From contig NZ_CP047946.1 in assembly GCF_014279655.1 (NCBI RefSeq), positions 248,001-312,000 on the forward strand: a stretch of 64,000 bases of DNA, read 5' to 3'. Under the pieces are notes generated by a model. It was not told the origin of the DNA. It worked only from the letters and a program-made list of their open reading frames with translations, and ran no database searches. The translations under genes were made by a program, and so were the position numbers. The DNA is from Synechococcus sp. ROS8604 (GTDB taxonomy: Bacteria; Cyanobacteriota; Cyanobacteriia; PCC-6307; Cyanobiaceae). This document shows, piece by piece, positions 1-64,000 of this stretch (its first letter is position 1; each line of letters starts with the position of its first letter).

Positions 1-138
1 CGCTTTGGGAAGGCAGCGCGCCAGAAAGTGGTCGCTGAATTTCAGGTGTCGCTTGTGAATGAAAGCACCCTGCTCCAATACGAAAGAGTGCTCGGCACTT
101 CCCTGAAGCGCGAGCCGCTGCTGAAGGGGCTGTTCTAA
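1..138 (+). CDS. Glycosyltransferase, C-terminal end (partial)
   Basis: Only the last 45 codons are inside the window, closing with TAA at 136-138. The peptide begins RFGKAARQKVVAEF and runs through a typical C-terminal helix. This matches the end of a GT4 (group 1) glycosyltransferase, where a line such as RxxAxxxVxxxFS follows the donor-binding domain. The family assignment rests on this tail and on the polysaccharide genes downstream; the catalytic part is outside the window. Confidence 0.5.
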   Translation, partial: RFGKAARQKVVAEFQVSLVNESTLLQYERVLGTSLKREPLLKGLF

Positions 139-163
139 CGGCCGGGTCAGTGGCAAGTAGAGC

Positions 164-604
164 TCAGTGGCTGCACGTGAGGAGCTCAACCGACACGTGG
201 TGGTTGGCTGCCGCCGCGCAAAAAGCCTTGTCAAAACTTACCAACTGTCCTCTGCATCGCATGCAGACCGCCAGATGCAACGCATCGCCAGCCCGAATCG
301 TTGCTGTTTCGTCAAGGCAAAGCTGAGACGCTGTTTCGAAATCTGGTGCTTCCAGTTGGAGAACCCGTAGTTTCGCCTCACGTAACTCCTGAAAGCGTTT
401 CCAGGCACGTTTGCGTTCTTCAGCCTCGATCGTGCCTCGGCGCCATTGCATGGCCAGCGCTGAGGCGAGTTCTGTCTCTAACCAGCTGGAGATCAGCCAT
501 GGGCGTTCGATTGCCCCCTCCAGAAATCCGTGGGCAGTGGTTGTTCCTGGTTCATTGACCAAGCTTGCGACCACAACGGACGTGTCCAGATAGACGGATT
601 TCAA
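164..604 (-). CDS. PIN-domain toxin (VapC-like)
   Basis: A 146-residue PIN-domain protein, predicted to be a Mg-dependent RNase toxin. The acidic residues expected of the fold are visible: YLDTS near residue 6, an ETELASAL helix near 43, RAGDALHLA near 105 and SFDKAF near 122. Its start is a TTG at 604 that overlaps the TGA stop of the upstream antitoxin (601-603), so the pair is translationally coupled. It lies opposite in strand to the polysaccharide genes on both sides, as an inserted module would. Target RNA is unknown. Relatives are at 35483-35920 and 41764-42138. Confidence 0.85.
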   Translation of the reverse strand: MKSVYLDTSVVVASLVNEPGTTTAHGFLEGAIERPWLISSWLETELASALAMQWRRGTIEAEERKRAWKRFQELREAKLRVLQLEAPDFETASQLCLDETATIRAGDALHLAVCMRCRGQLVSFDKAFCAAAANHHVSVELLTCSH

Positions 605-849
605 TACCGTGCTCCCTTCCGTAGAGCGCTCACCAGTTCTTCGGCATCTGCCTCTGCATGGAGAGGTTGTTGCCGAATCTTCGCCAGAAAGGTCGCCAGT
701 TCGAATCTTGGAGCGTTCCGGCGCTCGGGTTGGACCAAGCGGGCGACCGGAACACCGCGCCGAGTGATCTCCACAGCTTCGCCGCGTTCCACGGCATCGA
801 GCAAAGCCGAGAGCTGCGCCTTGGCTTGCACCACGCTCAGTCGTTTCAT
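601..849 (-). CDS. Phd/YefM-type antitoxin
   Basis: An 82-residue antitoxin of the Phd/YefM family. The N-terminal DNA-binding half is clear (VVQAKAQLSALLDAVERGE, then a beta strand VEITRRGVPVARLV). The C-terminal third, which in this family wraps the toxin, is variable and charged. It precedes and overlaps the PIN toxin by TTGA. Family knowledge suggests it neutralises the toxin and represses its own promoter, which should lie between 850 and 915, shared divergently with the asparagine synthetase gene. Confidence 0.85.
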   Translation of the reverse strand: MKRLSVVQAKAQLSALLDAVERGEAVEITRRGVPVARLVQPERRNAPRFELATFLAKIRQQPLHAEADAEELVSALRKGARY

Positions 850-914
850 GCCAGGCGTGCGAAGTGGTCAGATGACCATAATAGTAACCAGGCCTTTTTG
901 TTTCCAGGGCGCTG

Positions 915-1901
915 ATGTGTGGAATCGCCGGCCTATGGAGGGATCTAAGAGCCGATCAATGTCCAGATCTTGAGACGTCCGTGATCGCCATGGCTGCGGC
1001 GCTGAGCCATCGCGGTCCAGATGATGCCGGAGTGTGGGCTGAACCCAGCGCCGGTGTGGCCCTTGCTCATCAGCGCCTGGCGATTCTCGATCTCTCGGCG
1101 GCCGGCCATCAGCCCATGGCTAGCGCCAGTGGGCGCTACGCGATCGCCTTCAACGGCGAGATCTACAACCACTTGTGCCTGCGTGAGCAAGTGAAGCGCA
1201 GTGGCGCCATCGTTCAGCCCTGGCGCGGCCATTCCGACACCGAAACCCTGCTGGCCGCCATCGCAGCCTGGGGGCTTGACGGCGCCTTGCAGCGTTGTAC
1301 AGGCATGTTTGCCTTGGCCCTTTGGGACCGGCAGGAGCGGCGGTTGCAGTTGGCCCGTGATCGCTTTGGTGAGAAGCCTCTTTATTGGGGTTGGCTGGAT
1401 CGTGCTGGCCATCGGGTGCTGGTGTTTGCGTCCGAATTGGCGGCGCTTCGAGCTTGTCCGGGTGCGTCAGCGCCGGCGGTGAATCCAGAAGCATTAGCCG
1501 TCTTTTTTCGTGCCGGCTGCCTGCCAGCCTCCCTCTCGATTTACGCAGGCCTGCAGCAGTTGCCGCCAGGCCACTGCTTGGAGTTCAGCAATCCGCAGCA
1601 GCAGAGTGATCCCCAGCCCTGGTGGGATCTGCAAGAGCAGGCAGCTCAGGCGTTTGCGCAGCAACCGTTGCTGGCTGTGAATTCAGAGGAGGATGTTCTC
1701 GATCAGCTCGAGAGCACTCTCCAAGAGGTGATCGCGGAGCAGGCCCTTGCCGATGTGCCCCTCGGCACCTTCCTCTCCGGTGGGGTGGATTCCTCGCTGA
1801 TCACGGTCCTGCTCCAGGCCAAGAGCAAGTCGTCGAGTGATTCTCCGAGTTCCATGGACGGAGCCTCGAGGCAGAGATCGATGTCTGATCCCGCTCGCTG
1901 A
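915..1901 (+). pseudogene. asnB: Asparagine synthetase (glutamine-hydrolysing), truncated
   Basis: This is the first half of an AsnB-type amidotransferase. It starts MCGIAGLW with the catalytic Cys2, contains the whole Ntn-hydrolase glutaminase domain (SHRGPDDAG, FNGEIYN, RFGEKPLYW), and reaches the ATP-pyrophosphatase motif FLSGGVDSS near residue 290. Homology stops about 15 residues later, around base 1820. The remaining codons to 1901 are antisense to a nucleotidyltransferase gene entering from the right. AsnB proteins are usually over 600 residues, so about half is missing and amide transfer should be lost. In polysaccharide loci such proteins often amidate sugars. A retained glutaminase fragment could still be translated. 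Confidence 0.85.
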
Positions 1902-2008
1902 CGCCCCAACGCCCGCGAGCCATAGAGGACAATTTTCTGCACATGAGAACGGCTGCGGATCAGCTCCAGTAACCGTTGGCTATCTGCTTGTGGAATGCCT
2001 GGGATCAT
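1703..2008 (-). pseudogene. MNT-type nucleotidyltransferase, 3' end lost
   Basis: The first about 65 codons encode a minimal nucleotidyltransferase (HI0073/MntA type). The GS...DxD signature is visible: LYGSRALGRQ with Gly30-Ser31, then SDIDLCLE with Asp42 and Asp44. After LDDLLLAW (about base 1815) the frame runs into the antisense of asnB and continues as unrelated sequence to 1703. The paralogue at 32263-32604 shows what is missing: a segment beginning TVDLALRHELPPDLL. Its ATG overlaps the stop of the HEPN-like gene by ATGA. The third catalytic Asp of the fold is lost, so the enzyme is probably dead. Confidence 0.75.
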
Positions 2009-2442
2009 CGGCTTTGTTCGGCCCGGCGGCGTAATTCTTGCTGCAGGCTTTTCAGTTCCTTGCCGTATTGATTGGCAATGAGTTGCGCGATCTCTTCTGC
2101 AAGCGCGGGGTTGTAGGTGTGACTGGTGAGGTTGCGGCTGCGGATCATCGCCATCCAGGTGCTTTCCGTGCCGGCTGGCAGAAGCTCTCTGACCACGGCT
2201 TGCCGCACTGCATCCCTGGAGCCACTGATGCCACTCACGCCTTGATCCACTAAAAAATCTTTGAGTAGAAGCCAGCTGAGCTCGTGGGTGAATTCAAACG
2301 CTTGAATTAACCCTTGTTGTTCAAGCTCGCTCAGTGGGCGATTGACCCCAAGAGTGAGCGCTCGTTGGAGCGTGGCCAAGGCCCGTTCGTAGTTCTCTAG
2401 ACGCTGTAGCCAGCGCACATCTACGTCTGCCATGGAAGCCAA
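2005..2442 (-). CDS. HI0074/HEPN-like nucleotidyltransferase partner
   Basis: A 145-residue all-helical protein of the HI0074 family (nucleotidyltransferase substrate-binding protein), related to HEPN toxins. It contains the RNLTSHTY motif (Arg103-x4-His108), the Rx4-6H pattern associated with HEPN RNase activity. Conserved landmarks are LEQQGLIQAFEFTHELSW and GSRDAVRQA. Known MNT/HEPN modules pair such a protein with a nucleotidyltransferase that modifies it; here the partner at 2008 is truncated. A second copy is at 31832-32263. The start is not certain, since MASMADVD offers two ATGs. Confidence 0.8.
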   Translation of the reverse strand: MASMADVDVRWLQRLENYERALATLQRALTLGVNRPLSELEQQGLIQAFEFTHELSWLLLKDFLVDQGVSGISGSRDAVRQAVVRELLPAGTESTWMAMIRSRNLTSHTYNPALAEEIAQLIANQYGKELKSLQQELRRRAEQSR

Positions 2443-3013
2443 TGCAGATGCTCCACATGACGAAGCAACTGTTTGGTCATAAAGGCCTTAATCGAAAGCC
2501 GGTTCCGTTTTCCCTTGCAGCAGCTGCGGGCCACCGGCAAGGGTTAAGAAGTGATGGAGCACGAAGCCGTGAGGTGACTTTGCTCCGCCTTCAGCAACTG
2601 CTCCCGAAGCCAGGAGCTCCTGCGACCCACGGTTCAACTCTCCTCCTCCATCAACTGCGAACGGCCGATACAACACTGGCCGCTATTGCACCTGGGAGTT
2701 TCGAACATCCGCATTGAATTGCTAGCTGGAGAAGTAATTGACCCCTGGAAGATGGAGGCACGCTAGCGTATCGATTTCGTGACGCTGGCGTGCCAATGCT
2801 GATGGTGTTCGCCCCCCCCCTTTTTTTTGTGACTGCATAGGCGATAGGTGGCTGCGGGGATGATTCGAAACGCGCATGCAGTCAAAATTGATGCAGAGTT
2901 GCAGCAATTCCGTGGCATGATTCATCGGTCACACCTGAGACTGTTGAGCTTCGCTCCCGTCCGTTGTGACCGCAGGCAGAACTGTTGTGCCTGCACGATG
3001 TTCAGAAACCTTA
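2443..3013. other. Gene-free stretch between the TA cassette and gmd
   Basis: About 570 bases. I find no convincing coding sequence on either strand; the open frames present lack recognisable domains. The only conspicuous structure is the C9T8 homopolymer run at 2812-2828. The promoter of the minus-strand TA genes and that of gmd should lie here, but I could not identify either with confidence. Confidence 0.5.
2812..2828. repeat. Homopolymer run C9T8
   Basis: Nine C residues are followed directly by eight T residues, about 185 bases upstream of the gmd start. Runs this long are prone to slippage. It could vary promoter spacing for the fucose genes, or be a scar or an assembly weakness. Confidence 0.9.
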
Positions 3014-4171
3014 ATGCTCTCCTCTATACCCCCCACCAAAACAGCCCTGATCACCGGGATCACCGGCCAGGACGGCAGTTACCTGGCGGAGCTGCTGCTG
3101 GAGAAGGGCTATGAAGTGCATGGGATCAAGCGCCGGGCCAGCAGTTTCAATACGACCAGAATTGACCATCTGTATCAGGATCCCCACGAAGATGATCCGC
3201 GGCTGGTGCTGCACTACGGGGATTTAACAGATAGCAGCAATTTGATCCGGATTATTCAGCAGGTGCAGCCGGATGAGATTTATAACCTTGGAGCCCAAAG
3301 CCATGTGGCGGTGAGCTTTGAAGCACCTGAATACACCGCGAACAGTGATGCCTTAGGAACGCTGCGCATTTTGGAAGCAGTGCGGATATTGGGTTTAACG
3401 GAAACAACCCGGATCTATCAGGCCAGCACCAGTGAGCTCTATGGACTTGTGCAGGAGGTGCCGCAGAAGGAAAGCACACCGTTCTATCCACGCAGCCCCT
3501 ATGGGGTGGCCAAGTTGTATGCGTACTGGATCACGGTGAATTACCGCGAGGCCTACGGGATGTATGCCTGCAATGGGGTGCTGTTTAACCACGAGAGCCC
3601 GAGGCGCGGTGAAACGTTTGTGACCCGCAAGATCACGCGAGGGTTGGCGCGGATTGATGCGGGTTTAGAGGATTGCCTGTACATGGGCAATCTCGATTCG
3701 CTGCGGGACTGGGGCCACGCCAGGGATTATGTGGAGATGCAGTGGCGGATGCTGCAGCAGGAGGGTCCACCGGAGGATTTTGTAATCGCCACGGGGCGGC
3801 AGGAAAGCGTGCGGCGCTTTATTGAATTAACGGCATTGGAGCTGGGCTGGGGCGCGATCGAATGGGAAGGCAAGGGGTTGGTGGAAACCGGCAAACGCAG
3901 CACGGGGGAAGTGGTGGTGAAAATTGATCCGCGCTATTTCCGCCCGGCAGAAGTGGAGACGTTGCTGGGTGATCCCGCGAAGGCCAAGGAGAAGTTGGGC
4001 TGGACGCCAACGACAACGCTGGAGGAGTTAGTCGCGGAGATGGTGGCGACTGACAAAGAGGAGGCCAAGAAGGAGGCTTATTTGAAGCTGCAAGGTTTCA
4101 ATGTGGTGGGATCGATGGAGAATCCACCCACGAATCCTGATGCGGTCAAGGCCGCTGGAGGCAAGGCGTGA
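3014..4171 (+). CDS. gmd: GDP-mannose 4,6-dehydratase
   Basis: Converts GDP-D-mannose to GDP-4-keto-6-deoxymannose, the first step to GDP-L-fucose. It is an extended short-chain dehydrogenase of 385 residues. The NADP-binding motif [16 protein letters not shown] is near residue 11. [12 protein letters not shown], the Thr of QASTSELYG and the catalytic YxxxK of [12 protein letters not shown] follow, with [16 protein letters not shown] after these. I chose the ATG at 3014 because it places the Rossmann motif at the usual distance; an in-frame GTG at 2966 would add 16 unconserved residues. Its stop overlaps fcl by GTGA, so the two genes are co-translated. Confidence 0.95.
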
Positions 4172-5169
4172 GGGGGTTGATCAAAGCTGATGATCGCTTT
4201 TTTGTGGCCGGCGCGCGGGGGATGGCGGGCAGCGCGATCTGCCGGGCGTTGCAGGAGATGGGCTATGGCGATAATGCCAAAGGCGGAGCCTTGCTGATTC
4301 CAAATCGGCAGGAGCTGGACCTCTTAGATGCTGAAGCCGTGAATGCTTGGTATACAGAGCAGAAGCCTGATGTGGTGGTGCTGGCGGCCGCCAAGGTGGG
4401 CGGAATCTATGCGAACGACACCTACCCAGCAGATTTTTTGCTGGAGAACCTCAAGATCCAAACGAATGTGATTGAAGGGGCTTGGAAGGCAGGGGTACGG
4501 CGGCTGCTGTTTCTGGGCAGCAGTTGCATTTACCCGAAGTTTGCCGAGCAACCGATCAAGGAAGAAGCGTTGCTCACGGGTTCATTAGAGCCCACGAATG
4601 AGTGGTATGCGATCGCCAAGATCACCGGGATCAAGCTGTGCGAATCGCTGAGAAAGCAGTATGGCTTTGATGCAATCAGTTTGATGCCTACGAATTTGTA
4701 TGGCCCAGGAGATAACTACCACCCAGAAAATAGCCATGTGCTGCCTGCCTTGATTCGCCGCTTCCATGAAGCCAAGGAAGCAGGATTAGAGACGGTGACC
4801 TGTTGGGGAACGGGATCACCGATGCGTGAGTTTTTGCATGTGGATGATCTGGGACATGCCTGCGTGTTTGTGCTGGAAAATTGGAGCGCTCTTGATCAAG
4901 AGGCACCCAGAGATGATCAAGGCAAACCGCTGGCGTTTTTGAATGTGGGAACAGGAGTGGATCTAACGATTAAGGACTTAGCGGAACAGATCGCTGAAGT
5001 GGTTGGTTTTGAAGGAACGATCGAGTGGGATACAAGTAAGCCGGATGGAACCCGAAAAAAACAGTTAAACGTGAATCAGCTCAAAAATATTGGCTGGACA
5101 TCTAAATTAGATTTTAAATCTAAGCTCTTTGATACATATCACGATTACCTAAGTACACTTTCAAATTAA
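4168..5169 (+). CDS. fcl: GDP-L-fucose synthase
   Basis: Epimerises and reduces the Gmd product to GDP-L-fucose. The protein has 333 residues with [17 protein letters not shown] near residue 12, [14 protein letters not shown] near 115 and the YxxxK pair in [14 protein letters not shown] near 145. These are the family hallmarks. Translation begins with GTG at 4168 inside the end of gmd. Base composition changes inside this gene. Up to about 5030 it resembles gmd, while the last 40 or so codons ([16 protein letters not shown] onward) are AT-rich like the following island. A recombination boundary therefore probably lies within it. Confidence 0.95.
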
Positions 5170-5187
5170 AACTCTACACTTATAACA

Positions 5188-5934
5188 TTGTCTTATAAAT
5201 TTAAGCCACCATTGATCACCCATGTATTGAGAGAAAAATTAAAAGATCTTTACTATAAGAGAAAGTTAGAAAACCTTAACAATGATCTGGTTTTTATTCA
5301 CGTGCCTAAGGCTGGAGGTACCTATTTAAGATCCCAGTTAAACAATTACTTAAATGTTTATATCGATGATTGGCATGAAATTAAGTTACATCACCTTAAT
5401 AGTAGGCAAAAGGCTATTGTCTGTTTACGTGATCCAATAAAACGGTTTGAATCAGCATTTTATTCAAAACTCCACATGAAACAGAATCTTAACAACAAAG
5501 AGTCTGAATTGTATATGCGTTATCCAGATGTCAATGAATTTACCAAAGAATTGATTGCTAATCCTAGCATTGTACAGAAATATTGTTGGGGCAATCGATC
5601 AGTTCCAATGCTTAGCCGTTATTCAAGACTAAGTTATTGGTTTGGCTCCATTAGGCAAATAAAAAAAAATAGGTCAAAGATATTAAATGTCATAAGAACT
5701 GAGTACATTGATCTGGATTTAAAAGATATTTACGACTTGTATGGAATTGTTCCAGATAATATTAAGTGGAAAAAGAACAAGAAACCTGAATCAAAGTATC
5801 CCAAACTATCTGAAAGCAACATAAATTACTTGAAGTCATACTTAGCCGAGGAATATCAAATATCTAATTATCTCCTGTCTAGCTTTAACAAACATTCCTA
5901 TTCAAATACCCTTACAGATGAAAATCGTCTCTAA
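5188..5934 (+). CDS. Sulfotransferase family protein
   Basis: A 248-residue protein with two PAPS-binding signatures of carbohydrate sulfotransferases: FIHVPKAGGTYL (residues 36-47, phosphosulfate loop) and IVCLRDPIKRFESAFYS (77-93, 3'-phosphate contact). It should move sulfate from PAPS to a sugar hydroxyl, probably on the polysaccharide made by neighbouring genes. No membrane segment is evident. The start is TTG at 5188, as no upstream ATG fits; the only in-frame Met falls after the motifs. It is very AT-rich and its end overlaps the next gene, a diverged paralogue. Confidence 0.75.
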   Translation: MSYKFKPPLITHVLREKLKDLYYKRKLENLNNDLVFIHVPKAGGTYLRSQLNNYLNVYIDDWHEIKLHHLNSRQKAIVCLRDPIKRFESAFYSKLHMKQNLNNKESELYMRYPDVNEFTKELIANPSIVQKYCWGNRSVPMLSRYSRLSYWFGSIRQIKKNRSKILNVIRTEYIDLDLKDIYDLYGIVPDNIKWKKNKKPESKYPKLSESNINYLKSYLAEEYQISNYLLSSFNKHSYSNTLTDENRL

Positions 5935-6685
5935 TAAAATGAACAAACAAAATCTAAACAATATATCAAAGCCAAAACAACTTAGAATAAAAGAATTTTT
6001 TAAAGACATAAAAAATAAACGTATTTTTGAAAATGAAGCTAAAAATTATGACTTCTGCTATGTACATCCTACAAAAGCTGCTGGTTCATTTTTAGTACGT
6101 TCATTTAGCAACTTCAAAAATGTTAAAGTACTGCATCGTGCGCATGAAATCAAAATCAATCATTTAGCTTTGAAGAGCAAGATTCTTATATCTGTTAGAG
6201 ACCCCATTACACGCTTCGAATCATCCTTTTATTCTGTACTACACAAAAGAAAAGATAAACTTGAATATAATCTGCTAAAATTTTATTCAAAATATCATGA
6301 TGTTAATAAGTATATTGATGACTTAAAGCGAGATCCTAAGCATACAATTCAATACTCGTGTCTACATAATGACCATATGGGAAGATTTTTAAGCTATGAT
6401 TACTGGATTAAAGACTTATTGACAATCAAAAAATATTCAGACAGTATTTTCTTTGTGTTTAGACAAGAACACATGGAAAGCGATGTTTCATTATTTTTAA
6501 AGAAAATTGATTGCAGTCAAGACATAACAAAAAATATTCAAAAATTTGATAAACCTAAAAATAAATATCCTATAATTAACTCTGATAATATAGAATTTTT
6601 GAAAAACTTTCTAGAAAATGATTATGCCTTAGTTAATTGCTTGCTAAAAGCTAAAGGCTTGTCTACTTATACCAACTTGATCTAG
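5918..6685 (+). CDS. Sulfotransferase family protein, divergent
   Basis: A 255-residue paralogue of the preceding gene. The 3'-phosphate signature ISVRDPITRFESSFYS (residues 91-106) is well kept. The first loop reads YVHPTKAAGSFL rather than the usual HxPKxAGT, so PAPS binding may be altered. The shared C-terminal pattern (KPKNKYPIINSDNIEFLKNF) matches the neighbour's KPESKYPKLSESNINYLKSY, supporting tandem duplication. The ATG at 5918 overlaps the previous stop; an ATG at 5939 is an alternative. Likely role: sulfation, or binding of a sulfated or phosphorylated nucleotide, in glycan decoration. Confidence 0.65.
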   Translation: MKIVSNKMNKQNLNNISKPKQLRIKEFFKDIKNKRIFENEAKNYDFCYVHPTKAAGSFLVRSFSNFKNVKVLHRAHEIKINHLALKSKILISVRDPITRFESSFYSVLHKRKDKLEYNLLKFYSKYHDVNKYIDDLKRDPKHTIQYSCLHNDHMGRFLSYDYWIKDLLTIKKYSDSIFFVFRQEHMESDVSLFLKKIDCSQDITKNIQKFDKPKNKYPIINSDNIEFLKNFLENDYALVNCLLKAKGLSTYTNLI

Positions 6686-6698
6686 AGTGACTTCGTTG

Positions 6699-8537
6699 AT
6701 GAATAACATTATAAAATATTCGAAAAAACTGCAAAAAAAAGCTAAATTCTTGAAAAGTCTTTATTTCATTTTATCCAAAGAAAATAAAAAGAACTTTTTA
6801 TTTCTGGTTGTTGTTAGTATAGCCTCTTCTTTTATAAATATAATTGGTATTGGTCTGACTATTCCCTTTCTTGAAATTATTAGCAAACCTGAGGAGCTAT
6901 TAGCAAATTTACAAAGATATTCATTTCTTTCTCTATTACAACTTAATCAGAATTCACTGTTAATACTTATGTGTATTGCTTATGTATTAATCAATATTAT
7001 CGCACTATCTACTAGAATCTATTGTAATAATTTTGCACTCAATCTGTCATCAGCAATTGGTACTCAGTTAGCAACTGATTCATTGTCACAAATATTAAAG
7101 AAACCATACATATGGCACAAACAATCAAACTCAAGTGATGTATTATCATTAATAACTAATAATGTAGAACAGACACAAGGAGTAATTTTAAGCTTAACAC
7201 TTGTTGTCCCAAGTTCAACCTTGGTGTTATTAATTGCCTTTAGTCTGATTCTTATTGATCCGATCAACACAGCTGTTATATCTTTCCTCTTAATCATATA
7301 TTATGTTTACGTATTAAGCTATACATCGATTAGAGCAAAGAAGAATGGAGTAATCAGAGTGAAAGAATATGCTAAAGTTGTAAATTATGCTCAAGAGTTC
7401 ACCTCTCTAATTAAAGAGCTAATTTTACAAGATTCATTTGATTTTAATATTAAAAACTATAGAAATGCTGTATTTAATTTTCGAAGCGCAATAGCCGATA
7501 ATAAAAAATTACAATCAAATCCAAAAATTATAATTGAATATTTGTTTATTATTATTTTATTATTAACATCAACTATTTCATACTTTCTAAACCCCTCTGC
7601 ATCATCACTGGCAATTCAGGGTACATTCTTAATAAGTTTAGCACGCATCATTCAACCTTTACAGCAAATATTTAGTGCTTTTAATGGTTTGTTTGCTAAC
7701 GATTCAGCATTAGTATCTGTTTTAGAGGCTGTGGGTAGTAAAACTTATGATGCGCATTCAATCTCTTCAAAGCATAAAGGAAAAGATTATGGTCATTTTG
7801 GTACAAATAAATCACCAAATTTAATTGAACTAAACAACGTTTCATTTAAATATTCACAAGATCCTGATGACTCATATCAGCTTAGAAATATTAACTTTAG
7901 AATACGATTAGGTGAATCAGTAGCTTTTATTGGAAAGACTGGAAGTGGTAAGTCAACTTGTTTAGATATTATCATGGGCCTGTTAAAGCCAACGAGTGGA
8001 AATGTTCAATTTAAAGGTAATGATATTTACGCCTCCGTAGAAGCAACAAAGCGTTGGCAGAATAGTTTTTCACATATAGCACAAGATTTTTGTTTAAATG
8101 ATGCAAGTATCATGGATAATATTTCAAACTTTCAAGACATCCACAAAGCTAACTTTAATGATATATTATTGGCTTCAAAGCTGTCTGAGATACATGCTTA
8201 TATTGAGGCGTTACCAGATAGTTATGACACAAGAGTGGGGGAAAGAGGCTCTATGTTGAGTGGTGGACAAAGGCAACGCATTTCATTAGCTAGAGCTATT
8301 TTTCGTGCAAGAGATATAATGTTTTTGGATGAAGCAACTAGTGCAATGGATAGAGATACTGAGCTCAAAATAATACAGAATCTAAAACGTCTGAATTACA
8401 CTCTTCTGGCAATTACTCACAGCAGAAGCATTCTTCCATATTTTGATAAAATAGTTTTATTTTCTGATGGAACAATTCTAGATGTAGGTACTTACAGTGA
8501 ACTTACAATTCAACATCCTGGATTGCTGAACACCTAA
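6699..8537 (+). CDS. ABC exporter, fused permease and ATPase (PglK/MsbA-like)
   Basis: An about 612-residue half-transporter: an N-terminal membrane domain of roughly six helices (residues about 30-335) and a C-terminal ATPase. The Walker A motif FIGKTGSGKST is near residue 410, the signature LSGGQRQRISLARA near 520, Walker B IMFLDEATSAMD near 541 and the H-loop LAITHSRS near 570. In glycan loci such exporters flip lipid-linked sugars (PglK) or lipid A (MsbA). No Wzx flippase is visible in the window, so this protein may supply that step. I prefer ATG 6699; an in-frame GTG at 6687 adds four residues. Confidence 0.85.
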   Translation: MNNIIKYSKKLQKKAKFLKSLYFILSKENKKNFLFLVVVSIASSFINIIGIGLTIPFLEIISKPEELLANLQRYSFLSLLQLNQNSLLILMCIAYVLINIIALSTRIYCNNFALNLSSAIGTQLATDSLSQILKKPYIWHKQSNSSDVLSLITNNVEQTQGVILSLTLVVPSSTLVLLIAFSLILIDPINTAVISFLLIIYYVYVLSYTSIRAKKNGVIRVKEYAKVVNYAQEFTSLIKELILQDSFDFNIKNYRNAVFNFRSAIADNKKLQSNPKIIIEYLFIIILLLTSTISYFLNPSASSLAIQGTFLISLARIIQPLQQIFSAFNGLFANDSALVSVLEAVGSKTYDAHSISSKHKGKDYGHFGTNKSPNLIELNNVSFKYSQDPDDSYQLRNINFRIRLGESVAFIGKTGSGKSTCLDIIMGLLKPTSGNVQFKGNDIYASVEATKRWQNSFSHIAQDFCLNDASIMDNISNFQDIHKANFNDILLASKLSEIHAYIEALPDSYDTRVGERGSMLSGGQRQRISLARAIFRARDIMFLDEATSAMDRDTELKIIQNLKRLNYTLLAITHSRSILPYFDKIVLFSDGTILDVGTYSELTIQHPGLLNT

Positions 8538-8559
8538 AATCAAATCTAGCGACTCTAAA

Positions 8560-9852
8560 ATGTACCTATTTGTTTTAATTTTTTGCTTGGAATCTACAGT
8601 TAGAAAGTATATATTTGCATCGGTAGCACTGACATTGATTAAGTATATTCCATTATTCTATAAAATCGGTACTTTTTATATTTCTAAATCTAAATTTCAT
8701 ATTTCTCTTATGCTGCTGTTGACATTCACCTCTCTTATATTTGCAAATGATTATTTTCGATTAGAAAATGTATTTATTGATTTATTAGCGCTATTCATTG
8801 CACCTTCGATTAATTTTTTCCTGGTAGATAACGGTTACAAATTATTAGACCAAAGATTGGTAATAAAAATATTGCAGTTGATTATTATTTTTGGTTTAGC
8901 TAATGCAGCTATGTCAATCGTTCAATCATTGTTGGGCCCAACACATTTTTTGAATTTAGGAGTCAGTGGTGATTTTGATGGTCATACCACTATGGGAGGT
9001 ATTGCAGGTAAAGCCAGAGGAATTTTTTCGGTAGCTAATGGTTCTTTTCAGGCCATAGCAATATTAACTGCTAACTACATTAAGAAAACCCGCCAATATT
9101 CGTATTATTTAATTAGATTTCCTGAGAGAATGATGAATACTTTAATCATTCTCTCATTAGCATCAGCGGTATTAAATCTTACATCGCGATCATATTCACT
9201 TTACGTTTTAATTGCTGTAGTGCTGCCATATATAAATATAAAAAATGTTCGTAAATTATTTTCCTTAAAGTCTTTGTTGATTTCTACATTAGTTGCATTA
9301 TTAATATTTATTTTTTCCCCTAATTTTCTTTCTTCAATAGCTTCGCTTGATTCCTTCTCAGGTGGTATACATCGCATTACGACTGCGGAAGCACCTCCCG
9401 TTAGAATATTAATGAGATGGGGAGTTATTTCTGATACCTATCCCTTAAATTTCAGTTATTCTGTTTTTCCAAGGGTTGGAATTGGCTCGACTATAAACAA
9501 TCAAGATATTAGAGATAGTGTTGTATTTTCAACTTATTGTCCCGCTTTTATACGAGAATTTGAACCTACTAGGATTCTGTGCTCCCTCGGTTGGTTCAAT
9601 GGCTTGCTAGTTCTTATATTTTTTAAACTTGGAATTGGTTTGCATTTCTTTTTCAAAGGAATTCGATTAACACTAAAAAACAATGATGGTTTATCTATAA
9701 TTGGATATTTGCTTATATCGAATTCCATTTTGTACTTACTAGCTTTTCCATTCAGAATCAACAATTCCCAGAGTATGTTAGTTGTATTCGGTATTGCTTT
9801 AAGCTGTTTAATTTATTCCTCTAAGCAGGCATACATTACCGATAGTACTTAA
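8560..9852 (+). CDS. Polytopic membrane protein, Wzy-like polymerase
   Basis: A 430-residue protein made largely of hydrophobic segments, with one long polar loop (about residues 265-335, from SGGIHRITTAEAPPVR to REFEPTRILCSLGWFNG). This layout of many helices and one large periplasmic loop is typical of O-antigen or exopolysaccharide polymerases (Wzy), which differ too much in sequence for firm identification. It lies between the exporter and a sulfotransferase, fitting a polymerase for the repeat unit. An O-antigen ligase-like protein is the main alternative. Confidence 0.6.
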   Translation: MYLFVLIFCLESTVRKYIFASVALTLIKYIPLFYKIGTFYISKSKFHISLMLLLTFTSLIFANDYFRLENVFIDLLALFIAPSINFFLVDNGYKLLDQRLVIKILQLIIIFGLANAAMSIVQSLLGPTHFLNLGVSGDFDGHTTMGGIAGKARGIFSVANGSFQAIAILTANYIKKTRQYSYYLIRFPERMMNTLIILSLASAVLNLTSRSYSLYVLIAVVLPYINIKNVRKLFSLKSLLISTLVALLIFIFSPNFLSSIASLDSFSGGIHRITTAEAPPVRILMRWGVISDTYPLNFSYSVFPRVGIGSTINNQDIRDSVVFSTYCPAFIREFEPTRILCSLGWFNGLLVLIFFKLGIGLHFFFKGIRLTLKNNDGLSIIGYLLISNSILYLLAFPFRINNSQSMLVVFGIALSCLIYSSKQAYITDST

Positions 9853-9889
9853 ACTTACACTATATAATTAATATTTAATTCCAACTATC

Positions 9890-10621
9890 ATGCCTTACCT
9901 TCCTAACAGTAACTTCTTATTTATACACATACCTAAGAATGGTGGAAAGTATGTTGAAGACAGGCTTTTTATGTCTGACAATCCAGGTAATAATGAAAAT
10001 CAAACCAATAGATCATTTCTTTCTAATGTAGCAAAATATATATTAAACAGATACTCAAAAAAATCTAAGCTTTTTCTGAGGGGGATGATAGATTATTCTT
10101 TAGTTGGTCAGCATCTCACATTATCGGAAATATGCATCCTTAATTTAATAGATAATCTACATAGTAAAAATATAATTTGCATATGTAGAAATCCTTATAG
10201 TCGCATAATTAGCTTATTCTGTCATCATGTTAAGCCTGAAAAATGGAACATTACTGAATTGGAGCATTTTTGTAAATATTGGCCTTATCATAAGCCAACT
10301 TCAATTAAACATAATATTTTAGCTCATAAACGAACTCAATATGCTTTTATAGATAACTATTTCCTAGACAATCAGAAGGTAGATATATACAAGCTTGAAG
10401 ATTTAGACATTGATTTAATTGCCAACAAATACAAGCTTCACCGTATTCCTGAGACGGCAATAATTCCAAAAAATAAGTTAAACCCTTTAAATAATCGCTC
10501 ATATTCAGAAAATTGCAAAAAACAAAATCTTAGCTTGACTCCAATTGCAGTTAAATATGTAAGAGATTACTATGGCATTGATTTTGAACGATTCCAGTAT
10601 TTCACTACATATGATCAATAA
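9890..10621 (+). CDS. Sulfotransferase family protein
   Basis: A 243-residue protein with FIHIPKNGGKYVEDRL (residues 11-26), the phosphosulfate-binding loop of the Sulfotransfer_2 type, and IICICRNPYSRIISLF (95-110) as the second PAPS contact. A conserved basic stretch KNKLNPLNNRSYSENC lies near 195. It is the third sulfotransferase of the island and is not closely similar to the two at 5.2-6.7 kb. That suggests a different acceptor position rather than redundancy. It is AT-rich and in line with the polymerase upstream. Confidence 0.7.
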   Translation: MPYLPNSNFLFIHIPKNGGKYVEDRLFMSDNPGNNENQTNRSFLSNVAKYILNRYSKKSKLFLRGMIDYSLVGQHLTLSEICILNLIDNLHSKNIICICRNPYSRIISLFCHHVKPEKWNITELEHFCKYWPYHKPTSIKHNILAHKRTQYAFIDNYFLDNQKVDIYKLEDLDIDLIANKYKLHRIPETAIIPKNKLNPLNNRSYSENCKKQNLSLTPIAVKYVRDYYGIDFERFQYFTTYDQ

Positions 10622-10695
10622 TAAATAAAAGAGTGCTATAGCCTTGTTTTCTAAATCTTATCCATTCTTATTTACTTAATTATTCTTTTCGCATA

Positions 10696-11865
10696 ATGAA
10701 AATCATCTCTTTATCTATTGCCTCAACGATGAGGTTTCATTATGATAAATTAGCCATCCAACTTTTCTCATTACATAGCTTTCAGAAATGGTATACCTTT
10801 CTAAGTGAAAAAAAAGTATCAATTATAATCAAAGATAGATTGCACACTGTTTCTTCACTTGGTTTATTTATAAACTTATTAGGGAGAAAACTAATTCATT
10901 TGTCTCCACGATTTGCAGTTACATTAAAAGGTTTAGGTGACTCCATATTTGACTTAGAAGTATTAATAAACTTAGTTTTCCGTTCAAACTGTAACGTTTT
11001 AATAGGACTTTCAAATAATATCACATGGTCTGGATTTTATATAAAAAGTAAGGGAGGTAAATTCATTCTTGATGTTCCTATTGCACATCCACTTTATATG
11101 AATAAAGTTCTTTGTGATGAGTTTAAGAAATATAATCTTAGTTATTTTAATCATTGTAGTTTTCATATAACCAGAATACAAAAGAGTCTTTCGATTGCTG
11201 ATCATATTGTTTGTCCATCGGAATTTGTTAAATCCTCTCTGGTAGAAAACGAAGTTGATCCAAAAAAAATCACAATTATTCCTTATGGTTGTTCAAAAGT
11301 AAGCAAGAATAAAACATGTAAGAAATATACTTCTGTTAACGATCAATTTAATATTCTTTTCGTAGGTCAATTGTCAATAAGAAAAGGTTTACCTTATTTG
11401 CTTAAAGCATTTACAGATCTAGATATAAAAAATAAGCACCTTTATTTAATAGGAGCTAATGTTAGTGAGACTGATTCACTCTTATCAAATATTGACCTAA
11501 CAGATATATCTATACTTGGGCAGTGTGATAAAGAGACTCTGCACAGCTATTATCAAACATCTAATGTATTTGTTTTACCATCCTTAATTGAAGGATTAGC
11601 ACTTGTTATTGGTGAAGCAATTTCATATGGACTTCCAATTATTTACACCTTTGAAACAGGAGGAACTAATCTTTTAACTAATAATATAAATGGTTTATTA
11701 GTCCGATCTAAATCATCCATTGAAATTGAATCAGCTATTAAGGTATTAGCTGCAAATCCAGATTTTAGAAAGAAAATATCAGATAATAATTTTAAGCTTG
11801 CCTCACAGCTTCATGGATGGGACACTTACGGTGAATCTTGGAGAGAACTTTTATATAGTATGTAA
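10696..11865 (+). CDS. Glycosyltransferase family 4
   Basis: A 389-residue GT-B retaining glycosyltransferase. The C-terminal donor domain is clear: NILFVGQLSIRKGLPYLLKA near residue 218, LIGANVSETD near 252, VFVLPSLIEGLALVIGEAIS near 293 (the E-x7-E motif) and GLPIIYTFETGG near 315. The N-terminal half is poorly conserved, as is usual for acceptor-binding domains. It probably adds one sugar of the repeat unit on the cytoplasmic face; the sugar cannot be read from sequence. Confidence 0.85.
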   Translation: MKIISLSIASTMRFHYDKLAIQLFSLHSFQKWYTFLSEKKVSIIIKDRLHTVSSLGLFINLLGRKLIHLSPRFAVTLKGLGDSIFDLEVLINLVFRSNCNVLIGLSNNITWSGFYIKSKGGKFILDVPIAHPLYMNKVLCDEFKKYNLSYFNHCSFHITRIQKSLSIADHIVCPSEFVKSSLVENEVDPKKITIIPYGCSKVSKNKTCKKYTSVNDQFNILFVGQLSIRKGLPYLLKAFTDLDIKNKHLYLIGANVSETDSLLSNIDLTDISILGQCDKETLHSYYQTSNVFVLPSLIEGLALVIGEAISYGLPIIYTFETGGTNLLTNNINGLLVRSKSSIEIESAIKVLAANPDFRKKISDNNFKLASQLHGWDTYGESWRELLYSM

Positions 11866-11925
11866 AATTGAAAATACAACATTCGTCTTTAATTTTATTC
11901 ATTTCTATTTAATTGTTAATCTATT

Positions 11926-12777
11926 ATGGGTCTTCTTCTTACACAAAAAATTAATCTTGAGCATAAGCTGGTTAAATTTTTAAATCTTTGGCGCTTCTCT
12001 AATAATATTCTGAAATCAAGCTCTAGTCAACGTATTACACTACAGCAGACATCATATGATCTCAATAAACTCAAAAATAATGGGAAGTGCTTGTTGATAG
12101 GTAATGGACCCAATACATCTGAAATTGACCTAAACCAATTTGTAGGTTCTGATATTGATATATTTACATGCAATCATTCATATAAGCTTTCATGTTTTTC
12201 TAAACTTAATCCATTACTCCACTTAATAATCGACCCGAAAATTATTTCGGGTGAATGGAATGTTTCCATGATTGATAAAATATTGGGTCTCACAGATACT
12301 ACTCACGTTTTACTTGACATAAGATGGTATCGCCATCCCTTGCTTGCTAATTACATTCACAATCATAGAGTTAATTGGATTAATCCTATCTACTTCCCAT
12401 CAGCTTATGGAGCCTTGCCTTTTAAAAATATTTACGACTGTTATGGTCTGAATGTTATGCTTGCTTCATTATCTTTAGCCTCAAATTTAGATTACAAGGC
12501 AATAGCTTATTGTGGAATGAATGGTGATGGTCTATTCCGACAGATTCTCGACATCCCTTCCCATTCTTTTTCTGATGATAAAAAAGATTCTGCGACATCA
12601 AGTTTTTATTCTATGATAGAGTCCCTAACTTTACATCAACACTTCATGCTTTCTTGGGCTAAGTTAGTAGAGGAACTTATTTCAAATGGAAAATTAGTGT
12701 ATTCTCTTAACACCATAGGTTTACTTAATTTTAACCTCTACACTGATCCTCATAAGTTTAAAGAATTGCCTGATTAA
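11926..12777 (+). CDS. DUF115/GT42-like protein (possible transferase for a CMP-activated sugar)
   Basis: A 283-residue protein with a Rossmann-type opening CLLIGNGPNTSEIDLNQF (residues 55-72) followed by IFTCNHSY. This pattern is shared by MptE-like DUF115 proteins and by bacterial GT42 sialyltransferases. Later landmarks are INPIYFPSAYGALPF near 158 and IAYCGMNGDGLF near 195. In GT42 enzymes the first motif binds the CMP-sugar. A CMP-sugar synthetase homologue lies 2.4 kb downstream at 15211, and the C-terminal domain of the aldolase fusion at 13583 has a comparable motif. A transferase role is inference; I cannot exclude another nucleotide-binding function. Confidence 0.5.
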   Translation: MGLLLTQKINLEHKLVKFLNLWRFSNNILKSSSSQRITLQQTSYDLNKLKNNGKCLLIGNGPNTSEIDLNQFVGSDIDIFTCNHSYKLSCFSKLNPLLHLIIDPKIISGEWNVSMIDKILGLTDTTHVLLDIRWYRHPLLANYIHNHRVNWINPIYFPSAYGALPFKNIYDCYGLNVMLASLSLASNLDYKAIAYCGMNGDGLFRQILDIPSHSFSDDKKDSATSSFYSMIESLTLHQHFMLSWAKLVEELISNGKLVYSLNTIGLLNFNLYTDPHKFKELPD

Positions 12778-12811
12778 ATCTAATTGTTTCAATTTGTATG
12801 CTTACTGTTAA

Positions 12812-13552
12812 ATGATTAAACCAATCATTCTTTCTCCCTTTTTAGCTCTAGATTCTCTTCTTGATACTGATTATACTATCAGAGTCTCTAATGCCTTTCG
12901 TGGTTTCCACAATAACAGATATAAACTTAGTACTGACGATCTCTGTTTTGTTCATGTACCTAAGACTGCTGGTACTTCTATTGCTAAGTACTTTGAGGTT
13001 TTGAGGGAATATGCCTTTGGAATAAATATTTGCTATAAGAATCATTGTCCTGTTAGTATATATGCTGACCCCGCAATATATAAATATACAACCTGTCATA
13101 GAGACCCTTTCGAGAGAGTTTGGTCGTATTATCAAATGTCAATACGTGATTGTGGCAATTCATATCACAAGTATACAACGCATGATTCTTTAGAATATTT
13201 TATTAATCATTGCTGGGAATGTAGAAATATGATGACCAAATATATGACGGCAAACCTTTCTGACAATCTAAACAATAAATCTGTTCAACTTGCGAGGGAC
13301 AACTTAAAAATGTTTTTTTGGGTATTCGATTTTGATAATCTCACTTCCTCGTTAGAATTGTTTACAAAAAAATATTTTAATTATTGTGCGCCACCTTCTA
13401 TGACAAACGACATTCCTGTTATTCCGCAATTTCACTCAAGAAGTTCTTCTTATAGGCCACCGTCTCGGGAGGAATTATTAATTATTAAATACTATAATAA
13501 ATACGATATTAGTTTGTTTGATTTATGGAAGCAAGATCAATGCTTTTCTTGA
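12812..13552 (+). CDS. Sulfotransferase family protein
   Basis: A 246-residue protein with the best-kept sulfotransferase motifs of the four in this island: CFVHVPKTAGTSIAKYF (residues 45-61) and TTCHRDPFERVWSYYQMS (93-110). It resembles Sulfotransfer_2 carbohydrate sulfotransferases. A Cys- and Met-rich segment (NHCWECRNMMTKYM) follows near 135. The gene sits inside the block with the aldolase fusion and the cytidylyltransferase, so its acceptor may be that unusual sugar or its neighbour in the chain. Confidence 0.75.
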   Translation: MIKPIILSPFLALDSLLDTDYTIRVSNAFRGFHNNRYKLSTDDLCFVHVPKTAGTSIAKYFEVLREYAFGINICYKNHCPVSIYADPAIYKYTTCHRDPFERVWSYYQMSIRDCGNSYHKYTTHDSLEYFINHCWECRNMMTKYMTANLSDNLNNKSVQLARDNLKMFFWVFDFDNLTSSLELFTKKYFNYCAPPSMTNDIPVIPQFHSRSSSYRPPSREELLIIKYYNKYDISLFDLWKQDQCFS

Positions 13553-13582
13553 ATACCTTACACCCTTCATCTTTTATTTGTT

Positions 13583-15205
13583 ATGACATTTGATTCTATA
13601 GTCCATTTAGATTGCACTCTTCGTGATGGAGGGTACTATAATTCTTGGCAATTTTCCGAAAGTCTTATTACAGACTATCTTGTTGCAATGAAGTCTTCTA
13701 ATATAGATATTGTAGAAATTGGTCTTAGATCTCTAAGTAATTCTTGTTTTAAGGGGCCTAATGCATATTCTAGTGAATCCTTCCTTGGCTCTTTAAATAT
13801 ACCTAAAGAGTTGAAAGTAGCTGTCATGGTAAATGCCTCGGAGCTTGTAGCTTATGACGATAAAATCTCATTTATTGACCAATTATTTCCTATTGATGCA
13901 ATAGATTCTCATGTTGATATAGTGAGGATTGCTTCGAATATTAATCATGTTCATGGATCTCTTTCTTCTATAGAATATCTTGCCTCGAAAGGATACCAAG
14001 TTTGTTTGAATGTCATGCAAATATCTGAAGCTAATCCTGAGGAAGTTTCACAATGTCTAGCCCAGCTTTCCGATAGTTCTTTGTCAGTTCTTTATTTTGC
14101 GGATAGCTTGGGTTCTATGAATAATAGCGATATTGAATCTATTATAGATGTTATTCAATCCTATTGGCCTAATAGTATTGGTATTCATACTCACGATAAC
14201 ATCGGTCTTGCATTATCAAATACCTTACATGCAATTAAGTCTGGTGTTAAATGGGTTGATTCTACTGTTACTGGCATGGGGCGAGGAGCAGGTAACGCAC
14301 GAACAGAGGAACTCTGCCTTGAGTTAGCCCTTCTCAGAGGTGATCAGCTTTCCATCCTGCAGTTAATGGCACTTATTGAAAACCATTTTTATCCATTAAA
14401 GCACCTTTATAAATGGGGCACAAACGTATATTATTATCTAGCCGGTAAATATAGTATTCATCCTTCATATATTCAATGTATGTTACAAGATTCCCGTTTT
14501 TCAACGCCAGATAGGTTTTCTGTAATCAACTATTTGCAGAAATCAAGTAGTAATAGTTTTTCTGTTGATGCGCTTCAAAATGCAAGGCAAATCTACACTG
14601 AAAATAATGTTTCTGGTCAATGGTCACCATGTCTTGTCTTAGAGAATAAAGATGTACTCCTATTAGCTACTGGACCTGGTGTTGAAGCTCACAAGGATGC
14701 TATTCGAGCTTTTATAACTAAGTATTCACCTGTTGTAATAGCCTATAATTTACAAACAAATATTGATTCATCTCTTATTGATTATTCAATCGCATGCCAT
14801 CCTTTGCGATTACTTGCAGATCTTGATTTTCATTTGAGATCTTCTGTACCGTTAATTGCTCCAATTTCCGCTCTACCCTCTTATATAAGAGATGACTTAA
14901 AGTATAAGACTGTCCATGACTTTGGCATATCATTGTCATCGGATAATTCTTTTTCGTTTTTTGAGAATCGTTGCATTGTCCCTTACTCTCTTGTTCTAGC
15001 CTATTCCCTTGCATTGACTATTTGTGGCAAAGCCAATCATGTGTATATGGCAGGCTTTGATGGCTATAGTGCAGATGATCCACGTAATCATGAAGCAGAA
15101 ACCATATTTGATCTCTTTTCTCAAGTTTCAGATTTAGATAAATATACTTCCATTACTCCTACACGTTATAATCTTAACACTAAAAGTGTCTATGGATATA
15201 TTTAA
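13583..15205 (+). CDS. DRE-TIM aldolase fused to a DUF115/GT42-like C-terminal domain
   Basis: A 540-residue two-domain protein. Residues 1-260 form a DRE-TIM (HMG-CoA lyase/4-hydroxy-2-oxovalerate aldolase) barrel: LDCTLRDGGYYN (9-20) with the Arg14-Asp15 pair, the metal ligands of GIHTHDNIGLALSN (His202, His204), and GMGRGAGNARTEEL (231-244). Residues 355-540 form a second domain opening VLLLATGPGVEAHKDAI, with VYMAGFDGYSADDPRN near 487. It resembles the nearby protein at 11926. The aldolase half would join or cleave a pyruvate-like unit and an aldehyde. With a cytidylyltransferase and a phosphatase directly downstream, synthesis of a keto-acid sugar is a reasonable inference. The role of the C-terminal domain is unknown. 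Confidence 0.65.
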   Translation: MTFDSIVHLDCTLRDGGYYNSWQFSESLITDYLVAMKSSNIDIVEIGLRSLSNSCFKGPNAYSSESFLGSLNIPKELKVAVMVNASELVAYDDKISFIDQLFPIDAIDSHVDIVRIASNINHVHGSLSSIEYLASKGYQVCLNVMQISEANPEEVSQCLAQLSDSSLSVLYFADSLGSMNNSDIESIIDVIQSYWPNSIGIHTHDNIGLALSNTLHAIKSGVKWVDSTVTGMGRGAGNARTEELCLELALLRGDQLSILQLMALIENHFYPLKHLYKWGTNVYYYLAGKYSIHPSYIQCMLQDSRFSTPDRFSVINYLQKSSSNSFSVDALQNARQIYTENNVSGQWSPCLVLENKDVLLLATGPGVEAHKDAIRAFITKYSPVVIAYNLQTNIDSSLIDYSIACHPLRLLADLDFHLRSSVPLIAPISALPSYIRDDLKYKTVHDFGISLSSDNSFSFFENRCIVPYSLVLAYSLALTICGKANHVYMAGFDGYSADDPRNHEAETIFDLFSQVSDLDKYTSITPTRYNLNTKSVYGYI

Positions 15206-15210
15206 TTATT

Positions 15211-15924
15211 ATGGAAAACACTATTAAGGTTCCTTCTCGAAAAGTTGTTGCATTTCTTCCCTGTCGGAGTGGTAGTCAAAGAGTACCAAAAAAGAATATT
15301 AAGCCTATTGCCCACTTCGATTATGGTCTTATTCAAATCAAAATTAATCAACTTATTGAAGCAAATATGGTAGATTCAATCTTTTTATCGACCAATGATC
15401 AGCTTATTTTGGAATATGCAAGTTCTATTAAATCAGCAAAATTGTGTATCCATCGCAGATCCGAGGATTTATGCACTAATGCAACGAGTACTGATGATTT
15501 AATTCTTCATGCGTCAAAATGTATTCCTAATGCCCACATATTGTGGACTCACGTAACATCTCCTTTTGTATCTTCTAAGTGCTATGATAAACTTATTAAA
15601 TCATATTTTGAAGCATTAAGTGAGGGATACGATTCGCTCATGACTACTTCCTTGATACGTAACTTTGTTTGGAATGATAGCGCACCTTTAAATTATAATA
15701 GAACTATTGAAAAATGGCCTCGTACCCAAACACTTCCACGGCTGTACGAAGTCAATAGTGCTGCTTTCATTGCGTCATCAATTGTTTACAATGAATTTAG
15801 TGATAGGATTGGGAAAAAACCTTTATTATATGTTTTAGATCAATTTAAGTCTTTTGATGTAGATTGGCCTGATGACTTTACTTTCGCCGAGCAGCTTATC
15901 AAATCTGATATTATTGAATTATGA
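15211..15924 (+). CDS. Acylneuraminate cytidylyltransferase family protein (NeuA-like)
   Basis: A 237-residue CMP-sugar synthetase homologue. The nucleotide-binding opening FLPCRSGSQRVPKKNIKP (residues 15-32) matches the RxGSxRxPxKN signature. Next come IFLSTNDQLIL, LWTHVTSPFVSS and YEVNSAAFIASS, and the catalytic-site Asp of FDVDWPDDF near 217. Family members activate 3-deoxy-2-keto acids such as sialic acid, legionaminate or Kdo with CTP. The window has no NeuB or KdsA homologue, so the substrate may come from the aldolase 6 bases upstream. Its stop overlaps the HAD gene by ATGA. Confidence 0.8.
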   Translation: MENTIKVPSRKVVAFLPCRSGSQRVPKKNIKPIAHFDYGLIQIKINQLIEANMVDSIFLSTNDQLILEYASSIKSAKLCIHRRSEDLCTNATSTDDLILHASKCIPNAHILWTHVTSPFVSSKCYDKLIKSYFEALSEGYDSLMTTSLIRNFVWNDSAPLNYNRTIEKWPRTQTLPRLYEVNSAAFIASSIVYNEFSDRIGKKPLLYVLDQFKSFDVDWPDDFTFAEQLIKSDIIEL

Positions 15925-16601
15925 GACACGATATGTCATCTTATAAAACTTTTATTTTTGATTGCGATGGAGTAATCTTAAACTCTAATAATGTTAAAAC
16001 TAAGGCATTCTGGGATTCTGTGATTGACTTTGGTGAGGATAAGGCTCGTAAACTCGTTGAATATCATAAATCTAGAGGTGGTATATCTAGATATATAAAG
16101 TTTGAATACTTTATTGATAATATTATTTCTTTATCGGATTTTCAGCTTTCTAGACAATCTTTGCTTGATATTCTTCTTGATCGCTATTCCTTCAATGTAA
16201 TCAATGGCTTGTTAAATTGTCAGATTTCTGAGCATTTAGGCAGATTGCGATATAAATACAATGATGTTAAATGGGTAGTAGTTTCTGGTGGTGACCAGAA
16301 AGAGTTACATTCTGTCTTCGAAAGTCGTTCTATCAAGTCTTTGTTTGATGGTGGCATATTTGGTAGTCCTGATTCCAAAGATATTATTCTAAAGCGTGAG
16401 ATTTTAACCAATACTTTAATTAAACCAGCAATCTTTTTCGGTGATAGCGCTTATGATTATATGGTTTCATCACGTTTTGGCCTTGACTTCTGTTTTATTT
16501 CTGATTGGAGTGAGATTAGGAATAAGCATCAATTCATTAGCGATAAGAATTTGTATTCCGTAAAAAACCTGGGGGTATTTCTTGAAGAAGTTTATGTTTA
16601 G
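15921..16601 (+). CDS. HAD-superfamily phosphatase
   Basis: A 226-residue haloacid dehalogenase-type hydrolase. Motif I is IFDCDGVILNSN near residue 13 (two Asp, nucleophile and acid), motif II WVVVSGGDQKE near 117, motif III a Lys near 152 and motif IV IFFGDSAYDYMV near 172. Between I and II there is an alpha-helical cap as in phosphoglycolate-phosphatase relatives. Coupled by ATGA to the cytidylyltransferase, it may dephosphorylate the sugar acid before CMP activation, as NeuB-9-phosphate or Kdo-8-phosphate phosphatases do. The substrate is inferred from context only. Confidence 0.75.
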   Translation: MRHDMSSYKTFIFDCDGVILNSNNVKTKAFWDSVIDFGEDKARKLVEYHKSRGGISRYIKFEYFIDNIISLSDFQLSRQSLLDILLDRYSFNVINGLLNCQISEHLGRLRYKYNDVKWVVVSGGDQKELHSVFESRSIKSLFDGGIFGSPDSKDIILKREILTNTLIKPAIFFGDSAYDYMVSSRFGLDFCFISDWSEIRNKHQFISDKNLYSVKNLGVFLEEVYV

Positions 16602-16649
16602 TTTTATATCTTTATTGTTTAATTTTGGTGTTCCATTTCTCATTTTCGT

Positions 16650-17819
16650 ATGAAGTTGCTTCGTGTTGTCCGCTCAATGGATCCGTCTGCTGGTGGTATC
16701 TCAACTGGAATTAGAGAAATGCACCAGCCCTTAAGAAATAATGGTTTTGATGTCAAAATCTTGTGCTTTGATGATACGGACTCGCCTTGGTCTAACGATC
16801 TAAATGGTGATTTAATATGCATGGGTCGTATAAATAATAAATATGGCTATAGAATTGGATTGTTGTCTGAAATCAGACGAATAGCTAGACGTTTTGATGT
16901 CGCGATTGTTGAAGGAATTTGGAGTTATCATTCCTTTGCATGTTGGAGAGTTTTTTGTGCAATCGGCCTGCCATATTTTGTCTACACCCATGGCATGCTT
17001 GATCCATGGTTCAAGCGCACGTATCCGATTAAGCACTTAAAGAAATCGGCCTATTGGCCTTGGGCAGATTACAACGTGCTACGTGACGCCGAAGCTGTTT
17101 TTTTTACCACAGAGCAGGAGCGGTTGCTGGCTCGAGATTCGTTCTGGCTTTATAAGGCCAAAGAAAAGGTAGTGGGCTACGGCACCTCTCCACCACCATC
17201 TGATGTACGCGCTCAGAGGATTGCGTTTATGGAGCGTTTCCCCCATCTGCGCGGTCAACGTATTCTACTTTTTCTCAGCCGCATCCATCCGAAAAAAGGT
17301 GTCGATCTATTGATAGAAGCCTTTGCTGCCATTGCCTTCAGTGATCCTGCTTTGCAGCTTGTGATAGCTGGGCCTGATCAGGTGGATTTGCAGGCAGGCC
17401 TCCAACAACGATCAGCAGAGCTAGGCATTGCCGATCGCATAAGCTGGCCAGGTATGCTCAGTGGCGACCTTAAGTGGGGCGCTTATCGCTCAGCCGAACT
17501 GTTTTGCTTGCCTTCGCATCAGGAAAACTTCGGCGTTGTTGTAGCCGAAGCCTTGGCTTGTGGGTTGCCTGTAGCAATCTCTGAGCCGGTGAACATTGCT
17601 GCTGATGTGGCACAAGCTGGCGCAGGAATCGTTCATGTCGATACAGCTTTAGGCACCGAAGAAGCTCTTAGGCAGTGGTTGGCAATGACACCAATGGCGA
17701 AGGTTGAGATGGCTGAGCGTGGCCGACAATTGTTTTTTGAGCGCTTTGATTTTGCTTCTGTAGCTAAGAATATATTGCCACTTTTGGAAGAAGCAGTTCT
17801 TGAGGCTTCTCGGAAATAA
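16650..17819 (+). CDS. Glycosyltransferase family 4
   Basis: A 389-residue GT-B glycosyltransferase. The N-terminal glycine-rich loop DPSAGGISTGIREM (residues 11-24) binds the acceptor or phosphate side. In the donor domain ILLFLSRIHPKKGVDLLIEA (near 208), LFCLPSHQENFGVVVAEALA and GLPVAISEPVNI give the usual E-x7-E site. The first third is AT-rich like the island upstream, but from about base 17000 GC content rises to the chromosomal level. This suggests a mosaic gene with the right island boundary inside it. The sugar is unknown. Confidence 0.85.
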   Translation: MKLLRVVRSMDPSAGGISTGIREMHQPLRNNGFDVKILCFDDTDSPWSNDLNGDLICMGRINNKYGYRIGLLSEIRRIARRFDVAIVEGIWSYHSFACWRVFCAIGLPYFVYTHGMLDPWFKRTYPIKHLKKSAYWPWADYNVLRDAEAVFFTTEQERLLARDSFWLYKAKEKVVGYGTSPPPSDVRAQRIAFMERFPHLRGQRILLFLSRIHPKKGVDLLIEAFAAIAFSDPALQLVIAGPDQVDLQAGLQQRSAELGIADRISWPGMLSGDLKWGAYRSAELFCLPSHQENFGVVVAEALACGLPVAISEPVNIAADVAQAGAGIVHVDTALGTEEALRQWLAMTPMAKVEMAERGRQLFFERFDFASVAKNILPLLEEAVLEASRK

Positions 17820-18129
17820 TATTGTTTAGTATCATCATTGTTGGCTATAGTAATTGCCCAAAATCGTTTCGCTCGGTAACCGCTGATAGCTGAATAGGGT
17901 CTCAATAACTTTACTCCATTTGTGTTCTTTGTTTTCAGTGGAGAATAGGCGTATGTGCTTTTGGTAGATGTTTGGTTCATTGGTTTTCGATTCATGATCA
18001 TGTCTTTATTGTTTAGCCCACCTAAGGCGCCTTAATAAGTTTTGAGGAAACTTGCTTTGCTTTATTGGGTTATTTCAGTTTTCTCTAATTTGTTGCTGAA
18101 TCTTTTTTTTGATCTTTTCCTTTTGAAAA
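17820..18129. other. Intergenic stretch before the CDP-sugar genes
   Basis: About 310 bases with no coding frame I would defend on either strand. It probably carries the promoter of the rfbF operon. The T-rich end at 18068-18123 is the only compositional feature I see. Confidence 0.4.
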
Positions 18130-18903
18130 ATGAAAGCAGTATTATTAGCTGGTGGATTAGGTACTCGCATCAGCGAAGAAACCTCAATCAAGCCAAAGCC
18201 TATGGTCGAAATTGGAGGTAAGCCGATTTTATGGCACATCTTGAAAATCTACAGTTCTTTTGGCATTAATGAGTTCATTATTTGCTGTGGTTATAAGGGG
18301 TATGTGATTAAGGAGTATTTTGCCAACTACTTTTTGCATATGAGTGACGTTACATTTCATATGAGATTGAACTCAATGGAAGTGCATCATAAAAAAGCTG
18401 AGCCTTGGCAAATAACTCTGGTTGACACGGGTGAATTAACGATGACAGGCGGTCGTCTAAAACGTGTCGGAGATTATCTCGGGGATGATGATTTTTGTTT
18501 TACTTATGGCGATGGTGTTGCAGATGTTGATATTAAATCATTAATTGAGCATCATCGGCAACATGGTCGAAAAGCGACTGTGACTGCAGTACAACCACCG
18601 GGTCGATACGGAGCTTTGCAACTCAGTGACGATTGTAGGGTTGACGGTTTTCAAGAGAAACCTCAAGGCGATGGTGGTTGGATCAATGGTGGTTTCTTCG
18701 TTTTAAATCCTAGTGTTTTGGATTACATTGAAGATGACACAAGCGTTTGGGAGCAGGATCCACTCAAGAACTTAGCCAGAGAGGGACAACTCACTGCGTT
18801 TCATCACGATGGTTTTTGGCAACCAATGGATACTCTGCGAGACAAGCAATTACTTGAGAAACTGTGGTCAGAAGGCCGTGCCCCTTGGAAAAGCTGGACA
18901 TGA
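18130..18903 (+). CDS. rfbF: Glucose-1-phosphate cytidylyltransferase
   Basis: Makes CDP-glucose from CTP and glucose-1-phosphate, opening the pathway to 3,6-dideoxyhexoses. The protein has 257 residues with the nucleotidyltransferase signature [19 protein letters not shown] (6-24), then [23 protein letters not shown] near 135 and [20 protein letters not shown] near 175, all characteristic of RfbF. It overlaps rfbG by ATGA (18900-18903). Four further genes of the CDP-tyvelose route follow in order on the same strand. Confidence 0.95.
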
Positions 18904-19976
18904 TTGCTAACAATTTTTGGTCAGGCCGTCGGGTCTTGCTCACAGGTCATACTGGATTCAAGGGAAGTTGGTTGTTTCTATGGCTTCAGCAACTTGGGGC
19001 TGATGTTTTTGGATACTCACTGGCACCTGACTCAAAACAAAATTTATTTGATTTTGTCAGTTTTGCTTATCCTGATTTTTTAGAAAACCAGCATTGTTTA
19101 TCAAATCTTACTGATCTTGATACCCTTAAGGATTGGGTTCAATTCGTGCAACCCGATATAGTTTTTCATCTTGCAGCACAACCGTTGGTTCGAGCAAGCT
19201 ATGAAGATCCTCTGGGTACTTGGTTGACTAATGTTCAAGGAACACTTAATTTATTGGAGTCTTTAAAGTCACTAAAAAAACCTTGCTCTGTTGTTTTGAT
19301 TACTACGGATAAGGTCTATCAAAATAGAGAATGGTCTTATGGTTATCGTGAAACTGATCGATTAGGTGGTCACGACCCCTACAGCGCAAGTAAAGCTGCT
19401 GCTGAAATTGCCATCTCTAGTTGGCGATCCAGTTTTTGCGGTAATGCTTCACATCAGACTCCTTACTTACGTATCGCAACAGCTCGTGCGGGTAATGTGA
19501 TTGGAGGTGGTGATTGGGCCAAGGACCGGATCATTCCTGATGCGATTCAAGCTTTAGAGCATGGAACGCCGGTCCCTGTTCGAAATCCAGCTTCGACTCG
19601 TCCATGGCAACATGTACTCGAGCCTCTCGCCGGATATCTACGATTGGCAGAAGTTTTGACTTCTGACTCTTCTCCACCTTGTGAATCGTTCAATTTTGGA
19701 CCGCATTTAGAGAGTAACCGCCCTGTAAGCGAATTATTGGAATCTATCCTGTCCCATTGGTCAGGAGAATGGGTTGATAAAAGTGATCCGCAATCACCTC
19801 ACGAGGCGGGATTGCTCCATCTACAAATCGACAAGGCCTATCATTATCTCGGTTGGTCGCCGCGTTGGAATTATGCAACGACTGTCGAGCGCACTGTTAC
19901 CTGGTACCGAAATGTTCATCAGGGTCTATCTCCATTGGACTGCTGCATAGCTGATCTCCAGGCATATCAAACTTGA
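18900..19976 (+). CDS. rfbG: CDP-glucose 4,6-dehydratase
   Basis: Converts CDP-glucose to CDP-4-keto-6-deoxyglucose. The 358-residue extended SDR has the NAD motif [17 protein letters not shown] (12-28). [19 protein letters not shown] near 92 and TTDKVYQN near 132 follow, then the YxxxK of [11 protein letters not shown] near 157 and [15 protein letters not shown] near 190. I chose the ATG at 18900, which overlaps the rfbF stop; an in-frame start at 18864 would add 12 residues inside rfbF. Confidence 0.95.
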
Positions 19977-20012
19977 GTCTTTAATCACACAATTTTTTCT
20001 CTTTCTATCGCT

Positions 20013-21506
20013 ATGTCCGATCCCACAGCCTTACGTCAAGAGATTTTGCGTCTTACCCGTGAGTATTCACGCCAGGTGCATTCTTCATTTCGACCGGCCT
20101 CTGATCCATCTCGTCAACCATGGACAGCCGGTAATCCCATTCCTTATGCAGGTCGTGTGTTCACAGAAGATGAGGTTGAAGCAGCTGTCTCCACAACGCT
20201 TGATTTTTGGCTGACACTAGGCACTGAGGGAGAAGCCTTACAAAAGGAACTTGCCAAGTTTATTGGTGTACGCCATAGCCTGCTTGTGAATTCTGGTTCT
20301 AGTGCGAACCTGGTCGCCATATCTGCTCTTACCTCACCCAAATTACCGAGCGATCGTCGAATTAAACCTGGTGATGAGGTGATTACTGTTGCCGCTGGTT
20401 TTCCAACAACAGTTTCCCCCATTTTGCAGGTGGGTGCGGTGCCAGTGTTCATTGACGCTGACCCGATTACTGGAAATGCACGTTGTGAACAGCTTGAGGC
20501 CGCCTACAGCCCAGGGAAAACCAAGGCCGTCATGATGGCCCACGCATTGGGCAATCCATTTGATTTGGCCACCACAGTTGGTTTTTGTCGTCAACACGGC
20601 CTTTGGCTTGTGGAAGACAACTGCGATGCTTTGGGTTGTACCTACTCGATGCCGCGTGAACTAGCAGAAAGCCTGGGTTTCAAAGAAAACAGTCCCGGGT
20701 TGGATGAAGGGCCTGATCGGGTTGTGCGTTGGACAGGAACCTGGGGCGACATCAGCACTCAGAGTTTTTATCCTCCCCATCACCTCACGATGGGAGAGGG
20801 CGGAGCCGTCAATATCGTTCGTGATCAGAAGCTAAAGGTGATTGCGGAAAGTTTTCGGGACTGGGGGCGTGACTGTTGGTGTCCTAGCGGCATTGATAAC
20901 ACGTGCAATAAGCGCTTTGGCTGGCAACTTGGTGAGTTACCCGAGGGCTACGACCACAAGTACACCTATAGCCATCTTGGATTCAATCTCAAACCACTGG
21001 ATCCTCAGGCAGCCATTGGTCGGGTACAACTTCAACGGCTTCCGGAGTTCATCGAGGCCCGCAAACAGAACTGGGAAGTTTTGCGGAAGGGGCTGGCCGA
21101 CCTTGAGGATGTGTTGGAATTTGCCCTGCCTACCCATTCAACCGGTTGGGATCCGGACGAGGGTTTTAGCTGGGATAGCACCGGTTGCCGTACGGAATGT
21201 TCCTGGTTTGGCTTCAAGTTAGCTGTGAAGCCAGGAGCACCGTTTAGTCGTACGGAGCTGGCGCAGGAGTTGGACCGAAACATGATCGGTAACAGAATGC
21301 TGTTTGGTGGCAATCTGGTGCGTCAGCCTGCGTTTGTGCAGTTGAGGCAGGAGCGCCCAGAATCGATGCGTTTAATAGGTGATTTGGCAGATTCCGATGT
21401 TATTATGAATACTACTCTTTTTCTAGGAACGTATCCAGGATTGACGCTAGATATGCTTAATAAAGAGGTTGATGTGATCAATGCTTTTGCGACTGTTAAT
21501 GTCTAA
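20013..21506 (+). CDS. rfbH: CDP-4-keto-6-deoxyglucose 3-dehydrase (PMP and iron-sulfur)
   Basis: Removes the C-3 hydroxyl of CDP-4-keto-6-deoxyglucose (E1). It has the aminotransferase fold of 497 residues but carries SFYPPHHLTMGEGG (251-264), where His replaces the usual PLP-binding Lys, the defining E1 feature. Cys288, Cys290 and Cys298 form the Cx1Cx7C part of the 2Fe-2S site. A further Cys209 lies 78 residues before it, more than the 57 I recall for Yersinia E1, probably because of an insertion near 211-235. The flavin/ferredoxin reductase partner (E3, rfbI) is not in the window. Confidence 0.93.
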   Translation: MSDPTALRQEILRLTREYSRQVHSSFRPASDPSRQPWTAGNPIPYAGRVFTEDEVEAAVSTTLDFWLTLGTEGEALQKELAKFIGVRHSLLVNSGSSANLVAISALTSPKLPSDRRIKPGDEVITVAAGFPTTVSPILQVGAVPVFIDADPITGNARCEQLEAAYSPGKTKAVMMAHALGNPFDLATTVGFCRQHGLWLVEDNCDALGCTYSMPRELAESLGFKENSPGLDEGPDRVVRWTGTWGDISTQSFYPPHHLTMGEGGAVNIVRDQKLKVIAESFRDWGRDCWCPSGIDNTCNKRFGWQLGELPEGYDHKYTYSHLGFNLKPLDPQAAIGRVQLQRLPEFIEARKQNWEVLRKGLADLEDVLEFALPTHSTGWDPDEGFSWDSTGCRTECSWFGFKLAVKPGAPFSRTELAQELDRNMIGNRMLFGGNLVRQPAFVQLRQERPESMRLIGDLADSDVIMNTTLFLGTYPGLTLDMLNKEVDVINAFATVNV

Positions 21507-21738
21507 TTCGTTTGCCGTATATTGAAACCCCCGCCTTCTCACTCTTATTATATTTTTAAGACATTTTTATTGATTGGTCTATATAATTTCTCTTGTTGCT
21601 CCTTTTTCAATGTTCAGATGTCTCTACTGCAGAACCCTTTTCTTATTCGCTTGTCTACTTTTTCCTTATTCCTCCATTGCCTTTCTTGAATTGACATAGT
21701 TTTTTGTTAAGATTATTCCTTTTTTGCCTTGGAAATTT

Positions 21739-22587
21739 ATGCGTCTACTGATTACAGGTGGGACGGGTTTTATTGGCTCTTATGTTCTGTCCGCTGCGAT
21801 GCATGCAGGTCATGATGTTTTAGCTTTAAGACGTAATTCCACTTCTACCACAGTCATTCCTCTTGAAACTCATCCTGAATGGCTTAATTGTGAGCTTGCA
21901 GACGTTGATAGATCTGTTTTGAAGGATATTGATGTATTGATTCATCTTGCAGCTACTGGTGTTAGCCCTAAGCCTGCTAGCTGGAGTGATTTAGTAAATA
22001 CTAATGTGTCTCTTAGTTTGCGCCTTATGGAATTAGCTGCTGATGCTGGTGTCAGACGATTTATAGCAGCGGGTACCAGTCATGAATATGGAGCAACCGC
22101 AGAATTATTCAGTTTAATTCCTCCCAATGCAGCGCTTGAACCACTAAATGCCTATGGTGCAAGTAAAGCATGTTCCTTTCAATTATTGAGAGCTTTCGCC
22201 ATCCAAAATAAGCTTGAATTGTTCTACGGTCGGCTTTTTAATGTTTACGGCATCGGCCAATTTTCCGGAAACTTTTGGCCTTCTTTACGTCATGCTGCTC
22301 TCAACAAGAAAGATTTTCCAATGACTTCTGGAGATCAAGTTACAGATTTTATGTCTGTTTCTTCAGCCGCCTCTCACTTTATAGAAGCGTGTCATCGTTC
22401 CGACATAAAATCTGGTTCACCATTAGTTGTTAATATCGGTTCTGGGGATTCAATGTCTCTTTTGCAATTTGCAACTACACAATGGGAATCATTTGGTGCT
22501 ATTGGGAGTCTCTTGCCAGGATCTATCCCTTCAAGGTCTAATCAGATCATGCGAATGGTACCAGATTTAATTGGTCTTCATTTTTAA
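21739..22587 (+). CDS. NAD-dependent epimerase/dehydratase, probable CDP-paratose synthase-like reductase
   Basis: A 282-residue extended SDR: MRLLITGGTGFIGSYVL at the start, LIHLAATGVSPKP near 75, AAGTSHEYGAT near 112 and the YxxxK in LNAYGASKACSFQLL near 139. It lies between rfbH and the tyvelose epimerase, the place where RfbS (CDP-paratose synthase) is needed to reduce the 4-keto group. Sequence alone does not separate paratose from abequose formation, but the following rfbE implies paratose. I chose ATG 21739 because it puts the Rossmann motif at the N-terminus; a TTG at 21724 is possible. Confidence 0.75.
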   Translation: MRLLITGGTGFIGSYVLSAAMHAGHDVLALRRNSTSTTVIPLETHPEWLNCELADVDRSVLKDIDVLIHLAATGVSPKPASWSDLVNTNVSLSLRLMELAADAGVRRFIAAGTSHEYGATAELFSLIPPNAALEPLNAYGASKACSFQLLRAFAIQNKLELFYGRLFNVYGIGQFSGNFWPSLRHAALNKKDFPMTSGDQVTDFMSVSSAASHFIEACHRSDIKSGSPLVVNIGSGDSMSLLQFATTQWESFGAIGSLLPGSIPSRSNQIMRMVPDLIGLHF

Positions 22588-22606
22588 ACCTTATTATTGC
22601 CCTAAC

Positions 22607-23665
22607 ATGAAAGTACTTATTACCGGCGGATGCGGTTTTCTCGGTTCAAACCTCGCTGCGCACTACCTTTCTAAACAATGTCAAGTTATAGTCATTGATG
22701 GCCTCTTTAGACTAGGGTCTTCTGATAATCTTTCTTGGCTTGCACAAAAGGCTGCGTCTCATAACAGTTCTTTTGATTTTGTTCAAGGTGATATAGCTGA
22801 TAATGAGGTTGTATTATCAGTTTTTCGTAGATACGGACCTTTTGATTTCGTAGTACATGTTGGTGGACAAGTTGCTATGACCACCTCATTATCGGATCCT
22901 TCCCGAGATATGTATACTAATGTTGTTGGTACTTTTAACATATTAGAGGCTGTAAGACTACACTCACCTAATGCTTTACTTGCTTACAGTAGCACTAACA
23001 AGGTGTATGGTGATCTTGAGCACCTTCGCTATGAGGAAACTTCGACGCGCTATAAATTGCCCGACTTTCCTAATGGTTTAGATGAGAACCTCCCCTTGGA
23101 TTTTTCAACACCTTACGGATGCTCTAAGGGATCGGCTGACCAATACGTGCGCGATTGGTCACGCGTTTATGGTTTGAGTACTGTCGTATTCAGACATTCA
23201 TCCATATTCGGAGGCCGTCAATTTGCATCTTTTGATCAAGGATGGATTGGTTGGTTTTGTAAAAAATCTATCGAACAGATGAAATCTTTTGAGTCTAATG
23301 CTTCTCCTGAACCATTTACTATTGCTGGTACAGGAAAGCAGGTTAGAGATGTTCTTCATGTGGATGATTTGATAACTCTCTATTCGTCGGCTTTCGAGAA
23401 CAAGTCCAAACTAAATGGTGAAATCTTTAATATTGGAGGTGGTTTTGATAACTCTCTTAGTTTACTAGAGCTGTTCTCATTATTATCTGATATTAACCGT
23501 ATTCCACATCTTCAATTTATTTCTACTCCACGTCGTGCAAGTGACCAAGACTGTTTTATTGCTGATATTCGTAAAGCACATCAGATTTTGGGCTGGGCAC
23601 CCAAAGTTTCATGTCAGCAAGGTGTCTCAAACATGGTGGAGTGGACAAAATCGCTTTCATTTTGA
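22607..23665 (+). CDS. rfbE: CDP-paratose 2-epimerase (CDP-tyvelose synthesis)
   Basis: Inverts C-2 of CDP-paratose to give CDP-tyvelose. The 352-residue SDR has VLITGGCGFLGSNLA (3-17), VVHVGGQVAMTTSLSDP near 82, the diagnostic AYSSTNKVYGDLEHLRY near 123 and the YxxxK of STPYGCSKGSADQYV near 165, followed by FRHSSIFGGRQ and QVRDVLHVDDL. All are typical of RfbE rather than of UDP-sugar epimerases. I chose ATG 22607; an earlier in-frame start at 22571 overlaps the previous gene. Confidence 0.92.
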   Translation: MKVLITGGCGFLGSNLAAHYLSKQCQVIVIDGLFRLGSSDNLSWLAQKAASHNSSFDFVQGDIADNEVVLSVFRRYGPFDFVVHVGGQVAMTTSLSDPSRDMYTNVVGTFNILEAVRLHSPNALLAYSSTNKVYGDLEHLRYEETSTRYKLPDFPNGLDENLPLDFSTPYGCSKGSADQYVRDWSRVYGLSTVVFRHSSIFGGRQFASFDQGWIGWFCKKSIEQMKSFESNASPEPFTIAGTGKQVRDVLHVDDLITLYSSAFENKSKLNGEIFNIGGGFDNSLSLLELFSLLSDINRIPHLQFISTPRRASDQDCFIADIRKAHQILGWAPKVSCQQGVSNMVEWTKSLSF

Positions 23666-23833
23666 TAATTTCTTAAAACTCTATTTTGCTATTGGTCATC
23701 CGATAATTCTTTTAGTTTTCACATGATGGATTTAAATTGAGCCATGTTTTTCTAATCTTTTATTGTTTCTAGATCCCTACCCCCTGGTTTTTCTCCTGAT
23801 TGGTAAATCTTATTCGTTTTCTTTTTTAACTTT

Positions 23834-24823
23834 ATGGTTTCTTCGATTCTTTTGAGTGTGGTTATTCCAACTCTAAACAGATCTGATTTATTACGCGAAA
23901 CTCTTTCTAGGATTTTAATTCATTATCCGGTAGGAGATCCTCGTATTGAATTTATTGTTGTCGATAATGCATCTGATGTTGAGGTGGAACCCTTAATAAA
24001 CGATTTTTATTCAAGTTTTTGTAATAAACTTCATTGTGTTCGATTTGAGAACCGTGTGGATATTGTTAGCAGCTTTAAACGGTGTGTCCAATCAGCAAAG
24101 GGTGCCTTTGTTCAAATATTTGGTGATGATGATCTCCCCTGTGGGCTTGTTGGTTATCAATTACTAAATTCTATTTCTTCCCATAATCCACGTCTTATTT
24201 ATCTAAATCGTTTTATTGGTGATGAGTATTTAGAGTCTGCTGGTGAAATTGCTCATCCCAACGATGTTTCTAAGTCTATATTTTCTATGCCTTTGTCTGA
24301 CTTTATTGATTGTTATAATCATTGGCCGGGCTTCATTACTTCTCTTGTATTTTCTAGGCTTGCATGGGAGAGTGGTTTAAAAGTCAATTGTAAGGAATAT
24401 CCAGGGTATACTTTTTTGGATTTTCTTTTTCGCTCTCCAGAAATTGACACTGTTCTTGTTTTTGGTGAACCATCAATCATTCAGAGGCGAGGCTCGCAGT
24501 CATGGAAGAAATACTGGCCATTGTATTGGTATTTGGGTTGTAGTCAACTTTTATCCGATCTTGACTCTGATGGAATATCAAAATCATCTCTCAAAACTTG
24601 GTTAAGTAATGAGATTAAAACAAAAAATTTAATCGTTGACCTGCTTATTGCTAAGTCTTACCCCTCTGTATATGATAAACAATTTTGGAGGTATATCAGG
24701 AATCTTTTCTCTCATTCTTTTTTGTTGAGTGCTGTTGTTTATTTGATATCTTTATTGCCTTCATCGGTATGCTTCTCCCTTTTAAAGCTTTCTCCTAATA
24801 AATCTAAGTATGGGCTCACTTAA
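23834..24823 (+). CDS. Glycosyltransferase family 2 (possible dideoxyhexosyl transferase)
   Basis: A 329-residue GT-A transferase: LSVVIPTLNRSDLLRETLSR at residues 7-26, FIVVDNASDVEVEP near 48 and the metal-binding FGDDDLP near 98. A hydrophobic segment near the C-terminus (FLLSAVVYLISLLPSSVCF) may tether it to the membrane. It directly follows rfbE and is of the same size class as the abequosyl- and tyvelosyltransferases that follow such genes in enteric O-antigen loci. A tyvelosyltransferase role is therefore a fair inference from position only. Confidence 0.75.
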   Translation: MVSSILLSVVIPTLNRSDLLRETLSRILIHYPVGDPRIEFIVVDNASDVEVEPLINDFYSSFCNKLHCVRFENRVDIVSSFKRCVQSAKGAFVQIFGDDDLPCGLVGYQLLNSISSHNPRLIYLNRFIGDEYLESAGEIAHPNDVSKSIFSMPLSDFIDCYNHWPGFITSLVFSRLAWESGLKVNCKEYPGYTFLDFLFRSPEIDTVLVFGEPSIIQRRGSQSWKKYWPLYWYLGCSQLLSDLDSDGISKSSLKTWLSNEIKTKNLIVDLLIAKSYPSVYDKQFWRYIRNLFSHSFLLSAVVYLISLLPSSVCFSLLKLSPNKSKYGLT

Positions 24824-25376
24824 TGTTGACAAAAAGGTTGATTTGCTAGGCAGCAATGATCCTAAGCCTTTGAAGCAGTTATGTATGAGATTTGCATGGA
24901 GTTTTTTCTCGGTACTTGTGTTTGCCTTGCCTGGACGACAGCTTTCGTTTGTTCGTGTTTTTCTACTTCGATTGTTTGGCGCTACTATTGGGAAAAAGGT
25001 CTTAATTTGTTCTGGAGTCCATGTCTGGTTCCCGTGGAAACTTAAAATAGGTGATTTTTCAGCAATAGGCAGATCCGTAGAAATTTATAATTATGGTTTC
25101 GTTGAAATCGGCTCGAATACAGTAATTTCTCAATATTCATATCTTTGTACAGCTTCGCATGATTATGTATCTCGTACAATGAATTTTTACTCAAAACCTA
25201 TCATAATTGGTCAATATGTCTGGATAGCTGCCTATGCAATGATTATGCCAGGAGTTCATGTTGGAGACGGATCTGTTATTGGGGCTCGCAGTGTCCTCAC
25301 TAAGAGTTCTGATCCTTGGCTTGTTTATTCTGGTTTGCCCGCCAAGAAAATTAAGCCTAGAAATCTTTGCAATTAA
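24810..25376 (+). CDS. Left-handed beta-helix acetyltransferase (WcaF-like)
   Basis: A 188-residue hexapeptide-repeat acyltransferase. Repeats such as IGKKVLICSGVHVW, IGDFSAIGRSVEIYNYG and IGSNTVISQYSYL give the beta-helix. The catalytic His lies in CTASHDYVSRTM near residue 117, and the end WIAAYAMIMPGVHVGDGSVI resembles WcaF and sugar O-acetyltransferases. It overlaps the GT2 gene by 14 bases. It probably O-acetylates one sugar of the repeat unit. Confidence 0.85.
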   Translation: MGSLNVDKKVDLLGSNDPKPLKQLCMRFAWSFFSVLVFALPGRQLSFVRVFLLRLFGATIGKKVLICSGVHVWFPWKLKIGDFSAIGRSVEIYNYGFVEIGSNTVISQYSYLCTASHDYVSRTMNFYSKPIIIGQYVWIAAYAMIMPGVHVGDGSVIGARSVLTKSSDPWLVYSGLPAKKIKPRNLCN

Positions 25377-25430
25377 TTACATATAGGTTCTTGTTCCTTA
25401 TTAATCTTTTCGCTCTGCCTACGTTTTGAT

Positions 25431-26270
25431 ATGAATTCAGTTTCTGTTTTAATTCTCACAAAAAATGAAGAGCAAGATTTGCCGGGATGTCTTGCATCCG
25501 TGGCATGGTGTAACGATATCGTTGTTTATGACTCTTGCAGTACAGACCGCACTCATGACATTGCTGTCTCATCAGGTGCGCGTATTATTGAGCGACCCTT
25601 TGACAATTGGGCATCGCATCAAAATTGGGGATTGCGCAACATTGTATTCCGTAATGCCTGGGTTTTTTATATTGATGCTGATGAACGGTTAACTCCAGAA
25701 GCTGCTACTGAGCTTGTAGCTATTGCAAACAGTAATAATTCATCAGTGGCTTACCGTATCCTTAGGCGTGATTTCTTTCGGGGTCGACACTTGCGGTATG
25801 TGCAAACATCTTCTTGGTATATACGTTTTTTTCGACCTGAGTTTTTGCGTTATGAGCGTTTGGTGAATCCCGTTACTATTGTTGATGGTGAAATTGGTAA
25901 TTTACATTATCATTTGGATCACTTTCCTTTTTCAAAGGGACTCAGCCATTGGATAGCTCGCCATAATTCATATAGTACCTTTGAGGCTGAGCAGATTATT
26001 CAAAATAGATCTCATAGAGAACCATTTAACCTTTTAGCATCCTTTTTCGAGCGAGATTTCAATAAGCGACGTTATCACCAAAAGGAGCTTTTTTATCGAC
26101 TTCCTGCTCGTCCACTAATTAAATTTTTTCTTCTTTATTTTCTCAAGCGAGGATTCCTGGATCGGGGTCCTGGATTTACCTACGCTCTGCTTCAGTCAAT
26201 ATATGAATTCATGATCGTACTCAAGGTACAAGAGTTGAAGCAATTTAAAAAATCTGAGACATCATCTTGA
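25431..26270 (+). CDS. Glycosyltransferase family 2 (WaaE-like)
   Basis: A 279-residue GT-A transferase of the WaaE/KdtX type: SVLILTKNEEQDLPGCLASV at residues 4-23, the short YDSCSTDRTHDIA near 34, and FYIDADERLTPE near 78 with the metal-binding Asp residues. The pattern FRRPEFLRYER-like (FFRPEFLRYERLV) and LDHFPFSKGLSHWIARHNSY is shared with lipopolysaccharide core beta-glucosyltransferases. It is coupled to the next gene by a TTGA overlap. The acceptor here is more likely the lipid-linked repeat unit than a core. Confidence 0.8.
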   Translation: MNSVSVLILTKNEEQDLPGCLASVAWCNDIVVYDSCSTDRTHDIAVSSGARIIERPFDNWASHQNWGLRNIVFRNAWVFYIDADERLTPEAATELVAIANSNNSSVAYRILRRDFFRGRHLRYVQTSSWYIRFFRPEFLRYERLVNPVTIVDGEIGNLHYHLDHFPFSKGLSHWIARHNSYSTFEAEQIIQNRSHREPFNLLASFFERDFNKRRYHQKELFYRLPARPLIKFFLLYFLKRGFLDRGPGFTYALLQSIYEFMIVLKVQELKQFKKSETSS

Positions 26271-27514
26271 AAATTCTTCTCTACGCCCTCAACTATTACC
26301 CTGAACCTGTTGGTATTGGCAAATACAGCGGTGAGTTAGGGAGCTGGTTCTCATCTCGTGGTCATGAAGTACGTGTGATTACAGCGCCTCCCTACTTCCC
26401 CTCTTGGCGAGTTAGTGGTGGTTATTGCAATAGCTTTTATCTTGAGCACCTCTGTGGCGTGAGAGTTCGTCGTTGCCCCCTCTGGGTCCCGCGACGCCCT
26501 AGTGGACTCACCCGCCTACTTCATCTCGCCAGTTTCGCGCTTGCCAGTCTCGGGCCGCTTCTCGCCCAGCTCAGATGGCGACCCGATGTGGTGATTAGCG
26601 TCTCACCGGCCTTCTTCTGTGCTCCAGGGGCTTTACTCCTTGGGCGCTTGTGCGGTCTAAGCACGATCACTTGGCTGCACATTCAGGATTTTGAGTTAGA
26701 TGCTGCCTTTGAGTTAGGCCTGCTCAAAGGTAGGTGGCTTCGAGGATTGGCGGAAACCTGGGAGCGCCGTACCCTCAGAGACTTTATGCGGGTGAGCAGC
26801 ATCAGTACTGCCATGGTGCAACGGCTTGAGTCGAAGGGTGTTACTTCTAGCGACTGTGCTTTGCTCCCGAATTGGGTGGACCTTGAGAACATCTGCCCTC
26901 AGCAAGAAGTATCTCGCTTGCAGAATCCTTACCGTCGAGAACTTGGCATTAGTCGCGACCAGTTAGTGCTGATGTATTCGGGATCGATGAACAAAAAGCA
27001 AGGTCTAGAATTATTAGGTGAAGTAATTTGTCATCTCGCTGATCTCCCTCAGTTGGTATGGCTCTTAGCTGGTGAAGGGCCGACGAAAGCTGATTTGGTG
27101 CGTGCCACAGAAGGCGTTTCAAATGTTATCCACCTTCCGCTTCAGCCAGCTGAACGAATGAATGATTGGCTCAATGCAGCAGACATTCATTTACTGCCCC
27201 AGAAAGCTGCTGCGGCTGATCTGGTTTTGCCTTCGAAGCTCCTCGGCATGCTTGCCAGTGGCAGGCCTGTTGTCGCCACCTCGACTGCCGGCAGCGAATT
27301 GGCTGAGCTTGCTTCAGAGGCCGGTGCCTGTACAACGCCTGGAGATGCTGATGCTTTCTCAGATGCTTTACGCCAGTTGATTTCTGATTCTGAGCAACGG
27401 CTGATGGCCGGGAAGCGTGCCAGAAAGCTTGCGGAAGATCGTTTTGGGAAGGAAGCTGTGCTGAGGCGCTTTGAGTGGCAATTGTTGGATTTGGTGGCAT
27501 CTAGGAGTTCTTAA
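26267..27514 (+). CDS. Glycosyltransferase family 4 (WcaI-like)
   Basis: A 415-residue GT-B transferase similar to colanic-acid WcaI. It opens ILLYALNYYPEPVGIGKYSG (3-22) and has WRPDVVISVSPAFFCAPGA near 101, then a donor domain with LVLMYSGSMNKKQGLELLGE near 232, VWLLAGEGPTKADL and LVLPSKLLGMLASGRPVVAT near 321. Two positions near 270-280 (LPLQPAERMNDWLNAADIHL) mark the sugar-nucleotide site. Translation starts at TTG 26267, overlapping the previous stop. WcaI adds fucose in colanic acid; GDP-fucose is made at the start of this locus, so a fucosyl role is possible. Confidence 0.85.
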   Translation: MKILLYALNYYPEPVGIGKYSGELGSWFSSRGHEVRVITAPPYFPSWRVSGGYCNSFYLEHLCGVRVRRCPLWVPRRPSGLTRLLHLASFALASLGPLLAQLRWRPDVVISVSPAFFCAPGALLLGRLCGLSTITWLHIQDFELDAAFELGLLKGRWLRGLAETWERRTLRDFMRVSSISTAMVQRLESKGVTSSDCALLPNWVDLENICPQQEVSRLQNPYRRELGISRDQLVLMYSGSMNKKQGLELLGEVICHLADLPQLVWLLAGEGPTKADLVRATEGVSNVIHLPLQPAERMNDWLNAADIHLLPQKAAAADLVLPSKLLGMLASGRPVVATSTAGSELAELASEAGACTTPGDADAFSDALRQLISDSEQRLMAGKRARKLAEDRFGKEAVLRRFEWQLLDLVASRSS

Positions 27515-27517
27515 TCA

Positions 27518-27682
27518 TTGGTTTTATTGGTATTTACTACCGCTTCTGTGTTTGAGAGTACTCAGCCAATGCATGCTTCAAGTTTGATTCTGATTGGTTT
27601 TCGTTTCTGGCTATATACCTTGCTTGTGTTGATTGCTACGGACTTAATGTTTCAGTGGCTCTTATGGTTTTGGGGTCTTTAA
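27518..27682 (+). CDS. Possible small membrane protein (54 residues)
   Basis: In the 367-base gap between two long genes, a short frame starting TTG at 27518 encodes 54 residues. Its hydrophobic C-terminal half (LILIGFRFWLYTLLVLIATD, then LMFQWLLWFWGL) looks like one or two membrane segments. I see no family and no strong start, so it may be a remnant of a larger membrane gene or chance. The rest of the gap (27683-27881) shows nothing recognisable. Confidence 0.25.
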   Translation: MVLLVFTTASVFESTQPMHASSLILIGFRFWLYTLLVLIATDLMFQWLLWFWGL

Positions 27683-27881
27683 GTTTTTGACCTATTGGTT
27701 TTGCTCTTGCGCTTCTCCTGGTGATTAGGAAGGCATGCTGGAAGCCGTCGATTTGGCTTTTTGCTTGCCAAGGTAAATGGTTTTTGGTCTGTTTATGCAT
27801 GGGCGCCTGCTGTGTTGATATTTGGGCTTAAGGTCATGTGCTGTCCTTGATGACACCATCTTTGTTTTGTGAGTTGATCTT

Positions 27882-29318
27882 GTGCCTGAAATGGAGCAAA
27901 AAAAGGGAAGCGGAGTAAAGAATGGTTTGCTTCGCCTTCACGGCCAAGATGTTTCCCGATTGCAGCGGATTCTTGATCCGCTGGTTGTTATTGGCTTATT
28001 CCTTTTGTTTGCTGGCGACCACCGCTTCCAAACGCCGATCGTATCGGTTCCTTTTTGGGTTTTAGTTGCTATTGGATCCATTCTTTTGCTGCCTCGAGCT
28101 GGTCTCTATACCAGTTATCGCAGTCGATCCTTGCGCTTGTTGATTCGGCGCATCACGTCGAGTTGGCTGTTGTTTCTCGGCCTGATGTTGTTGGTAACCT
28201 ATTTTAATAAAAGTACGGCTGCATTTTCTCGAATAGACACCACGCTTTGGGCGTTTTGTGGATGGTTGTGGTTAGTCTTTTCGCACGTTGTGCTGCGCAA
28301 ATTGTTGCGTAAGTACCGGAGCAGTGGTGGCAATAGTCGTACAATTGTTTATTGGGGTGAACCTGCAGCTGCCCTTTCGTTTGTGAGACAACTTGATCAA
28401 AACTCTTGGATGGGCTTGAGGCTTGTTGCTTGGTTCATGCCAGATTTATTAGGAGATTGGCCTGAATCTGCCCAGGATTTGCCTCAGCCCCTGGGTGGGG
28501 CCACGGAGATGCGTGAGTGGTTGAGTCACAATCAAGTGGACATGATCGTGTTTAGTCATACCGCAAGACCTGGTGTCTCGATTGAAAGGATGTTGCATCT
28601 TTTTGGTGATACCGCCACGCCGGTGATTTATGCACCGAAATGGGCGAATAACAGTATGCAGCTTCAATTGGATGTGATCGGCGAGCAGCCTGTGGTTCGG
28701 CTCTGGGGCCAGGAGCGTTCCTTGTCTGATTGTCAGCTCAAGCGGTGCCTCGATTTGATTTTGACCGGTATTGGAGTGGTGCTGATTGCTCCCTTATTGC
28801 TTCTCATTGCCATTGCCGTAAGGCTCAGCAGTCCAGGGCCGATTCTTTACAAGCAAGATCGTTATGGCCTGGATGGCAAGCGGTTCAAATGCTTGAAGTT
28901 CCGCAGCATGCGTGTCCTTGATTCCGCTGATCAGGCTGTTGTGAAGCAAGCCACCGCTGATGATCCACGCATCACTCCAGTTGGACGTTTTTTGAGGCGC
29001 TGGAGCCTCGATGAACTGCCTCAGCTGTTCAATGTCCTGAAAGGGGACATGAGCCTGGTTGGCCCCAGGCCCCATGCCGTTCAGCACAACGAGCTCTATC
29101 GCAAGGTGATTCCTGGTTATATGCAACGGCATGCCTTCAAGCCCGGAATCACCGGTTTGGCGCAGGTGAGTGGTTGGCGCGGTGAAACACGCAATCTCTC
29201 AGAGATGGAGAATCGCATCCATGCCGATCTCCGTTATCAGCGTGACTGGAGCCTCAAGCTCGATATCAAAATCCTGATCAAAACCTTCCTTCGCCTTCGC
29301 TCGGGGAATGCCTATTAA
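27882..29318 (+). CDS. Polyprenyl-phosphate sugar-phosphate transferase (WbaP/WcaJ type)
   Basis: Starts each repeat unit by moving a hexose-1-phosphate onto undecaprenyl phosphate. The 478-residue protein has N-terminal membrane helices (about residues 28-145), a CoA-binding-like middle and a C-terminal bacterial sugar-transferase domain: KRCLDLILTGIGVVLIAPLL near 287, SSPGPILYKQDRYG, KFRSM, RRWSLDELPQLFNVLKGDMS near 368, LVGPRP and FKPGITGLAQVSGWRGE. This is a full-length WbaP/WcaJ layout. GTG 27882 or ATG 27891 could start it. It closes the polysaccharide locus, before a strand switch. Confidence 0.92.
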   Translation: MPEMEQKKGSGVKNGLLRLHGQDVSRLQRILDPLVVIGLFLLFAGDHRFQTPIVSVPFWVLVAIGSILLLPRAGLYTSYRSRSLRLLIRRITSSWLLFLGLMLLVTYFNKSTAAFSRIDTTLWAFCGWLWLVFSHVVLRKLLRKYRSSGGNSRTIVYWGEPAAALSFVRQLDQNSWMGLRLVAWFMPDLLGDWPESAQDLPQPLGGATEMREWLSHNQVDMIVFSHTARPGVSIERMLHLFGDTATPVIYAPKWANNSMQLQLDVIGEQPVVRLWGQERSLSDCQLKRCLDLILTGIGVVLIAPLLLLIAIAVRLSSPGPILYKQDRYGLDGKRFKCLKFRSMRVLDSADQAVVKQATADDPRITPVGRFLRRWSLDELPQLFNVLKGDMSLVGPRPHAVQHNELYRKVIPGYMQRHAFKPGITGLAQVSGWRGETRNLSEMENRIHADLRYQRDWSLKLDIKILIKTFLRLRSGNAY

Positions 29319-29415
29319 GTGGAACAGTTGTCCGCCAGATCCGTTGGCCTGGTTTTGGTTGCGAAAAACCCTGGCACGCTCCTCTATCGCCTGCTGGGGA
29401 GAATGTGATCAGGGC

Positions 29416-29940
29416 TCATAAGCACTGGTTTTCCAGGTACTGGCACAGGTGGCCGGGCAGATGCTGCTTAAGCGCTTCATCTCGGCTCATCCAGACTGTC
29501 GAGATGATTTCCAGCTGATCAATTGTGAAGGCTGGATGCGTCGATCTTGTCTCAGGAGTGCATGCAACTTGCGCCCATGGCAGCGCAAAGATCGTCACCG
29601 TGTTGCGACCGCCACGTTGTTGTTCCGTGATCGTCCATGGTTCCTGCAGCCAGCTGCTTTCGATCGCAAGTCCCAACTCCTCGCTGAGCTCCCGGACAGC
29701 CGCTTCGCGTGCACATTCACCAGGCTGTAACCCACCGCCTGGTAAGCCATAACCCTTCCTGTAGCTGGTTTGCACCATCAGGACCTTGTTGTTCACCCAG
29801 ATCGCAACGAGAGCCCCGTGGGTATGGGGTCTTCTGATCAGCCGGTAGAGCTCATAGCCCCAAGCGGCGAGCTGCAGCAGATGCAAACGGCGGGTTAAGC
29901 GTTTCAGCAGAGCTCTGATGGATCTTGGCTGCACGCTCAT
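29416..29940 (-). CDS. NUDIX hydrolase in a zeta-toxin operon
   Basis: A 174-residue NUDIX protein. The box is complete: GGGLQPGECAREAAVREL then SEELGL (Gx5Ex7REUxEExGU). The N-terminus is basic (RSIRALLKRLTRRLHLLQL). It should hydrolyse a nucleoside diphosphate linked to another group; the substrate is not readable. I chose the ATG at 29940, which overlaps the zeta toxin stop by ATGA. An earlier in-frame start at 29979 lies inside the toxin gene. It is the third gene of an operon with the antitoxin and toxin. Confidence 0.85.
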   Translation of the reverse strand: MSVQPRSIRALLKRLTRRLHLLQLAAWGYELYRLIRRPHTHGALVAIWVNNKVLMVQTSYRKGYGLPGGGLQPGECAREAAVRELSEELGLAIESSWLQEPWTITEQQRGGRNTVTIFALPWAQVACTPETRSTHPAFTIDQLEIISTVWMSRDEALKQHLPGHLCQYLENQCL

Positions 29941-30521
29941 GCTGACGATGTTCGGCTGTCCAGCAGTTCGGCGGCCCACCGAGGCAAAGGGTTTTGATGC
30001 AGCTCTACCCCACCAGTCTTGATGGTCATTACGGGTTGGAAAGGATCCTCTGCGGATGAATTGTCGAACACCCGAAGCTCATCGCACAACGGAATCGATG
30101 TTTTGACCTGTTCAAGCATCAGCGGGATGCTTTTGAGCGGTTTCTCGGTGGGGACGTTGTGCCCTCCTTCTCGAACCCTTTGCACAACCCGCGCTGCATT
30201 CAGTTCAGCCTGCTCTAGGTGGATCACCACCATGATCACGAAGTAGCCAAGTGCTTTGGCACGAGCGGTGAAATCAATTTTTGATGGGTGTGAGTACAGC
30301 GTTTCAAAGCAAAAGCTTGCTCCGCTGAGTAGCAGGGTGTTTCGCTGCTGTTCTGCCAGGAGGGCGGCTTCATAGCTGCGCTCTTGCGCAGCGCCTGGAT
30401 ACACCAGCTGGGCAAGGCGATCTGCATTCACAAACGGAAGACCCAGAGGCTCTAAAACGAGCCGGTAGAAGGTGCTCTTGCCTGCTCCATTGCCGCCCAC
30501 GAGCAGCCAAAGTTGCTTCAT
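29937..30521 (-). CDS. Zeta-toxin-family P-loop kinase
   Basis: A 194-residue zeta-type kinase. The P-loop LLVGGNGAGKSTFYRLVL lies at residues 6-23, with FVNADRLAQ (substrate-site Asp) near 31 and SFCFETLYSHPSKIDF near 70. Zeta toxins phosphorylate UDP-activated amino sugars, which stalls cell-wall synthesis. Both ends are coupled: its start overlaps the antitoxin stop (ATGA at 30518-30521) and its stop overlaps the NUDIX start. Being shorter than classical zeta of Gram-positive plasmids is normal for this chromosomal group. Confidence 0.85.
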   Translation of the reverse strand: MKQLWLLVGGNGAGKSTFYRLVLEPLGLPFVNADRLAQLVYPGAAQERSYEAALLAEQQRNTLLLSGASFCFETLYSHPSKIDFTARAKALGYFVIMVVIHLEQAELNAARVVQRVREGGHNVPTEKPLKSIPLMLEQVKTSIPLCDELRVFDNSSAEDPFQPVMTIKTGGVELHQNPLPRWAAELLDSRTSSA

Positions 30522-30946
30522 GGCGTGCTGCTGGGTGCGCTCTCTTTCACCGGTTCAAACAGGCCATCTCGAAACCGGCCCAGCCGGCGGTTGCCGTTTG
30601 GCTTAATTTCTTCCAGCAAGCCAGGTTGTTCCTTTGAGGCTTGATAGCGCAGCGATGCTCCACTCACGCTCTGGCTCAGTTGCCCAGAACGGCGTTGTTG
30701 CTCCAGTGCCGCAAAGACTTGTTCAGGGGCAACAGCAGTGTTGGTAATCGGCTCCACCTTCAACGCGGCTAGCCCTGAGGCCACATCCAACAATTTGTCT
30801 GGATCCAGCACTCCAGCTACCTGTTGCCCCAGTGCTGCCCAGTACTCAATCTGTTCGGCGGCACTGCGGTGCTGGCGGGCTCCGGATAGTGCTGCGCTCT
30901 GCATCAGCGCCTGCTGCAAACGCACGGGTGAGGCCGATTTCGGCAT
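30518..30946 (-). CDS. ParD-like antitoxin of the zeta module
   Basis: A 142-residue protein whose first part (SPVRLQQALMQSAALSGARQ, then HRSAAEQIEYWAALGQQV) matches the ParD-like antitoxin family usually found before zeta-type kinases. The second half (near residues 105-130, SLRYQASKEQPGLLEEIKPN) probably holds the toxin-binding part. It is first in a three-gene operon read leftward and should be autoregulated from the interval 30947-31107. Confidence 0.75.
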   Translation of the reverse strand: MPKSASPVRLQQALMQSAALSGARQHRSAAEQIEYWAALGQQVAGVLDPDKLLDVASGLAALKVEPITNTAVAPEQVFAALEQQRRSGQLSQSVSGASLRYQASKEQPGLLEEIKPNGNRRLGRFRDGLFEPVKESAPSSTP

Positions 30947-31107
30947 GGAGCAACCATCAACATGCAGTTGAATTGTAGCGATCTGCTACGTCGTGAGTTG
31001 TCGCTCAGGCCTTAAAGATCTTCGGCGCTGTGCGGCTTTGGGTGGTTTCTCTGTTCAGCTGATTTTTGATGGATCTTGGCTGCATTGATGGCTCAAAACG
31101 GCTCGGC

Positions 31108-31401
31108 TTAGTTGTAGGTCGAGTCGTGGTCAGGGTGAAGGGAGAGCAGTCTCAACCAGGTGCCGTCTCGCCAGGCCACTGCCCTGCAGCTACGGGTGAT
31201 TCTCAATGAGAAGAGCCGTTGTCCAGCAGGGCCTTGCCGGCTTTGAATCAGCTCCCAGCGCAGGCCTTAGCTGGATTGCAACTGCTCCCAACTGATGGCT
31301 TGGAGCATCCGCAGAGTTTTGAGCACAGCCCAGGCCTCTTGCTTTGAGAGGGCTAGAAGGTTGGCTTGAAACTCAGGATTGTTGAGATCAAGCTGGATCA
31401 C
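31108..31401 (-). pseudogene. RelE/ParE-type toxin with a nonsense codon
   Basis: Read leftward from GTG 31401 (overlapping the antitoxin stop by GTGA), the frame gives MIQLDLNNPEFQANLLALSK, then QEAWAVLKTLRMLQAISWEQ and LQSS, and a TAA at 31267-31269. It resumes in the same frame as GLRWELIQSRQGPAGQRLFS, RITRSCRAVAWRDG and WLRLLSLHPDHDSTYN, ending TAA at 31108-31110. The whole 98-codon reading frame is otherwise intact and resembles a RelE/ParE-superfamily toxin. One base change therefore appears to have silenced it while the antitoxin remains whole. Confidence 0.75.
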
Positions 31402-31691
31402 TTTGTCTCAGCAAAAAATGCATTGAGGTGGTGTTCCAAGGCGTCGAGATCAGCAGCTTCAGGAGGGTGGTCAAGGCAGGTAAGGGCTCGATCCAAACGT
31501 TCTGCAGCAGCGGCTTGATGAAGCCAGAGCTCCCCATCAGGAATGGTCTGAGCTGTTTTAATCACCCAGATTCCGGGTTCGTTGCTATCGATCACCACTG
31601 TGCGGCCTGCAAACTCCTTGCCCAGGGAGATCTGCCCGCTGGCGCCGATCTGCTTGATGCTTTTCAACTTGATTCTATTCCATGCCTTCAT
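31398..31691 (-). CDS. Antitoxin of a RelE-type module
   Basis: A 97-residue protein starting MKAWNRIKLKSIKQIGASGQ with an AbrB/SpoVT-like swapped-hairpin core (QISLGKEFAGRTVVIDSNE, then WVIKTAQTIPDGELWL). An acidic helical tail ends EHHLNAFFAETK. I chose this Met (31691); a longer frame to 31793 adds 34 residues without conservation. It is translationally coupled to the broken toxin, so it may now be an orphan regulator. Confidence 0.65.
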   Translation of the reverse strand: MKAWNRIKLKSIKQIGASGQISLGKEFAGRTVVIDSNEPGIWVIKTAQTIPDGELWLHQAAAAERLDRALTCLDHPPEAADLDALEHHLNAFFAETK

Positions 31692-31831
31692 GCTAGCTGG
31701 GCCAGGCAGCCTGCGGATTTGCGTTCTCACTGCTCTCCAGTTTTGAGCCGTTAGCAGCGGATGCCTGCCGCTATCGCCTGCATGGCGTAGCAAGCGTTGA
31801 TGGTTATCCGAAATGATCCCGATACCATTTA

Positions 31832-32263
31832 GTGAGGCGCTCCAATGATTTGGCAGCTGATATCCGCTGGCAGCAGCGCTTTATGAATTACATGCGAGCC
31901 CTAGAACAACTCGAGCGTTTTTTTGAGCCGCCTGCGCTGAATGAGCGGGAGCAGCAAGGTTTGATCAAGGCCTTTGAGTACACCTTCGAATTGGCCTGGA
32001 ACACGCTCCGTGATCTGTTCCGAGGTCAAGGCAATGAAAGCTTGCTCGGCTCCCGCGACACCTTGCGAGAAGCCTTCCGCCTTGAATTGATTCAAGACGG
32101 TGAGTCTTGGATGTTGATGATTCAAGACCGCAATCTCACTAGCCATGCCTACAACCGCGCAACCGCAGATGCGATTGCCGCCAATATTCAGAAGCACTAC
32201 CTCAGTTGTTTTCAGAGCTTGCGCACTCGCCTGCAGCTCCGCTTAGAGCAAGAAGATCGCTGA
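31832..32263 (+). CDS. HI0074/HEPN-like nucleotidyltransferase partner, second copy
   Basis: A 143-residue paralogue of the gene at 2005-2442: EREQQGLIKAFEYTFELAW, LLGSRDTLREAFRLEL and the MIQDRNLTSHAYNRA motif with Arg100-x4-His105. It starts with GTG at 31832. Its TGA overlaps the ATG of the nucleotidyltransferase at 32263, the same TA-type organisation as the first copy. The partner carries a nonsense codon, so the HEPN-like protein may be free of its modifying enzyme. Confidence 0.8.
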   Translation: MRRSNDLAADIRWQQRFMNYMRALEQLERFFEPPALNEREQQGLIKAFEYTFELAWNTLRDLFRGQGNESLLGSRDTLREAFRLELIQDGESWMLMIQDRNLTSHAYNRATADAIAANIQKHYLSCFQSLRTRLQLRLEQEDR

Positions 32264-32604
32264 TGGATTCTACGAGCAGCGAGAAGAGGCAAACCGTAGA
32301 TATCCCGGGAATCCCCGGGCCTCAGCAACAGCGCTTGTTGGATCTGTTGATCCACCATCCAGATCTCGATGCGATCTGGTTGTTTGGTTCGCGGGCGATG
32401 GGCCGAGAACGCCCTGGATCGGATATCGATTTGTGCGTCGATGCTGCTTGATTAAGCCATCGAGATCGCCTGCGGCTCATGGCTGCTATTGATGATTTGC
32501 TGCTGCCATGGACGGTGGATTTGGCGTTACGCCATGAACTGCCCCCTGATCTGCTTTCCCACGTGCAGCGGGTGGGGCGCTGTCTCTGGACGAGGAGGAA
32601 GTGA
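32263..32604 (+). pseudogene. MNT-type nucleotidyltransferase with an in-frame stop
   Basis: The reading frame has the catalytic LFGSRAMGRERPGSDIDLCV (near residues 44-63) but a TGA at 32449-32451, codon 63. The same frame then continues HRDRLRLMAAIDDLLLPWTV and DLALRHELPPDLLSHVQRVG to a TGA at 32602-32604, with no other damage. The full product would have about 112 residues, normal for HI0073/MntA proteins. Readthrough cannot be excluded but nothing here suggests it. The 3' end is joined to a fragment of a phd gene. Confidence 0.8.
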
Positions 32605-32790
32605 TCACTCCTAGGGGGGAAGCCAGTGGCACGTTTGGTCCGTGAAGGCTCAACCTCTCAGGCCGTGAGTCAAGCCCATTGGATGCAGCGCTTCCGATCT
32701 GGAGCAAGCCTTGCGTGTATCTAGGACAGCTGTTCCCCTGCACTGCGTGGCGCCAAGCCCGTGGGATCCCCATGCGCATTGATTTGAAAC
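32600..32790 (+). pseudogene. Phd-VapC remnant
   Basis: Bases 32600-32695 are nearly identical to 35303-35398, the middle of the intact phd antitoxin (the KPVARLV, then REGSTSQAVSQAHWMQRF region). The promoter and first codons are gone. A following stretch (about 32725-32785) resembles the end of the matching vapC (the PALRGAD and ARGIP regions) with an internal deletion. No functional frame remains. The join to the nucleotidyltransferase falls at GTGATCAC, which occurs at that place in phd, pointing to recombination at microhomology. Confidence 0.65.
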
Positions 32791-32868
32791 CCCTGCTGCT
32801 CTCTGGGGCTGATGTGTTGGCCCCCTTAATCGCGAATTACTTGTGAGCTGTTTGGGTAATTCACTTGT

Positions 32869-33144
32869 TTGGCTTTGAGAAGCACGATCACCTCGCGAGG
32901 CCAGACCGTGATCCCGGCTGCGATTCGCGAGCGCTTTGGCTTAAGCCCGTCGCAACGCTTGGAGTGGCTTGTGGAAGAAGACGGTTCGATTCGCGTGGTG
33001 CCTGTGGCGGCATCTCCTGTGCAGGCCTTTCGCGGACAGGGCCGTAAGGGTGGAGCAACAGCGAGGCTCCTGGCGGATCGGGAGCTCGACCGAAACGCTG
33101 AACGGTCATGCCAGATTTTTGCCTCGACACCTCAGCAATCCTGA
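32869..33144 (+). CDS. AbrB/MazE-type antitoxin
   Basis: Starts with TTG at 32869: MALRSTITSRGQTVIPAAIR then ERFGLSPSQRLEWLVEEDGS, a clear AbrB/SpoVT DNA-binding domain in the first 50 residues. The C-terminal part AFRGQGRKGGATARLLADRE is the toxin-binding region. It overlaps the start of a vapC reading frame at 33108 and ends about 13 residues past it in unrelated sequence (SCQIFASTPQQS), so its original stop may have been lost. The toxin is broken. Confidence 0.75.
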   Translation: MALRSTITSRGQTVIPAAIRERFGLSPSQRLEWLVEEDGSIRVVPVAASPVQAFRGQGRKGGATARLLADRELDRNAERSCQIFASTPQQS

Positions 33145-33447
33145 CCTTGTGAGACGACGAGCCCGGTGCCGAGCGCGTCGCCATGCTGCTGGAAGGTTCG
33201 GATATCTGTTTCGCCTGTTTTGTCACGCGCATGGAGGTGCTTTGCCGGGTTTGGAAAGGCGAGGGAGAAAGGAGTGGGCGTCTTGCCTATGAACAGTTGC
33301 AATCCCTGCCGATCGAATGGGTTGACCAGACAGAGGGCTTGCTGCTGGAGGCCTCCCGGATCAAGGCGTTGCATCGGCTTTCCGTTGCTGCATAAGGATC
33401 CGGATTTTGAGGCCGTCACTGAGCTGGATCAGAGTTGGTTGGCCTGA
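33108..33447 (+). pseudogene. VapC toxin with nonsense codon and deletion
   Basis: The frame begins MPDFCLDTSAILTL, the usual PIN start with its catalytic Asp, then meets TGA at 33150-33152. It continues intact as DDEPGAERVAMLLEGSDICF and FVTRMEVLCRVWKGEGERSG up to IKALHRLSVAA, TAA at 33395. The expected end of the protein (LLHKDPDFEAVTELDQSWLA) is present just beyond but in another frame, 33382-33447. A stretch with the third acidic residue has been deleted at a TTGCTGC microhomology. Two independent lesions make inactivity near certain. Confidence 0.8.
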
Positions 33448-33775
33448 TTACCCACCTGAGCAGAGTGAGTGCCGCTGCAGACCGCCGAAGCGTTCGAAGT
33501 CACGATCAAAGCTCACAAGGCGCCAACCGTTGCTGATGGCCAGGGCTGCAAGGTAGGCGTCGGGGTAAAGGCGGGCTGAGAGATCGCCTTCGCGCATCAG
33601 TTGGTGGAACACATCCCAGCCATCGCTGGCTGGGATTGCAAGGCTCACCCCTGGTTTTAACGGCTGGACCCATCAGCTTGGGTTGGCTCAACAGGTGCAC
33701 CAAGCCCAAGGCCGTGACCGTGCAGAAGTGCACTTGCTCAGCAGCCTGTAGCTCCCAGTAGTTCAGAGCTGGCTG
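33448..33775 (-). pseudogene. VapC toxin, truncated and frameshifted
   Basis: Leftward frame. The 5' part, beginning ALNYWELQAAEQVHFCTVTA then LGLVHLLSQPKLMGPAVKT, matches the middle of a PIN toxin. The continuation IPASDGWDVFHQLMREGDLS, LYPDAYLAALAISNGWRLVS and FDRDFERFGGL is in another frame. The N-terminal PIN segment with the first catalytic Asp is missing: the sequence is fused to the truncated antitoxin at about 33775. It lies tail to tail with the preceding vapC pseudogene (TGA 33447, TAA 33450), leaving no spacer. Confidence 0.75.
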
Positions 33776-33927
33776 GCAGTCCGCATTGTTGGTCTCGCTT
33801 GCTTTGGTGCCATGAGCCCTTGTTCCACGTAGCTCTGCAAGAGCTGTTTGAGTGAGATCTGTTCACTGGCGGCCCTGGCTTTGAGCCGCGCAAAGAGAGG
33901 ATCCGGTAGCTCTAGGGTGATTCGCAT
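33763..33927 (-). pseudogene. Ribbon-helix-helix-like antitoxin, truncated
   Basis: MRITLELPDPLFARLKARAA then SEQISLKQLLQSYVEQGL is a typical ribbon-helix-helix antitoxin N-terminus. The protein stops after RPTMRTASQL, where the sequence jumps into the middle of vapC. The other copy (36308-36430, minus) continues past this point with PKVKGRLGFDSSTTSNADL, showing what was lost. A deletion thus removed the antitoxin tail and the toxin start together. A DNA-binding fragment of about 54 residues might still be made. Confidence 0.65.
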
Positions 33928-34016
33928 TGCTCTTTGAGCACTTGATGCGCACGTCATGCGCATCATGATGATTCGCGGCAGTCGCCATCCTGCGTTCCGG
34001 AAGCGCTAAGAGTCTT

Positions 34017-34202
34017 GTGGTGGCAAAGAAGTCAGTAGTGTCTCTCCGCGAAGATCAGCATGCTTTTACCAAGGCGTTGGTGGCCGCTGGTCGCTTCCCA
34101 TTAGGGAGTGCTGCCCTGCAGGTCTTGCTGCAGCAGCGCGCCAACGGGTCCTTTATCTCTGGCGATCAACTGCGGGCCAGATTGGCTGCGCAGCCCCGAT
34201 GA
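34017..34202 (+). CDS. ParD-like antitoxin (short)
   Basis: A 61-residue protein starting with GTG: SVVSLREDQHAFTKALVAAG near the start, then a helix SAALQVLLQQ and the end ANGSFISGDQLRARLAAQP. The arrangement resembles ParD ribbon-helix-helix antitoxins but is 15-20 residues shorter than usual, and the region between the helices looks contracted. Its stop overlaps a tiny frame that may be what is left of the toxin. Confidence 0.5.
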   Translation: MVAKKSVVSLREDQHAFTKALVAAGRFPLGSAALQVLLQQRANGSFISGDQLRARLAAQPR

Positions 34203-34261
34203 GCGAGGCGCCTGTGGCGCTGGGGGAACGCCGCCTGACGAATCACTCTTGGTCGATCTAG
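34199..34261 (+). pseudogene. Possible ParE-type toxin remnant
   Basis: An ATG overlapping the ParD-like stop (ATGA, as in intact TA pairs) opens a 20-codon frame, MSEAPVALGERRLTNHSWSI, ending TAG. Its position is that of a toxin gene, but it is too short to show any domain. I read it as the stub of a deleted toxin; confidence is low. Confidence 0.3.
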
Positions 34262-34289
34262 ACTGGTCATGACCAGGAGTTGAGGTCTG

Positions 34290-34553
34290 ATGCGCGCCAA
34301 GTTGTTTCGCAATGGCCGCAGCCAGGCGGTGCGCTTGCCCGCCAGCTGCCGTTTTGAAGGGACGGAAGTGGAGGTCAAGCGTGACCCTGAGACCGGCATT
34401 GTCAGCCTGCACCCCTTGCGGTCGAGTCCTCTTGAGTGGTTGCGCCAGCGTTCAGAACTGCTGGACAGTGACTCTGGTGCCTCGGCCGGTTTTGGTGAGC
34501 TTTTCGAGATTGGCGACCTGGATGCTCCGGCTCAGCAAAGGGATTGGCCGTGA
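34290..34553 (+). CDS. vapB: VapB-type antitoxin
   Basis: An 87-residue antitoxin: [20 protein letters not shown] then [20 protein letters not shown], the AbrB/MazE-like DNA-binding fold of VapB proteins. The acidic tail [17 protein letters not shown] would bind the toxin. It overlaps vapC by GTGA at 34550-34553. This is one of the modules in the cluster that appears intact. Confidence 0.85.
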
Positions 34554-34942
34554 AGCAGCGCTTCATGCTCGACACCAATGCCGTTCGGGTGTTGTTGGAG
34601 CGTCGTTCGCCCCAGCTCGACCAATGGTTTGCCGAGGATCGCTGCAGTGTTTCGGCGATCGTGGCCGCTGAGATCCGCTTTGGTTTGGAGCGTCGTCGAC
34701 TCCCTGAACAGCGAGCTGCGTTGGTACAAAACCTTCTCGACGTTTTGCCGGTTGAAGCTTTTGATGAACCTGCTTCTCATGTCTATGGCAAGTTGCGCTT
34801 CCGGTTGCAACAGATTGGGATCACAGTGGCAGCCATGGACCTATTGATTGCCTCCCACGCTTTGGCTTTGGAGCGCACATTGATCAGTGATGACCAGGTG
34901 TTTGTTCAGCTGCCCGGCTTGCATCTCGTGCAGGCGAGTTGA
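34550..34942 (+). CDS. vapC: VapC ribonuclease toxin
   Basis: A 130-residue PIN toxin with [16 protein letters not shown] (catalytic Asp near residue 8), [16 protein letters not shown] (Glu near 40), [13 protein letters not shown] (Asp near 96) and [14 protein letters not shown] (Asp near 115). All four acidic positions are present, and LDTN...AAEIRFG...AMDLLIA is the tRNA-cleaving VapC pattern. It begins with GTG inside the vapB stop. Confidence 0.9.
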
Positions 34943-35022
34943 TCGTGGATCGCCGCCCGACGCTGATAAGACGCTCATCGTGCCGATTGCCTCTGCTGTT
35001 CTGTTGGTCATGTCATTAGCGC

Positions 35023-35205
35023 CCTGGCCCGGCAAGGCCCTATCCAGGTCAGCAAACGGAGGGGCTCAGAACGTTTTGGAGCAACGCTCCGGATTGCCGC
35101 AATTGCCGGTGAAGGCCTCTGGTGGCGTTGTGTCATGAGTTGCCACCTGATCTTCTCTCCCGCGTGCAGCGGGTAGGGCGCCGTCTCTGGACTAGAGTTA
35201 AGTGA
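35023..35205 (+). pseudogene. Chimeric scar: antitoxin piece joined to nucleotidyltransferase 3' end
   Basis: Bases 35023-35127 align, with several substitutions and small indels, to 37669-37770 inside the antitoxin at 37622 (the LARQTLSRP, then VEQRSGLPQLPMKASGG region). From about 35132 to 35205 the sequence instead matches the end of the nucleotidyltransferase at 32535-32604 (ELPPDLLSRVQRVGRRLW then a stop). Two unrelated TA genes have therefore been joined end to end. It is not translatable as either. Confidence 0.7.
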
Positions 35206-35223
35206 CCAACTAGTCATCTAGGC

Positions 35224-35469
35224 ATGCGCTCTATCGGCCTTGCTCAAGCGAAGGCACAGCTTTCGGCATTGTTGGATGCTGTTGCTTCCGGTGATGAGGT
35301 GGTGATCACCCGTCGGGGGAAGCCAGTGGCACGTTTGGTTCGTGAAGGCTCAACCTCTCAGGCCGTGAGTCAAGCCCATTGGATGCAGCGCTTCCGGGGT
35401 TTGCACATCAGTGAGTCCCTTTCTGAACCTTCTGCGGTGGAGCGGGTGCGCGAGCTGCGAGACGTTTGA
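35224..35469 (+). CDS. Phd/YefM-type antitoxin
   Basis: An 81-residue antitoxin: MRSIGLAQAKAQLSALLDAV then SGDEVVITRRGKPVARLVRE, the same Phd fold as at 601-849 (shared AKAQLSALLDAV and VARLV). The C-terminal HISESLSEPSAVERVRELRD binds the toxin. It precedes its PIN toxin by 13 bases. Its middle is duplicated in the remnant at 32600. It appears intact. Confidence 0.85.
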   Translation: MRSIGLAQAKAQLSALLDAVASGDEVVITRRGKPVARLVREGSTSQAVSQAHWMQRFRGLHISESLSEPSAVERVRELRDV

Positions 35470-35482
35470 CTGACAGGCTCTG

Positions 35483-35920
35483 ATGACAGGGAAGAGCTTT
35501 TATCTCGACACCTGTTTGCTGGTGTCGCTGGCCTTTGGGGATGGAGGTTTTCCAGCTCTGGAAATTTGGCTCGAACAGGCGCAGTCGTCATCGTTATGGA
35601 TCAGTCAGCTGGTGATCCTTGAGCTCAGTGATGTTTTGGCGCGTTCGCAGCGCAGGGGTGATCGTTCCGCAGGTCAGGTTGCTGGCATGCACTTGATGCT
35701 TTCGGAGTTTGCTAAAGAGCGGCTCGGCTTGCTGGAACCCCGCTCCCCAGACTTCGAGCGGGCCTGTGAGTGGGTGAAGGACAGCCGTTCTCCTGCTCTG
35801 CGTGGCGCCGATGCCTTGCACCTGGCCATCGCTCAGAGCCACGACCTTGAGCTGATCACCGCGGATCAGGCTCTGGTTCAGGCCGCCCAAGCTCGAGGCA
35901 TCCCGTGCCTAATGCTTTGA
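35483..35920 (+). CDS. PIN-domain toxin (VapC-like)
   Basis: A 145-residue PIN protein with FYLDTCLLVSLAFGDG (Asp near residue 8), ISQLVILELSDVLARS (Glu near 48), LRGADALHLAIAQ (Asp near 110) and LITADQALVQAA (Asp near 126). It is a close relative of the toxin at 164-604, with the same layout and Phd partner, indicating that this module type has spread within the chromosome. Confidence 0.87.
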   Translation: MTGKSFYLDTCLLVSLAFGDGGFPALEIWLEQAQSSSLWISQLVILELSDVLARSQRRGDRSAGQVAGMHLMLSEFAKERLGLLEPRSPDFERACEWVKDSRSPALRGADALHLAIAQSHDLELITADQALVQAAQARGIPCLML

Positions 35921-36154
35921 AAGGCTGGACTAACGATGTTTCGATGATTGATCTGCTCAGCAAGCTTTTCCCCCTGGCATTGCTGCCCCTTTGTTTTTCT
36001 TTGCCCCTGTTCTGATTGGGTTGATGGGCCGACAGCTTGGCCACAGCTCCTCTGAGTGGAGAATCACTCGTTGATCTCCTGCCTGGCCTTCGTCATCTCG
36101 CTCTGGATCGTGCCGTCTATTGGTTTCGTCCACGCGCTGAGCAGCGGGACATCC
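35921..36154. other. Stretch without an intact gene
   Basis: I find no gene with a recognisable family here. On the minus strand a short frame ending with TGA at about 36072 (...GTIQSEMTKARQEINE) might be the end of another lost protein. It lies between an intact TA pair and TA debris. Confidence 0.4.
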
Positions 36155-36430
36155 AGGTGCTGGCCGTTGCTGATGGCCAGGGCTGCAAGGTAGGCGTCGG
36201 TGCAACACATCCCAGCCATCGCTGGCTGCGATCGCGAGGCTTACCCATGGCTGTTGGCACAACTCTTGAAGCTGATGATGGAAGTGATCAGGGGTTGCCA
36301 TTGCCAACTACCCATTGAAATCAGGGAGATCTGCGTTGCTGGTGGTGCTGGAATCAAAGCCAAGGCGGCCTTTGACTTTTGGAAGCTGGCTAGCAGAGCG
36401 TGTTGTTGGTCTCGCGGGTTGCGTTGAAGC
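36155..36430 (-). pseudogene. Antitoxin-VapC remnant, second copy
   Basis: Leftward, 36430-36308 encodes an antitoxin tail (RPTTRSASQLPKVKGRLGFD then SSTTSNADLPDF). It is followed by pieces of the matching vapC: SLAIAASDGWDV and a frameshifted stretch equal to the YLAALAISNGW region. Compared with 33448-33650, the segment between GTTGGTG and CGACGCCTACC is deleted. The two copies keep different parts, so together they outline the ancestral pair. Nothing here is functional. Confidence 0.65.
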
Positions 36431-36640
36431 AACCTGTCTTGCTGTTGCCGATCTCTTTCTGCTTATCCCGTCATCGGCTTGATCGATGTTCAAGATTCCT
36501 GCAGTTTCCTGTAAAGGCTTTCTCTAAAGCAGGCTTCCAGGTCCGTCATTTCATCGATCGACTCGCGTTAATCAGTCCTGGCTCCGACTGCGCAGCAGCG
36601 CTAGGAGTTCTACAATAGTAAGGCGGTAAGGAGGTAAGCG
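36431..36640. other. Upstream region of the MazEF module
   Basis: No gene recognised. The short repeated pattern AAGGCGGTAAGGAGGTAAG just before 36641 contains a strong ribosome-binding sequence (AAGGAGG) for the mazE-type gene, supporting its ATG start. Confidence 0.55.
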
Positions 36641-36865
36641 ATGGACTTGGCAACGTTGACGGCAAAGGGGCAGGTCACGATCCCCAAGGGCGTAAGGGAC
36701 GCTCTCGGACTGAAGCGTGGCGATCTCGTGAGTTGGGAGCTTGAGGATGAGTCGGTTCGTCTTAGGCTGGTGTCTCCGATCGACCTGGGCTATTTGCGGG
36801 GAGTTCAGGCTGGGCTAACGGAATGGGGCAGTGATGAGGATGAAGTTGCCTTTGCAGACCTGTGA
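36641..36865 (+). CDS. AbrB/MazE-type antitoxin
   Basis: A 74-residue protein: MDLATLTAKGQVTIPKGVRD then ALGLKRGDLVSWELEDESVR is a complete AbrB/SpoVT domain. The acidic tail LTEWGSDEDEVAFADL fits toxin binding. An AAGGAGG ribosome-binding site precedes the ATG at normal spacing. It overlaps the MazF-type toxin by GTGA (36862-36865). Confidence 0.87.
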   Translation: MDLATLTAKGQVTIPKGVRDALGLKRGDLVSWELEDESVRLRLVSPIDLGYLRGVQAGLTEWGSDEDEVAFADL

Positions 36866-37221
36866 CAGCGTTTCCACCGTTCGCTTTGGTACGGGTTCCG
36901 TTTCCATTCACAGAGCGTCAGGTCATCAAGCGGAGGCCTGCGTTGGTTCTCTCCAAGCCTGCATTTCAAGAGCAAAGTGGTCATCTCCTGTTGGCGATGG
37001 TGACCAGTGCTCGCAACAGCCAATGGCCAACGGATTGGCAGATCAAGGATCTCCAGGCTGCTGGGTTAGCTCAGCCTTGTGTTATTCGCTTCAAGGTGTT
37101 CACCCTGGATCAGAGTTTGTTGATGGGTTCGCTTGGGGCGTTGTCAGAAGTGGATCAGCAAGGCGTCCAGAGCAGATTGCTTGACGTGGTAGCTCTCAGC
37201 CATGCTGATCCAAAGCCTTGA
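36862..37221 (+). CDS. MazF/PemK-type endoribonuclease toxin
   Basis: A 119-residue toxin with the PemK/MazF SH3-like barrel: FALVRVPFPFTERQVIKRRP (residues 7-26, containing the catalytic Arg region), ALVLSKPAF, GHLLLAMVTSARN (the conserved Thr/Ser after the strand) and RFKVFTLDQSLL. It starts with GTG inside the antitoxin stop. MazF enzymes cut mRNA at short motifs. Its last 26 bases overlap the end of a HEPN gene on the other strand. Confidence 0.87.
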   Translation: MTAFPPFALVRVPFPFTERQVIKRRPALVLSKPAFQEQSGHLLLAMVTSARNSQWPTDWQIKDLQAAGLAQPCVIRFKVFTLDQSLLMGSLGALSEVDQQGVQSRLLDVVALSHADPKP

Positions 37222-37591
37222 GGATGCTCAACACCTCACCGGCCGTTGCTAAGGCTTGATCGGTTTCCTCTGGGTCGAACAGCTCGGAAGGCGGGGTTGC
37301 ATCCATCGGATAGAGAGATTGGATCGCCATCCGGCTGAGGCTGCGCAGAGATAGGGCCTCTAAGTCCTTGGTCTCTAAGCCCGTTTTCTTTAGCCGCCTC
37401 GTTAAAGCGTTGAGCACATGTGTGTGCGGAGGCTCCAGTCCTAATTCCAGAAGTGCGCTTTTTAAGCCTTTTTCGGCTGCTTGTGATGCGTCAAAGCAGG
37501 CTTGCGCCAAGTAGCCGTTGTCACGTGCCAGTTGAGCGAGCTCGAGGTCATTTTGGGCTTGGCGTAGCCATGCATCCGGCCTTGCATTCAT
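37196..37591 (-). CDS. HEPN-domain protein, orphan
   Basis: A 131-residue HEPN protein: ARPDAWLRQAQNDLELAQLA near the start, then YLAQACFDASQAAEKGLKSA (classic HEPN helix) and PPHTHVLNALTRRLKK. The common Rx4-6H active-site motif is not evident, so it may be a non-catalytic subunit. HEPN genes of this type normally sit beside a nucleotidyltransferase; none is adjacent, and mazF overlaps its 3' end. I chose the Met at 37591; an in-frame start at 37639 adds 16 residues. Confidence 0.75.
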   Translation of the reverse strand: MNARPDAWLRQAQNDLELAQLARDNGYLAQACFDASQAAEKGLKSALLELGLEPPHTHVLNALTRRLKKTGLETKDLEALSLRSLSRMAIQSLYPMDATPPSELFDPEETDQALATAGEVLSILKALDQHG

Positions 37592-37621
37592 GGCATATCC
37601 GCCAGTAACGGAATAGCGGCC

Positions 37622-37816
37622 TTGGCCGCATTGCGCCAAACCACGCTCGGTGATGTGATCAGCGACCTAGCCCGGCAGACCCTATCCAGGCCAGCAGACG
37701 GAGAGTCGCAGAACTTTGTGGAGCAACGCTCTGGATTGCCGCAATTGCCCATGAAGGCTTCTGGTGGGGTCGTTGATCTGGAGCTTGTCAATCAGCTTCG
37801 CGAAGAAGAGGCTTGA
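37622..37816 (+). CDS. Antitoxin of a VapC pair, possibly 5'-truncated
   Basis: The visible product (64 residues from a TTG start) contains TTLGDVISDLARQTLSRPAD, then RSGLPQLPMKASGGVVDLEL and VNQLREEEA. This matches the C-terminal two thirds of antitoxins that precede VapC proteins like the next gene. The first DNA-binding strand is missing or altered, and the 5' end overlaps the HEPN gene's start region. It may be a truncated but still toxin-binding protein. Its stop touches the vapC start (TGATG). Confidence 0.65.
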   Translation: MAALRQTTLGDVISDLARQTLSRPADGESQNFVEQRSGLPQLPMKASGGVVDLELVNQLREEEA

Positions 37817-38235
37817 TGGCCGAGCCGATTGCCCTGCTTGATGTCAACGTGCTGATCGCTTTGGTTGATCCTCAGCACGTGCAGCATGAGCCATCCCACC
37901 GCTGGTTTCCGGCCCATGGCGGCCATGGCTGGGCCACTTGCTCCCTCACTCAAAACGCGCTGTTGCGGATTCTTGGGAACCCGCGTTATCCCAACAGCCC
38001 TGGCGGACCTGTCGTTGTGATGTCCTTACTCCAAGAACTGCTAGCCCATCCGCCTCATGTGTTTTGGCCTGATGCGTTGTCCTGGAATGCCGCTGGCGTC
38101 TTTGAGGCAGAAGCACTTCTTCACCACGGGCAGATCACGGATGCCTACCTTCTTGCGTTGGCAGTGCATCACCAAGGAACGCTTGTCAGCTTTGACAGGC
38201 GTCTGAGCCCTCGCGCTGTACGCGGAGGAGGATGA
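37816..38235 (+). CDS. PIN-domain toxin (VapC-like)
   Basis: A 139-residue PIN protein: IALLDVNVLIALVDPQHVQH (Asp near residue 8), HGWATCSLTQNALLRILGNP (polar residue at the second site), ITDAYLLALAVHHQGTL (Asp near 108) and SFDRRLSP (Asp near 126). The LLDVNVLIAL...TQNALLRIL...TDAYLLALA pattern is that of the VapC subgroup with ribbon-helix-helix antitoxins, like the broken copy at 33448. It overlaps its antitoxin by one base. Confidence 0.87.
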   Translation: MAEPIALLDVNVLIALVDPQHVQHEPSHRWFPAHGGHGWATCSLTQNALLRILGNPRYPNSPGGPVVVMSLLQELLAHPPHVFWPDALSWNAAGVFEAEALLHHGQITDAYLLALAVHHQGTLVSFDRRLSPRAVRGGG

Positions 38236-38384
38236 AGAGGCGCTGCAATTGATTGCTTCAGGCTGATGACCTTTGGAAGGGCATGGATTCCGTTATCAAG
38301 CCTCCCTGCGCTGCTCGCCTCAGCCAGCAGCGCAATGTCCGATGCTGAAAACATGTTTATGCTGCTCATCCCAGTGAGGCCGTC

Positions 38385-40139
38385 TTGAGCGCCCTGGTCA
38401 CATTGCTGCTGTTGGGATTGGCAATCGCCTGTTTCATCGGCGGTTGGCTCGCGCCTGAGCTGGTGGCCCTTTTGGCTGCAGGCCTTTTGATGGCCACAGG
38501 GGTGCTCACGCCTAATGAAGCCTTGGCCGGTTTCGGCAGTCCTGCCTTGATCACCCTGGTGGGCTTGTTTGTGCTCTCCAATGGCTTGCTGCACAGCGGT
38601 GCCTTGGATCGCTTGCGTGAACTGCTGGCATCGCCGCGAATCCGTAATCCCAGCCAGTTGATGCTGGTGTTTGGTTTTGTGGTGGCGCCGATTTCCGGCT
38701 TCATTCCCAACACGCCGATTGTGGCGATCCTGCTGCCAGTGGTGCAGGGCTGGTGTCAGCGCCGCGGGATCAGCCCGTCGCGGGTTCTTATGCCTCTTTC
38801 GTTTGCCACTCTGATCGGCGGCACGATCACCCTGATCGGTACCTCCACCAGCTTGCTCGCCAGTGATCTGGTGTCCCGGCTGGGCTATGGCTCTTTTGAG
38901 CTGTTTTCCTTCACCGCCATCGGCATTCCCGTGTGGCTGATCGGTGCCTGCTATCTGGTGCTTGCGGGCCGTTGTCTGCCCGATCGCGGTGATCAAAGCG
39001 ACGACAACCTTCAGGCTTTAAGCCGTGATGGCTACATCACGGAGGTGGTGATTCCGCAGCGCTCTCCGCTCTGTGCGGTCACTCTGCATGAGAGCCGCTT
39101 GCAGCGCCGCTTTGATGTGGATGTGCTCGATGTCCATCGCGACGGCCAACGCCTGCAGCCTCCCCTGGCCCAGTTGCGCTTGCAAGCCGACGATCGCTTG
39201 CTGTTGCGCTGCAGCCGCCAGGAGCTGTTGCGCTTGCAGCAAGACCGGATGGTGGATCTAGCCGGCACCCTGCTTGCGGAAGAGCTCCCCCACATCCGCC
39301 ATGCCGAAGTGTTGGTGCCTTCCGGTTCCTTGTTGGCAGGCGCCACGCTCCGCGAGCTGCGTTTTCGCCAGCGCTTCAATGCCACCGTGCTGGCCGTGAA
39401 CCGCGCCAACAGCACCCTGCGTGATCGCTTGGGACGGGTAGTTCTTCGAGAGGGAGACATGCTGTTGTTGCAGGCCCCTCTTGATGCGTTGCGCGGCCTG
39501 CAGCAAGCCAGTGATCTGGTGGTGCTCGATCAGCTCGACGACGATCTGCCCTCCACGCACCGCAAGGGCTTAGCGGTCAGCGTGATGCTGGCCGTGCTGC
39601 TGCTTGCCGGCTTCAAGGTGATGCCCCTGGTGGCAGCTGTGCTCGTAGGGGTGGGGGTTTTGGTGATCGGCAACTGCCTCGATGCCGGAACGGCCCTGCG
39701 CTCGATTCGCTGGGATCTCTATCTGCTGCTGGGTGGCCTGTACAGCTTCAGTGTGGCCCTGCAGAAAACGGGGCTGGCGGATCAGGCGGCTGCAAACTTG
39801 CTCATGCTGTTGCAGCACAGTTCTGCCTACGTGTCTTTGCTGGTGATCTATGCACTCACCCTGGTGGCGACTGAGCTGCTCAGCAATGCGGCTGCTGTGG
39901 CTCTGGTTTTACCGATCGCCGCTGCTGTGGCCACAGGCCTGGGGCAGCCGCCGATGTTGTTTGCCACAGCCGTGGTGTTCGCCGCCAGCCAGAGCTTCCT
40001 CTCGCCGATTGGTTACCAAACCAACTTGATGGTGTATGCCCCTGGTCGCTATCGCTTCCTCGATTTTTTCCGCTTTGGTTGGCCGCTCTCGCTGGCCTAC
40101 ACCCTGATGGTGCCGCTGCTGTTGCTTTGGTTGGCTTAA
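38385..40139 (+). CDS. SLC13-family anion symporter with two TrkA-C domains
   Basis: A 584-residue transporter: N-terminal helices to about residue 200, including the SLC13 motif in [20 protein letters not shown] and [20 protein letters not shown] (near 146). Two cytoplasmic TrkA-C (RCK-C) domains follow at about 213-285 and 299-372 ([32 protein letters not shown]), then more helices with [20 protein letters not shown] near 545. Members carry sulfate or dicarboxylates with sodium. Sulfate supply would match the four sulfotransferases at the left, but the substrate is not proven. The start appears to be TTG 38385. Confidence 0.88.
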
Positions 40140-40702
40140 AGCTCCAGCAACCCCGGCGGTGGGGTGAGCAGCAACCAGCCCTCCTCCAGCTGCACCTCGG
40201 GCACGATCGCTTCCACGAACGGAACCAAAACCGTTTTGCCGCTGACAAGCTGAATCTCCAGCAGGTCATTGCCGCCGCTGATCAGGTTGCTCACCGTGCC
40301 GATCGGATCTTCATTGCCGGCTAAGCGCGCCTCGAGGCCCACCAGGTCGAGCAGGTGGAATTCGCCTTCGGCGAGCTCGGGCCGGTCTTCTGCGGGCACC
40401 AGCACAGTGCAGCCCACCAGCGCTTCCGCGCTGGCGCGGCTGCTCACCCCCTTCAAGCGCACCACGTAGAGGCTTTTGCCTGGCAGCTGCCGGCCTTCGA
40501 GAAGCTCCACTTCTTTGGGCGCTGATCCCTTGGCTTGCAGCCAACGAGGTCCAGGTTCGGTGAAGCGCTCCGGGAAATCACTGGCAGGGTTCAGGCGCAG
40601 TTCGCCCCGTAACCCCTGAGCGCCTACGAGCGTCCCCACCGGCAGCCATTCGTCTGCGCTGTTCGGATCAGTTGAGCTAAGTGACGGAGAAGAAGTCATC
40701 AT
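40136..40702 (-). CDS. rimM: Ribosome maturation factor RimM
   Basis: Assists maturation of the 30S head by binding protein S19. The 188-residue protein has the RimM opening [20 protein letters not shown] (near residue 19) and a PRC-barrel C-terminal half: [33 protein letters not shown] and [21 protein letters not shown] chose the ATG pair at 40702/40699; a much longer upstream frame is antisense to ndhS. Its TAA overlaps the transporter stop by four bases, tail to tail. Confidence 0.95.
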
Positions 40703-40735
40703 TCGATAATGGATCCACGACTCCCCATTTCTTGT

Positions 40736-40918
40736 ATGGCCTCCGCTGCACCGATCCTGCCTGGCGCCACGGTCACCGTGGTTGATACCCGTTCGATCTA
40801 TGCCGGCTACACGGGATTTGTGCAGCGCATCAGTGGTGATCGAGCAGCCGTGCTCTTTGAAGGCGGGAATTGGGACAAGCTCGTGACGATGCGCCTCAGC
40901 GATCTCAGCGCCGCTTGA
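40736..40918 (+). CDS. ndhS: NDH-1 subunit NdhS
   Basis: A 60-residue SH3-like protein: [20 protein letters not shown], then [20 protein letters not shown] and [10 protein letters not shown]. The [15 protein letters not shown] block is the hallmark of cyanobacterial NdhS (DUF3252, Ssl0352), which forms the ferredoxin-docking site of the photosynthetic NDH-1 complex on the thylakoid. I chose the Met at 40736; an in-frame ATG at 40709 lies only 6 bases from the divergent rimM start and would add 9 residues. Confidence 0.85.
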
Positions 40919-40922
40919 TCTG

Positions 40923-41732
40923 GTGTCGTGGCGCCTTCGCCTACGGCGGATTGTTCTAGATGCCGACACCCGGGCTGGCCGCATCTACAACCTGATCATT
41001 TTCGGCACGATTCTGCTAAGCGTGGCTGGATTGTTGGTCCAGCCCCATCCCTTGAGGTTGGCCGCGCCGGGGGAAGTGCCCAGTTGGGTCGCGCAACTCG
41101 AGCATGGTTGTTTGTTGGTGTTCATCGCCGACTTCCTTTTGCATCTGTGGGTGTCGCTCAGGCCGCGCAAATATTTGTTCAGCTTTTACGGCCTGATTGA
41201 TGTCTCAGCCGTTCTGTTTTTTTTCGTTCCCCAGATCAGCAGCGGCCTGATTCTTTGGATCTTCAAGTTCGGGCGGGTGCTGCGCGTGTTCAAGCTGCTG
41301 CGCTTCCTCGATGAAGCCCAGCTTCTTGGCAATGCCCTAAAGGCCAGTGCCCGCCGCATCGGCGTGTTTTTGTTTTTTGTGGTGATGGCCCAGGTGGTGC
41401 TGGGTTACTTGATGGTGCTGGTGGAAAGCAGCCATCCAGAAACCCAGTTCCAGACCGTTGGCCAAGAGGTGTATTGGGCAATCGTCACGATGACCACTGT
41501 TGGCTATGGCGACATCGTTCCCCAAACCGTGCTCGGTCAGTTGCTGGCTGCGGTGGTGATGCTTCTGGGCTTTGGGATCATTGCCATCCCCACGGGGATC
41601 ATCACCGTGGAAACGATGCAGCAGGTGCGCCGTGGTGGCCGCAGCTGCCTGAGTTGTGGAGCTTCAGTCCATCGCAACCAAGCGCTGCATTGTGATCAGT
41701 GCGGAGCGATGTTGCCGCCCCTATCGGCGTGA
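40923..41732 (+). CDS. Voltage-gated-type potassium channel with C-terminal zinc ribbon
   Basis: A 269-residue ion channel subunit. It has four voltage-sensor-like helices (including [20 protein letters not shown] and the Arg-bearing [20 protein letters not shown]). The pore follows, with the selectivity filter [12 protein letters not shown] near residue 188, and then the inner helix [16 protein letters not shown] zinc ribbon follows: [16 protein letters not shown] then DQCG (two CxxC pairs, near 240-262). The zinc ribbon in place of an RCK or cyclic-nucleotide domain is found in some bacterial channels. The start is GTG, 5 bases after ndhS, suggesting one transcript. Confidence 0.9.
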
Positions 41733-41763
41733 AGAGCGATGGACTCTCCTGCTGAGGAAACGA

Positions 41764-42138
41764 TCAGAGTCGATGCAAGGAGACGTCGTAACCGGACCAT
41801 TGCCCGTCCGATGACACAGCCATCAAGCCTTCCACCCTGGCCTGGGCAATCAACAGTCGATCGAAGGGATCCTGATGCAGTATCGGAAGTTGAGCGGTTT
41901 CGATCACATGCGGATCCAGCACCGGCAGAAGATCCGCACCTGCAGCGATGCTCTGATCACGGAACACGATCGGTGAAACCTCCAACTTGCCAATGCGGTG
42001 TTTGATGGCCACCTCCCAGATGCTGGCTACAGACACCAGACACGGTCTTGAGGCCAACAAGTCTCGCGACTCAGCTCCCAATCTGGGATCGTCGAGAAGC
42101 CACCAGAGCATGACCTGGGTGTCAAGCAGACAGCGCAT
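41764..42138 (-). CDS. PIN-domain toxin (VapC-like)
   Basis: A 124-residue PIN toxin: MRCLLDTQVMLWWLLDDPRL (Asp6), SVASIWEVAIKHRIGKLEV (Glu near 43), HQDPFDRLLIAQARVE (Asp near 92) and SSDGQWSGYDV. The LDTQ...WLLDD and SIWEVAIK...DPFDRLLIAQA set defines a common PIN subgroup paired with Phd antitoxins. Its ATG shares one base with the antitoxin stop. It is separate from the main TA cluster by 3.5 kb of core genes. Confidence 0.9.
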   Translation of the reverse strand: MRCLLDTQVMLWWLLDDPRLGAESRDLLASRPCLVSVASIWEVAIKHRIGKLEVSPIVFRDQSIAAGADLLPVLDPHVIETAQLPILHQDPFDRLLIAQARVEGLMAVSSDGQWSGYDVSLHRL

Positions 42139-42380
42139 CAAAGATTGAAAAGTTCGGCAACGTGCTGATCCACGGCCTCGCCAAACGCTTCATCCACTTG
42201 GGAGGGCTGAATGGAAAGAGCGGCAAGACCTCCAGGTTCCTTCAAGCCGGCAGCCGCAGCGCAGGGAACTAACTTCACCTGGGCCTTGCCATGACTGGCA
42301 ATGATCACCTCTTCACCGGCGAGGGCTGCTTTCACAAGCCGGGAGAGCTGGCTTTTGGCATCCAACATGTTGACCAGCAC
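42138..42380 (-). CDS. Phd/YefM-type antitoxin
   Basis: An 80-residue antitoxin starting MLVNMLDAKSQLSRLVKAAL then AGEEVIIASHGKAQVKLVPC, a Phd fold. The acidic tail AFGEAVDQHVAELFNL is the toxin-binding part. It lies upstream of and touching the PIN toxin. Its promoter should lie in the 73 bases before rnc's 3' end. Confidence 0.87.
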   Translation of the reverse strand: MLVNMLDAKSQLSRLVKAALAGEEVIIASHGKAQVKLVPCAAAAGLKEPGGLAALSIQPSQVDEAFGEAVDQHVAELFNL

Positions 42381-42453
42381 AACGTTGTTCTCATGGCTTA
42401 GCCAGGTTAGCCAGATATTGAGTGGCGATCAACCGCTCATGCTTCGCCTCGCC

Positions 42454-43218
42454 TCAGCTGTCTTGAGCTTGAGAGCTTGATGGAACGCTTGCAAGTGTTG
42501 TTTGTTGCATCGCCGCCTTGGCCGCCTGCTGCTCCGCCTGACGCCGCGATCCACCCCAGGCTTCTGCTCTTGGGTTGTTTTGGTCTTGGATAAACACCTG
42601 GCAATGAAAGCGCCTGGGGTCGCCATGGCGTTGGCTGATTTCCTGGCAGGCGTAAGTCGGTAGCCCCAGCCCCTGCGCTTGGGTCCATTCCTGCAGCGCC
42701 GATTTGCTGTTGCCGCGATAGGGATCGGCGAGCACCTCATGGCTTGTTTCGCGCCAGTAGGGCGTAAGCCATGTTTGCACCGGAGACACTTTGCCGCTGA
42801 TTCGGTAAATCGCGCCGATTAGGGCTTCGCAGTGCTCGGCGCGGAGGGTGGTGCGAGCTGCTGTATCACCGCTGGCCTTGGATCCCAGCTTCAAGAGCGC
42901 TTCGATGTCGATTTTGCTTCCGAGCTTCGCCAGCCAGCGGTCGCTCACAAGCTGTGCCCGTAAGGCAGAGCGTTCCCCCACAGGCATTTGCGGGTGTTCG
43001 GATTCGATGAAATCTGAGGCCGCCAGTCGTAGCACCGCATCACCGAGAAACTCCAGCTGTTCGTGATGCCGCGCGAGCCCCGTGGAGGTGTGGGTGAGCG
43101 CTTCGTCGAGGTGCTCCAACTGCTCCCATTTCAATTCTTTGTGGTTGGCAGTGCTCGAATCGCCAACCAGCTGGCGCCAGAGCTCTTGCAGTTGCTGTTC
43201 ACGCTGGGGAGTGATCAC
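42454..43218 (-). CDS. rnc: Ribonuclease III
   Basis: Cuts double-stranded RNA in rRNA processing and in regulation. The 254-residue enzyme has the signature HHEQLEFLGDAVLRLAASDF (residues 51-70) with the catalytic acidic residues. ERSALRAQLVSD and LRAEHCEALIGAIY (second acidic pair, near 124) follow. The C-terminal dsRNA-binding domain starts near NSKSALQEWTQAQGLGLPTY and includes AWGGSRRQAEQQAAKAAMQQ. It lies directly downstream of rnpB on the same strand, so two RNA-processing activities are neighbours. Confidence 0.95.
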   Translation of the reverse strand: MITPQREQQLQELWRQLVGDSSTANHKELKWEQLEHLDEALTHTSTGLARHHEQLEFLGDAVLRLAASDFIESEHPQMPVGERSALRAQLVSDRWLAKLGSKIDIEALLKLGSKASGDTAARTTLRAEHCEALIGAIYRISGKVSPVQTWLTPYWRETSHEVLADPYRGNSKSALQEWTQAQGLGLPTYACQEISQRHGDPRRFHCQVFIQDQNNPRAEAWGGSRRQAEQQAAKAAMQQTTLASVPSSSQAQDS

Positions 43219-43300
43219 AGCAACTCCTTCGGATCCGAATGACTTGGTTTTAGCGGCACGTTCCTGTTGACGCAGCCTTAGGGAACTTGACTAAAAGAGG

Positions 43301-43695
43301 GTTGAAAGCAGGACATAAGCCGGGTTCTGTTCACCCTTCCAAGGAAGGGGGGTAATCATCTATCTGGGATCGCCGTTACCGACGACCTCGAGCGGCGCAC
43401 AAAGGCGGAACGGGGAAGATGGCCACCCGTCGTTCCTAGGCCTTGCTCCCAGCCGGGGTTTACCGAGCCAGCACCTCTCGATGCTGCTGGTGCGCTCTTA
43501 CCGCACCTTTGCACCCTTGCCTGTGCCGGCGGAACCGGCCATCGGCGGTGTGTTTCTGTGGCACTCTCCTCACGGTCACCCGCACTGGGAATTACCCAGC
43601 AAGCCTGGCCATCGGGGAGCCCGGACTTTCCTCAACCGATGACTGCAGCCCGAGGGCAACACCCATCAATTGCGATCACCTCGCCTACTTTCAGC
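43301..43695 (-). ncRNA. rnpB: RNase P RNA
   Basis: The catalytic RNA that matures tRNA 5' ends. On the minus strand the universal GAGGAAAGTCCGGGCTCCC (P4/CR-I side) begins near 43638 and the closing GAACCCGGCTTATGTCC lies near 43325. The two ends pair as helix P1: TGAAAGTAGG (5' side, starting 43693) against CCTGCTTTCA (3' side, 43312-43303), with one G-U pair. Length, about 395 nt, is normal for cyanobacteria. It is divergent from the tRNA gene, only about 20 bases away. Exact ends are estimated from P1. Confidence 0.93.
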
Positions 43696-43713
43696 CCCCA
43701 TAATGGCCCGTGA

Positions 43714-43787
<74 letters not shown>

Positions 43788-44117
43788 TTGTTTAAGACTC
43801 CATTTGCCGCAAAGCTTTTTAAGGAAGCCAAGGGCCAGAAAAGAGGCTCCTGCCAGCCGTCACTGTTGGGGGCGATCCCACCGGCGTGAAGCCTGCTTCA
43901 GCGCCCCGTTGTGCGGCGGATGTCCTTGAGCAGCAGCAACAAGTGCAGGGGATCAGTGGGTGATTGCTCGAACTCAGAGATTCAGATGTTCATAGAAGCC
44001 TCGGGCTTGCCCTGATTCGGCATGCACCAACAAGCCGCGGCAGCCGATGGCGTCACTGAGGCTCGTGGCCCTTGAGATCACATCCAGCAGCAGAGCTAGA
44101 GCTGCACCGAGGCCCTG
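43788..44117. other. Stretch after tRNA-Arg without an intact gene
   Basis: About 330 bases between the tRNA and the Fic remnant. I see no convincing gene. Parts may be decayed N-terminal sequence of the fic gene, but I could not align them by eye. Confidence 0.35.
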
Positions 44118-44665
44118 GCCCACCTCTGGTTTCTCACCCTCCACCCCTATGAAGACGGCAACGGCCGCCTAGCCCGTGCCACTACTGATCGGCTTCTGGC
44201 ACAGGACTGCAGAGCCAATGTTCAGCAGGGGTTGTCTGTCCGCGCCCTCGACATCTCTGCTCAGATCTCGCGCGAGCGCGAGGGTTACTACACGGTGCTG
44301 GAGCGCTGCCAGTCACGGGCTGGCTGAGCTGGTTCCTTAAGCAGCTCACGGCAGAGGCGGTCACCAATGGCGCCGTGATTGAAGCGGTGCGGCGCAAGGC
44401 GGCTTTCTGGTGGAGCCACCATCACAGCGGCTTCAACGACCGGCAACAGAAACTGCTTAATCGGCTGCTGGATGCCGAACCGGAGGGCTTCACGGGCGGC
44501 ATGACCCTGCGCAAGGCCATCAGCCTCACCAAAGTGAGCCGCGCTACGGCCTGGCGTGATCTGAGCGAACTCGTGGAACAGCAGGCGATCGAGCCGATCG
44601 GGGAGGGCCGCAGCCGCGCCTATCGGATCCATTGGCCAAGCGCTTCAGAATCCCTTGCGCTCTAA
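44118..44665 (+). pseudogene. Fic-family protein, truncated and frameshifted
   Basis: The frame contains AHLWFLTLHPYEDGNGRLAR, the Fic active-site motif HPFxDGNGR with Tyr for Phe. It runs through DRLLAQDCRANVQQGLSVRA to a TGA at 44325. The rest is in another frame: WLSWFLKQLTAEAVTNGAVI, WWSHHHSGFNDRQQKLLNRL and a winged-helix tail LRKAISLTKVSRATAWRDLS, ending at 44665. The first 200 or so residues of the usual Fic protein are absent. Fic enzymes transfer AMP to target proteins; this copy should be inactive. Confidence 0.8.
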
Positions 44666-45028
44666 TGCGTCTGTGAGGCGAGTGATGGCGGAAGCCAGTT
44701 GAGCTTGGGGATCAGGCTTCGCTTCTTCAATGACCTCTTGCTTGCGATTGGAGGCCTCAATTGATTTCACAATCAAGAATCACACAATGGAAATCACGAG
44801 AAAGTTGATGATCGCCACAATCACCGCGCCTGCAGGCCAGGCATTGATCGAGTCCACATTGGCTGCCTTGAGCGCCGGTTCAAGCGCATTGGTCATGACC
44901 AGGGTGACGAAAGACCCAACGACCTAGCCAAATGCGCCTGCAATCACAACCGCAATGGCGAGATCCACCACGTTGCCTTTGCTGATAAAAGCTTTGAAGT
45001 CTGAGATCAAACCCGATTTACGTGTCAT
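44645..45028 (-). pseudogene. mscL: MscL mechanosensitive channel with two in-frame stops
   Basis: Read leftward from ATG 45028, one continuous 128-codon frame gives [34 protein letters not shown], a TAG (44924-44926), then VVGSFVTLVMTNALEPALKA, INAWPAGAVIVAIINFLVIS and a TGA (44780-44782). It continues FLIVKSIEASNRKQEVIEEA and ends RLTDALERKGF. The first helix, pore residues and second helix are those of MscL, the large-conductance channel that releases solutes on osmotic downshock. No frameshift is present, so only two base changes need to have silenced it. Its 3' end overlaps the Fic remnant by 21 bases. Confidence 0.88.
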
Positions 45029-45173
45029 GAATGCGTGAAGTGAATTCCTATTGATTAGTCATTCAGGGTGAGTTTTTCCGCTTATTGATGCGAATTGATT
45101 GATTAGTTGTCTTGGGTGGGTGGGCTAGCCAGATTCCAGACCTTCGTTATTTTTGAGCGTGTGAACCGGTTCC

Positions 45174-45527
45174 ATGACCCAGCTTCACGAACTTCGGCTG
45201 CGGCTCTTGGTTCAGCAGGAAAGCGAGCGCATTGCTGCCAGCCAGCCAAGCGACCTTGAGTTGTCTGTGGTGCAAGCGCGTTGCCTCTGCTGGCTTGCCC
45301 TCTTGGCGGAAGCCCATGAAGATCAGGCCAGTGACGCTGAGAGTCGTGGAGATACCGAGCAAGCGATGGGGTGGTTCGCCGATTCCATGCGTTTGCGGGA
45401 TGCTCTGAATGTGGTGAGTTCGATCGAGATCCCTCTGCCAGGTGTTGTGGGCAGGGATGCGGATGCGTTCCGCGATCAGCTCGATGATCGGTCCGGGTTT
45501 GATCAGGATCCGCCATTGGCTGCCTGA
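45174..45527 (+). CDS. Hypothetical protein, 117 residues
   Basis: No family recognised. The protein is soluble, acidic and mostly helical (HELRLRLLVQQESERIAASQ, then LCWLALLAEAHEDQASDAES). A segment EQAMGWFADSMRLRDALNVV is reminiscent of a single helical-repeat pair. The ATG follows the mscL remnant by 145 bases. Codon use looks like that of the core genes around it, so I think it is real. Confidence 0.6.
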   Translation: MTQLHELRLRLLVQQESERIAASQPSDLELSVVQARCLCWLALLAEAHEDQASDAESRGDTEQAMGWFADSMRLRDALNVVSSIEIPLPGVVGRDADAFRDQLDDRSGFDQDPPLAA

Positions 45528-45563
45528 TCAGGTGTCATGATGGTTACTAACTGAGGGTCTGCT

Positions 45564-46019
45564 TTGCCTGAAGAGCCCTGTCAATGTCCAGACTGTCAAC
45601 GCTTCTATCGAGAGCACGACCGTCTGATCAGAGAGTCGCCAACCTTGCGTCAGCAGCAGGAGCTGAGTTGGGCGGCGCTCCAAGCCTTCAGAACCCTCTC
45701 CGGCCGTGTGCTCGAGGATTTGCAAAAGCAACATGGCACCCCGGGCGCTGATGCTCAAACCCATGCCACTCCGATGGGTGGTGGAGAAGAGCCTGCTGAT
45801 GCCATCCATCAAGCAATGGCTGATTTGGAAAATATCAATGCGCACCTGTTTTCCATCGAAGCGTTGATGGAGCGCATCTTTGATGTGCGTGTGCCTGACG
45901 ATATTGAACAGAAGTTCAGAGAGCTGGCTGGTGAACTCGCCCCAGACCCCCTCAATGCTGATCGCCTGCGTTTGAATCGCCTGCTGCACCAAACCCCTGA
46001 TCTCCCCGATCGCAGTTGA
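45564..46019 (+). CDS. Hypothetical protein with N-terminal Cys cluster, 151 residues
   Basis: No family recognised. It begins with TTG at 45564: MPEEPCQCPDCQRFYREHDR has three closely spaced Cys (CxCxxC), a possible metal site. The remainder is helical and acidic with LENINAHLFSIEALMERIFD and IEQKFRELAGELAPDPLNAD, which could form a coiled coil. It runs in the same direction as the preceding gene 36 bases away and ends before a strong terminator. Confidence 0.55.
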   Translation: MPEEPCQCPDCQRFYREHDRLIRESPTLRQQQELSWAALQAFRTLSGRVLEDLQKQHGTPGADAQTHATPMGGGEEPADAIHQAMADLENINAHLFSIEALMERIFDVRVPDDIEQKFRELAGELAPDPLNADRLRLNRLLHQTPDLPDRS

Positions 46020-46078
46020 TCGAACTGGGATTGTTCAGCATTAATTGAAGGGTGAGAGACGTCTCGTCTGCACAACAA

Positions 46079-46109
46079 AAAACCCCTCGAAATGTTCTCG
46101 AGGGGTTTT
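46079..46109. terminator. Bidirectional rho-independent terminator
   Basis: A perfect 12-base inverted repeat, AAAACCCCTCGA at 46079-46090 and TCGAGGGGTTTT at 46098-46109, with a 7-base loop. T-runs lie on both sides when read from either strand. It lies between the convergent hypothetical gene (ending 46019) and glgP (ending 46152), so it can stop both transcripts. Confidence 0.9.
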
Positions 46110-46151
46110 CAATGTTGATATTAAGCGAAAACATTTATGGCGTGGAGACGA

Positions 46152-48677
46152 CTACTCAGGCACGTCGCAGGTGATCTCAACCGGCATGGCTTCCACCTTC
46201 CAGATGTCGCGGCAGTAGTCACGGATCGAACGATCCGAGGAGAAGAAACCGCTTCTGGCGCTGTTCAACACAGACATCCTGTTCCAATGATGACGATCAG
46301 TCCAGGCCAGGCTCACCGCATCCTGCGCGCGCAGGTAGTCGGCGAAATCAGCCATCACGAAGAAGGGATCATTCCCCGTGAGGTTGTCGATCAGAGGACG
46401 GAACAACTCACCATCGCCATTGCTGAAGTGACCCATTTCCACCAAGCGGATGGCTTCAGCGAGCTCCGGAACTGACTCCACCACCTCCCAAGGTCTGTAT
46501 CCGCCTTGCTTGAGAGCCGCAATCTCTTCCACGGTTTTGCCGAAGAGGAAGAAGTTTTCTGCACCCACGTGCTCACGGATTTCCACGTTGGCGCCATCAA
46601 GGGTGCCAATCGTGAGCGCTCCATTCATGGCGAATTTCATGTTGCCGGTTCCGGAGGCTTCCTTGCCAGCCGTCGAGATCTGTTCGGAAAGATCCGAGGC
46701 TGGATACACCTGTTCGCCGAGCTTCACGTTGTAATCCGCCAGGAACACCACCCGCAGACGTCCGTCCATGTCGGGATCAGCGTTGATCGTTTCGGCGATG
46801 CCGTTGATGAAGCGGATGATCAGCTTGGCCATGTAGTAGCCAGGTGCCGCCTTGCCACCAAAGATCACCGTGCGAGGCGCCATGCCATCGGCTTGGCCGT
46901 TTTTGATCCTGAGGTACTGGGTAATCACCTGAAGAGCATTGAGGTGCTGGCGTTTGTATTCATGAATCCGCTTCACTTGTACGTCAAACAGGCTTGAGGG
47001 ATCCACCAACACACCGGTGTTGCGGTGGATGTAAGTGGACAGCTTGCGCTTTACGGAGAGCTTGGTGTCTTCCCAATGATTCAGGAAGCCCGTGTCGTTC
47101 TGGCGATCCTCAAGCTTGCGCAGGATCTCCATGTTGGTGACCCAATCGGGGCCCACATGCTCATCAAGCAGGGTGGAGAGTCCTGGATTGGACAGGGCCA
47201 CCCAACGCCTTGGGGTGACGCCGTTGGTCACATTGGTGAATTTTTCGGGCCAGAGCTCGGCGAATTCCGGCATCAGCTGCTCGCGCACCAAATCGGAATG
47301 GAGAGCCGCGACGCCATTCACATGATGGGCGCCAATGGTGGCGAGGTGGGCCATGCGAATGGACTTCCCACCCTCTTCATCAATGATCGAGAGCTTGCGT
47401 TGAATCGCTTCGTTGCCGGGATAGCGCAAGCGCACCTGCTGAAGGAAGCGGCGGTTGATTTCGTAAATCAGCTCTAGATGCCTTGGGAGCAGGCTTCCAA
47501 ACAGGTTGAGATCCCATTTCTCGAGTGCCTCAGGTAGCAGGGTGTGGTTGGTGTAGGCCACGGAACGGCGGGTGATGTCCCAAGCCTTGTCCCATTCCAT
47601 ATGGCGATCATCGATCAGCAGACGCATCAGTTCCGCAACTGCGATCGCGGGATGGGTGTCGTTGAGCTGAACGGTCCAGTACTCAGGGAAGTCGTCAACG
47701 GACAGCCCGCGGTTGTCGAGGCTGCGCAACATGTCTTGCAGTGAGCAGCTCACAAAGAAGTGCTGCTGCTTTAGGCGCAGGCGCCGGCCTTCATCGGTGC
47801 CGTCGTTGGGATACAAGACTTTGGAGAGGGTTTCGCTGCCCACTTTTTCTTCCACAGCGCCGTAGTAATCACCGATGTTGAAGGCGTAGAAGTCGAAGCT
47901 TTCCGTGGCATCAGCGCGCCACAGGCGCAGACGGTCGCAGGTGTTCACGCGGTAGCCGAGCACCGGCACGTCGTGGGGAACACCAATGGCGTGATCCGAG
48001 GGGATCCAGCGCGAGCGATAGATGCCTTTGTCGTCGAGATAGCTCTCCGTGCGGCCGCCAAAACCCACAAAGCAGGCCTGATCAGGCTGGGGCAGTTCCC
48101 AGGGCCAGCCGCCCTTGAGCCACTTATCGGTGACCTCCACCTGCCAGCCATCGCGGATCAGTTGATCAAAAATTCCAAATTCGTAGCGGATGCCATAGCC
48201 CGTGGCAGGAATCTGCAAACTTGCCAGTGATTCCATGTAGCAAGCGGCTAAGCGACCCAGACCGCCATTGCCGAGGCCAGGCTCCTCCTCTACCTCGATG
48301 ATCTGCTGCAGGGATTCAATCCCGAAGCGCTTCACGGCCTCTTCCGCTTCGTTCTGGATTCCCAGATTGAGCAGATTATTGGCCAGTTGCGGTCCAATCA
48401 GGAACTCCGCAGACAAATAGGCCACTGTTTTTTGTGGTCGGGCCCGAATCGCCTCCAAGCTGGCCAGATAACGGGTCATCAGCCGATCGCGCACGGCATA
48501 GCTGAGGGCCATGTAGAGGTCATGGCGGCTGGCGGATGGAGCCAGCTTGCCCAGCGTGAAGAACAGATGCTCTGTCATGCCGTCAAACACGGCATCAGCA
48601 TCCAATCCCGCCCGTTCTGGGTCGGCATAGCAACCAGGAGTTGGAAGGCGAAGATCGAGGGGTTCGGAGCTGCTCAT
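46152..48677 (-). CDS. glgP: Glycogen phosphorylase
   Basis: Releases glucose-1-phosphate from stored glycogen. The 841-residue protein is full length. Visible landmarks are FLIGPQLANNLLNLGI near residue 92, GLGNGGLGRLAACYMESLAS near 134 (phosphorylase N-terminal signature), NVTNGVTPRRWVALSNPGLS near 485 and the PLP-binding EASGTGNMKFAMNGALTIGT near 675, with Lys in GNMKFAMNG. GANVEIREHVGAENFFLFG follows. Large frames on the opposite strand across this gene are shadows. Confidence 0.97.
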   Translation of the reverse strand: MSSSEPLDLRLPTPGCYADPERAGLDADAVFDGMTEHLFFTLGKLAPSASRHDLYMALSYAVRDRLMTRYLASLEAIRARPQKTVAYLSAEFLIGPQLANNLLNLGIQNEAEEAVKRFGIESLQQIIEVEEEPGLGNGGLGRLAACYMESLASLQIPATGYGIRYEFGIFDQLIRDGWQVEVTDKWLKGGWPWELPQPDQACFVGFGGRTESYLDDKGIYRSRWIPSDHAIGVPHDVPVLGYRVNTCDRLRLWRADATESFDFYAFNIGDYYGAVEEKVGSETLSKVLYPNDGTDEGRRLRLKQQHFFVSCSLQDMLRSLDNRGLSVDDFPEYWTVQLNDTHPAIAVAELMRLLIDDRHMEWDKAWDITRRSVAYTNHTLLPEALEKWDLNLFGSLLPRHLELIYEINRRFLQQVRLRYPGNEAIQRKLSIIDEEGGKSIRMAHLATIGAHHVNGVAALHSDLVREQLMPEFAELWPEKFTNVTNGVTPRRWVALSNPGLSTLLDEHVGPDWVTNMEILRKLEDRQNDTGFLNHWEDTKLSVKRKLSTYIHRNTGVLVDPSSLFDVQVKRIHEYKRQHLNALQVITQYLRIKNGQADGMAPRTVIFGGKAAPGYYMAKLIIRFINGIAETINADPDMDGRLRVVFLADYNVKLGEQVYPASDLSEQISTAGKEASGTGNMKFAMNGALTIGTLDGANVEIREHVGAENFFLFGKTVEEIAALKQGGYRPWEVVESVPELAEAIRLVEMGHFSNGDGELFRPLIDNLTGNDPFFVMADFADYLRAQDAVSLAWTDRHHWNRMSVLNSARSGFFSSDRSIRDYCRDIWKVEAMPVEITCDVPE

Positions 48678-48857
48678 GGAGACAAAAATATTGTGATTGC
48701 TTTTTGTTTTGCGTTAATTGTGGTGGGAATGAACCAAGAAAGCTTGAAACGGTCGCCGAACTGTGACCGAGGAGGCTGTTTTGTTGCCATCGGCTAGCAG
48801 GCCATCGCAATGCACGGTCAGAGATCCCTTTTGCCCTTAAGGTCCCGCTGAGAAAAC

Positions 48858-50264
48858 ATGCCGATTCCGATGCTCGCTGCTGCGATGCCGCCCCTTCTCA
48901 CGCCGTTACTGGCTGAACTGTCTGCCCACGATCTCGAGATGGCTGGCACCTTGATTGGGGTTGGCCGATTCATGCTGATTTTCGTGGCAGCGCGAGCGTT
49001 GGCCGAAGTTCTGGTGCGCCTCCAGCTGCCCACGATTTTGGGAGAGCTCCTTGCTGGTGTCTTGATCGGAGCATCTGGTCTGCATCTCTTGGTGCCGCCA
49101 GAAACCCAAGTGGAATTGAGCAATGGTTTGGTGACCTTCCTCAGTTCCTTGGGCAATGTGCCGCCTGAATCGGTCACAGAGCTCTACAACGAAAGTTTCC
49201 CCGCCTTGGAGTCTGTGGCTCAGCTGGGCCTGTTTGCTCTTTTATTTCTTACCGGATTGGAGAGTGAGCTCGATGAGCTGATCGCGGTTGGCACGCAGGC
49301 CTTCACCGTGGCAGTAGCAGGTGTGGTGTTGCCGTTTGCCCTGGGCACATGGGGGCTGATGGCTTTATTCCATGTGGGAGCGATCCCCGCGATTTTTGCG
49401 GGCGCCTCGATGACCGCCACCAGCATTGGCATTACCGCCAGCGTGTTCGGAGAACTTGGATATTTGAAAACCCGAGAGGGTCAGATCGTGATCGGTGCGG
49501 CGGTTCTCGATGACATCCTCGGCATCGTGATCTTGGCTGTGGTGGTGGCCTTGGCCTCCGGCGGCAGTCTGGAAATTGGTCCGATACTCAAGCTTGTCGC
49601 GGCCGCGGCCGTGTTCGTTGTGGCCGCGATCGGTTTGAGCCGCACAGCTGCTCCAGCGTTCGACTGGCTGATCGACAAACTCAAGGCACCGGGTGAGGTG
49701 CTGGTGGCTTCCTTCGTGATCCTGGCGCTGAGCTGCTTCACCGCCACAGCGATTGGATTGGAGGCGGCCCTTGGCGCCTTCGCGGCTGGTTTGATTCTCA
49801 GTAGTTCAAAGCACAATCACGCCATCCAGCAGGCCGTCCTGCCGATCGTGACCCTGTTTGCCACGATCTTCTTTGTGCTCGTGGGTGCCGGCATGGATCT
49901 CTCGGTGATCAATCCTTCCGATCCCGCCAGCCGCACCGCCTTGATCATTGCCGCCTTCTTGTTTGTGGTTGCCGTGATCGGCAAGATTGCCGCTGGTTGG
50001 GCCTTTGTGAGCAAGCAACCCACCCGACGCCTCGTGGTGGGACTTGGAATGATGCCCCGCGGAGAAGTGGGCTTGATTTTCCTGGGCCTTGGCACCAGCG
50101 CCAAGCTTCTGTCGCCGTCGCTTGAGGCGGCGATTCTGTTGATGGTGATCGGCACCACCTTCCTGGCACCGGTGCTGCTCCGGTTGGTGATTGGTGGGGA
50201 TAAGCCCGATGACGACGACAAGGTCGATGGTGAGGTCGCGGCTGATCCCGTTGGTTTGACCTAG
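48858..50264 (+). CDS. Cation:proton antiporter (CPA2 family)
   Basis: A 468-residue membrane protein with about 12 helices. The CPA2 core is visible: LPTILGELLAGVLIGASGLH near residue 52, LFLTGLESELDELIAVG near 130, GASMTATSIGITASVFGELG near 180 and the paired acidic residues in GAAVLDDILGIVILAVVVAL near 215, which carry protons and sodium or potassium. MMPRGEVGLIFLGLGTSAK near 394 is also typical. The tail is short and charged. It is divergent from glgP, sharing a 180-base promoter interval. Ion specificity is not readable. Confidence 0.9.
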   Translation: MPIPMLAAAMPPLLTPLLAELSAHDLEMAGTLIGVGRFMLIFVAARALAEVLVRLQLPTILGELLAGVLIGASGLHLLVPPETQVELSNGLVTFLSSLGNVPPESVTELYNESFPALESVAQLGLFALLFLTGLESELDELIAVGTQAFTVAVAGVVLPFALGTWGLMALFHVGAIPAIFAGASMTATSIGITASVFGELGYLKTREGQIVIGAAVLDDILGIVILAVVVALASGGSLEIGPILKLVAAAAVFVVAAIGLSRTAAPAFDWLIDKLKAPGEVLVASFVILALSCFTATAIGLEAALGAFAAGLILSSSKHNHAIQQAVLPIVTLFATIFFVLVGAGMDLSVINPSDPASRTALIIAAFLFVVAVIGKIAAGWAFVSKQPTRRLVVGLGMMPRGEVGLIFLGLGTSAKLLSPSLEAAILLMVIGTTFLAPVLLRLVIGGDKPDDDDKVDGEVAADPVGLT

Positions 50265-50575
50265 TCCCCTTGCCCGCGGGCAACCACGAGGAACAAACTC
50301 CAGCCAATGGTGATCAAGGCCAGGCTGGAGGCCCAGCCAGGTCCAAGCGCCCAGGCCAAGATGAGTTGGGTGATCACACCCACAGCTAGGGCGAGCAGCA
50401 GACTGCTGATCACCAGGGCGGCCTGACGCCAGGCCCCACTCAGGGGCCCGTCCTCCAGGCTTGCCTCCAGCCGTTGCAGTGGTCCACTGAGCGGCAGGTA
50501 GAGGGCAAGTGCCCAAAACAGGCCTCCGCTGAGGGTGCTGCTTTGCAGCAGGGGCCCCATCTCGTATGTGTCCAT
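50261..50575 (-). CDS. Small membrane protein, 104 residues
   Basis: No named family recognised. It has three hydrophobic segments: LFWALALYLPLSGPLQRL, ALVISSLLLALAVGVITQLI and ASSLALITIGWSLFLVVARG. The middle polar part is LEASLEDGPLSGAWRQ. I chose the Met at 50575 (MDTYEMGPLL). Its stop overlaps the antiporter stop by four bases, tail to tail. Conserved small membrane proteins of this kind are common in picocyanobacteria. Confidence 0.6.
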   Translation of the reverse strand: MDTYEMGPLLQSSTLSGGLFWALALYLPLSGPLQRLEASLEDGPLSGAWRQAALVISSLLLALAVGVITQLILAWALGPGWASSLALITIGWSLFLVVARGQGD

Positions 50576-50644
50576 TGGTGGCAAGTGCCCGGCGCTGCGG
50601 AGGCATGAACAGGATGCCTAGCATCGCCGATCAACGGAAAGAGA

Positions 50645-51559
50645 GTGGTGGGCGAGACCTGGTGGCAGTTTGAGAATCATGCAGTGCATGGTCTTTGCCA
50701 GATGCCTGAGCAGCCCGAGGCGGCGGCCCAGGCTAAAAAGCGACCCGCCGTGTTGTTGGTGCACGGCTTTGGGGCCTCCACCGACCATTGGCGCCACAAC
50801 ATCCCCGTGTTGGCAGACCACTACGAAGTGCATGCCCTCGATCTCCTTGGCTTCGGCCGCAGCGCCAAACCAGCTGGGCTTACCTACGGCGGTGCGCTTT
50901 GGCGAGACCAGTTGGTGGCCTACGTCCAGGAGCGGATCGGACGTCCCACCGTGATCGCTGGCAATTCGCTTGGGGGGTTTGCTGCCTTAGCTGCTGGTGC
51001 TGCTTTGAAGGACCAGTCAGCAGGGGTGGTGCTCCTGAATGCGGCGGGTCCTTTTAGTGATGAGCAGCGTTCATCACCAGGGGGCTGGGGCGCGATCGCC
51101 CGTCGCACCATTGCTTCTGCTCTGCTGAAAAGCCCAGTGCTGCAACGGGTGTTGTTTGAGAATTTGCGCCGGCGGTCCACGATTCGGCGCACCCTCAATC
51201 AGGTGTACGTCGATCGCACCAACGTGGACGACGCCCTGGTGGAATCGATTCGCCTTCCGTCGCTGGATCCCGGAGCGTTTGGCGTGTTTCGCACCGTGTT
51301 CGACATCCCCAGTGGCCAACCTCTGGATGAATTGTTTGATCAGCTTCAATCGCCATTGTTTTTGCTCTGGGGAATCCGTGATCCCTGGATCAATGCCGCT
51401 GGACGTCGCGCCAGCTTTCAACGCCATGCCCCGGAGAACACCCATGAAGTGGTGTTGGAGGCCGGTCACTGCCCCCATGACGAGGTTCCTGATCAGGTGA
51501 ACAAGGCTCTGCTCGATTGGCTTGGTTCCCTTGCGATCGATGGCTGCGCGGATGGCTGA
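50645..51559 (+). CDS. Alpha/beta-fold hydrolase
   Basis: A 304-residue alpha/beta hydrolase: [20 protein letters not shown] (oxyanion region, from about residue 36), [20 protein letters not shown], the nucleophile elbow [13 protein letters not shown] with Ser108, the acid in [12 protein letters not shown] near 243 and the His in [13 protein letters not shown] near 274. The triad is complete. Cyanobacterial relatives are often annotated as esterases or as homologues of chlorophyll-pathway hydrolases, but the substrate is not readable. It starts with GTG. Confidence 0.85.
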
Positions 51560-51591
51560 ACTGTGGTCACACTGAAGAGGCTCTGGGTTTC

Positions 51592-52452
51592 ATGGCCATG
51601 ACCCTTCGTCAACTGTCGACGCCGTATCCCCATTGGGAATATGTGCATCCCCAAAGTGGTGATCGCCTACGGGTTGTGCCCGAACGCGGCGGCATCGTCA
51701 CGGAATGGCTCTGCAATGGGCGGGAGATTCTCTATTTCGACCAGCTGCGCTATGCCGACCCGGCGCAGAGCATCCGGGGGGGAATTCCCGTGTTGTTTCC
51801 CATCTGCGGCAACCTTCCCGGCGACCGGCTTCCCTTGAAAAGTGGGGAAGCCACCCTCAAGCAGCATGGGTTTGCTCGTGGCTTGCCTTGGCAGCTGGAG
51901 CTGCTCGACGACCAGAGCGGCGTGCGTTTGCGTTTGACCGATACCGACGAGACCCTTGCGCACTATCCGTTCCGCTTTCGGCTGGAGATGGCGGTTCGTC
52001 CGGTGAGTGGTGCGTTGGAGATCGCCACCACGATTGCGAATCTCAATGAGGGAGGCGAGTTGATGCCGTTCAGTTTTGGTCTGCATCCCTATTTCAATGT
52101 GACGGACCTCAGTCGCACGAGCATCGAGGGCTTGGCACCCCAGTGCCTGAACCACCTCGTGATGGCAGAGGCTGAAACCGGAGATCAATTGAGCCGACTG
52201 CCAGAGGGAGTGGACTTTCTCACCCGCCCTGCTGGACCGGTCACCCTGGTGGATGAGGCTGCGGGAACGCGTTTGCAGCTGCAGCATCAAGCGCCCATGG
52301 ATCTCACGGTGGTCTGGACCGAGCCCCCTCGCCCGATGGTGTGCCTCGAGCCCTGGACGGGACCGCGCCAGTCCCTGATCACTGGGGACGGCAAGCTCGA
52401 GCTCGCTGCGGGCGAGAGCATGCAGCTCAGTTGCCGCTATGCCGTGAGTTGA
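51592..52452 (+). CDS. Aldose 1-epimerase / D-hexose-6-phosphate epimerase-like protein
   Basis: A 286-residue galactose-mutarotase-fold protein: VVPERGGIVTEWLCNGREIL near residue 30, RGGIPVLFPICGNLPGDRLP near 66 and KQHGFARGLPWQLELLDDQS near 93 (HGFAR is the family hallmark). MPFSFGLHPYFNVTDLSR follows near 165, with the catalytic His in GLHPYF. It probably equilibrates anomers of a hexose or hexose phosphate. I chose the Met at 51592; the longer frame to 51517 overlaps the hydrolase. Its end overlaps glcE by 26 bases, tail to tail. Confidence 0.85.
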   Translation: MAMTLRQLSTPYPHWEYVHPQSGDRLRVVPERGGIVTEWLCNGREILYFDQLRYADPAQSIRGGIPVLFPICGNLPGDRLPLKSGEATLKQHGFARGLPWQLELLDDQSGVRLRLTDTDETLAHYPFRFRLEMAVRPVSGALEIATTIANLNEGGELMPFSFGLHPYFNVTDLSRTSIEGLAPQCLNHLVMAEAETGDQLSRLPEGVDFLTRPAGPVTLVDEAAGTRLQLQHQAPMDLTVVWTEPPRPMVCLEPWTGPRQSLITGDGKLELAAGESMQLSCRYAVS

Positions 52453-53659
52453 GAGGCGCTGCCATCCCAGGCAACCGTCCTCTTGAGAGCTGTTGTTTGG
52501 GGTCAAACTGACGCTTCATGGCTTCAATCAGGGGTCGGGACGGGGCATCCAGCCAGGCGGGTAGAGCCCCGGGCTGGGTTCCCGGTTGGATCAGCACGCT
52601 GAGCTGCCCCCCTAACGCCATCACCCTTCGCCTCAGCGCTTCGATTTGGTAGTCCGGTGTGGGAAGACCGCTGGTCTGCCAGCCCTCACCGCTGCCGGCT
52701 CCAGCGGCCAGCCTCCAATGCCAGCCCGAGAGCGCCGTGCATTCCTGCGAGCTGAGCAACTGCTGGAGCTGGGCAGGGGGGAGACAGAGGCGCAGCAGCC
52801 AGGGCGGATCTGCGCTTGGGCCAGATTCTTCGGGGATCGGGTGGTCCCACGGCTGTCGCTCTGCGCTTACCCCCTGCTGGGCAGCGAGCCTCTCGAGCCG
52901 GTTGAGCTGGTCGACGACCGCAGCATCGCTGATGCTGGCCACGCCCAGCAGGATCCGTGGCCCCTGGTCCGGCCGGAGCTCCCAATCAATCCACTCGGGC
53001 GTGAAGCTGCTGCCCACCAGCTCGGCTCGTAACGCCTCGAGCTGGCTGAGTTCACCCTCCAGAACAAGCAGCCCGCGCGGTTCACGCAGCGGTTGCACTC
53101 GCAACGTGACCCCGGAGATCAAGGCGAGGCTGCCCCAGCTGCCGCAGAGCAGGCGCATCAGGTCATAGCCGGCCACGTTTTTCACCACCCTGCCGCCGGC
53201 CCTGGCGCTCACCCCATCGCTGCGGATCAAGCTGATGCCGATGATCTGGTCGCGCACGCCCAGATGCCGTTGGCGCAGACCTCCGGACAGCCCACGAGCC
53301 ACCAGCCCGCCGATCGTTCCCGCCGATGAAGGCGAGGCCATGCTGCTGCCCCAGGGCCAGTTGAGCGGCAGCCATTGCTGATGGTCTGCCAGGGCTGCCT
53401 GGAGGTCGGCCAAGGGCATGCCCGCATCCACGGTGATCGTGAGGTCATCCACGGCATGGTCAATGATTCCGGACAGCTGGCGCATGCTCAGCACCGGCCC
53501 CGCATCAGCGGCAAGAGGAGGGCCCCAGTGCAGACGGCTGCCCAAGCCAGAGGGAACCCAGGGCGTCCCATCGGCATGCATGGCGGCGATGAGTTGGCCA
53601 AGCTCCTCAACAGAATTGGGTGCTAGGACCGCAGTGGAGGACAACCCTTGTTCAGGCAC
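52427..53659 (-). CDS. glcE: Glycolate dehydrogenase FAD-binding subunit GlcE
   Basis: A 410-residue FAD-linked oxidoreductase subunit: WVPSGLGSRLHWGPPLAADA near residue 34, LTITVDAGMPLADLQAAL and WGSSMASPSSAGTIGGLVAR near 105. LGVRDQIIGISLIRSDGVSA and GGRVVKNVAGYDLMRLLCGS near 155 follow. These are the FAD_binding_4 motifs of GlcE-type proteins, without the C-terminal part of GlcD. With GlcD and GlcF it oxidises photorespiratory glycolate to glyoxylate. glcF is 1.5 kb away on the same strand, with a kinase gene inserted between them on the other strand. glcD is not in the window. Confidence 0.85.
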   Translation of the reverse strand: MPEQGLSSTAVLAPNSVEELGQLIAAMHADGTPWVPSGLGSRLHWGPPLAADAGPVLSMRQLSGIIDHAVDDLTITVDAGMPLADLQAALADHQQWLPLNWPWGSSMASPSSAGTIGGLVARGLSGGLRQRHLGVRDQIIGISLIRSDGVSARAGGRVVKNVAGYDLMRLLCGSWGSLALISGVTLRVQPLREPRGLLVLEGELSQLEALRAELVGSSFTPEWIDWELRPDQGPRILLGVASISDAAVVDQLNRLERLAAQQGVSAERQPWDHPIPEESGPSADPPWLLRLCLPPAQLQQLLSSQECTALSGWHWRLAAGAGSGEGWQTSGLPTPDYQIEALRRRVMALGGQLSVLIQPGTQPGALPAWLDAPSRPLIEAMKRQFDPKQQLSRGRLPGMAAPLNSRHSGN

Positions 53660-53700
53660 GTGAGCGACCAGGCCAGTTCAGTCAACCCATCGATCGTGCC

Positions 53701-55119
53701 ATGAAGATTGTCGTAATCGACGACGATCCCACCGGTTCTCAGACGGTGCACAGCTGCCCGCTGTTGTTGCGTTGGGATGAAGGGGCATTGCGTCGAGGGT
53801 TGAGGCACCCCTCGCCGTTGCTGTTTGTGTTGGCAAACACGCGGGCGCTCACGCCTGAGGCCGCGGCCAGCCGCAACCGCGAAATTGTGGACGCTCTGGC
53901 GCTGGCCATGGCCGCTGAAGGTCTTCAGGAGCATCAGCTGCTGCTGGTGAGCCGCGGTGATTCCACCTTGCGCGGCCACGGCGTGCTCGAACCAGAGGTT
54001 CTGGCGCAGGCCTGGGAGGAGCACTTCGGAGCGGTGGATGCCACCTTGCATGTGCCCGCCTTCTTGGAAGGAGGCCGCACCACCGTGAATGGGGTGCATC
54101 GTCTGCACGGAGAGCCGGTGCACACCACAGCGTTTGCCCAGGATCGCCTGTTTGGTTATGGCACCAGTGATCTGGCGGAGTGGCTCGAGGAAAAGAGCGC
54201 TGGCCAGATCCCTGCCAACTCAGTGCTGCGAATCCCGCTGGCGTTGCTTGAAGCTGAGCGAGCGGAGGAACTCTTGGCTTGTCTTGAGGCGCTCAACGCC
54301 AATCGATCCGTTGTCGTGGATGCGACCCACCCTGAGCATCTCCTGGCGCTCGGAGTCGCCATTCGCCGGTTGCAGGGGCGCAAGCGCTTCTTGTTTCGTT
54401 CAGCCGCAAGCCTGCTCAACGGCCTTGTGGATTCAGGTCCATCGCCCTTGGGACCCCAGCCCCTTGATGCCCATGGCCTGGTGGGCTTGCGCTGCCGCGA
54501 TCTCCATGGCCAGCCGCTCCCTGGTTTGGTGGTGGTGGGCTCCCACGTTCCTTTGGCGGATCAACAGTTAAAATCTCTGTTGGCCAATGCGCGTTGCCGC
54601 GGCATTGAGCTGCCGGTGGCTCGCATCGCCCGGGTGCTGGAGGGGGGATCTGCTGATCTGCTCTTGCCGGATCTGGAGGCTGAATGGCGGAGTCAGCTGG
54701 AGCGAGCCCTGGATGCGGGGCTCACGCCGGTGCTGTTTTCCAGTCGTGGTGAGTTGCTGTTTGGATCAGGGGCGGCAGCGGCTGCTCGGCGGCTGCGCTT
54801 TGGGATGGAGTTGGCATCCCTGATGGCCCGTCTGTTGTCCGGCGTGGCAGCGCGGCTTGGCTACCTGATCAGCAAGGGAGGCATCACCACGGGAACCCTT
54901 TTGGTGGAGGGACTTGGCCTCGAGGCTGTTCAGCTGGAGGGTCAGCTTTTGCCAGGCTTATCACTGGTGCGATCCATGTCTTCCTTGGACCAGGGGCTTC
55001 GGGAGCAGGAACCCAGCGACCCATTGCCGGTGATCACTTTTCCGGGAAATCTTGGTGAGCCAGACACCCTCACCGAGGCTTGGCGTTGGCTCGAAGGCTT
55101 GAGGGGCGAAGGGCTTTAG
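53701..55119 (+). CDS. Four-carbon acid sugar kinase family protein (DUF1537)
   Basis: A 472-residue protein of the DUF1537/OtnK group. The N-terminal domain opens IVVIDDDPTGSQTVHSCPLL (3-22), the conserved DDxTG. LFVLANTRALTPEAAASRN and VSRGDSTLRGHGVLEPEVL near 82 bind the acid sugar. The C-terminal nucleotide domain has LVVVGSHVPLADQQLKSL near 280 and GYLISKGGITTGTLLVEGLG near 388. Known members phosphorylate threonate or erythronate. It lies divergent from glcE (41 bases apart) and tail to tail with glcF, hinting at a link to acid-sugar or C2 metabolism. Confidence 0.85.
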   Translation: MKIVVIDDDPTGSQTVHSCPLLLRWDEGALRRGLRHPSPLLFVLANTRALTPEAAASRNREIVDALALAMAAEGLQEHQLLLVSRGDSTLRGHGVLEPEVLAQAWEEHFGAVDATLHVPAFLEGGRTTVNGVHRLHGEPVHTTAFAQDRLFGYGTSDLAEWLEEKSAGQIPANSVLRIPLALLEAERAEELLACLEALNANRSVVVDATHPEHLLALGVAIRRLQGRKRFLFRSAASLLNGLVDSGPSPLGPQPLDAHGLVGLRCRDLHGQPLPGLVVVGSHVPLADQQLKSLLANARCRGIELPVARIARVLEGGSADLLLPDLEAEWRSQLERALDAGLTPVLFSSRGELLFGSGAAAAARRLRFGMELASLMARLLSGVAARLGYLISKGGITTGTLLVEGLGLEAVQLEGQLLPGLSLVRSMSSLDQGLREQEPSDPLPVITFPGNLGEPDTLTEAWRWLEGLRGEGL

Positions 55120-56390
55120 TCCTTGCTTGGCGTGGCGCTGAACGGTCCCACCCCAGCGGAGCGGGCGAGCAGTTCCATGGGGTGCTCCACCTTGGGGCCG
55201 TCGTGGCTGAGGTAACGCCTCAGTTGCAGGCTGCAGCCGATGTTGGCGCTGGCCACAATCTCGGCTCCCGTGCTGCTGAGGTCGTCGGCCTTGAGTTGGC
55301 CGAGTTCAGCGGCCTCGTCTGGTTGCACCAGGTTGTAGATACCGGCACTGCCGCAACACACCCCGGCTTCCGTGGCTTCTTTGAGCTGGAGTTCGGGAAT
55401 GGCACGCAGCAAGTCCCTGGGCTGGGCGGCAATCCCCTGGCCATGGATCATGTGGCAGGCATCGTGATAAGCCACCTTGTAGGGCAGGGGTGTGAGCGCT
55501 TGTCGAAACGACTCCGAAAGCCCCCGATTGGCCAAGAATTCATGCACGTCCAACACCGGAGCACTGAAGGTGTCTGCACCATCGAGCAGTTCCTTGTAGG
55601 CCTTCATGGTGTGCCCGCAACCGGAGGCGGCTACCAGCACGGCATCCAGGGCGTCCTCTTGAAAGCTCTGCACCAACGCCCTTGCCAGCTCCTGGGTTTG
55701 TTGGAGTTGGCCTTGGTGGTGGCTCACCGCCCCGCAGCAGCCTTGATTGGCTGGAATCACCACCTCGAAGCCATTGGCTTGCAGGACGGCCACGGTGGCC
55801 GCGTTCACCCCTGGATCAAAGCAGCGTTGAACGCAACCCAGCACCAAGCCCACCCGGCCGCGTTGTTTGCCATGTGCCGGATTCACCCTGGGGAACCGAT
55901 CGGCAAACCCCTCGGGAGATAAAGGAGGCAGGAGTGCTTCCATCGCTTCCAGTTGCGGGCCCAGCAGCTTGAGTAGCCCTGTTCTGCGCGTGAACCGCTG
56001 GAGTCCTGTGCCTGCATAGGCGCGGAAGGGTTGCAGGAGCGCGCGTAGGCGTTTGGGGTAGGGCAGCACCAGGAGCAACAACTGCCGGAAACTGGTTTGC
56101 CAGCTGCTGCGGAATTCAGGTTGGTTGAGTTTTGGGCGGGTCGCTTCAATCAGTTGGTCGTAGCGCACGCCGGATGGACAGGCGGTGACGCAGGCGAAGC
56201 AGCCCAAGCAGCTATCGAAATGGCTGGCCACCGTGGCATCCATCTCCAGCTCTCCAGCTTCGATCGCCTTAAGGGTGTGGATGCGCCCGCGCGGGGAATC
56301 CATCTCCGTGCCCAGCACCCGATAGCTGGCGCAGGTGGGCAAACAAAAGCCGCAGTGAACGCAGGGGTCGCTTGGGTCGACAAAAGCCAT
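55116..56390 (-). CDS. glcF: Glycolate dehydrogenase iron-sulfur subunit GlcF
   Basis: A 424-residue protein with two 4Fe-4S motifs, CVHCGFCLPTC near residue 10 and CLGCFACVTACP near 60. Two CCG domains follow, GLVLGCVQRCFDPGVN near 208 with NQGCCGAVSHHQG, and CHMIHGQGIAAQP with VCCGSAGIYN near 355. This is the GlcF/LutA-type layout for electron transfer from GlcE/GlcD. I chose the Met at 56390 (MAFVDPSDPC); a longer frame to 56474 overlaps icd. Its end overlaps the kinase stop by four bases. Confidence 0.9.
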   Translation of the reverse strand: MAFVDPSDPCVHCGFCLPTCASYRVLGTEMDSPRGRIHTLKAIEAGELEMDATVASHFDSCLGCFACVTACPSGVRYDQLIEATRPKLNQPEFRSSWQTSFRQLLLLVLPYPKRLRALLQPFRAYAGTGLQRFTRRTGLLKLLGPQLEAMEALLPPLSPEGFADRFPRVNPAHGKQRGRVGLVLGCVQRCFDPGVNAATVAVLQANGFEVVIPANQGCCGAVSHHQGQLQQTQELARALVQSFQEDALDAVLVAASGCGHTMKAYKELLDGADTFSAPVLDVHEFLANRGLSESFRQALTPLPYKVAYHDACHMIHGQGIAAQPRDLLRAIPELQLKEATEAGVCCGSAGIYNLVQPDEAAELGQLKADDLSSTGAEIVASANIGCSLQLRRYLSHDGPKVEHPMELLARSAGVGPFSATPSKD

Positions 56391-56439
56391 AGGCCGATTC
56401 TGGCTTGAATCGGCCTGTTGGTGCTCAAAAGCGCTCCGT

Positions 56440-57864
56440 TTAAAAACGCTTGATGATGGCGTCAGCAAAACCACTACAGCTCACGGGATCCACTTTGGGT
56501 TCCATCAATCGGGCGAGGTCATAGGTGACCTGCTTGTTCTTGATGGCGGCGCTGAGGCCCTTGGTGATCAGGTCGGCGGCATCTTGCCAGCCGAGGAATT
56601 CCAGCATCATCACCCCGCTCAGGATCACGGAACCGGGGTTGATTCGATCCAATCCTGCGTGTTTGGGGGCAGTGCCATGGGTGGCTTCAAAGATGGCGGC
56701 CGTTTCACCGATGTTCGCGCCTGGGGCCATGCCAAGGCCTCCCACCATCGCGGCAGCGGCATCGGAGATGTAGTCGCCGTTGAGGTTGAGGGTGGCCAGG
56801 ATCGAATATTCCTGAGGGCGGGTTTGGATCTGCTGGAAAATGCTGTCGGCGATGCGGTCATCCACCAGCACCATGCTTTTCCATTTGCCGTAGCCGTGGC
56901 TGTCGCCAATCGCTGCGAGCACCTCGCGCACTTCTGAATCAATCGTCTCTTTTTTCTCCGGGGTCAGGCTGTCGTAGCCGGGCTCAATCATGCGCGCATT
57001 GTCCTGGGCACTGAGCGAGTGATCCCGATCGAGGTTGTCGAGAATCCAACTTTCTCGTTCCGTGATACAAACGTCGCGGAATTCAGTGGTGGCAAGCTCA
57101 TAGCCCCAGTCGCGGAAGGCGCCTTCCGTGAATTTCATGATGTTGCCTTTGTGCACCAGCGTGACGTGACGCTTATTTCCCTCCAAGCGCAGCGCGTGTT
57201 GGATGGCTTTGCGGATGTGGCGCTGGCTGCCGTTTTTGCTCACCGGCTTGATGCCGATGCCGGATCCTTCTGGAATTTGCCGTTTGCCGAGTTTGCCGTT
57301 GGCAGGGATGACGACTTCATTGAGATGCTTGCGCAGCTCTTGGCCGATCGGATCGTCGGCTTCCCACTCAATTCCCATATAGATGTCTTCCGTGTTCTCT
57401 CGGTAGACGATTACGTCAAGGTCTTGGGGGCGCTTGTGGGGACTGGGGGTGCCTTCGTAGTAGCTGCAGGGCCGGACACAGCAGTAGAGGTCGAAAATTT
57501 GTCGGAGGGCGACATTCAGCGAGCGGATGCCGCCACCCACTGGAGTGGTGAGGGGCCCCTTGATCGCCACACCGAAGCTGCGGATTGCTTCAAGGGTGTC
57601 TTCAGGAAGATATTGATAGGTGCCGTAAAGGTCGCAGGCTTCATCACCGGCATAGACCTTGAACCACTCGATTTTTTTGTCTCCCTTGTAGGCCTGAGCG
57701 ACAGCCGCATCGAGCACCTTCTGAGTGGCGGGCCAGATGTCCACTCCTGTGCCGTCTCCGCGAATGAAAGGAATGATCGGATCGTTCGCAACTATGGGTT
57801 GGCCGTTTTCGAAGCGGATTGGGGTGCCATTGATGGGGGCGGTGAGCTTCTCAAACTGAGCCAT
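56440..57864 (-). CDS. icd: Isocitrate dehydrogenase (NADP)
   Basis: Makes 2-oxoglutarate, the carbon skeleton for ammonium assimilation and the nitrogen-status signal in cyanobacteria. The 474-residue enzyme has IIPFIRGDGTGVDIWPATQK near residue 32 and the substrate loop GGGIRSLNVALRQIFDLYCC near 107. VIYRENTEDIYMGIEWEADD near 152, LVHKGNIMKFTEGAFRDWGY near 238 and EATHGTAPKHAGLDRINPGS near 393 follow. All are typical of cyanobacterial Icd. It precedes glcF on the same strand. Confidence 0.97.
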   Translation of the reverse strand: MAQFEKLTAPINGTPIRFENGQPIVANDPIIPFIRGDGTGVDIWPATQKVLDAAVAQAYKGDKKIEWFKVYAGDEACDLYGTYQYLPEDTLEAIRSFGVAIKGPLTTPVGGGIRSLNVALRQIFDLYCCVRPCSYYEGTPSPHKRPQDLDVIVYRENTEDIYMGIEWEADDPIGQELRKHLNEVVIPANGKLGKRQIPEGSGIGIKPVSKNGSQRHIRKAIQHALRLEGNKRHVTLVHKGNIMKFTEGAFRDWGYELATTEFRDVCITERESWILDNLDRDHSLSAQDNARMIEPGYDSLTPEKKETIDSEVREVLAAIGDSHGYGKWKSMVLVDDRIADSIFQQIQTRPQEYSILATLNLNGDYISDAAAAMVGGLGMAPGANIGETAAIFEATHGTAPKHAGLDRINPGSVILSGVMMLEFLGWQDAADLITKGLSAAIKNKQVTYDLARLMEPKVDPVSCSGFADAIIKRF

Positions 57865-57957
57865 GGAGGGTCGCTGCCTGGCGGCATTTTTGATTGGGCG
57901 AGCTTATGACTCGGCGGGTGCTCTCTTAAGTTCTTCTTGATTCCCTCTCCATGATCC

Positions 57958-58908
57958 ATGGTGAAACCTGAAGGTGTCTGGGTCGTGGCTGCTTGTTTCA
58001 ACGAGGAGGCCGTCATAGAGGCTTTCATTGAACGAGTCCTGCAGGTGCCAGGTGTCAACCGATTGGTGCTGATTGATGATGGTTCGCGCGATGCAACCGT
58101 TGCTCGGATTCGCCATTGGATGGCACAACGGCAGAACCGAGACGGTCAGGCTCCCGTCACGCTGTTAGAGCTCACGCGCAATTTCGGCAAAGAAGCCGCC
58201 ATGCTGGCTGGATTGGATCATGCCCAAGGTCAATGCGCCGCCGCTGTGTTGATCGACTCGGATTTGCAGCATCCTCCTGAGCTGATCGAATCGATGGTGC
58301 AGGCATGGCGAGATGGAGCTGAGGTGGTCACGGCGGTTCGGGACGACCAAGATCAGGAATCACGCCTCAAGGTGGCTAGCGCATCTTGGTTTTACCGCGT
58401 CTTCAACAAAGTGGTTGATTCGATTCAGCTGCAGGAAGGAGCAGGAGATTTTCGCCTCTTGGATGCCGGTGTTCTTGAAGCGTTCACGCGGTTGCGAGAG
58501 TCGAGTCGCTTTTCGAAGGGGCTGCTGCCTTGGACGGGCTACCGCAGCATTGAAGTGCCTTATCAGCGTGTCACGCGCAGCTCAGGACAGTCCTCTTGGA
58601 GCCCTCTTCAATTGTTCAGTTATGCCTTTGATGGCATCTTTTCTTTTTCGGTTCTACCCCTAAGGGTTTGGACTGGAATTGGCATTGTTGTATCGTTAGT
58701 TAGCCTCATATACGCCAAATACATCGCGATTCGCACGATGGTGACTGGGGTAGAGATGCCTGGATATGCCTCTTTGTTAGTGGCTGTTTTGTTTTTGGGC
58801 GGGATTCAGCTGATTGGGATCGGTGTTCTTGGGGAATACATCGGTCGGATTTATGTGGAGGCCAAGGATCGCCCCCACTACTTCATCCGAGCGGTTCACA
58901 ACTCCTGA
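57958..58908 (+). CDS. Polyprenyl-phosphate glycosyltransferase (GtrB/DPM-like GT2)
   Basis: A 316-residue GT-A transferase: VWVVAACFNEEAVIEAFIER near residue 6, RLVLIDDGSRDATVARI near 37, LTRNFGKEAAMLAGLDHAQG near 71 and AVLIDSDLQHPPELIESMV near 95 with the metal-binding DSD. Two C-terminal membrane helices follow (about residues 232-256 and 268-292: VLPLRVWTGIGIVVSLVSLI and YASLLVAVLFLGGIQLIGIG). This is the layout of enzymes that load a sugar on undecaprenyl phosphate. It converges on a GtrA-deacetylase fusion with a 13-base tail overlap; the pair may act together. Confidence 0.9.
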   Translation: MVKPEGVWVVAACFNEEAVIEAFIERVLQVPGVNRLVLIDDGSRDATVARIRHWMAQRQNRDGQAPVTLLELTRNFGKEAAMLAGLDHAQGQCAAAVLIDSDLQHPPELIESMVQAWRDGAEVVTAVRDDQDQESRLKVASASWFYRVFNKVVDSIQLQEGAGDFRLLDAGVLEAFTRLRESSRFSKGLLPWTGYRSIEVPYQRVTRSSGQSSWSPLQLFSYAFDGIFSFSVLPLRVWTGIGIVVSLVSLIYAKYIAIRTMVTGVEMPGYASLLVAVLFLGGIQLIGIGVLGEYIGRIYVEAKDRPHYFIRAVHNS

Positions 58909-60230
58909 AGCGCTTGCCATTCCCGTTGTCGCCACGGAGAGGCGGCAAAGGGTTGCGACACAGAGAACCCTGCTTCCCTGAGATTGCGCGAGAGCGGTGC
59001 ACCTGGATGGGCAAGCAGGAGTGGTTGGGTTCGATTCGCTCGGGTCGGGAGGACTGAAAGGGTTTGATGGGCCGCTCGCAGCGGCTGGCCTGCCATCTGT
59101 CCGGTGAACAACACACCGGCAAATCCGCCATTGCTGGCAATGCCAAGTCGTTGCTGCTTGCCCTGCGCACGGCGGCTGAGAACCTCCAGCACGAGCCATT
59201 TGAGCAGCCCCGCTTGGCGGATTGCGTCCCACCAGCAGCGCAGATCGAGTCCCGTGGGAAGTGGCTCTGTTGTGCTGCGCATCCAGGTGATCTGTTGCTC
59301 GCCTGAAACCTGCAATAGGCAGTCGTGCACGATTGGCACCAGGTGCACATGCTGATGGCCGTCTAGGTGAACCGGGACGTCATCGCCGCAGAGTTGCCGG
59401 AAGCGGGCAAGTTGCGCCTGAATCTCTTGGTGGAGTTGACGGGTCACCCGCTGTCGCCGCGGGTGCATGGCGGGGAGCAGGGACAGAGAGAGCCATGTCC
59501 CAAAGGAAAGCTTGAGATGGCCGTCAGGGTTAACGAGATCGGGGATCGCCGAGGCGAGGGCGCTGCAAGGCCCTTCGGTTAAGCAAAGGTGGAGGCAAAG
59601 CTCAAGGTCTGGTTGCTCGGCTTGAAGTGCTGTCCAGGCCTCTACCCCCCGGGAGGCCGTAGGCCCCTGCACGAGCAAGCTGGCTCCATCCAACTTGCCG
59701 ATGCCTGCGAGTTGAAGGATGGCGTTGTTGGTGGCTTCGCTGAGGCCGAGATCATCCGCATGCACCCGTGGTCGTTGCTGCTGGCTTCGCTGCTTTGCGC
59801 TGAAGCGGGCGGCCTTCGACCAGATCAGGGCATTGAGAACCGTGGGAGTGAACACCAAAATCCCCAGTCGGATCACGCTGGGGACGGCGCCTGGGAGGAC
59901 GAGTGGCAGCACACCGCAGACGGACAGATTGACCACGTATTGGATGACCAGCCAGCGCCGTGCAAAGCGTTGCCCCCCCGTCTCCGGCTTGAAGGTGTAA
60001 CGCGCGTGACCGAGATAACCGGCGATGGAGGCCGCCAAAAAGGCCAGCGGATTCGCGGCCCAGAGCGGCATGAGCACCCCCAAGGCAAGCAAGACGCCGG
60101 CATGAACGATCGCGGCACCAATGCCGACGAGCCCGTAAAGACTGATCCGAGTGAAGGGAGAGGCCAGGGATCTGTTGCTGCTGTGGATGAACCGTAACGG
60201 CAGCTGGCGCAAGTCCTGTTGAAGCTTCAC
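58896..60230 (-). CDS. GtrA-like membrane domain fused to a ChbG/YdjC-type deacetylase
   Basis: A 444-residue fusion. Residues about 27-140 hold four hydrophobic segments of the GtrA type (YGLVGIGAAIVHAGVLLALG, then NPLAFLAASIAGYLGHARYT). From 153 a ChbG/YdjC/HpnK deacetylase follows: PRVHADDLGLSEATNNAI with metal-binding Asp and His, CLHLCLTEGPC near 213, LDGHQHVHLVPIVHDCL near 289 (His292, His294, His296) and LLLAHPGAPLSRNL near 405. GtrA proteins move polyprenyl-linked sugars across the membrane; YdjC proteins deacetylate N-acetyl sugars. I chose GTG 60230; the frame extends to 60317, overlapping the divergent gene. Confidence 0.8.
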   Translation of the reverse strand: MKLQQDLRQLPLRFIHSSNRSLASPFTRISLYGLVGIGAAIVHAGVLLALGVLMPLWAANPLAFLAASIAGYLGHARYTFKPETGGQRFARRWLVIQYVVNLSVCGVLPLVLPGAVPSVIRLGILVFTPTVLNALIWSKAARFSAKQRSQQQRPRVHADDLGLSEATNNAILQLAGIGKLDGASLLVQGPTASRGVEAWTALQAEQPDLELCLHLCLTEGPCSALASAIPDLVNPDGHLKLSFGTWLSLSLLPAMHPRRQRVTRQLHQEIQAQLARFRQLCGDDVPVHLDGHQHVHLVPIVHDCLLQVSGEQQITWMRSTTEPLPTGLDLRCWWDAIRQAGLLKWLVLEVLSRRAQGKQQRLGIASNGGFAGVLFTGQMAGQPLRAAHQTLSVLPTRANRTQPLLLAHPGAPLSRNLREAGFSVSQPFAASPWRQREWQALQEL

Positions 60231-60246
60231 CCTGGGGTCAGCGGCG

Positions 60247-60708
60247 ATGAACCCTGTGAATGCGGCAGCGGCGGTCCATAGCGTGGCCTTGGCCCAGACC
60301 TTGGCCTCCAGCGTCACGCTGGTGCGACGGCAGTTCCCTGCAGCTCAGCCGAATTTGAGCCCCTGGCGCGATGACCCTTGCACACGCCATTGGGACGAGG
60401 CCGCAACCTTGGATTTGGCCTTCGATTTTCCAGGTTGGAGCCCGCGGCTGCAGTGCCGCAGCTTGTTGCTGCAACTCCGGCTCAAGTCGGAGGCGGGGGG
60501 GACGGATGCGACCTGCCCATCCCTCCTGGGCGTGGTCATGCGTGGGATGACGTTTGAGGGCGAACGCTGGCGCTTGGCAACGGTGGGCGACTGGTTGCCG
60601 GTTGGCCCCCACCTACCCCAGCTGGATCAGGTGGAGCAGCTGCAGTTGATCTGCCGAGAGTTGTTTGAAGTGTTCGAACAGGGTGTGCCCAATTGCACCA
60701 GTTCTTAA
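60247..60708 (+). CDS. Hypothetical protein, 153 residues
   Basis: No named family recognised. It begins MNPVNAAAAVHSVALAQTLA, perhaps a helix, then a Trp- and Arg-rich part (LSPWRDDPCTRHWDEAATLD) and a beta-rich stretch RWRLATVGDWLPVGPHLPQL. Codon use fits the core genome. It is divergent from the GtrA fusion with only 16 bases between starts, so one of the two starts may lie further downstream. It precedes ho1 by 73 bases. Confidence 0.6.
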   Translation: MNPVNAAAAVHSVALAQTLASSVTLVRRQFPAAQPNLSPWRDDPCTRHWDEAATLDLAFDFPGWSPRLQCRSLLLQLRLKSEAGGTDATCPSLLGVVMRGMTFEGERWRLATVGDWLPVGPHLPQLDQVEQLQLICRELFEVFEQGVPNCTSS

Positions 60709-60781
60709 CCCTTCGCAACCGATCGGAGCCATCTTCGGAAACTGAATTTAAGGTCGTTTAATCGCTTCGTCTTTCACTCTT

Positions 60782-61495
60782 ATGTCCGTCGCTCTGGCTA
60801 CCCAGCTCCGGGAAGGCACGAAAAAGTCACACACCATGGCCGAGAACACTGGCTTTGTGAGCTGCTTCCTGAAGGGTGTGGTGGACAAGCTGAGCTATCG
60901 CAAGTTGGTGGCAGACCTCTTCTTTGTCTATGAAGCCATGGAAGAGGAGATGCATCGACTCAAGGATCACCCCGTGTTGTCCCCGATTGCCTTTGAGCAG
61001 CTCGATCGCGTCACCGCCCTCGAGGAAGACCTCGCCTTCTACTTCGGCCCTGAGTGGCGCCAACAGATCGAAGCCTCTCCTGCCGCAACGGAGTATGTGG
61101 CTCGGATTCGTGAGGTGGCTCAGACGGCTCCTGAGTTGTTGGTGGGTCATCACTACACCCGCTACCTGGGCGATCTCTCCGGTGGGCAGATTCTCAAGAA
61201 CATTGCTCAGAAGGCGATGAACAACCCCACCGATGATGGACTGCACTTTTATGTGTTTCCTGAAATCGCCGACGAGAAAGCCTTCAAAACCACCTATCGC
61301 TCGGCGATGGATGCCTTGCCCATTGACCAGGCCACAGCTGATCGCATCGTCGAAGAGGCCAATCAGGCGTTCCACCTGAACATGAAAATGTTCCAGGAGC
61401 TTGAGGGAAATCTTGTGGCTGCCATCGGCAAGGTCCTGTTTGGTTTCCTGACGCGCCGTCAGCGGACAGGAAGCACCGAGGCCGCTGTGGCCTAG
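60782..61495 (+). CDS. ho1: Heme oxygenase
   Basis: Opens heme to biliverdin IX-alpha with ferredoxin, the entry to phycobilin pigments. The 237-residue protein has LREGTKKSHTMAENTGFVSC with the proximal heme ligand His17. FFVYEAMEEEMHRLKDHPVL near 47, HHYTRYLGDLSGGQILKNIA near 124 (distal helix, GDLSGGQ) and EANQAFHLNMKMFQELEGNL near 195 follow. All heme-pocket residues are present. It is a strong sign of a phycobilisome-bearing or related cyanobacterium. Confidence 0.97.
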   Translation: MSVALATQLREGTKKSHTMAENTGFVSCFLKGVVDKLSYRKLVADLFFVYEAMEEEMHRLKDHPVLSPIAFEQLDRVTALEEDLAFYFGPEWRQQIEASPAATEYVARIREVAQTAPELLVGHHYTRYLGDLSGGQILKNIAQKAMNNPTDDGLHFYVFPEIADEKAFKTTYRSAMDALPIDQATADRIVEEANQAFHLNMKMFQELEGNLVAAIGKVLFGFLTRRQRTGSTEAAVA

Positions 61496-62584
61496 GTGTT
61501 CAGCGAGGACGGCATTCAAGACTCCTCACGACCGTTCGCGTCGATTCGGGTTCTGGTGCCAGGCACCGGGCCCCGTTTTCGTTGTGGTGGATTGAGCGTT
61601 GCCTTGCAGACGGCCCGATTGTTGTCGCAGCTGCGCCCAACGGAGGTTGTGACCTACCGGGCGCGTGAACCGTCCCATCGTTTTCTGGGCGACCTACTCG
61701 ATCGCGAAGATGCTCCCGGGGAGACCCTGTGGCTGGTGAGCTGGGGTTTTGATGTCCCCATGCTGTTGAAGCGTTTGCGCGGTCGCCTCGCGCTGTACCA
61801 AGCCCATAGCAGTGGGTATGGATTTGATCTGCCGCCGGGTGTTCCCGTGGTCGCGGTGAGTCGCAATACCTTGGGGTATTGGGGTGATCGGGCCCCGAGG
61901 AACCCCTTGTTCCTGCTTCCCAATGCCCTTGAGCCCCAGTGGCTGGAGCGGGGTGCGCGCCAGAACGTGAGTGGCAGGCGGCCGATCGATGTGCTGGTGC
62001 AGCAGCGCAAAAGCAGCGATTATGTGCTCAAGCGCCTGGTGCCTGCTTTGCGCGCGTGCGGGCTCCGCGTTGAGGTCCAGTCCGGTTGGGTCGATGACTT
62101 AGTCGACCTGTTCAACAGCGCCAAGGTTTACCTCTACGACTCCGCTGAGCACTGGCGGGCGGCTGGAGTGAGTGAAGGATTTGGGCTGCCACCGCTGGAG
62201 GCGATGGCCTGCGGCTGTGTGGTGTTCAGCAGCCTTAATCACGCCTTAGCCGACACCCTCACTCCAGGAGAGCTGGGCCATCAGATTGGCTGCGGTTCAC
62301 TCGACTACGACGTGGACAGGATTGTTGGGGCTGTGGCCGATCCAGCCGCTTGGCGCAGCAGTGCGTCGGTCTTAGATAACTTCTTGGAGGCCTACTCGGA
62401 GCCGGTGTTGACCCAGCGCTGGCGGGTGCTGCTGGCGCTCCTCGATCAGTTGCTGCCCAGCCTCAAAGGGGATGGGTTGTTGCAGTCGAGTCCTCTTTGG
62501 CGCCTGCGCTTCAGCCGTGTTTGCCGAGTCCTACTGCGGGTGGTCAATCGGTTGCCTGGCTGGCCTGCAGGTCAGAAGCCCTAA
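61496..62584 (+). CDS. Glycosyltransferase (GT-B, group 1-like)
   Basis: A 362-residue protein: GPRFRCGGLSVALQTARLLS near residue 24 is the glycine-rich acceptor loop. LVSWGFDVPMLLKRLRGRLA near 77, NALEPQWLERGARQ and SEGFGLPPLEAMACGCVVFS near 225 (the E-x7-E donor site, here EGFGLPPLE) follow. It starts with GTG immediately after the ho1 stop, which suggests translation from the same transcript, although the functions differ. Its donor is unknown. It precedes an ABC exporter, starting a second glycan gene group. Confidence 0.8.
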   Translation: MFSEDGIQDSSRPFASIRVLVPGTGPRFRCGGLSVALQTARLLSQLRPTEVVTYRAREPSHRFLGDLLDREDAPGETLWLVSWGFDVPMLLKRLRGRLALYQAHSSGYGFDLPPGVPVVAVSRNTLGYWGDRAPRNPLFLLPNALEPQWLERGARQNVSGRRPIDVLVQQRKSSDYVLKRLVPALRACGLRVEVQSGWVDDLVDLFNSAKVYLYDSAEHWRAAGVSEGFGLPPLEAMACGCVVFSSLNHALADTLTPGELGHQIGCGSLDYDVDRIVGAVADPAAWRSSASVLDNFLEAYSEPVLTQRWRVLLALLDQLLPSLKGDGLLQSSPLWRLRFSRVCRVLLRVVNRLPGWPAGQKP

Positions 62585-62662
62585 GGGCTTACACGGTCTA
62601 AGGTCCAGACAATTGAAATTGGGACGCCTTGTGAGCAACAAGGCTGGTCTTTGACGGTCTCT

Positions 62663-64000
62663 ATGCCTCTGCAAAGTCAGACCTGGAACAATCTCAGCGA
62701 GCTGCTCCGTGAGCTGCCAAGGCGTCGCGCTCGTCTCTTTGTTTTTGTTCTGTTTGCGTCCTTTTTGCAGGGATTGCTCGACGTTTTTCTTGTCGCTTTG
62801 CTGGCTCGCTTGGTCGGGCTGTTGGCTGGAGCCCGTTTAGAGGATTTCCTCCCCGGAATCACGGTATTTGGTGGTGGTTTTCTTGATCAGTCGGGTTGGC
62901 TGGTGGTGCTTTTGATTGGATCATTTTGGCTGGCGTCAGGGCTTCGTTTTGCTGTCGCTCTGATGCAGAGCCTTCTGAGCGCCGAAGTTTGGAATGATCT
63001 AGTGAACAAGGTGTATGACAACCTCATGCGCCAAAAATATTCATTTTTTGTTAATCAGCGCACTGCTAATTTATCAGAAAAATTTAATCGTATTCTTAAT
63101 AGCGTGTCCACGGGTGTGATTAGCCCAATTCTTTTAATCGCTGGTAATACGGTCTCGGTTGCATCGTTGTTAATTGGGGTGGTGTTGGTTCTGGGCCTGA
63201 AGGCTTTAGCAGTCTTTGCATTAATGCTTTTTGCCTATGTCATTGCTTCCAAATTGATTACTCCCTACTTGCGGTTGGCGACCAAGCAGCGAATTCGTTA
63301 TGGACGAAGAATTAATTTGTTGCTGATGGAATCATTACGTTCGATGCGGGAGGTTCAGCTGTATTCCGCTGAAAACTATTTCGTCTCTCGTTTTGCTCGC
63401 GATGGTGTGATCGCGAAGCGGTATGACCGCATTGGTCGCTTGCTTCCTGATGTGCCTCGCCTCGTGATCGAGCCCGCGGGAATCACGATTCTGTTCATGG
63501 TTGGCATTATTCCCGCCCTGCTTAATGGAGACCCTCAGGGCATCAAAAATGCCATTCCCGCTCTTTCTGCAGTCTTAGTTGCTCTTCTGAGGATTTCAGG
63601 ACCGCTGCAGTCGATGTTCCGTAGCATCAATCGTCTGCGTGGCGGTCTGCCAGAGATTGCCGACGCGCTCGAGCTCCTCAGCCTCAAGCCTGAGCGCTAT
63701 CTGATTAGTTCTCCAGGAGTTCCCACTCCCGATGGGGTGATGCCTCGTCGTTTCATCCAGCTCCAGTCTGTGAGCTTCGCTTACGCCAAGGACGCAAAGC
63801 ATGTCATTAATGACGTCAACCTTTCGATTCCGATTGGAGCTCGCATTGCCTTGGTGGGTCGTACCGGTAGTGGAAAAACGACCCTGGCCCATCTCTTGCT
63901 TGGTTTGTATCAGCCAACCCAGGGAGAACTGCTTCTTGATGGCATTGAAGTGTCTGATCAGGAGGTGCCTGCTTGGCAGGCCAACTGTGCATTTGTTCCT
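62663..64000 (+). CDS. ABC exporter, fused permease and ATPase (partial)
   Basis: The reading frame is open from ATG 62663 to the window edge (446 codons) and continues outside. It has a membrane domain with hydrophobic segments (LFVFVLFASFLQGLLDVFLV, then WLVVLLIGSFWLASGLRFAV, and others up to LLRISGPLQSMFRSINRLRG near residue 320). The start of an ATPase follows, FIQLQSVSFAYAKDAKHVIN and ALVGRTGSGKTTLAHLLLGL (Walker A, near 397). The signature and Walker B are beyond the edge. It has the same general layout as the exporter at 6699 but chromosomal base composition. Confidence 0.85.
   Translation, partial: MPLQSQTWNNLSELLRELPRRRARLFVFVLFASFLQGLLDVFLVALLARLVGLLAGARLEDFLPGITVFGGGFLDQSGWLVVLLIGSFWLASGLRFAVALMQSLLSAEVWNDLVNKVYDNLMRQKYSFFVNQRTANLSEKFNRILNSVSTGVISPILLIAGNTVSVASLLIGVVLVLGLKALAVFALMLFAYVIASKLITPYLRLATKQRIRYGRRINLLLMESLRSMREVQLYSAENYFVSRFARDGVIAKRYDRIGRLLPDVPRLVIEPAGITILFMVGIIPALLNGDPQGIKNAIPALSAVLVALLRISGPLQSMFRSINRLRGGLPEIADALELLSLKPERYLISSPGVPTPDGVMPRRFIQLQSVSFAYAKDAKHVINDVNLSIPIGARIALVGRTGSGKTTLAHLLLGLYQPTQGELLLDGIEVSDQEVPAWQANCAFVP

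Follow-up and report, generated by a model that had tools for sequence, protein, structure and literature searches.

A GtrA-YdjC fusion facing a GT2 synthase in Cyanobiaceae suggests a polyprenyl-phosphate sugar pathway that includes its own deacetylase

The window (the whole analyzed DNA stretch of 64,000 nucleotides) belongs to a Cyanobiaceae genome of the marine Synechococcus type and contains two genes converging on each other with overlapping 3' ends (Table 1). The first, as the earlier note had supposed, encodes a GT2 enzyme with two C-terminal helices: PF00535 was detected at 8e-25 and hydrophobic stretches were located at approximately residues 227–261 and 262–291. The single convergent protein combining a GtrA with a YdjC part, also claimed in that note, was borne out by the presence of PF04138 (GtrA_DPMS_TM; 36.5 bits, cut-off 26.1) and PF04794 (YdjC; 136.9 bits, cut-off 29.7) in one frame. 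Counted from the first possible start, the opposing ORF (58896–60317, minus strand) consists of 473 aa, and the end at 60230 given previously falls on an in-frame GTG. Translation may in fact begin slightly further in, since the alignments of the full-length relatives begin only at about residue 14–32 and residues 1–19 of the model had a pLDDT below 50. Both flanking genes are conserved neighbors in the 30 fusion loci L002–L031: the isocitrate dehydrogenase-type gene was present within 1.5 kb in 28 (absent in L009 and L015) and the heme oxygenase gene in 27 (absent in L009, L012 and L013), while neither was found at the g10, g25, g45 and G052 loci.

Table 1. Features of the GT2/GtrA-YdjC locus (window coordinates)
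Feature	Position	Strand	Basis
GT2 polyprenyl-phosphate sugar synthase, GtrB/ArnC type, 316 aa; N-terminal GT2 domain and two C-terminal membrane helices	57958..58908	+	ORF, PF00535
GtrA-YdjC fusion, 444 aa counted from the GTG at 60230, an uncertain start (reading frame open as far as 60317)	58896..60230	-	ORF, both Pfam domains above cut-off
GtrA-type membrane domain, four helices, residues 25–149, proposed flippase part	59784..60158	-	PF04138, model helices
YdjC/ChbG-type deacetylase domain, residues 156–442	58905..59765	-	PF04794, Foldseek
Motif HADDLG, residues 157–162, pairs with ChbG NADDFG	59745..59762	-	Alignment
Motif DGHQHVH, residues 290–296, pairs with ChbG DSHHHVH	59343..59363	-	Alignment
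13-bp tail-to-tail overlap of the GT2 and fusion 3' ends	58896..58908		ORF coordinates
Isocitrate dehydrogenase-type gene, conserved left neighbor, outside the system	56440..57864	-	PF00180, 1.5e-81
Heme oxygenase gene, conserved right neighbor, outside the system	60782..61495	+	PF01126, 4e-86

The best solved relative of the GT2 was the Synechocystis GtrB, sll0501 (5ekp; phmmer E 1.4e-80), followed by ArnC (9hwj; 5.7e-34). Its two C-terminal membrane helices were recognized by hydropathy and by the alignment to GtrB over residues 9–310. In an alignment of 19 GT2 sequences (without L108, which has a stop codon in the range, and L101), D100 and D102 of the DXD motif and D164 were invariant, the latter pairing with D157 of GtrB, and the two enzymes have the DXD motif and the catalytic Asp in common. 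The difference would be in the substrate: GtrB is described in the available text of PMC4728340 as glucose-specific and producing UndP-glucose, with a sugar lacking an acetyl group, while the window GT2 is proposed to use an N-acetylhexosamine.

The YdjC domain of the fusion gave Foldseek matches to ChbG (7vi8, 4.8e-10), CmCBDA (8jqe) and TTHB029 (2e67). It shares the fold and the aligned motifs with ChbG and HpnK, but the fusion scores below the NCBIfam cut-offs for both and, in contrast to them, is joined to a membrane domain. In the fusion alignment (A1, 34 sequences, excluding L026 with an in-frame TAG and the fusions whose loci were not retrieved), H157, D159 and D160 as well as D290, H292 and H296 were invariant in all 34 sequences, and H294 in 33. 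We take the former three, in HADDLG, to have a catalytic or metal role, and the DGHQHVH residues presumably have a metal role. The GtrA helices in the model span residues 25–51, 56–78, 91–111 and 118–149, and K+R were concentrated in loop 2 (mean number 4.06 over the 34 fusions) and the C-terminal linker (5.21), with means of 0.32 in loop 1 and 0.38 in loop 3. From this helix count and charge distribution, the YdjC domain is predicted to be cytoplasmic, on the side where such a GT2 makes its polyprenyl-phosphate sugar, i.e., the correct side for the lipid-linked substrate assumed earlier. The topology agrees with the GtcA model, in which, according to the available part of PMC7389260, the TM2-3 loop is cytoplasmic and the TM3-4 loop is outside.

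The fusion is real and not a chance product: 49 of the 201 family genomes had a match at 1e-10, and in 46 of these it extended over most of both domains, the other three being partial (GtrA part only in G131 and G184, YdjC part only in G005). The full-fusion count takes in two genomes with in-frame stops (four in G120, one in G122), while 44 were free of them. The two genes also proved to be conserved as neighbors, as the earlier note had implied: a GT2 of at least 56% identity was present on the same contig and convergent with the fusion in 45 of the 46 full-fusion genomes, at a spacing of up to 86 bp in 44 and of 1.2 kb in one, and the remaining genome, G052, has a divergent GT2 which is convergent with the fusion as well. 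Every GT2-fusion pair was convergent, and in 45 of 46 pairs the distance between the 3' match ends was between -6 and 86 bp. The strain WH7803 also carries both the GT2 and the fusion. Among the 155 genomes without a full fusion only one, G131, had a GT2 at this identity, against 45/46 (neither the counts nor their Fisher values being corrected for phylogeny). Eighteen fusion genomes are incomplete (64–94%), which makes absences in them weak, and the loci from named genomes (L-) overlap with the G-handle genomes and hence are not independent of them.

Outside the Cyanobiaceae, no match over both domains was obtained at 1e-12 in 386 genomes of the phylum (family members included), nor was a fusion match covering 80% found among 72,556 plasmid or 50,697 phage records. 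Three non-cyanobacterial loci matching across both domains (L109, L114 and L154, within the best 80 of 526 confirmed stretches) were rejected as fusions, being separate neighboring genes. Among the matches listed, 57 non-cyanobacterial loci included a GT2 in 51 cases, a GtrA in 16 (14 of these within 300 bp of the YdjC gene) and a GT2, a GtrA and an ArnT/PMT together in 13. The GT2, GtrA and YdjC parts and an ArnT-type transferase are thus encoded by separate neighboring genes in some proteobacteria, which makes the Cyanobiaceae protein a Rosetta-stone fusion and strengthens the previous suggestion that it couples deacetylation with translocation. No paper joining YdjC, GtrA and undecaprenyl was found in the literature available.

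An ArnT gene is located beside the fusion in G081, L090 and L091 (PMT by Pfam in L090). ArnT was nevertheless rejected as the universal partner, since a relative of the G081 protein was matched at 1e-25 in only one of the 201 genomes, G081 itself, and PMT_2 (PF13231), present in 193 of 201, had no discriminating power. DUF2079 was taken instead, and we propose that the third component is a DUF2079 protein with a predicted GT-C fold like that of ArnT. Pfam assigns DUF2079 to the DUF2079-I (348.6 bits, cut-off 28.2) and DUF2079-II proteins of the window's genome and to that of G024. The DUF2079-I model (pLDDT 91.0, pTM 0.90) retrieved exclusively GT-C or GT-C-like membrane proteins in the first 49 rows of a structural comparison, with Z 17.5 and rmsd 4.8 over 406 aligned residues for ArnT 5f15. 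DUF2079-I of at least 54% identity was present in 36 of the 46 fusion genomes and in three of the 155 without the fusion (G007, G034 and G043), counts that are uncorrected for phylogeny and take in G100, where the gene is in fragments, and G007, where it has one stop; with the threshold relaxed to 43%, 12 more fusion-free genomes were added, giving 15/155. In two genera, g10 and g25, DUF2079 genes lie directly beside the locus: DUF2079-I is next to the fusion (77–80 bp) in G064, G134, G165 and G177, and DUF2079-II is next to the GT2 (87–120 bp) in G024, G097, G119 and G154. At 54% identity, no DUF2079-I was found in ten fusion genomes (G011, G019, G024, G052, G073, G081, G097, G119, G123 and G154). 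G052 has a 30% relative 3.0 kb away and G081 has the ArnT as alternatives; G011, G019 and G073 are 65–94% complete, while G123 is 99% complete and lacks the gene all the same. The DUF2079-I gene of the window's genome lies on the contig at a distance of 2.26 Mb from the locus, and other GT-C genes of this genome, which has three PMT_2 matches and an island with four DUF2079 genes, could be the partner instead. The island PMT gene (40/46 fusion genomes against 64/155 others) and the island DUF2079-II gene (39/46 against 40/155) correlated with the fusion less strongly than DUF2079-I, again uncorrected for phylogeny. No paper combining DUF2079 with glycosyltransferase was found in the literature available.

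Taken together, we judge it probable that this system is a three-component pathway for a polyprenyl-phosphate sugar, with a deacetylase built into it. The GT2 would transfer an N-acetylhexosamine, as suggested by its partner, from a UDP sugar to polyprenyl phosphate on the cytoplasmic side of the membrane; the YdjC domain, hung from the fourth GtrA helix in the cytoplasm, would remove the N-acetyl group to give a lipid-linked free amine; and the attached GtrA domain would move the polyprenyl-phosphate hexosamine to the periplasmic leaflet, although direct flipping by such small transporters is said, in the available part of PMC11127046, not to have been demonstrated yet. Finally, a GT-C enzyme would attach the amine sugar to a glycan of the envelope. 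For most of the picocyanobacteria carrying the fusion this is probably the DUF2079 protein, whose gene is usually located elsewhere, while the Cyanobium NIES-981-like lineage would use the ArnT homologue beside the fusion. With flippase and deacetylase on one chain, deacetylation and translocation are proposed to be coupled. The arrangement of a GT2 synthase, a small GtrA-type putative flippase and an outside transferase would be the same as in GtrA/GtrB/Gtr(type) and CsbB/GtcA/YfhO (PMC7389260, PMC11127046, as far as their available text describes them). In contrast to those systems, which are described there without a deacetylase, here it is covalently joined to the GtrA domain, implying a free-amine sugar. 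This suggests a previously unrecognized route for adding charged sugars to the cell surface. The step and the membrane side at which a lipid-linked N-acetylhexosamine is deacetylated matter for the lipid-A amino-sugar pathways of several bacteria, and a protein that carries both a flippase domain and a deacetylase predicted to be cytoplasmic allows this to be tested directly.

The best surviving alternative, although an improbable one, is a neutral-sugar Gtr system, in which the GT2 product flipped by GtrA is polyprenyl-phosphate glucose and YdjC is a vestige or an unrelated passenger. It agrees with the glucose specificity reported for sll0501 in the available text of PMC4728340, with G184, where GtrA adjoins a GT2 without YdjC, and with G131, which retains the GT2 and GtrA and whose fusion, through an in-frame loss of the YdjC domain, now consists of GtrA and the final residues KEWTSAQQL. 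The G131 GT2, however, is also altered (FR to QLI after the catalytic Asp, the only such case among the 19 aligned), and no DUF2079-I match was found in this genome. The near-complete invariance of the deacetylase residues, the scarcity of stops in the fusions and the recurrence of the GT2-YdjC neighborhood outside cyanobacteria likewise argue against a vestigial YdjC.

A soluble, ChbG-like deacetylase for chitin or GlcNAc salvage, with GtrA as a mere anchor, seems less plausible still. The fold match to ChbG is in its favor, as is the reported chitin use by picocyanobacteria: the accessible part of PMC11851481 reports a chitinase in 38% of the subcluster 5.1 strains, said to be without chitin deacetylase capability, and YdjC is absent from the main text of that paper. 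The ChbG role was rejected for the YdjC domain, since the fusion scored 64 bits with NCBIfam ChbG PRK02134, far below the equivalog cut-off of 227, and it is linked to a polyprenyl-phosphate GT2 in 45 of the 46 genomes, and in some to GT-C genes.

NaxD in Francisella and LgmA/C in Bordetella are reportedly GT2 and YdjC-family deacetylase steps proceeding through a polyprenyl-phosphate hexosamine, and the earlier note had described the addition of the free amine sugar to lipid A in Francisella. As in the NaxD and LgmA-D systems (GT2, YdjC-family deacetylase, ArnT-type GT-C), the deacetylase adjoins a polyprenyl-phosphate GT2 here, but it forms one protein with a GtrA domain, most carriers probably have DUF2079 and not ArnT as the partner, and the host lacks an LpxK match. 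The case for this type of decoration comes from G081, L090 and L091, where GT2, YdjC deacetylase and ArnT-type transferase are all present, and G081 was also the sole fusion genome with an LpxK match. No such match was found in the window's genome or in the other 45 of the 46 fusion genomes (some incomplete), which makes a lipid-A phosphate probably not the usual acceptor; the lipid-A 1-phosphate is not known to depend on LpxK. The window's genome has no relative of the G081 ArnT at 1e-25, only three weaker PMT_2-family matches. LgmB adds GlcN to lipid-A phosphates (PMC11401268, available text). The lipid A of two marine Synechococcus strains is phosphate-free according to the available part of PMC4515613. 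For this organism the narrower analogy, an amine sugar added to lipid A, is not supported: the Bordetella-type acceptor is unlikely, and we give lipid-A phosphate decoration in general very little credence, except for the G081 lineage alone, where it is likely, at about an even chance. An HpnI/HpnK-type synthesis of hopanoid glucosamine, to which an HpnK match (E 1.5e-26) points, can practically be dismissed, since its 93.3 bits fall below the cut-off of 232.6 and the squalene-hopene cyclase domain (PF13243) was present in none of the 28 fusion genomes tested of the 46.

Within the favored pathway with the built-in deacetylase, a more tentative extension, to which we would give somewhat less than an even chance, is that DUF2079 represents a GT-C transferase family, that in marine picocyanobacteria DUF2079-I attaches the free amino sugar, deacetylated by the fusion during flipping, to an envelope glycan other than a lipid-A phosphate, and that lipid-A phosphate determines the switch between ArnT and DUF2079. 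If true, DUF2079 would gain a function, cells without phosphorylated lipid A would bear a positively charged sugar, and the acceptor-side enzyme would be ArnT or DUF2079 according to the lipid-A phosphate. The abundant ocean phototrophs, for which the available part of PMC4515613 describes neutral core sugars and galacturonic acid on lipid A, would then make cationic sugar decorations as well, which may bear on phage adsorption, grazing and attachment. A point against the pathway from the same source is that the LPS of WH8102 and CC9311, strains which may or may not carry the fusion, contained less glucosamine than glucose.

In the window, which covers bases 248001-312000 of the 2.88-Mb one-contig genome, the pairing described in the earlier note, a GT2 facing a single protein that joins a GtrA-type membrane domain to a YdjC domain, was borne out: both domains lay in one frame and scored above their Pfam cut-offs, and the 3' ends of the two convergent genes overlapped by 13 bp. 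The closest solved relative of the GT2 was the Synechocystis GtrB, followed by ArnC. No second YdjC-family match was found in this genome (E 0.001). The closest named relatives of the fusion, among the best 80 of 526 stretches from named genomes, belonged to marine Synechococcus (MAG SP2, 88% identity; AG-679-C18, 83-84%). A small protein next to the fusion gene recurred near it in 25 of 30 fusion loci, L002-L031 (absent in L009, L010, L012, L022 and L030).

Features of the window and of the DUF2079 island (window positions unless stated)
Feature	Position	Strand	Details
Low-GC stretch	~4000-28000		GC 0.29-0.48 (2-kb steps), ~0.58 around
Initiating sugar transferase	27882-29318		PF02397, 3.3e-67; at end of low-GC stretch
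Series of small ORFs	29400-38240		toxin-antitoxin-type domains
Nucleotidyltransferase substrate-binding domain	31832		
PIN domains	34544, 35483, 37813		
HEPN domain	37639		
RNase P RNA	within 43301-43787	-	RF00010; adjoins tRNA-Arg (CCT) on opposite strand
Four-carbon-acid-sugar-kinase-like gene and GlcF-like iron-sulfur gene	53620-56474		SBD_N/NBD_C; kinase-like gene overlaps 3' end of GlcF-like gene, which scores 248.7, below the GlcF equivalog cut-off of 333
GT2	57958-58908	+	316 aa; PF00535
GtrA-YdjC fusion	58896 to ~60230	-	single frame
Small protein	60247-60708		153 aa; no Pfam match
DUF2079-I	2572321-2573715 (genome)		part of the DUF2079 island (next row)
DUF2079 island	L048:8886-16874 (G000:C1:2568885-2576873)		four DUF2079 genes, one PMT_2 gene

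The pair would fit a pathway, moderately probable as a whole, in which a polyprenyl-phosphate HexNAc made by the GT2 is deacetylated by the YdjC domain on the cytoplasmic face of the membrane, flipped in this deacetylated form by the attached GtrA domain, and used by a GT-C enzyme (DUF2079-I, or ArnT in one lineage) that moves the amino sugar onto an envelope glycan. The gene architecture, the linkage of the genes and the conserved residues were observed; membrane sides and folds are predictions, and the sugar, its deacetylation, flipping and transfer and the acceptor are inferences. Such a system would be a variant of both the Gtr-type three-component glycosylation and the NaxD/Lgm-type amino-sugar donors, with the two united in one chain and apparently uncoupled from lipid-A phosphate. 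The main evidence against it comprises the published glucose specificity of GtrB (PMC4728340), a fusion genome without the principal DUF2079 type, rival GT-C genes and the disregard of phylogeny in the co-occurrence counts.

Among 201 Cyanobiaceae genomes, 49 had fusion matches (1e-10), 46 of them across most of both domains and three partial, while GT2 matches (1e-40) occurred in 69, including 46 at 56% identity or higher. Such a GT2 was present in 45 of the 46 full-fusion genomes versus 1 of the 155 others, phylogeny being ignored; the exception, G052, had a more divergent GT2 in the same place and orientation. All 46 pairs, one of them truncated, were convergent and shared a contig; the 3' ends lay -6 to 86 bp apart in 45 pairs, and in the last one the distance was 1227 bp. 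The GT2 also adjoined the fusion in all 23 cyanobacterial loci among the best 80 of 526 named-genome stretches (WH7803 and RCC307 among them), a sample overlapping the 201 genomes. The conserved neighbourhood on which the earlier note depended was thus confirmed in 45 of 46 full-fusion genomes.

The truncated pair belonged to G131, a genome of genus g5 whose locus still held the GT2 and GtrA: the frame ran from the GtrA helix straight into the final YdjC residues KEWTSAQQL, so that the deacetylase was lost without a frameshift. Of 19 aligned GT2s, only that of G131 had an altered motif after the catalytic Asp, and no match to the principal DUF2079 type was found in this genome in the search of 201. 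This single case fits a joint decay of one pathway.

Outside the cyanobacteria, the closest YdjC domains (57 loci among the best 80 of 526 stretches) were separate proteins, many within matching gene sets, as in Herminiimonas (L109), Chromobacterium (L114) and a proteobacterial MAG (L154). The fetched DNA contained a GT2 at 51 of these loci (49 at E<1e-40; 39 within 300 bp), a GtrA protein at 16 (14 within 300 bp) and GT2, GtrA and an ArnT/PMT protein together at 13, fractions valid only for this set, which was picked by likeness to the YdjC domain of the fusion and is phylogenetically clustered. No GT2 match was found at L098, L100, L104, L107, L110 and L151. Both-domain matches were found neither outside Cyanobiaceae among 386 phylum genomes nor in the plasmid and phage sets. 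With its parts encoded by separate neighbouring genes in some proteobacteria, the cyanobacterial protein is a Rosetta-stone fusion.

The deacetylase domain looks intact from its residues: 14 of 15 checked positions were invariant in 34 aligned fusions (including H157, D159, D160, H214, E219, D290, H292, H296, R318, E322 and H408), and the fifteenth, H294, was kept in 33. The fusion model (mean pLDDT 91.4, pTM 0.82) had four membrane helices, the last extending towards the YdjC domain, and best matched the solved ChbG, CmCBDA and TTHB029. According to the positive-inside rule, K/R-rich parts are cytoplasmic; mean K+R counts were high in loop 2 (4.06) and the C-linker (5.21) and low in loop 1 (0.32) and loop 3 (0.38), so a cytoplasmic position is predicted for both loop 2 and the YdjC domain. 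The GT2 had a DXD and an Asp aligning with GtrB D157. The putative maker of the lipid-linked sugar and its putative deacetylase are thus predicted on the same face; helix count and K+R distribution both placed the YdjC domain on the side that the earlier note required for a lipid-linked substrate. The sides agree with those in a published GtcA model (PMC7389260).

LpxK is the kinase for the lipid-A 4'-phosphate, and no match to it was found in 45 of the 46 fusion genomes, the window's included, this absence being weaker for the 18 that are only 64-94% complete. The sole exception was G081 of genus g45, in which LpxK was found in 9/9 genomes tested; 1 of 24 other searched genomes without a full fusion (G030) also had it. 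The ArnT of G081, matched only there among the 201 genomes (1e-25), directly follows the fusion, and two named Cyanobium NIES-981-type MAGs had the same arrangement (ArnT identity 61-62%; best 80 of 526). The acceptor-side enzyme thus seems to follow the lipid-A state, in one lineage. Bordetella LgmB is described as adding glucosamine to lipid-A phosphates (PMC11401268), and the LPS of two marine Synechococcus strains as phosphate-free, with galacturonic acid (PMC4515613).

Genera g10 and g25 each had four genomes with a DUF2079 gene close to the pair: 77-80 bp from the fusion in g10 and, of a second type (DUF2079-II), 87-120 bp from the GT2 in g25; the family was assigned by Pfam in G165, G052, G024 and the window's genome. 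Relatives at least 54% identical to the G165 protein (DUF2079-I) occurred in 36/46 fusion genomes versus 3/155 others, phylogeny being ignored. The contrast was in part repeated within genera: 8/8 versus 0/2 in g5, 4/4 versus 0/6 in g10 and 4/4 versus 0/1 in g30, with 3/4 in g32, where all genomes have the fusion. Contrary genera were g1 (6/7 versus 1/3), g43 (1/1 versus 1/1), g25 (0/4, type II adjoining instead), g45 (0/1, ArnT instead) and g52 (0/1). Two further genes from the island of DUF2079-I served for comparison and were far less specific (PMT 40/46 versus 64/155; DUF2079-II 39/46 versus 40/155). Other GT-C genes could serve as the transferase, and G123 had the fusion and relatives of PMT and DUF2079-II without a DUF2079-I match.

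DUF2079-I is a likely third component, although a common GT-C fold, itself predicted, does not establish function. In the window's genome it is 2.26 Mb from the fusion along the contig (~0.6 Mb in the opposite direction, should the chromosome be circular). Its model (pLDDT 91.0, pTM 0.90) compared best with GT-C enzymes: ALG12 and ArnT were the top, weak Foldseek matches (E 5.8e-4 and 7.5e-4), and a second comparison gave Pmt4 (Z 18.8, rmsd 4.3, 310 aligned) and ArnT 5f15 (Z 17.5, rmsd 4.8, 406 aligned), with Z dropping from 9.0 to 4.9 only past rank 49. GT-C enzymes have an essential acidic residue shortly after the first helix; Asp37, similarly placed, was invariant in 30 aligned DUF2079 sequences.

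The DUF2079 island, whose content varied in other family genomes, adjoins two similar porin-like genes, of which the one scanned had OprB plus SLH domain. In G010 (stretch L067), G151 and G056, genomes without a fusion match, a GT2 of 40-43% identity directly adjoins a DUF2079 gene, suggesting that these two form an older pair. Elsewhere in the window, the low-GC stretch appears to be an acquired island of polysaccharide genes.
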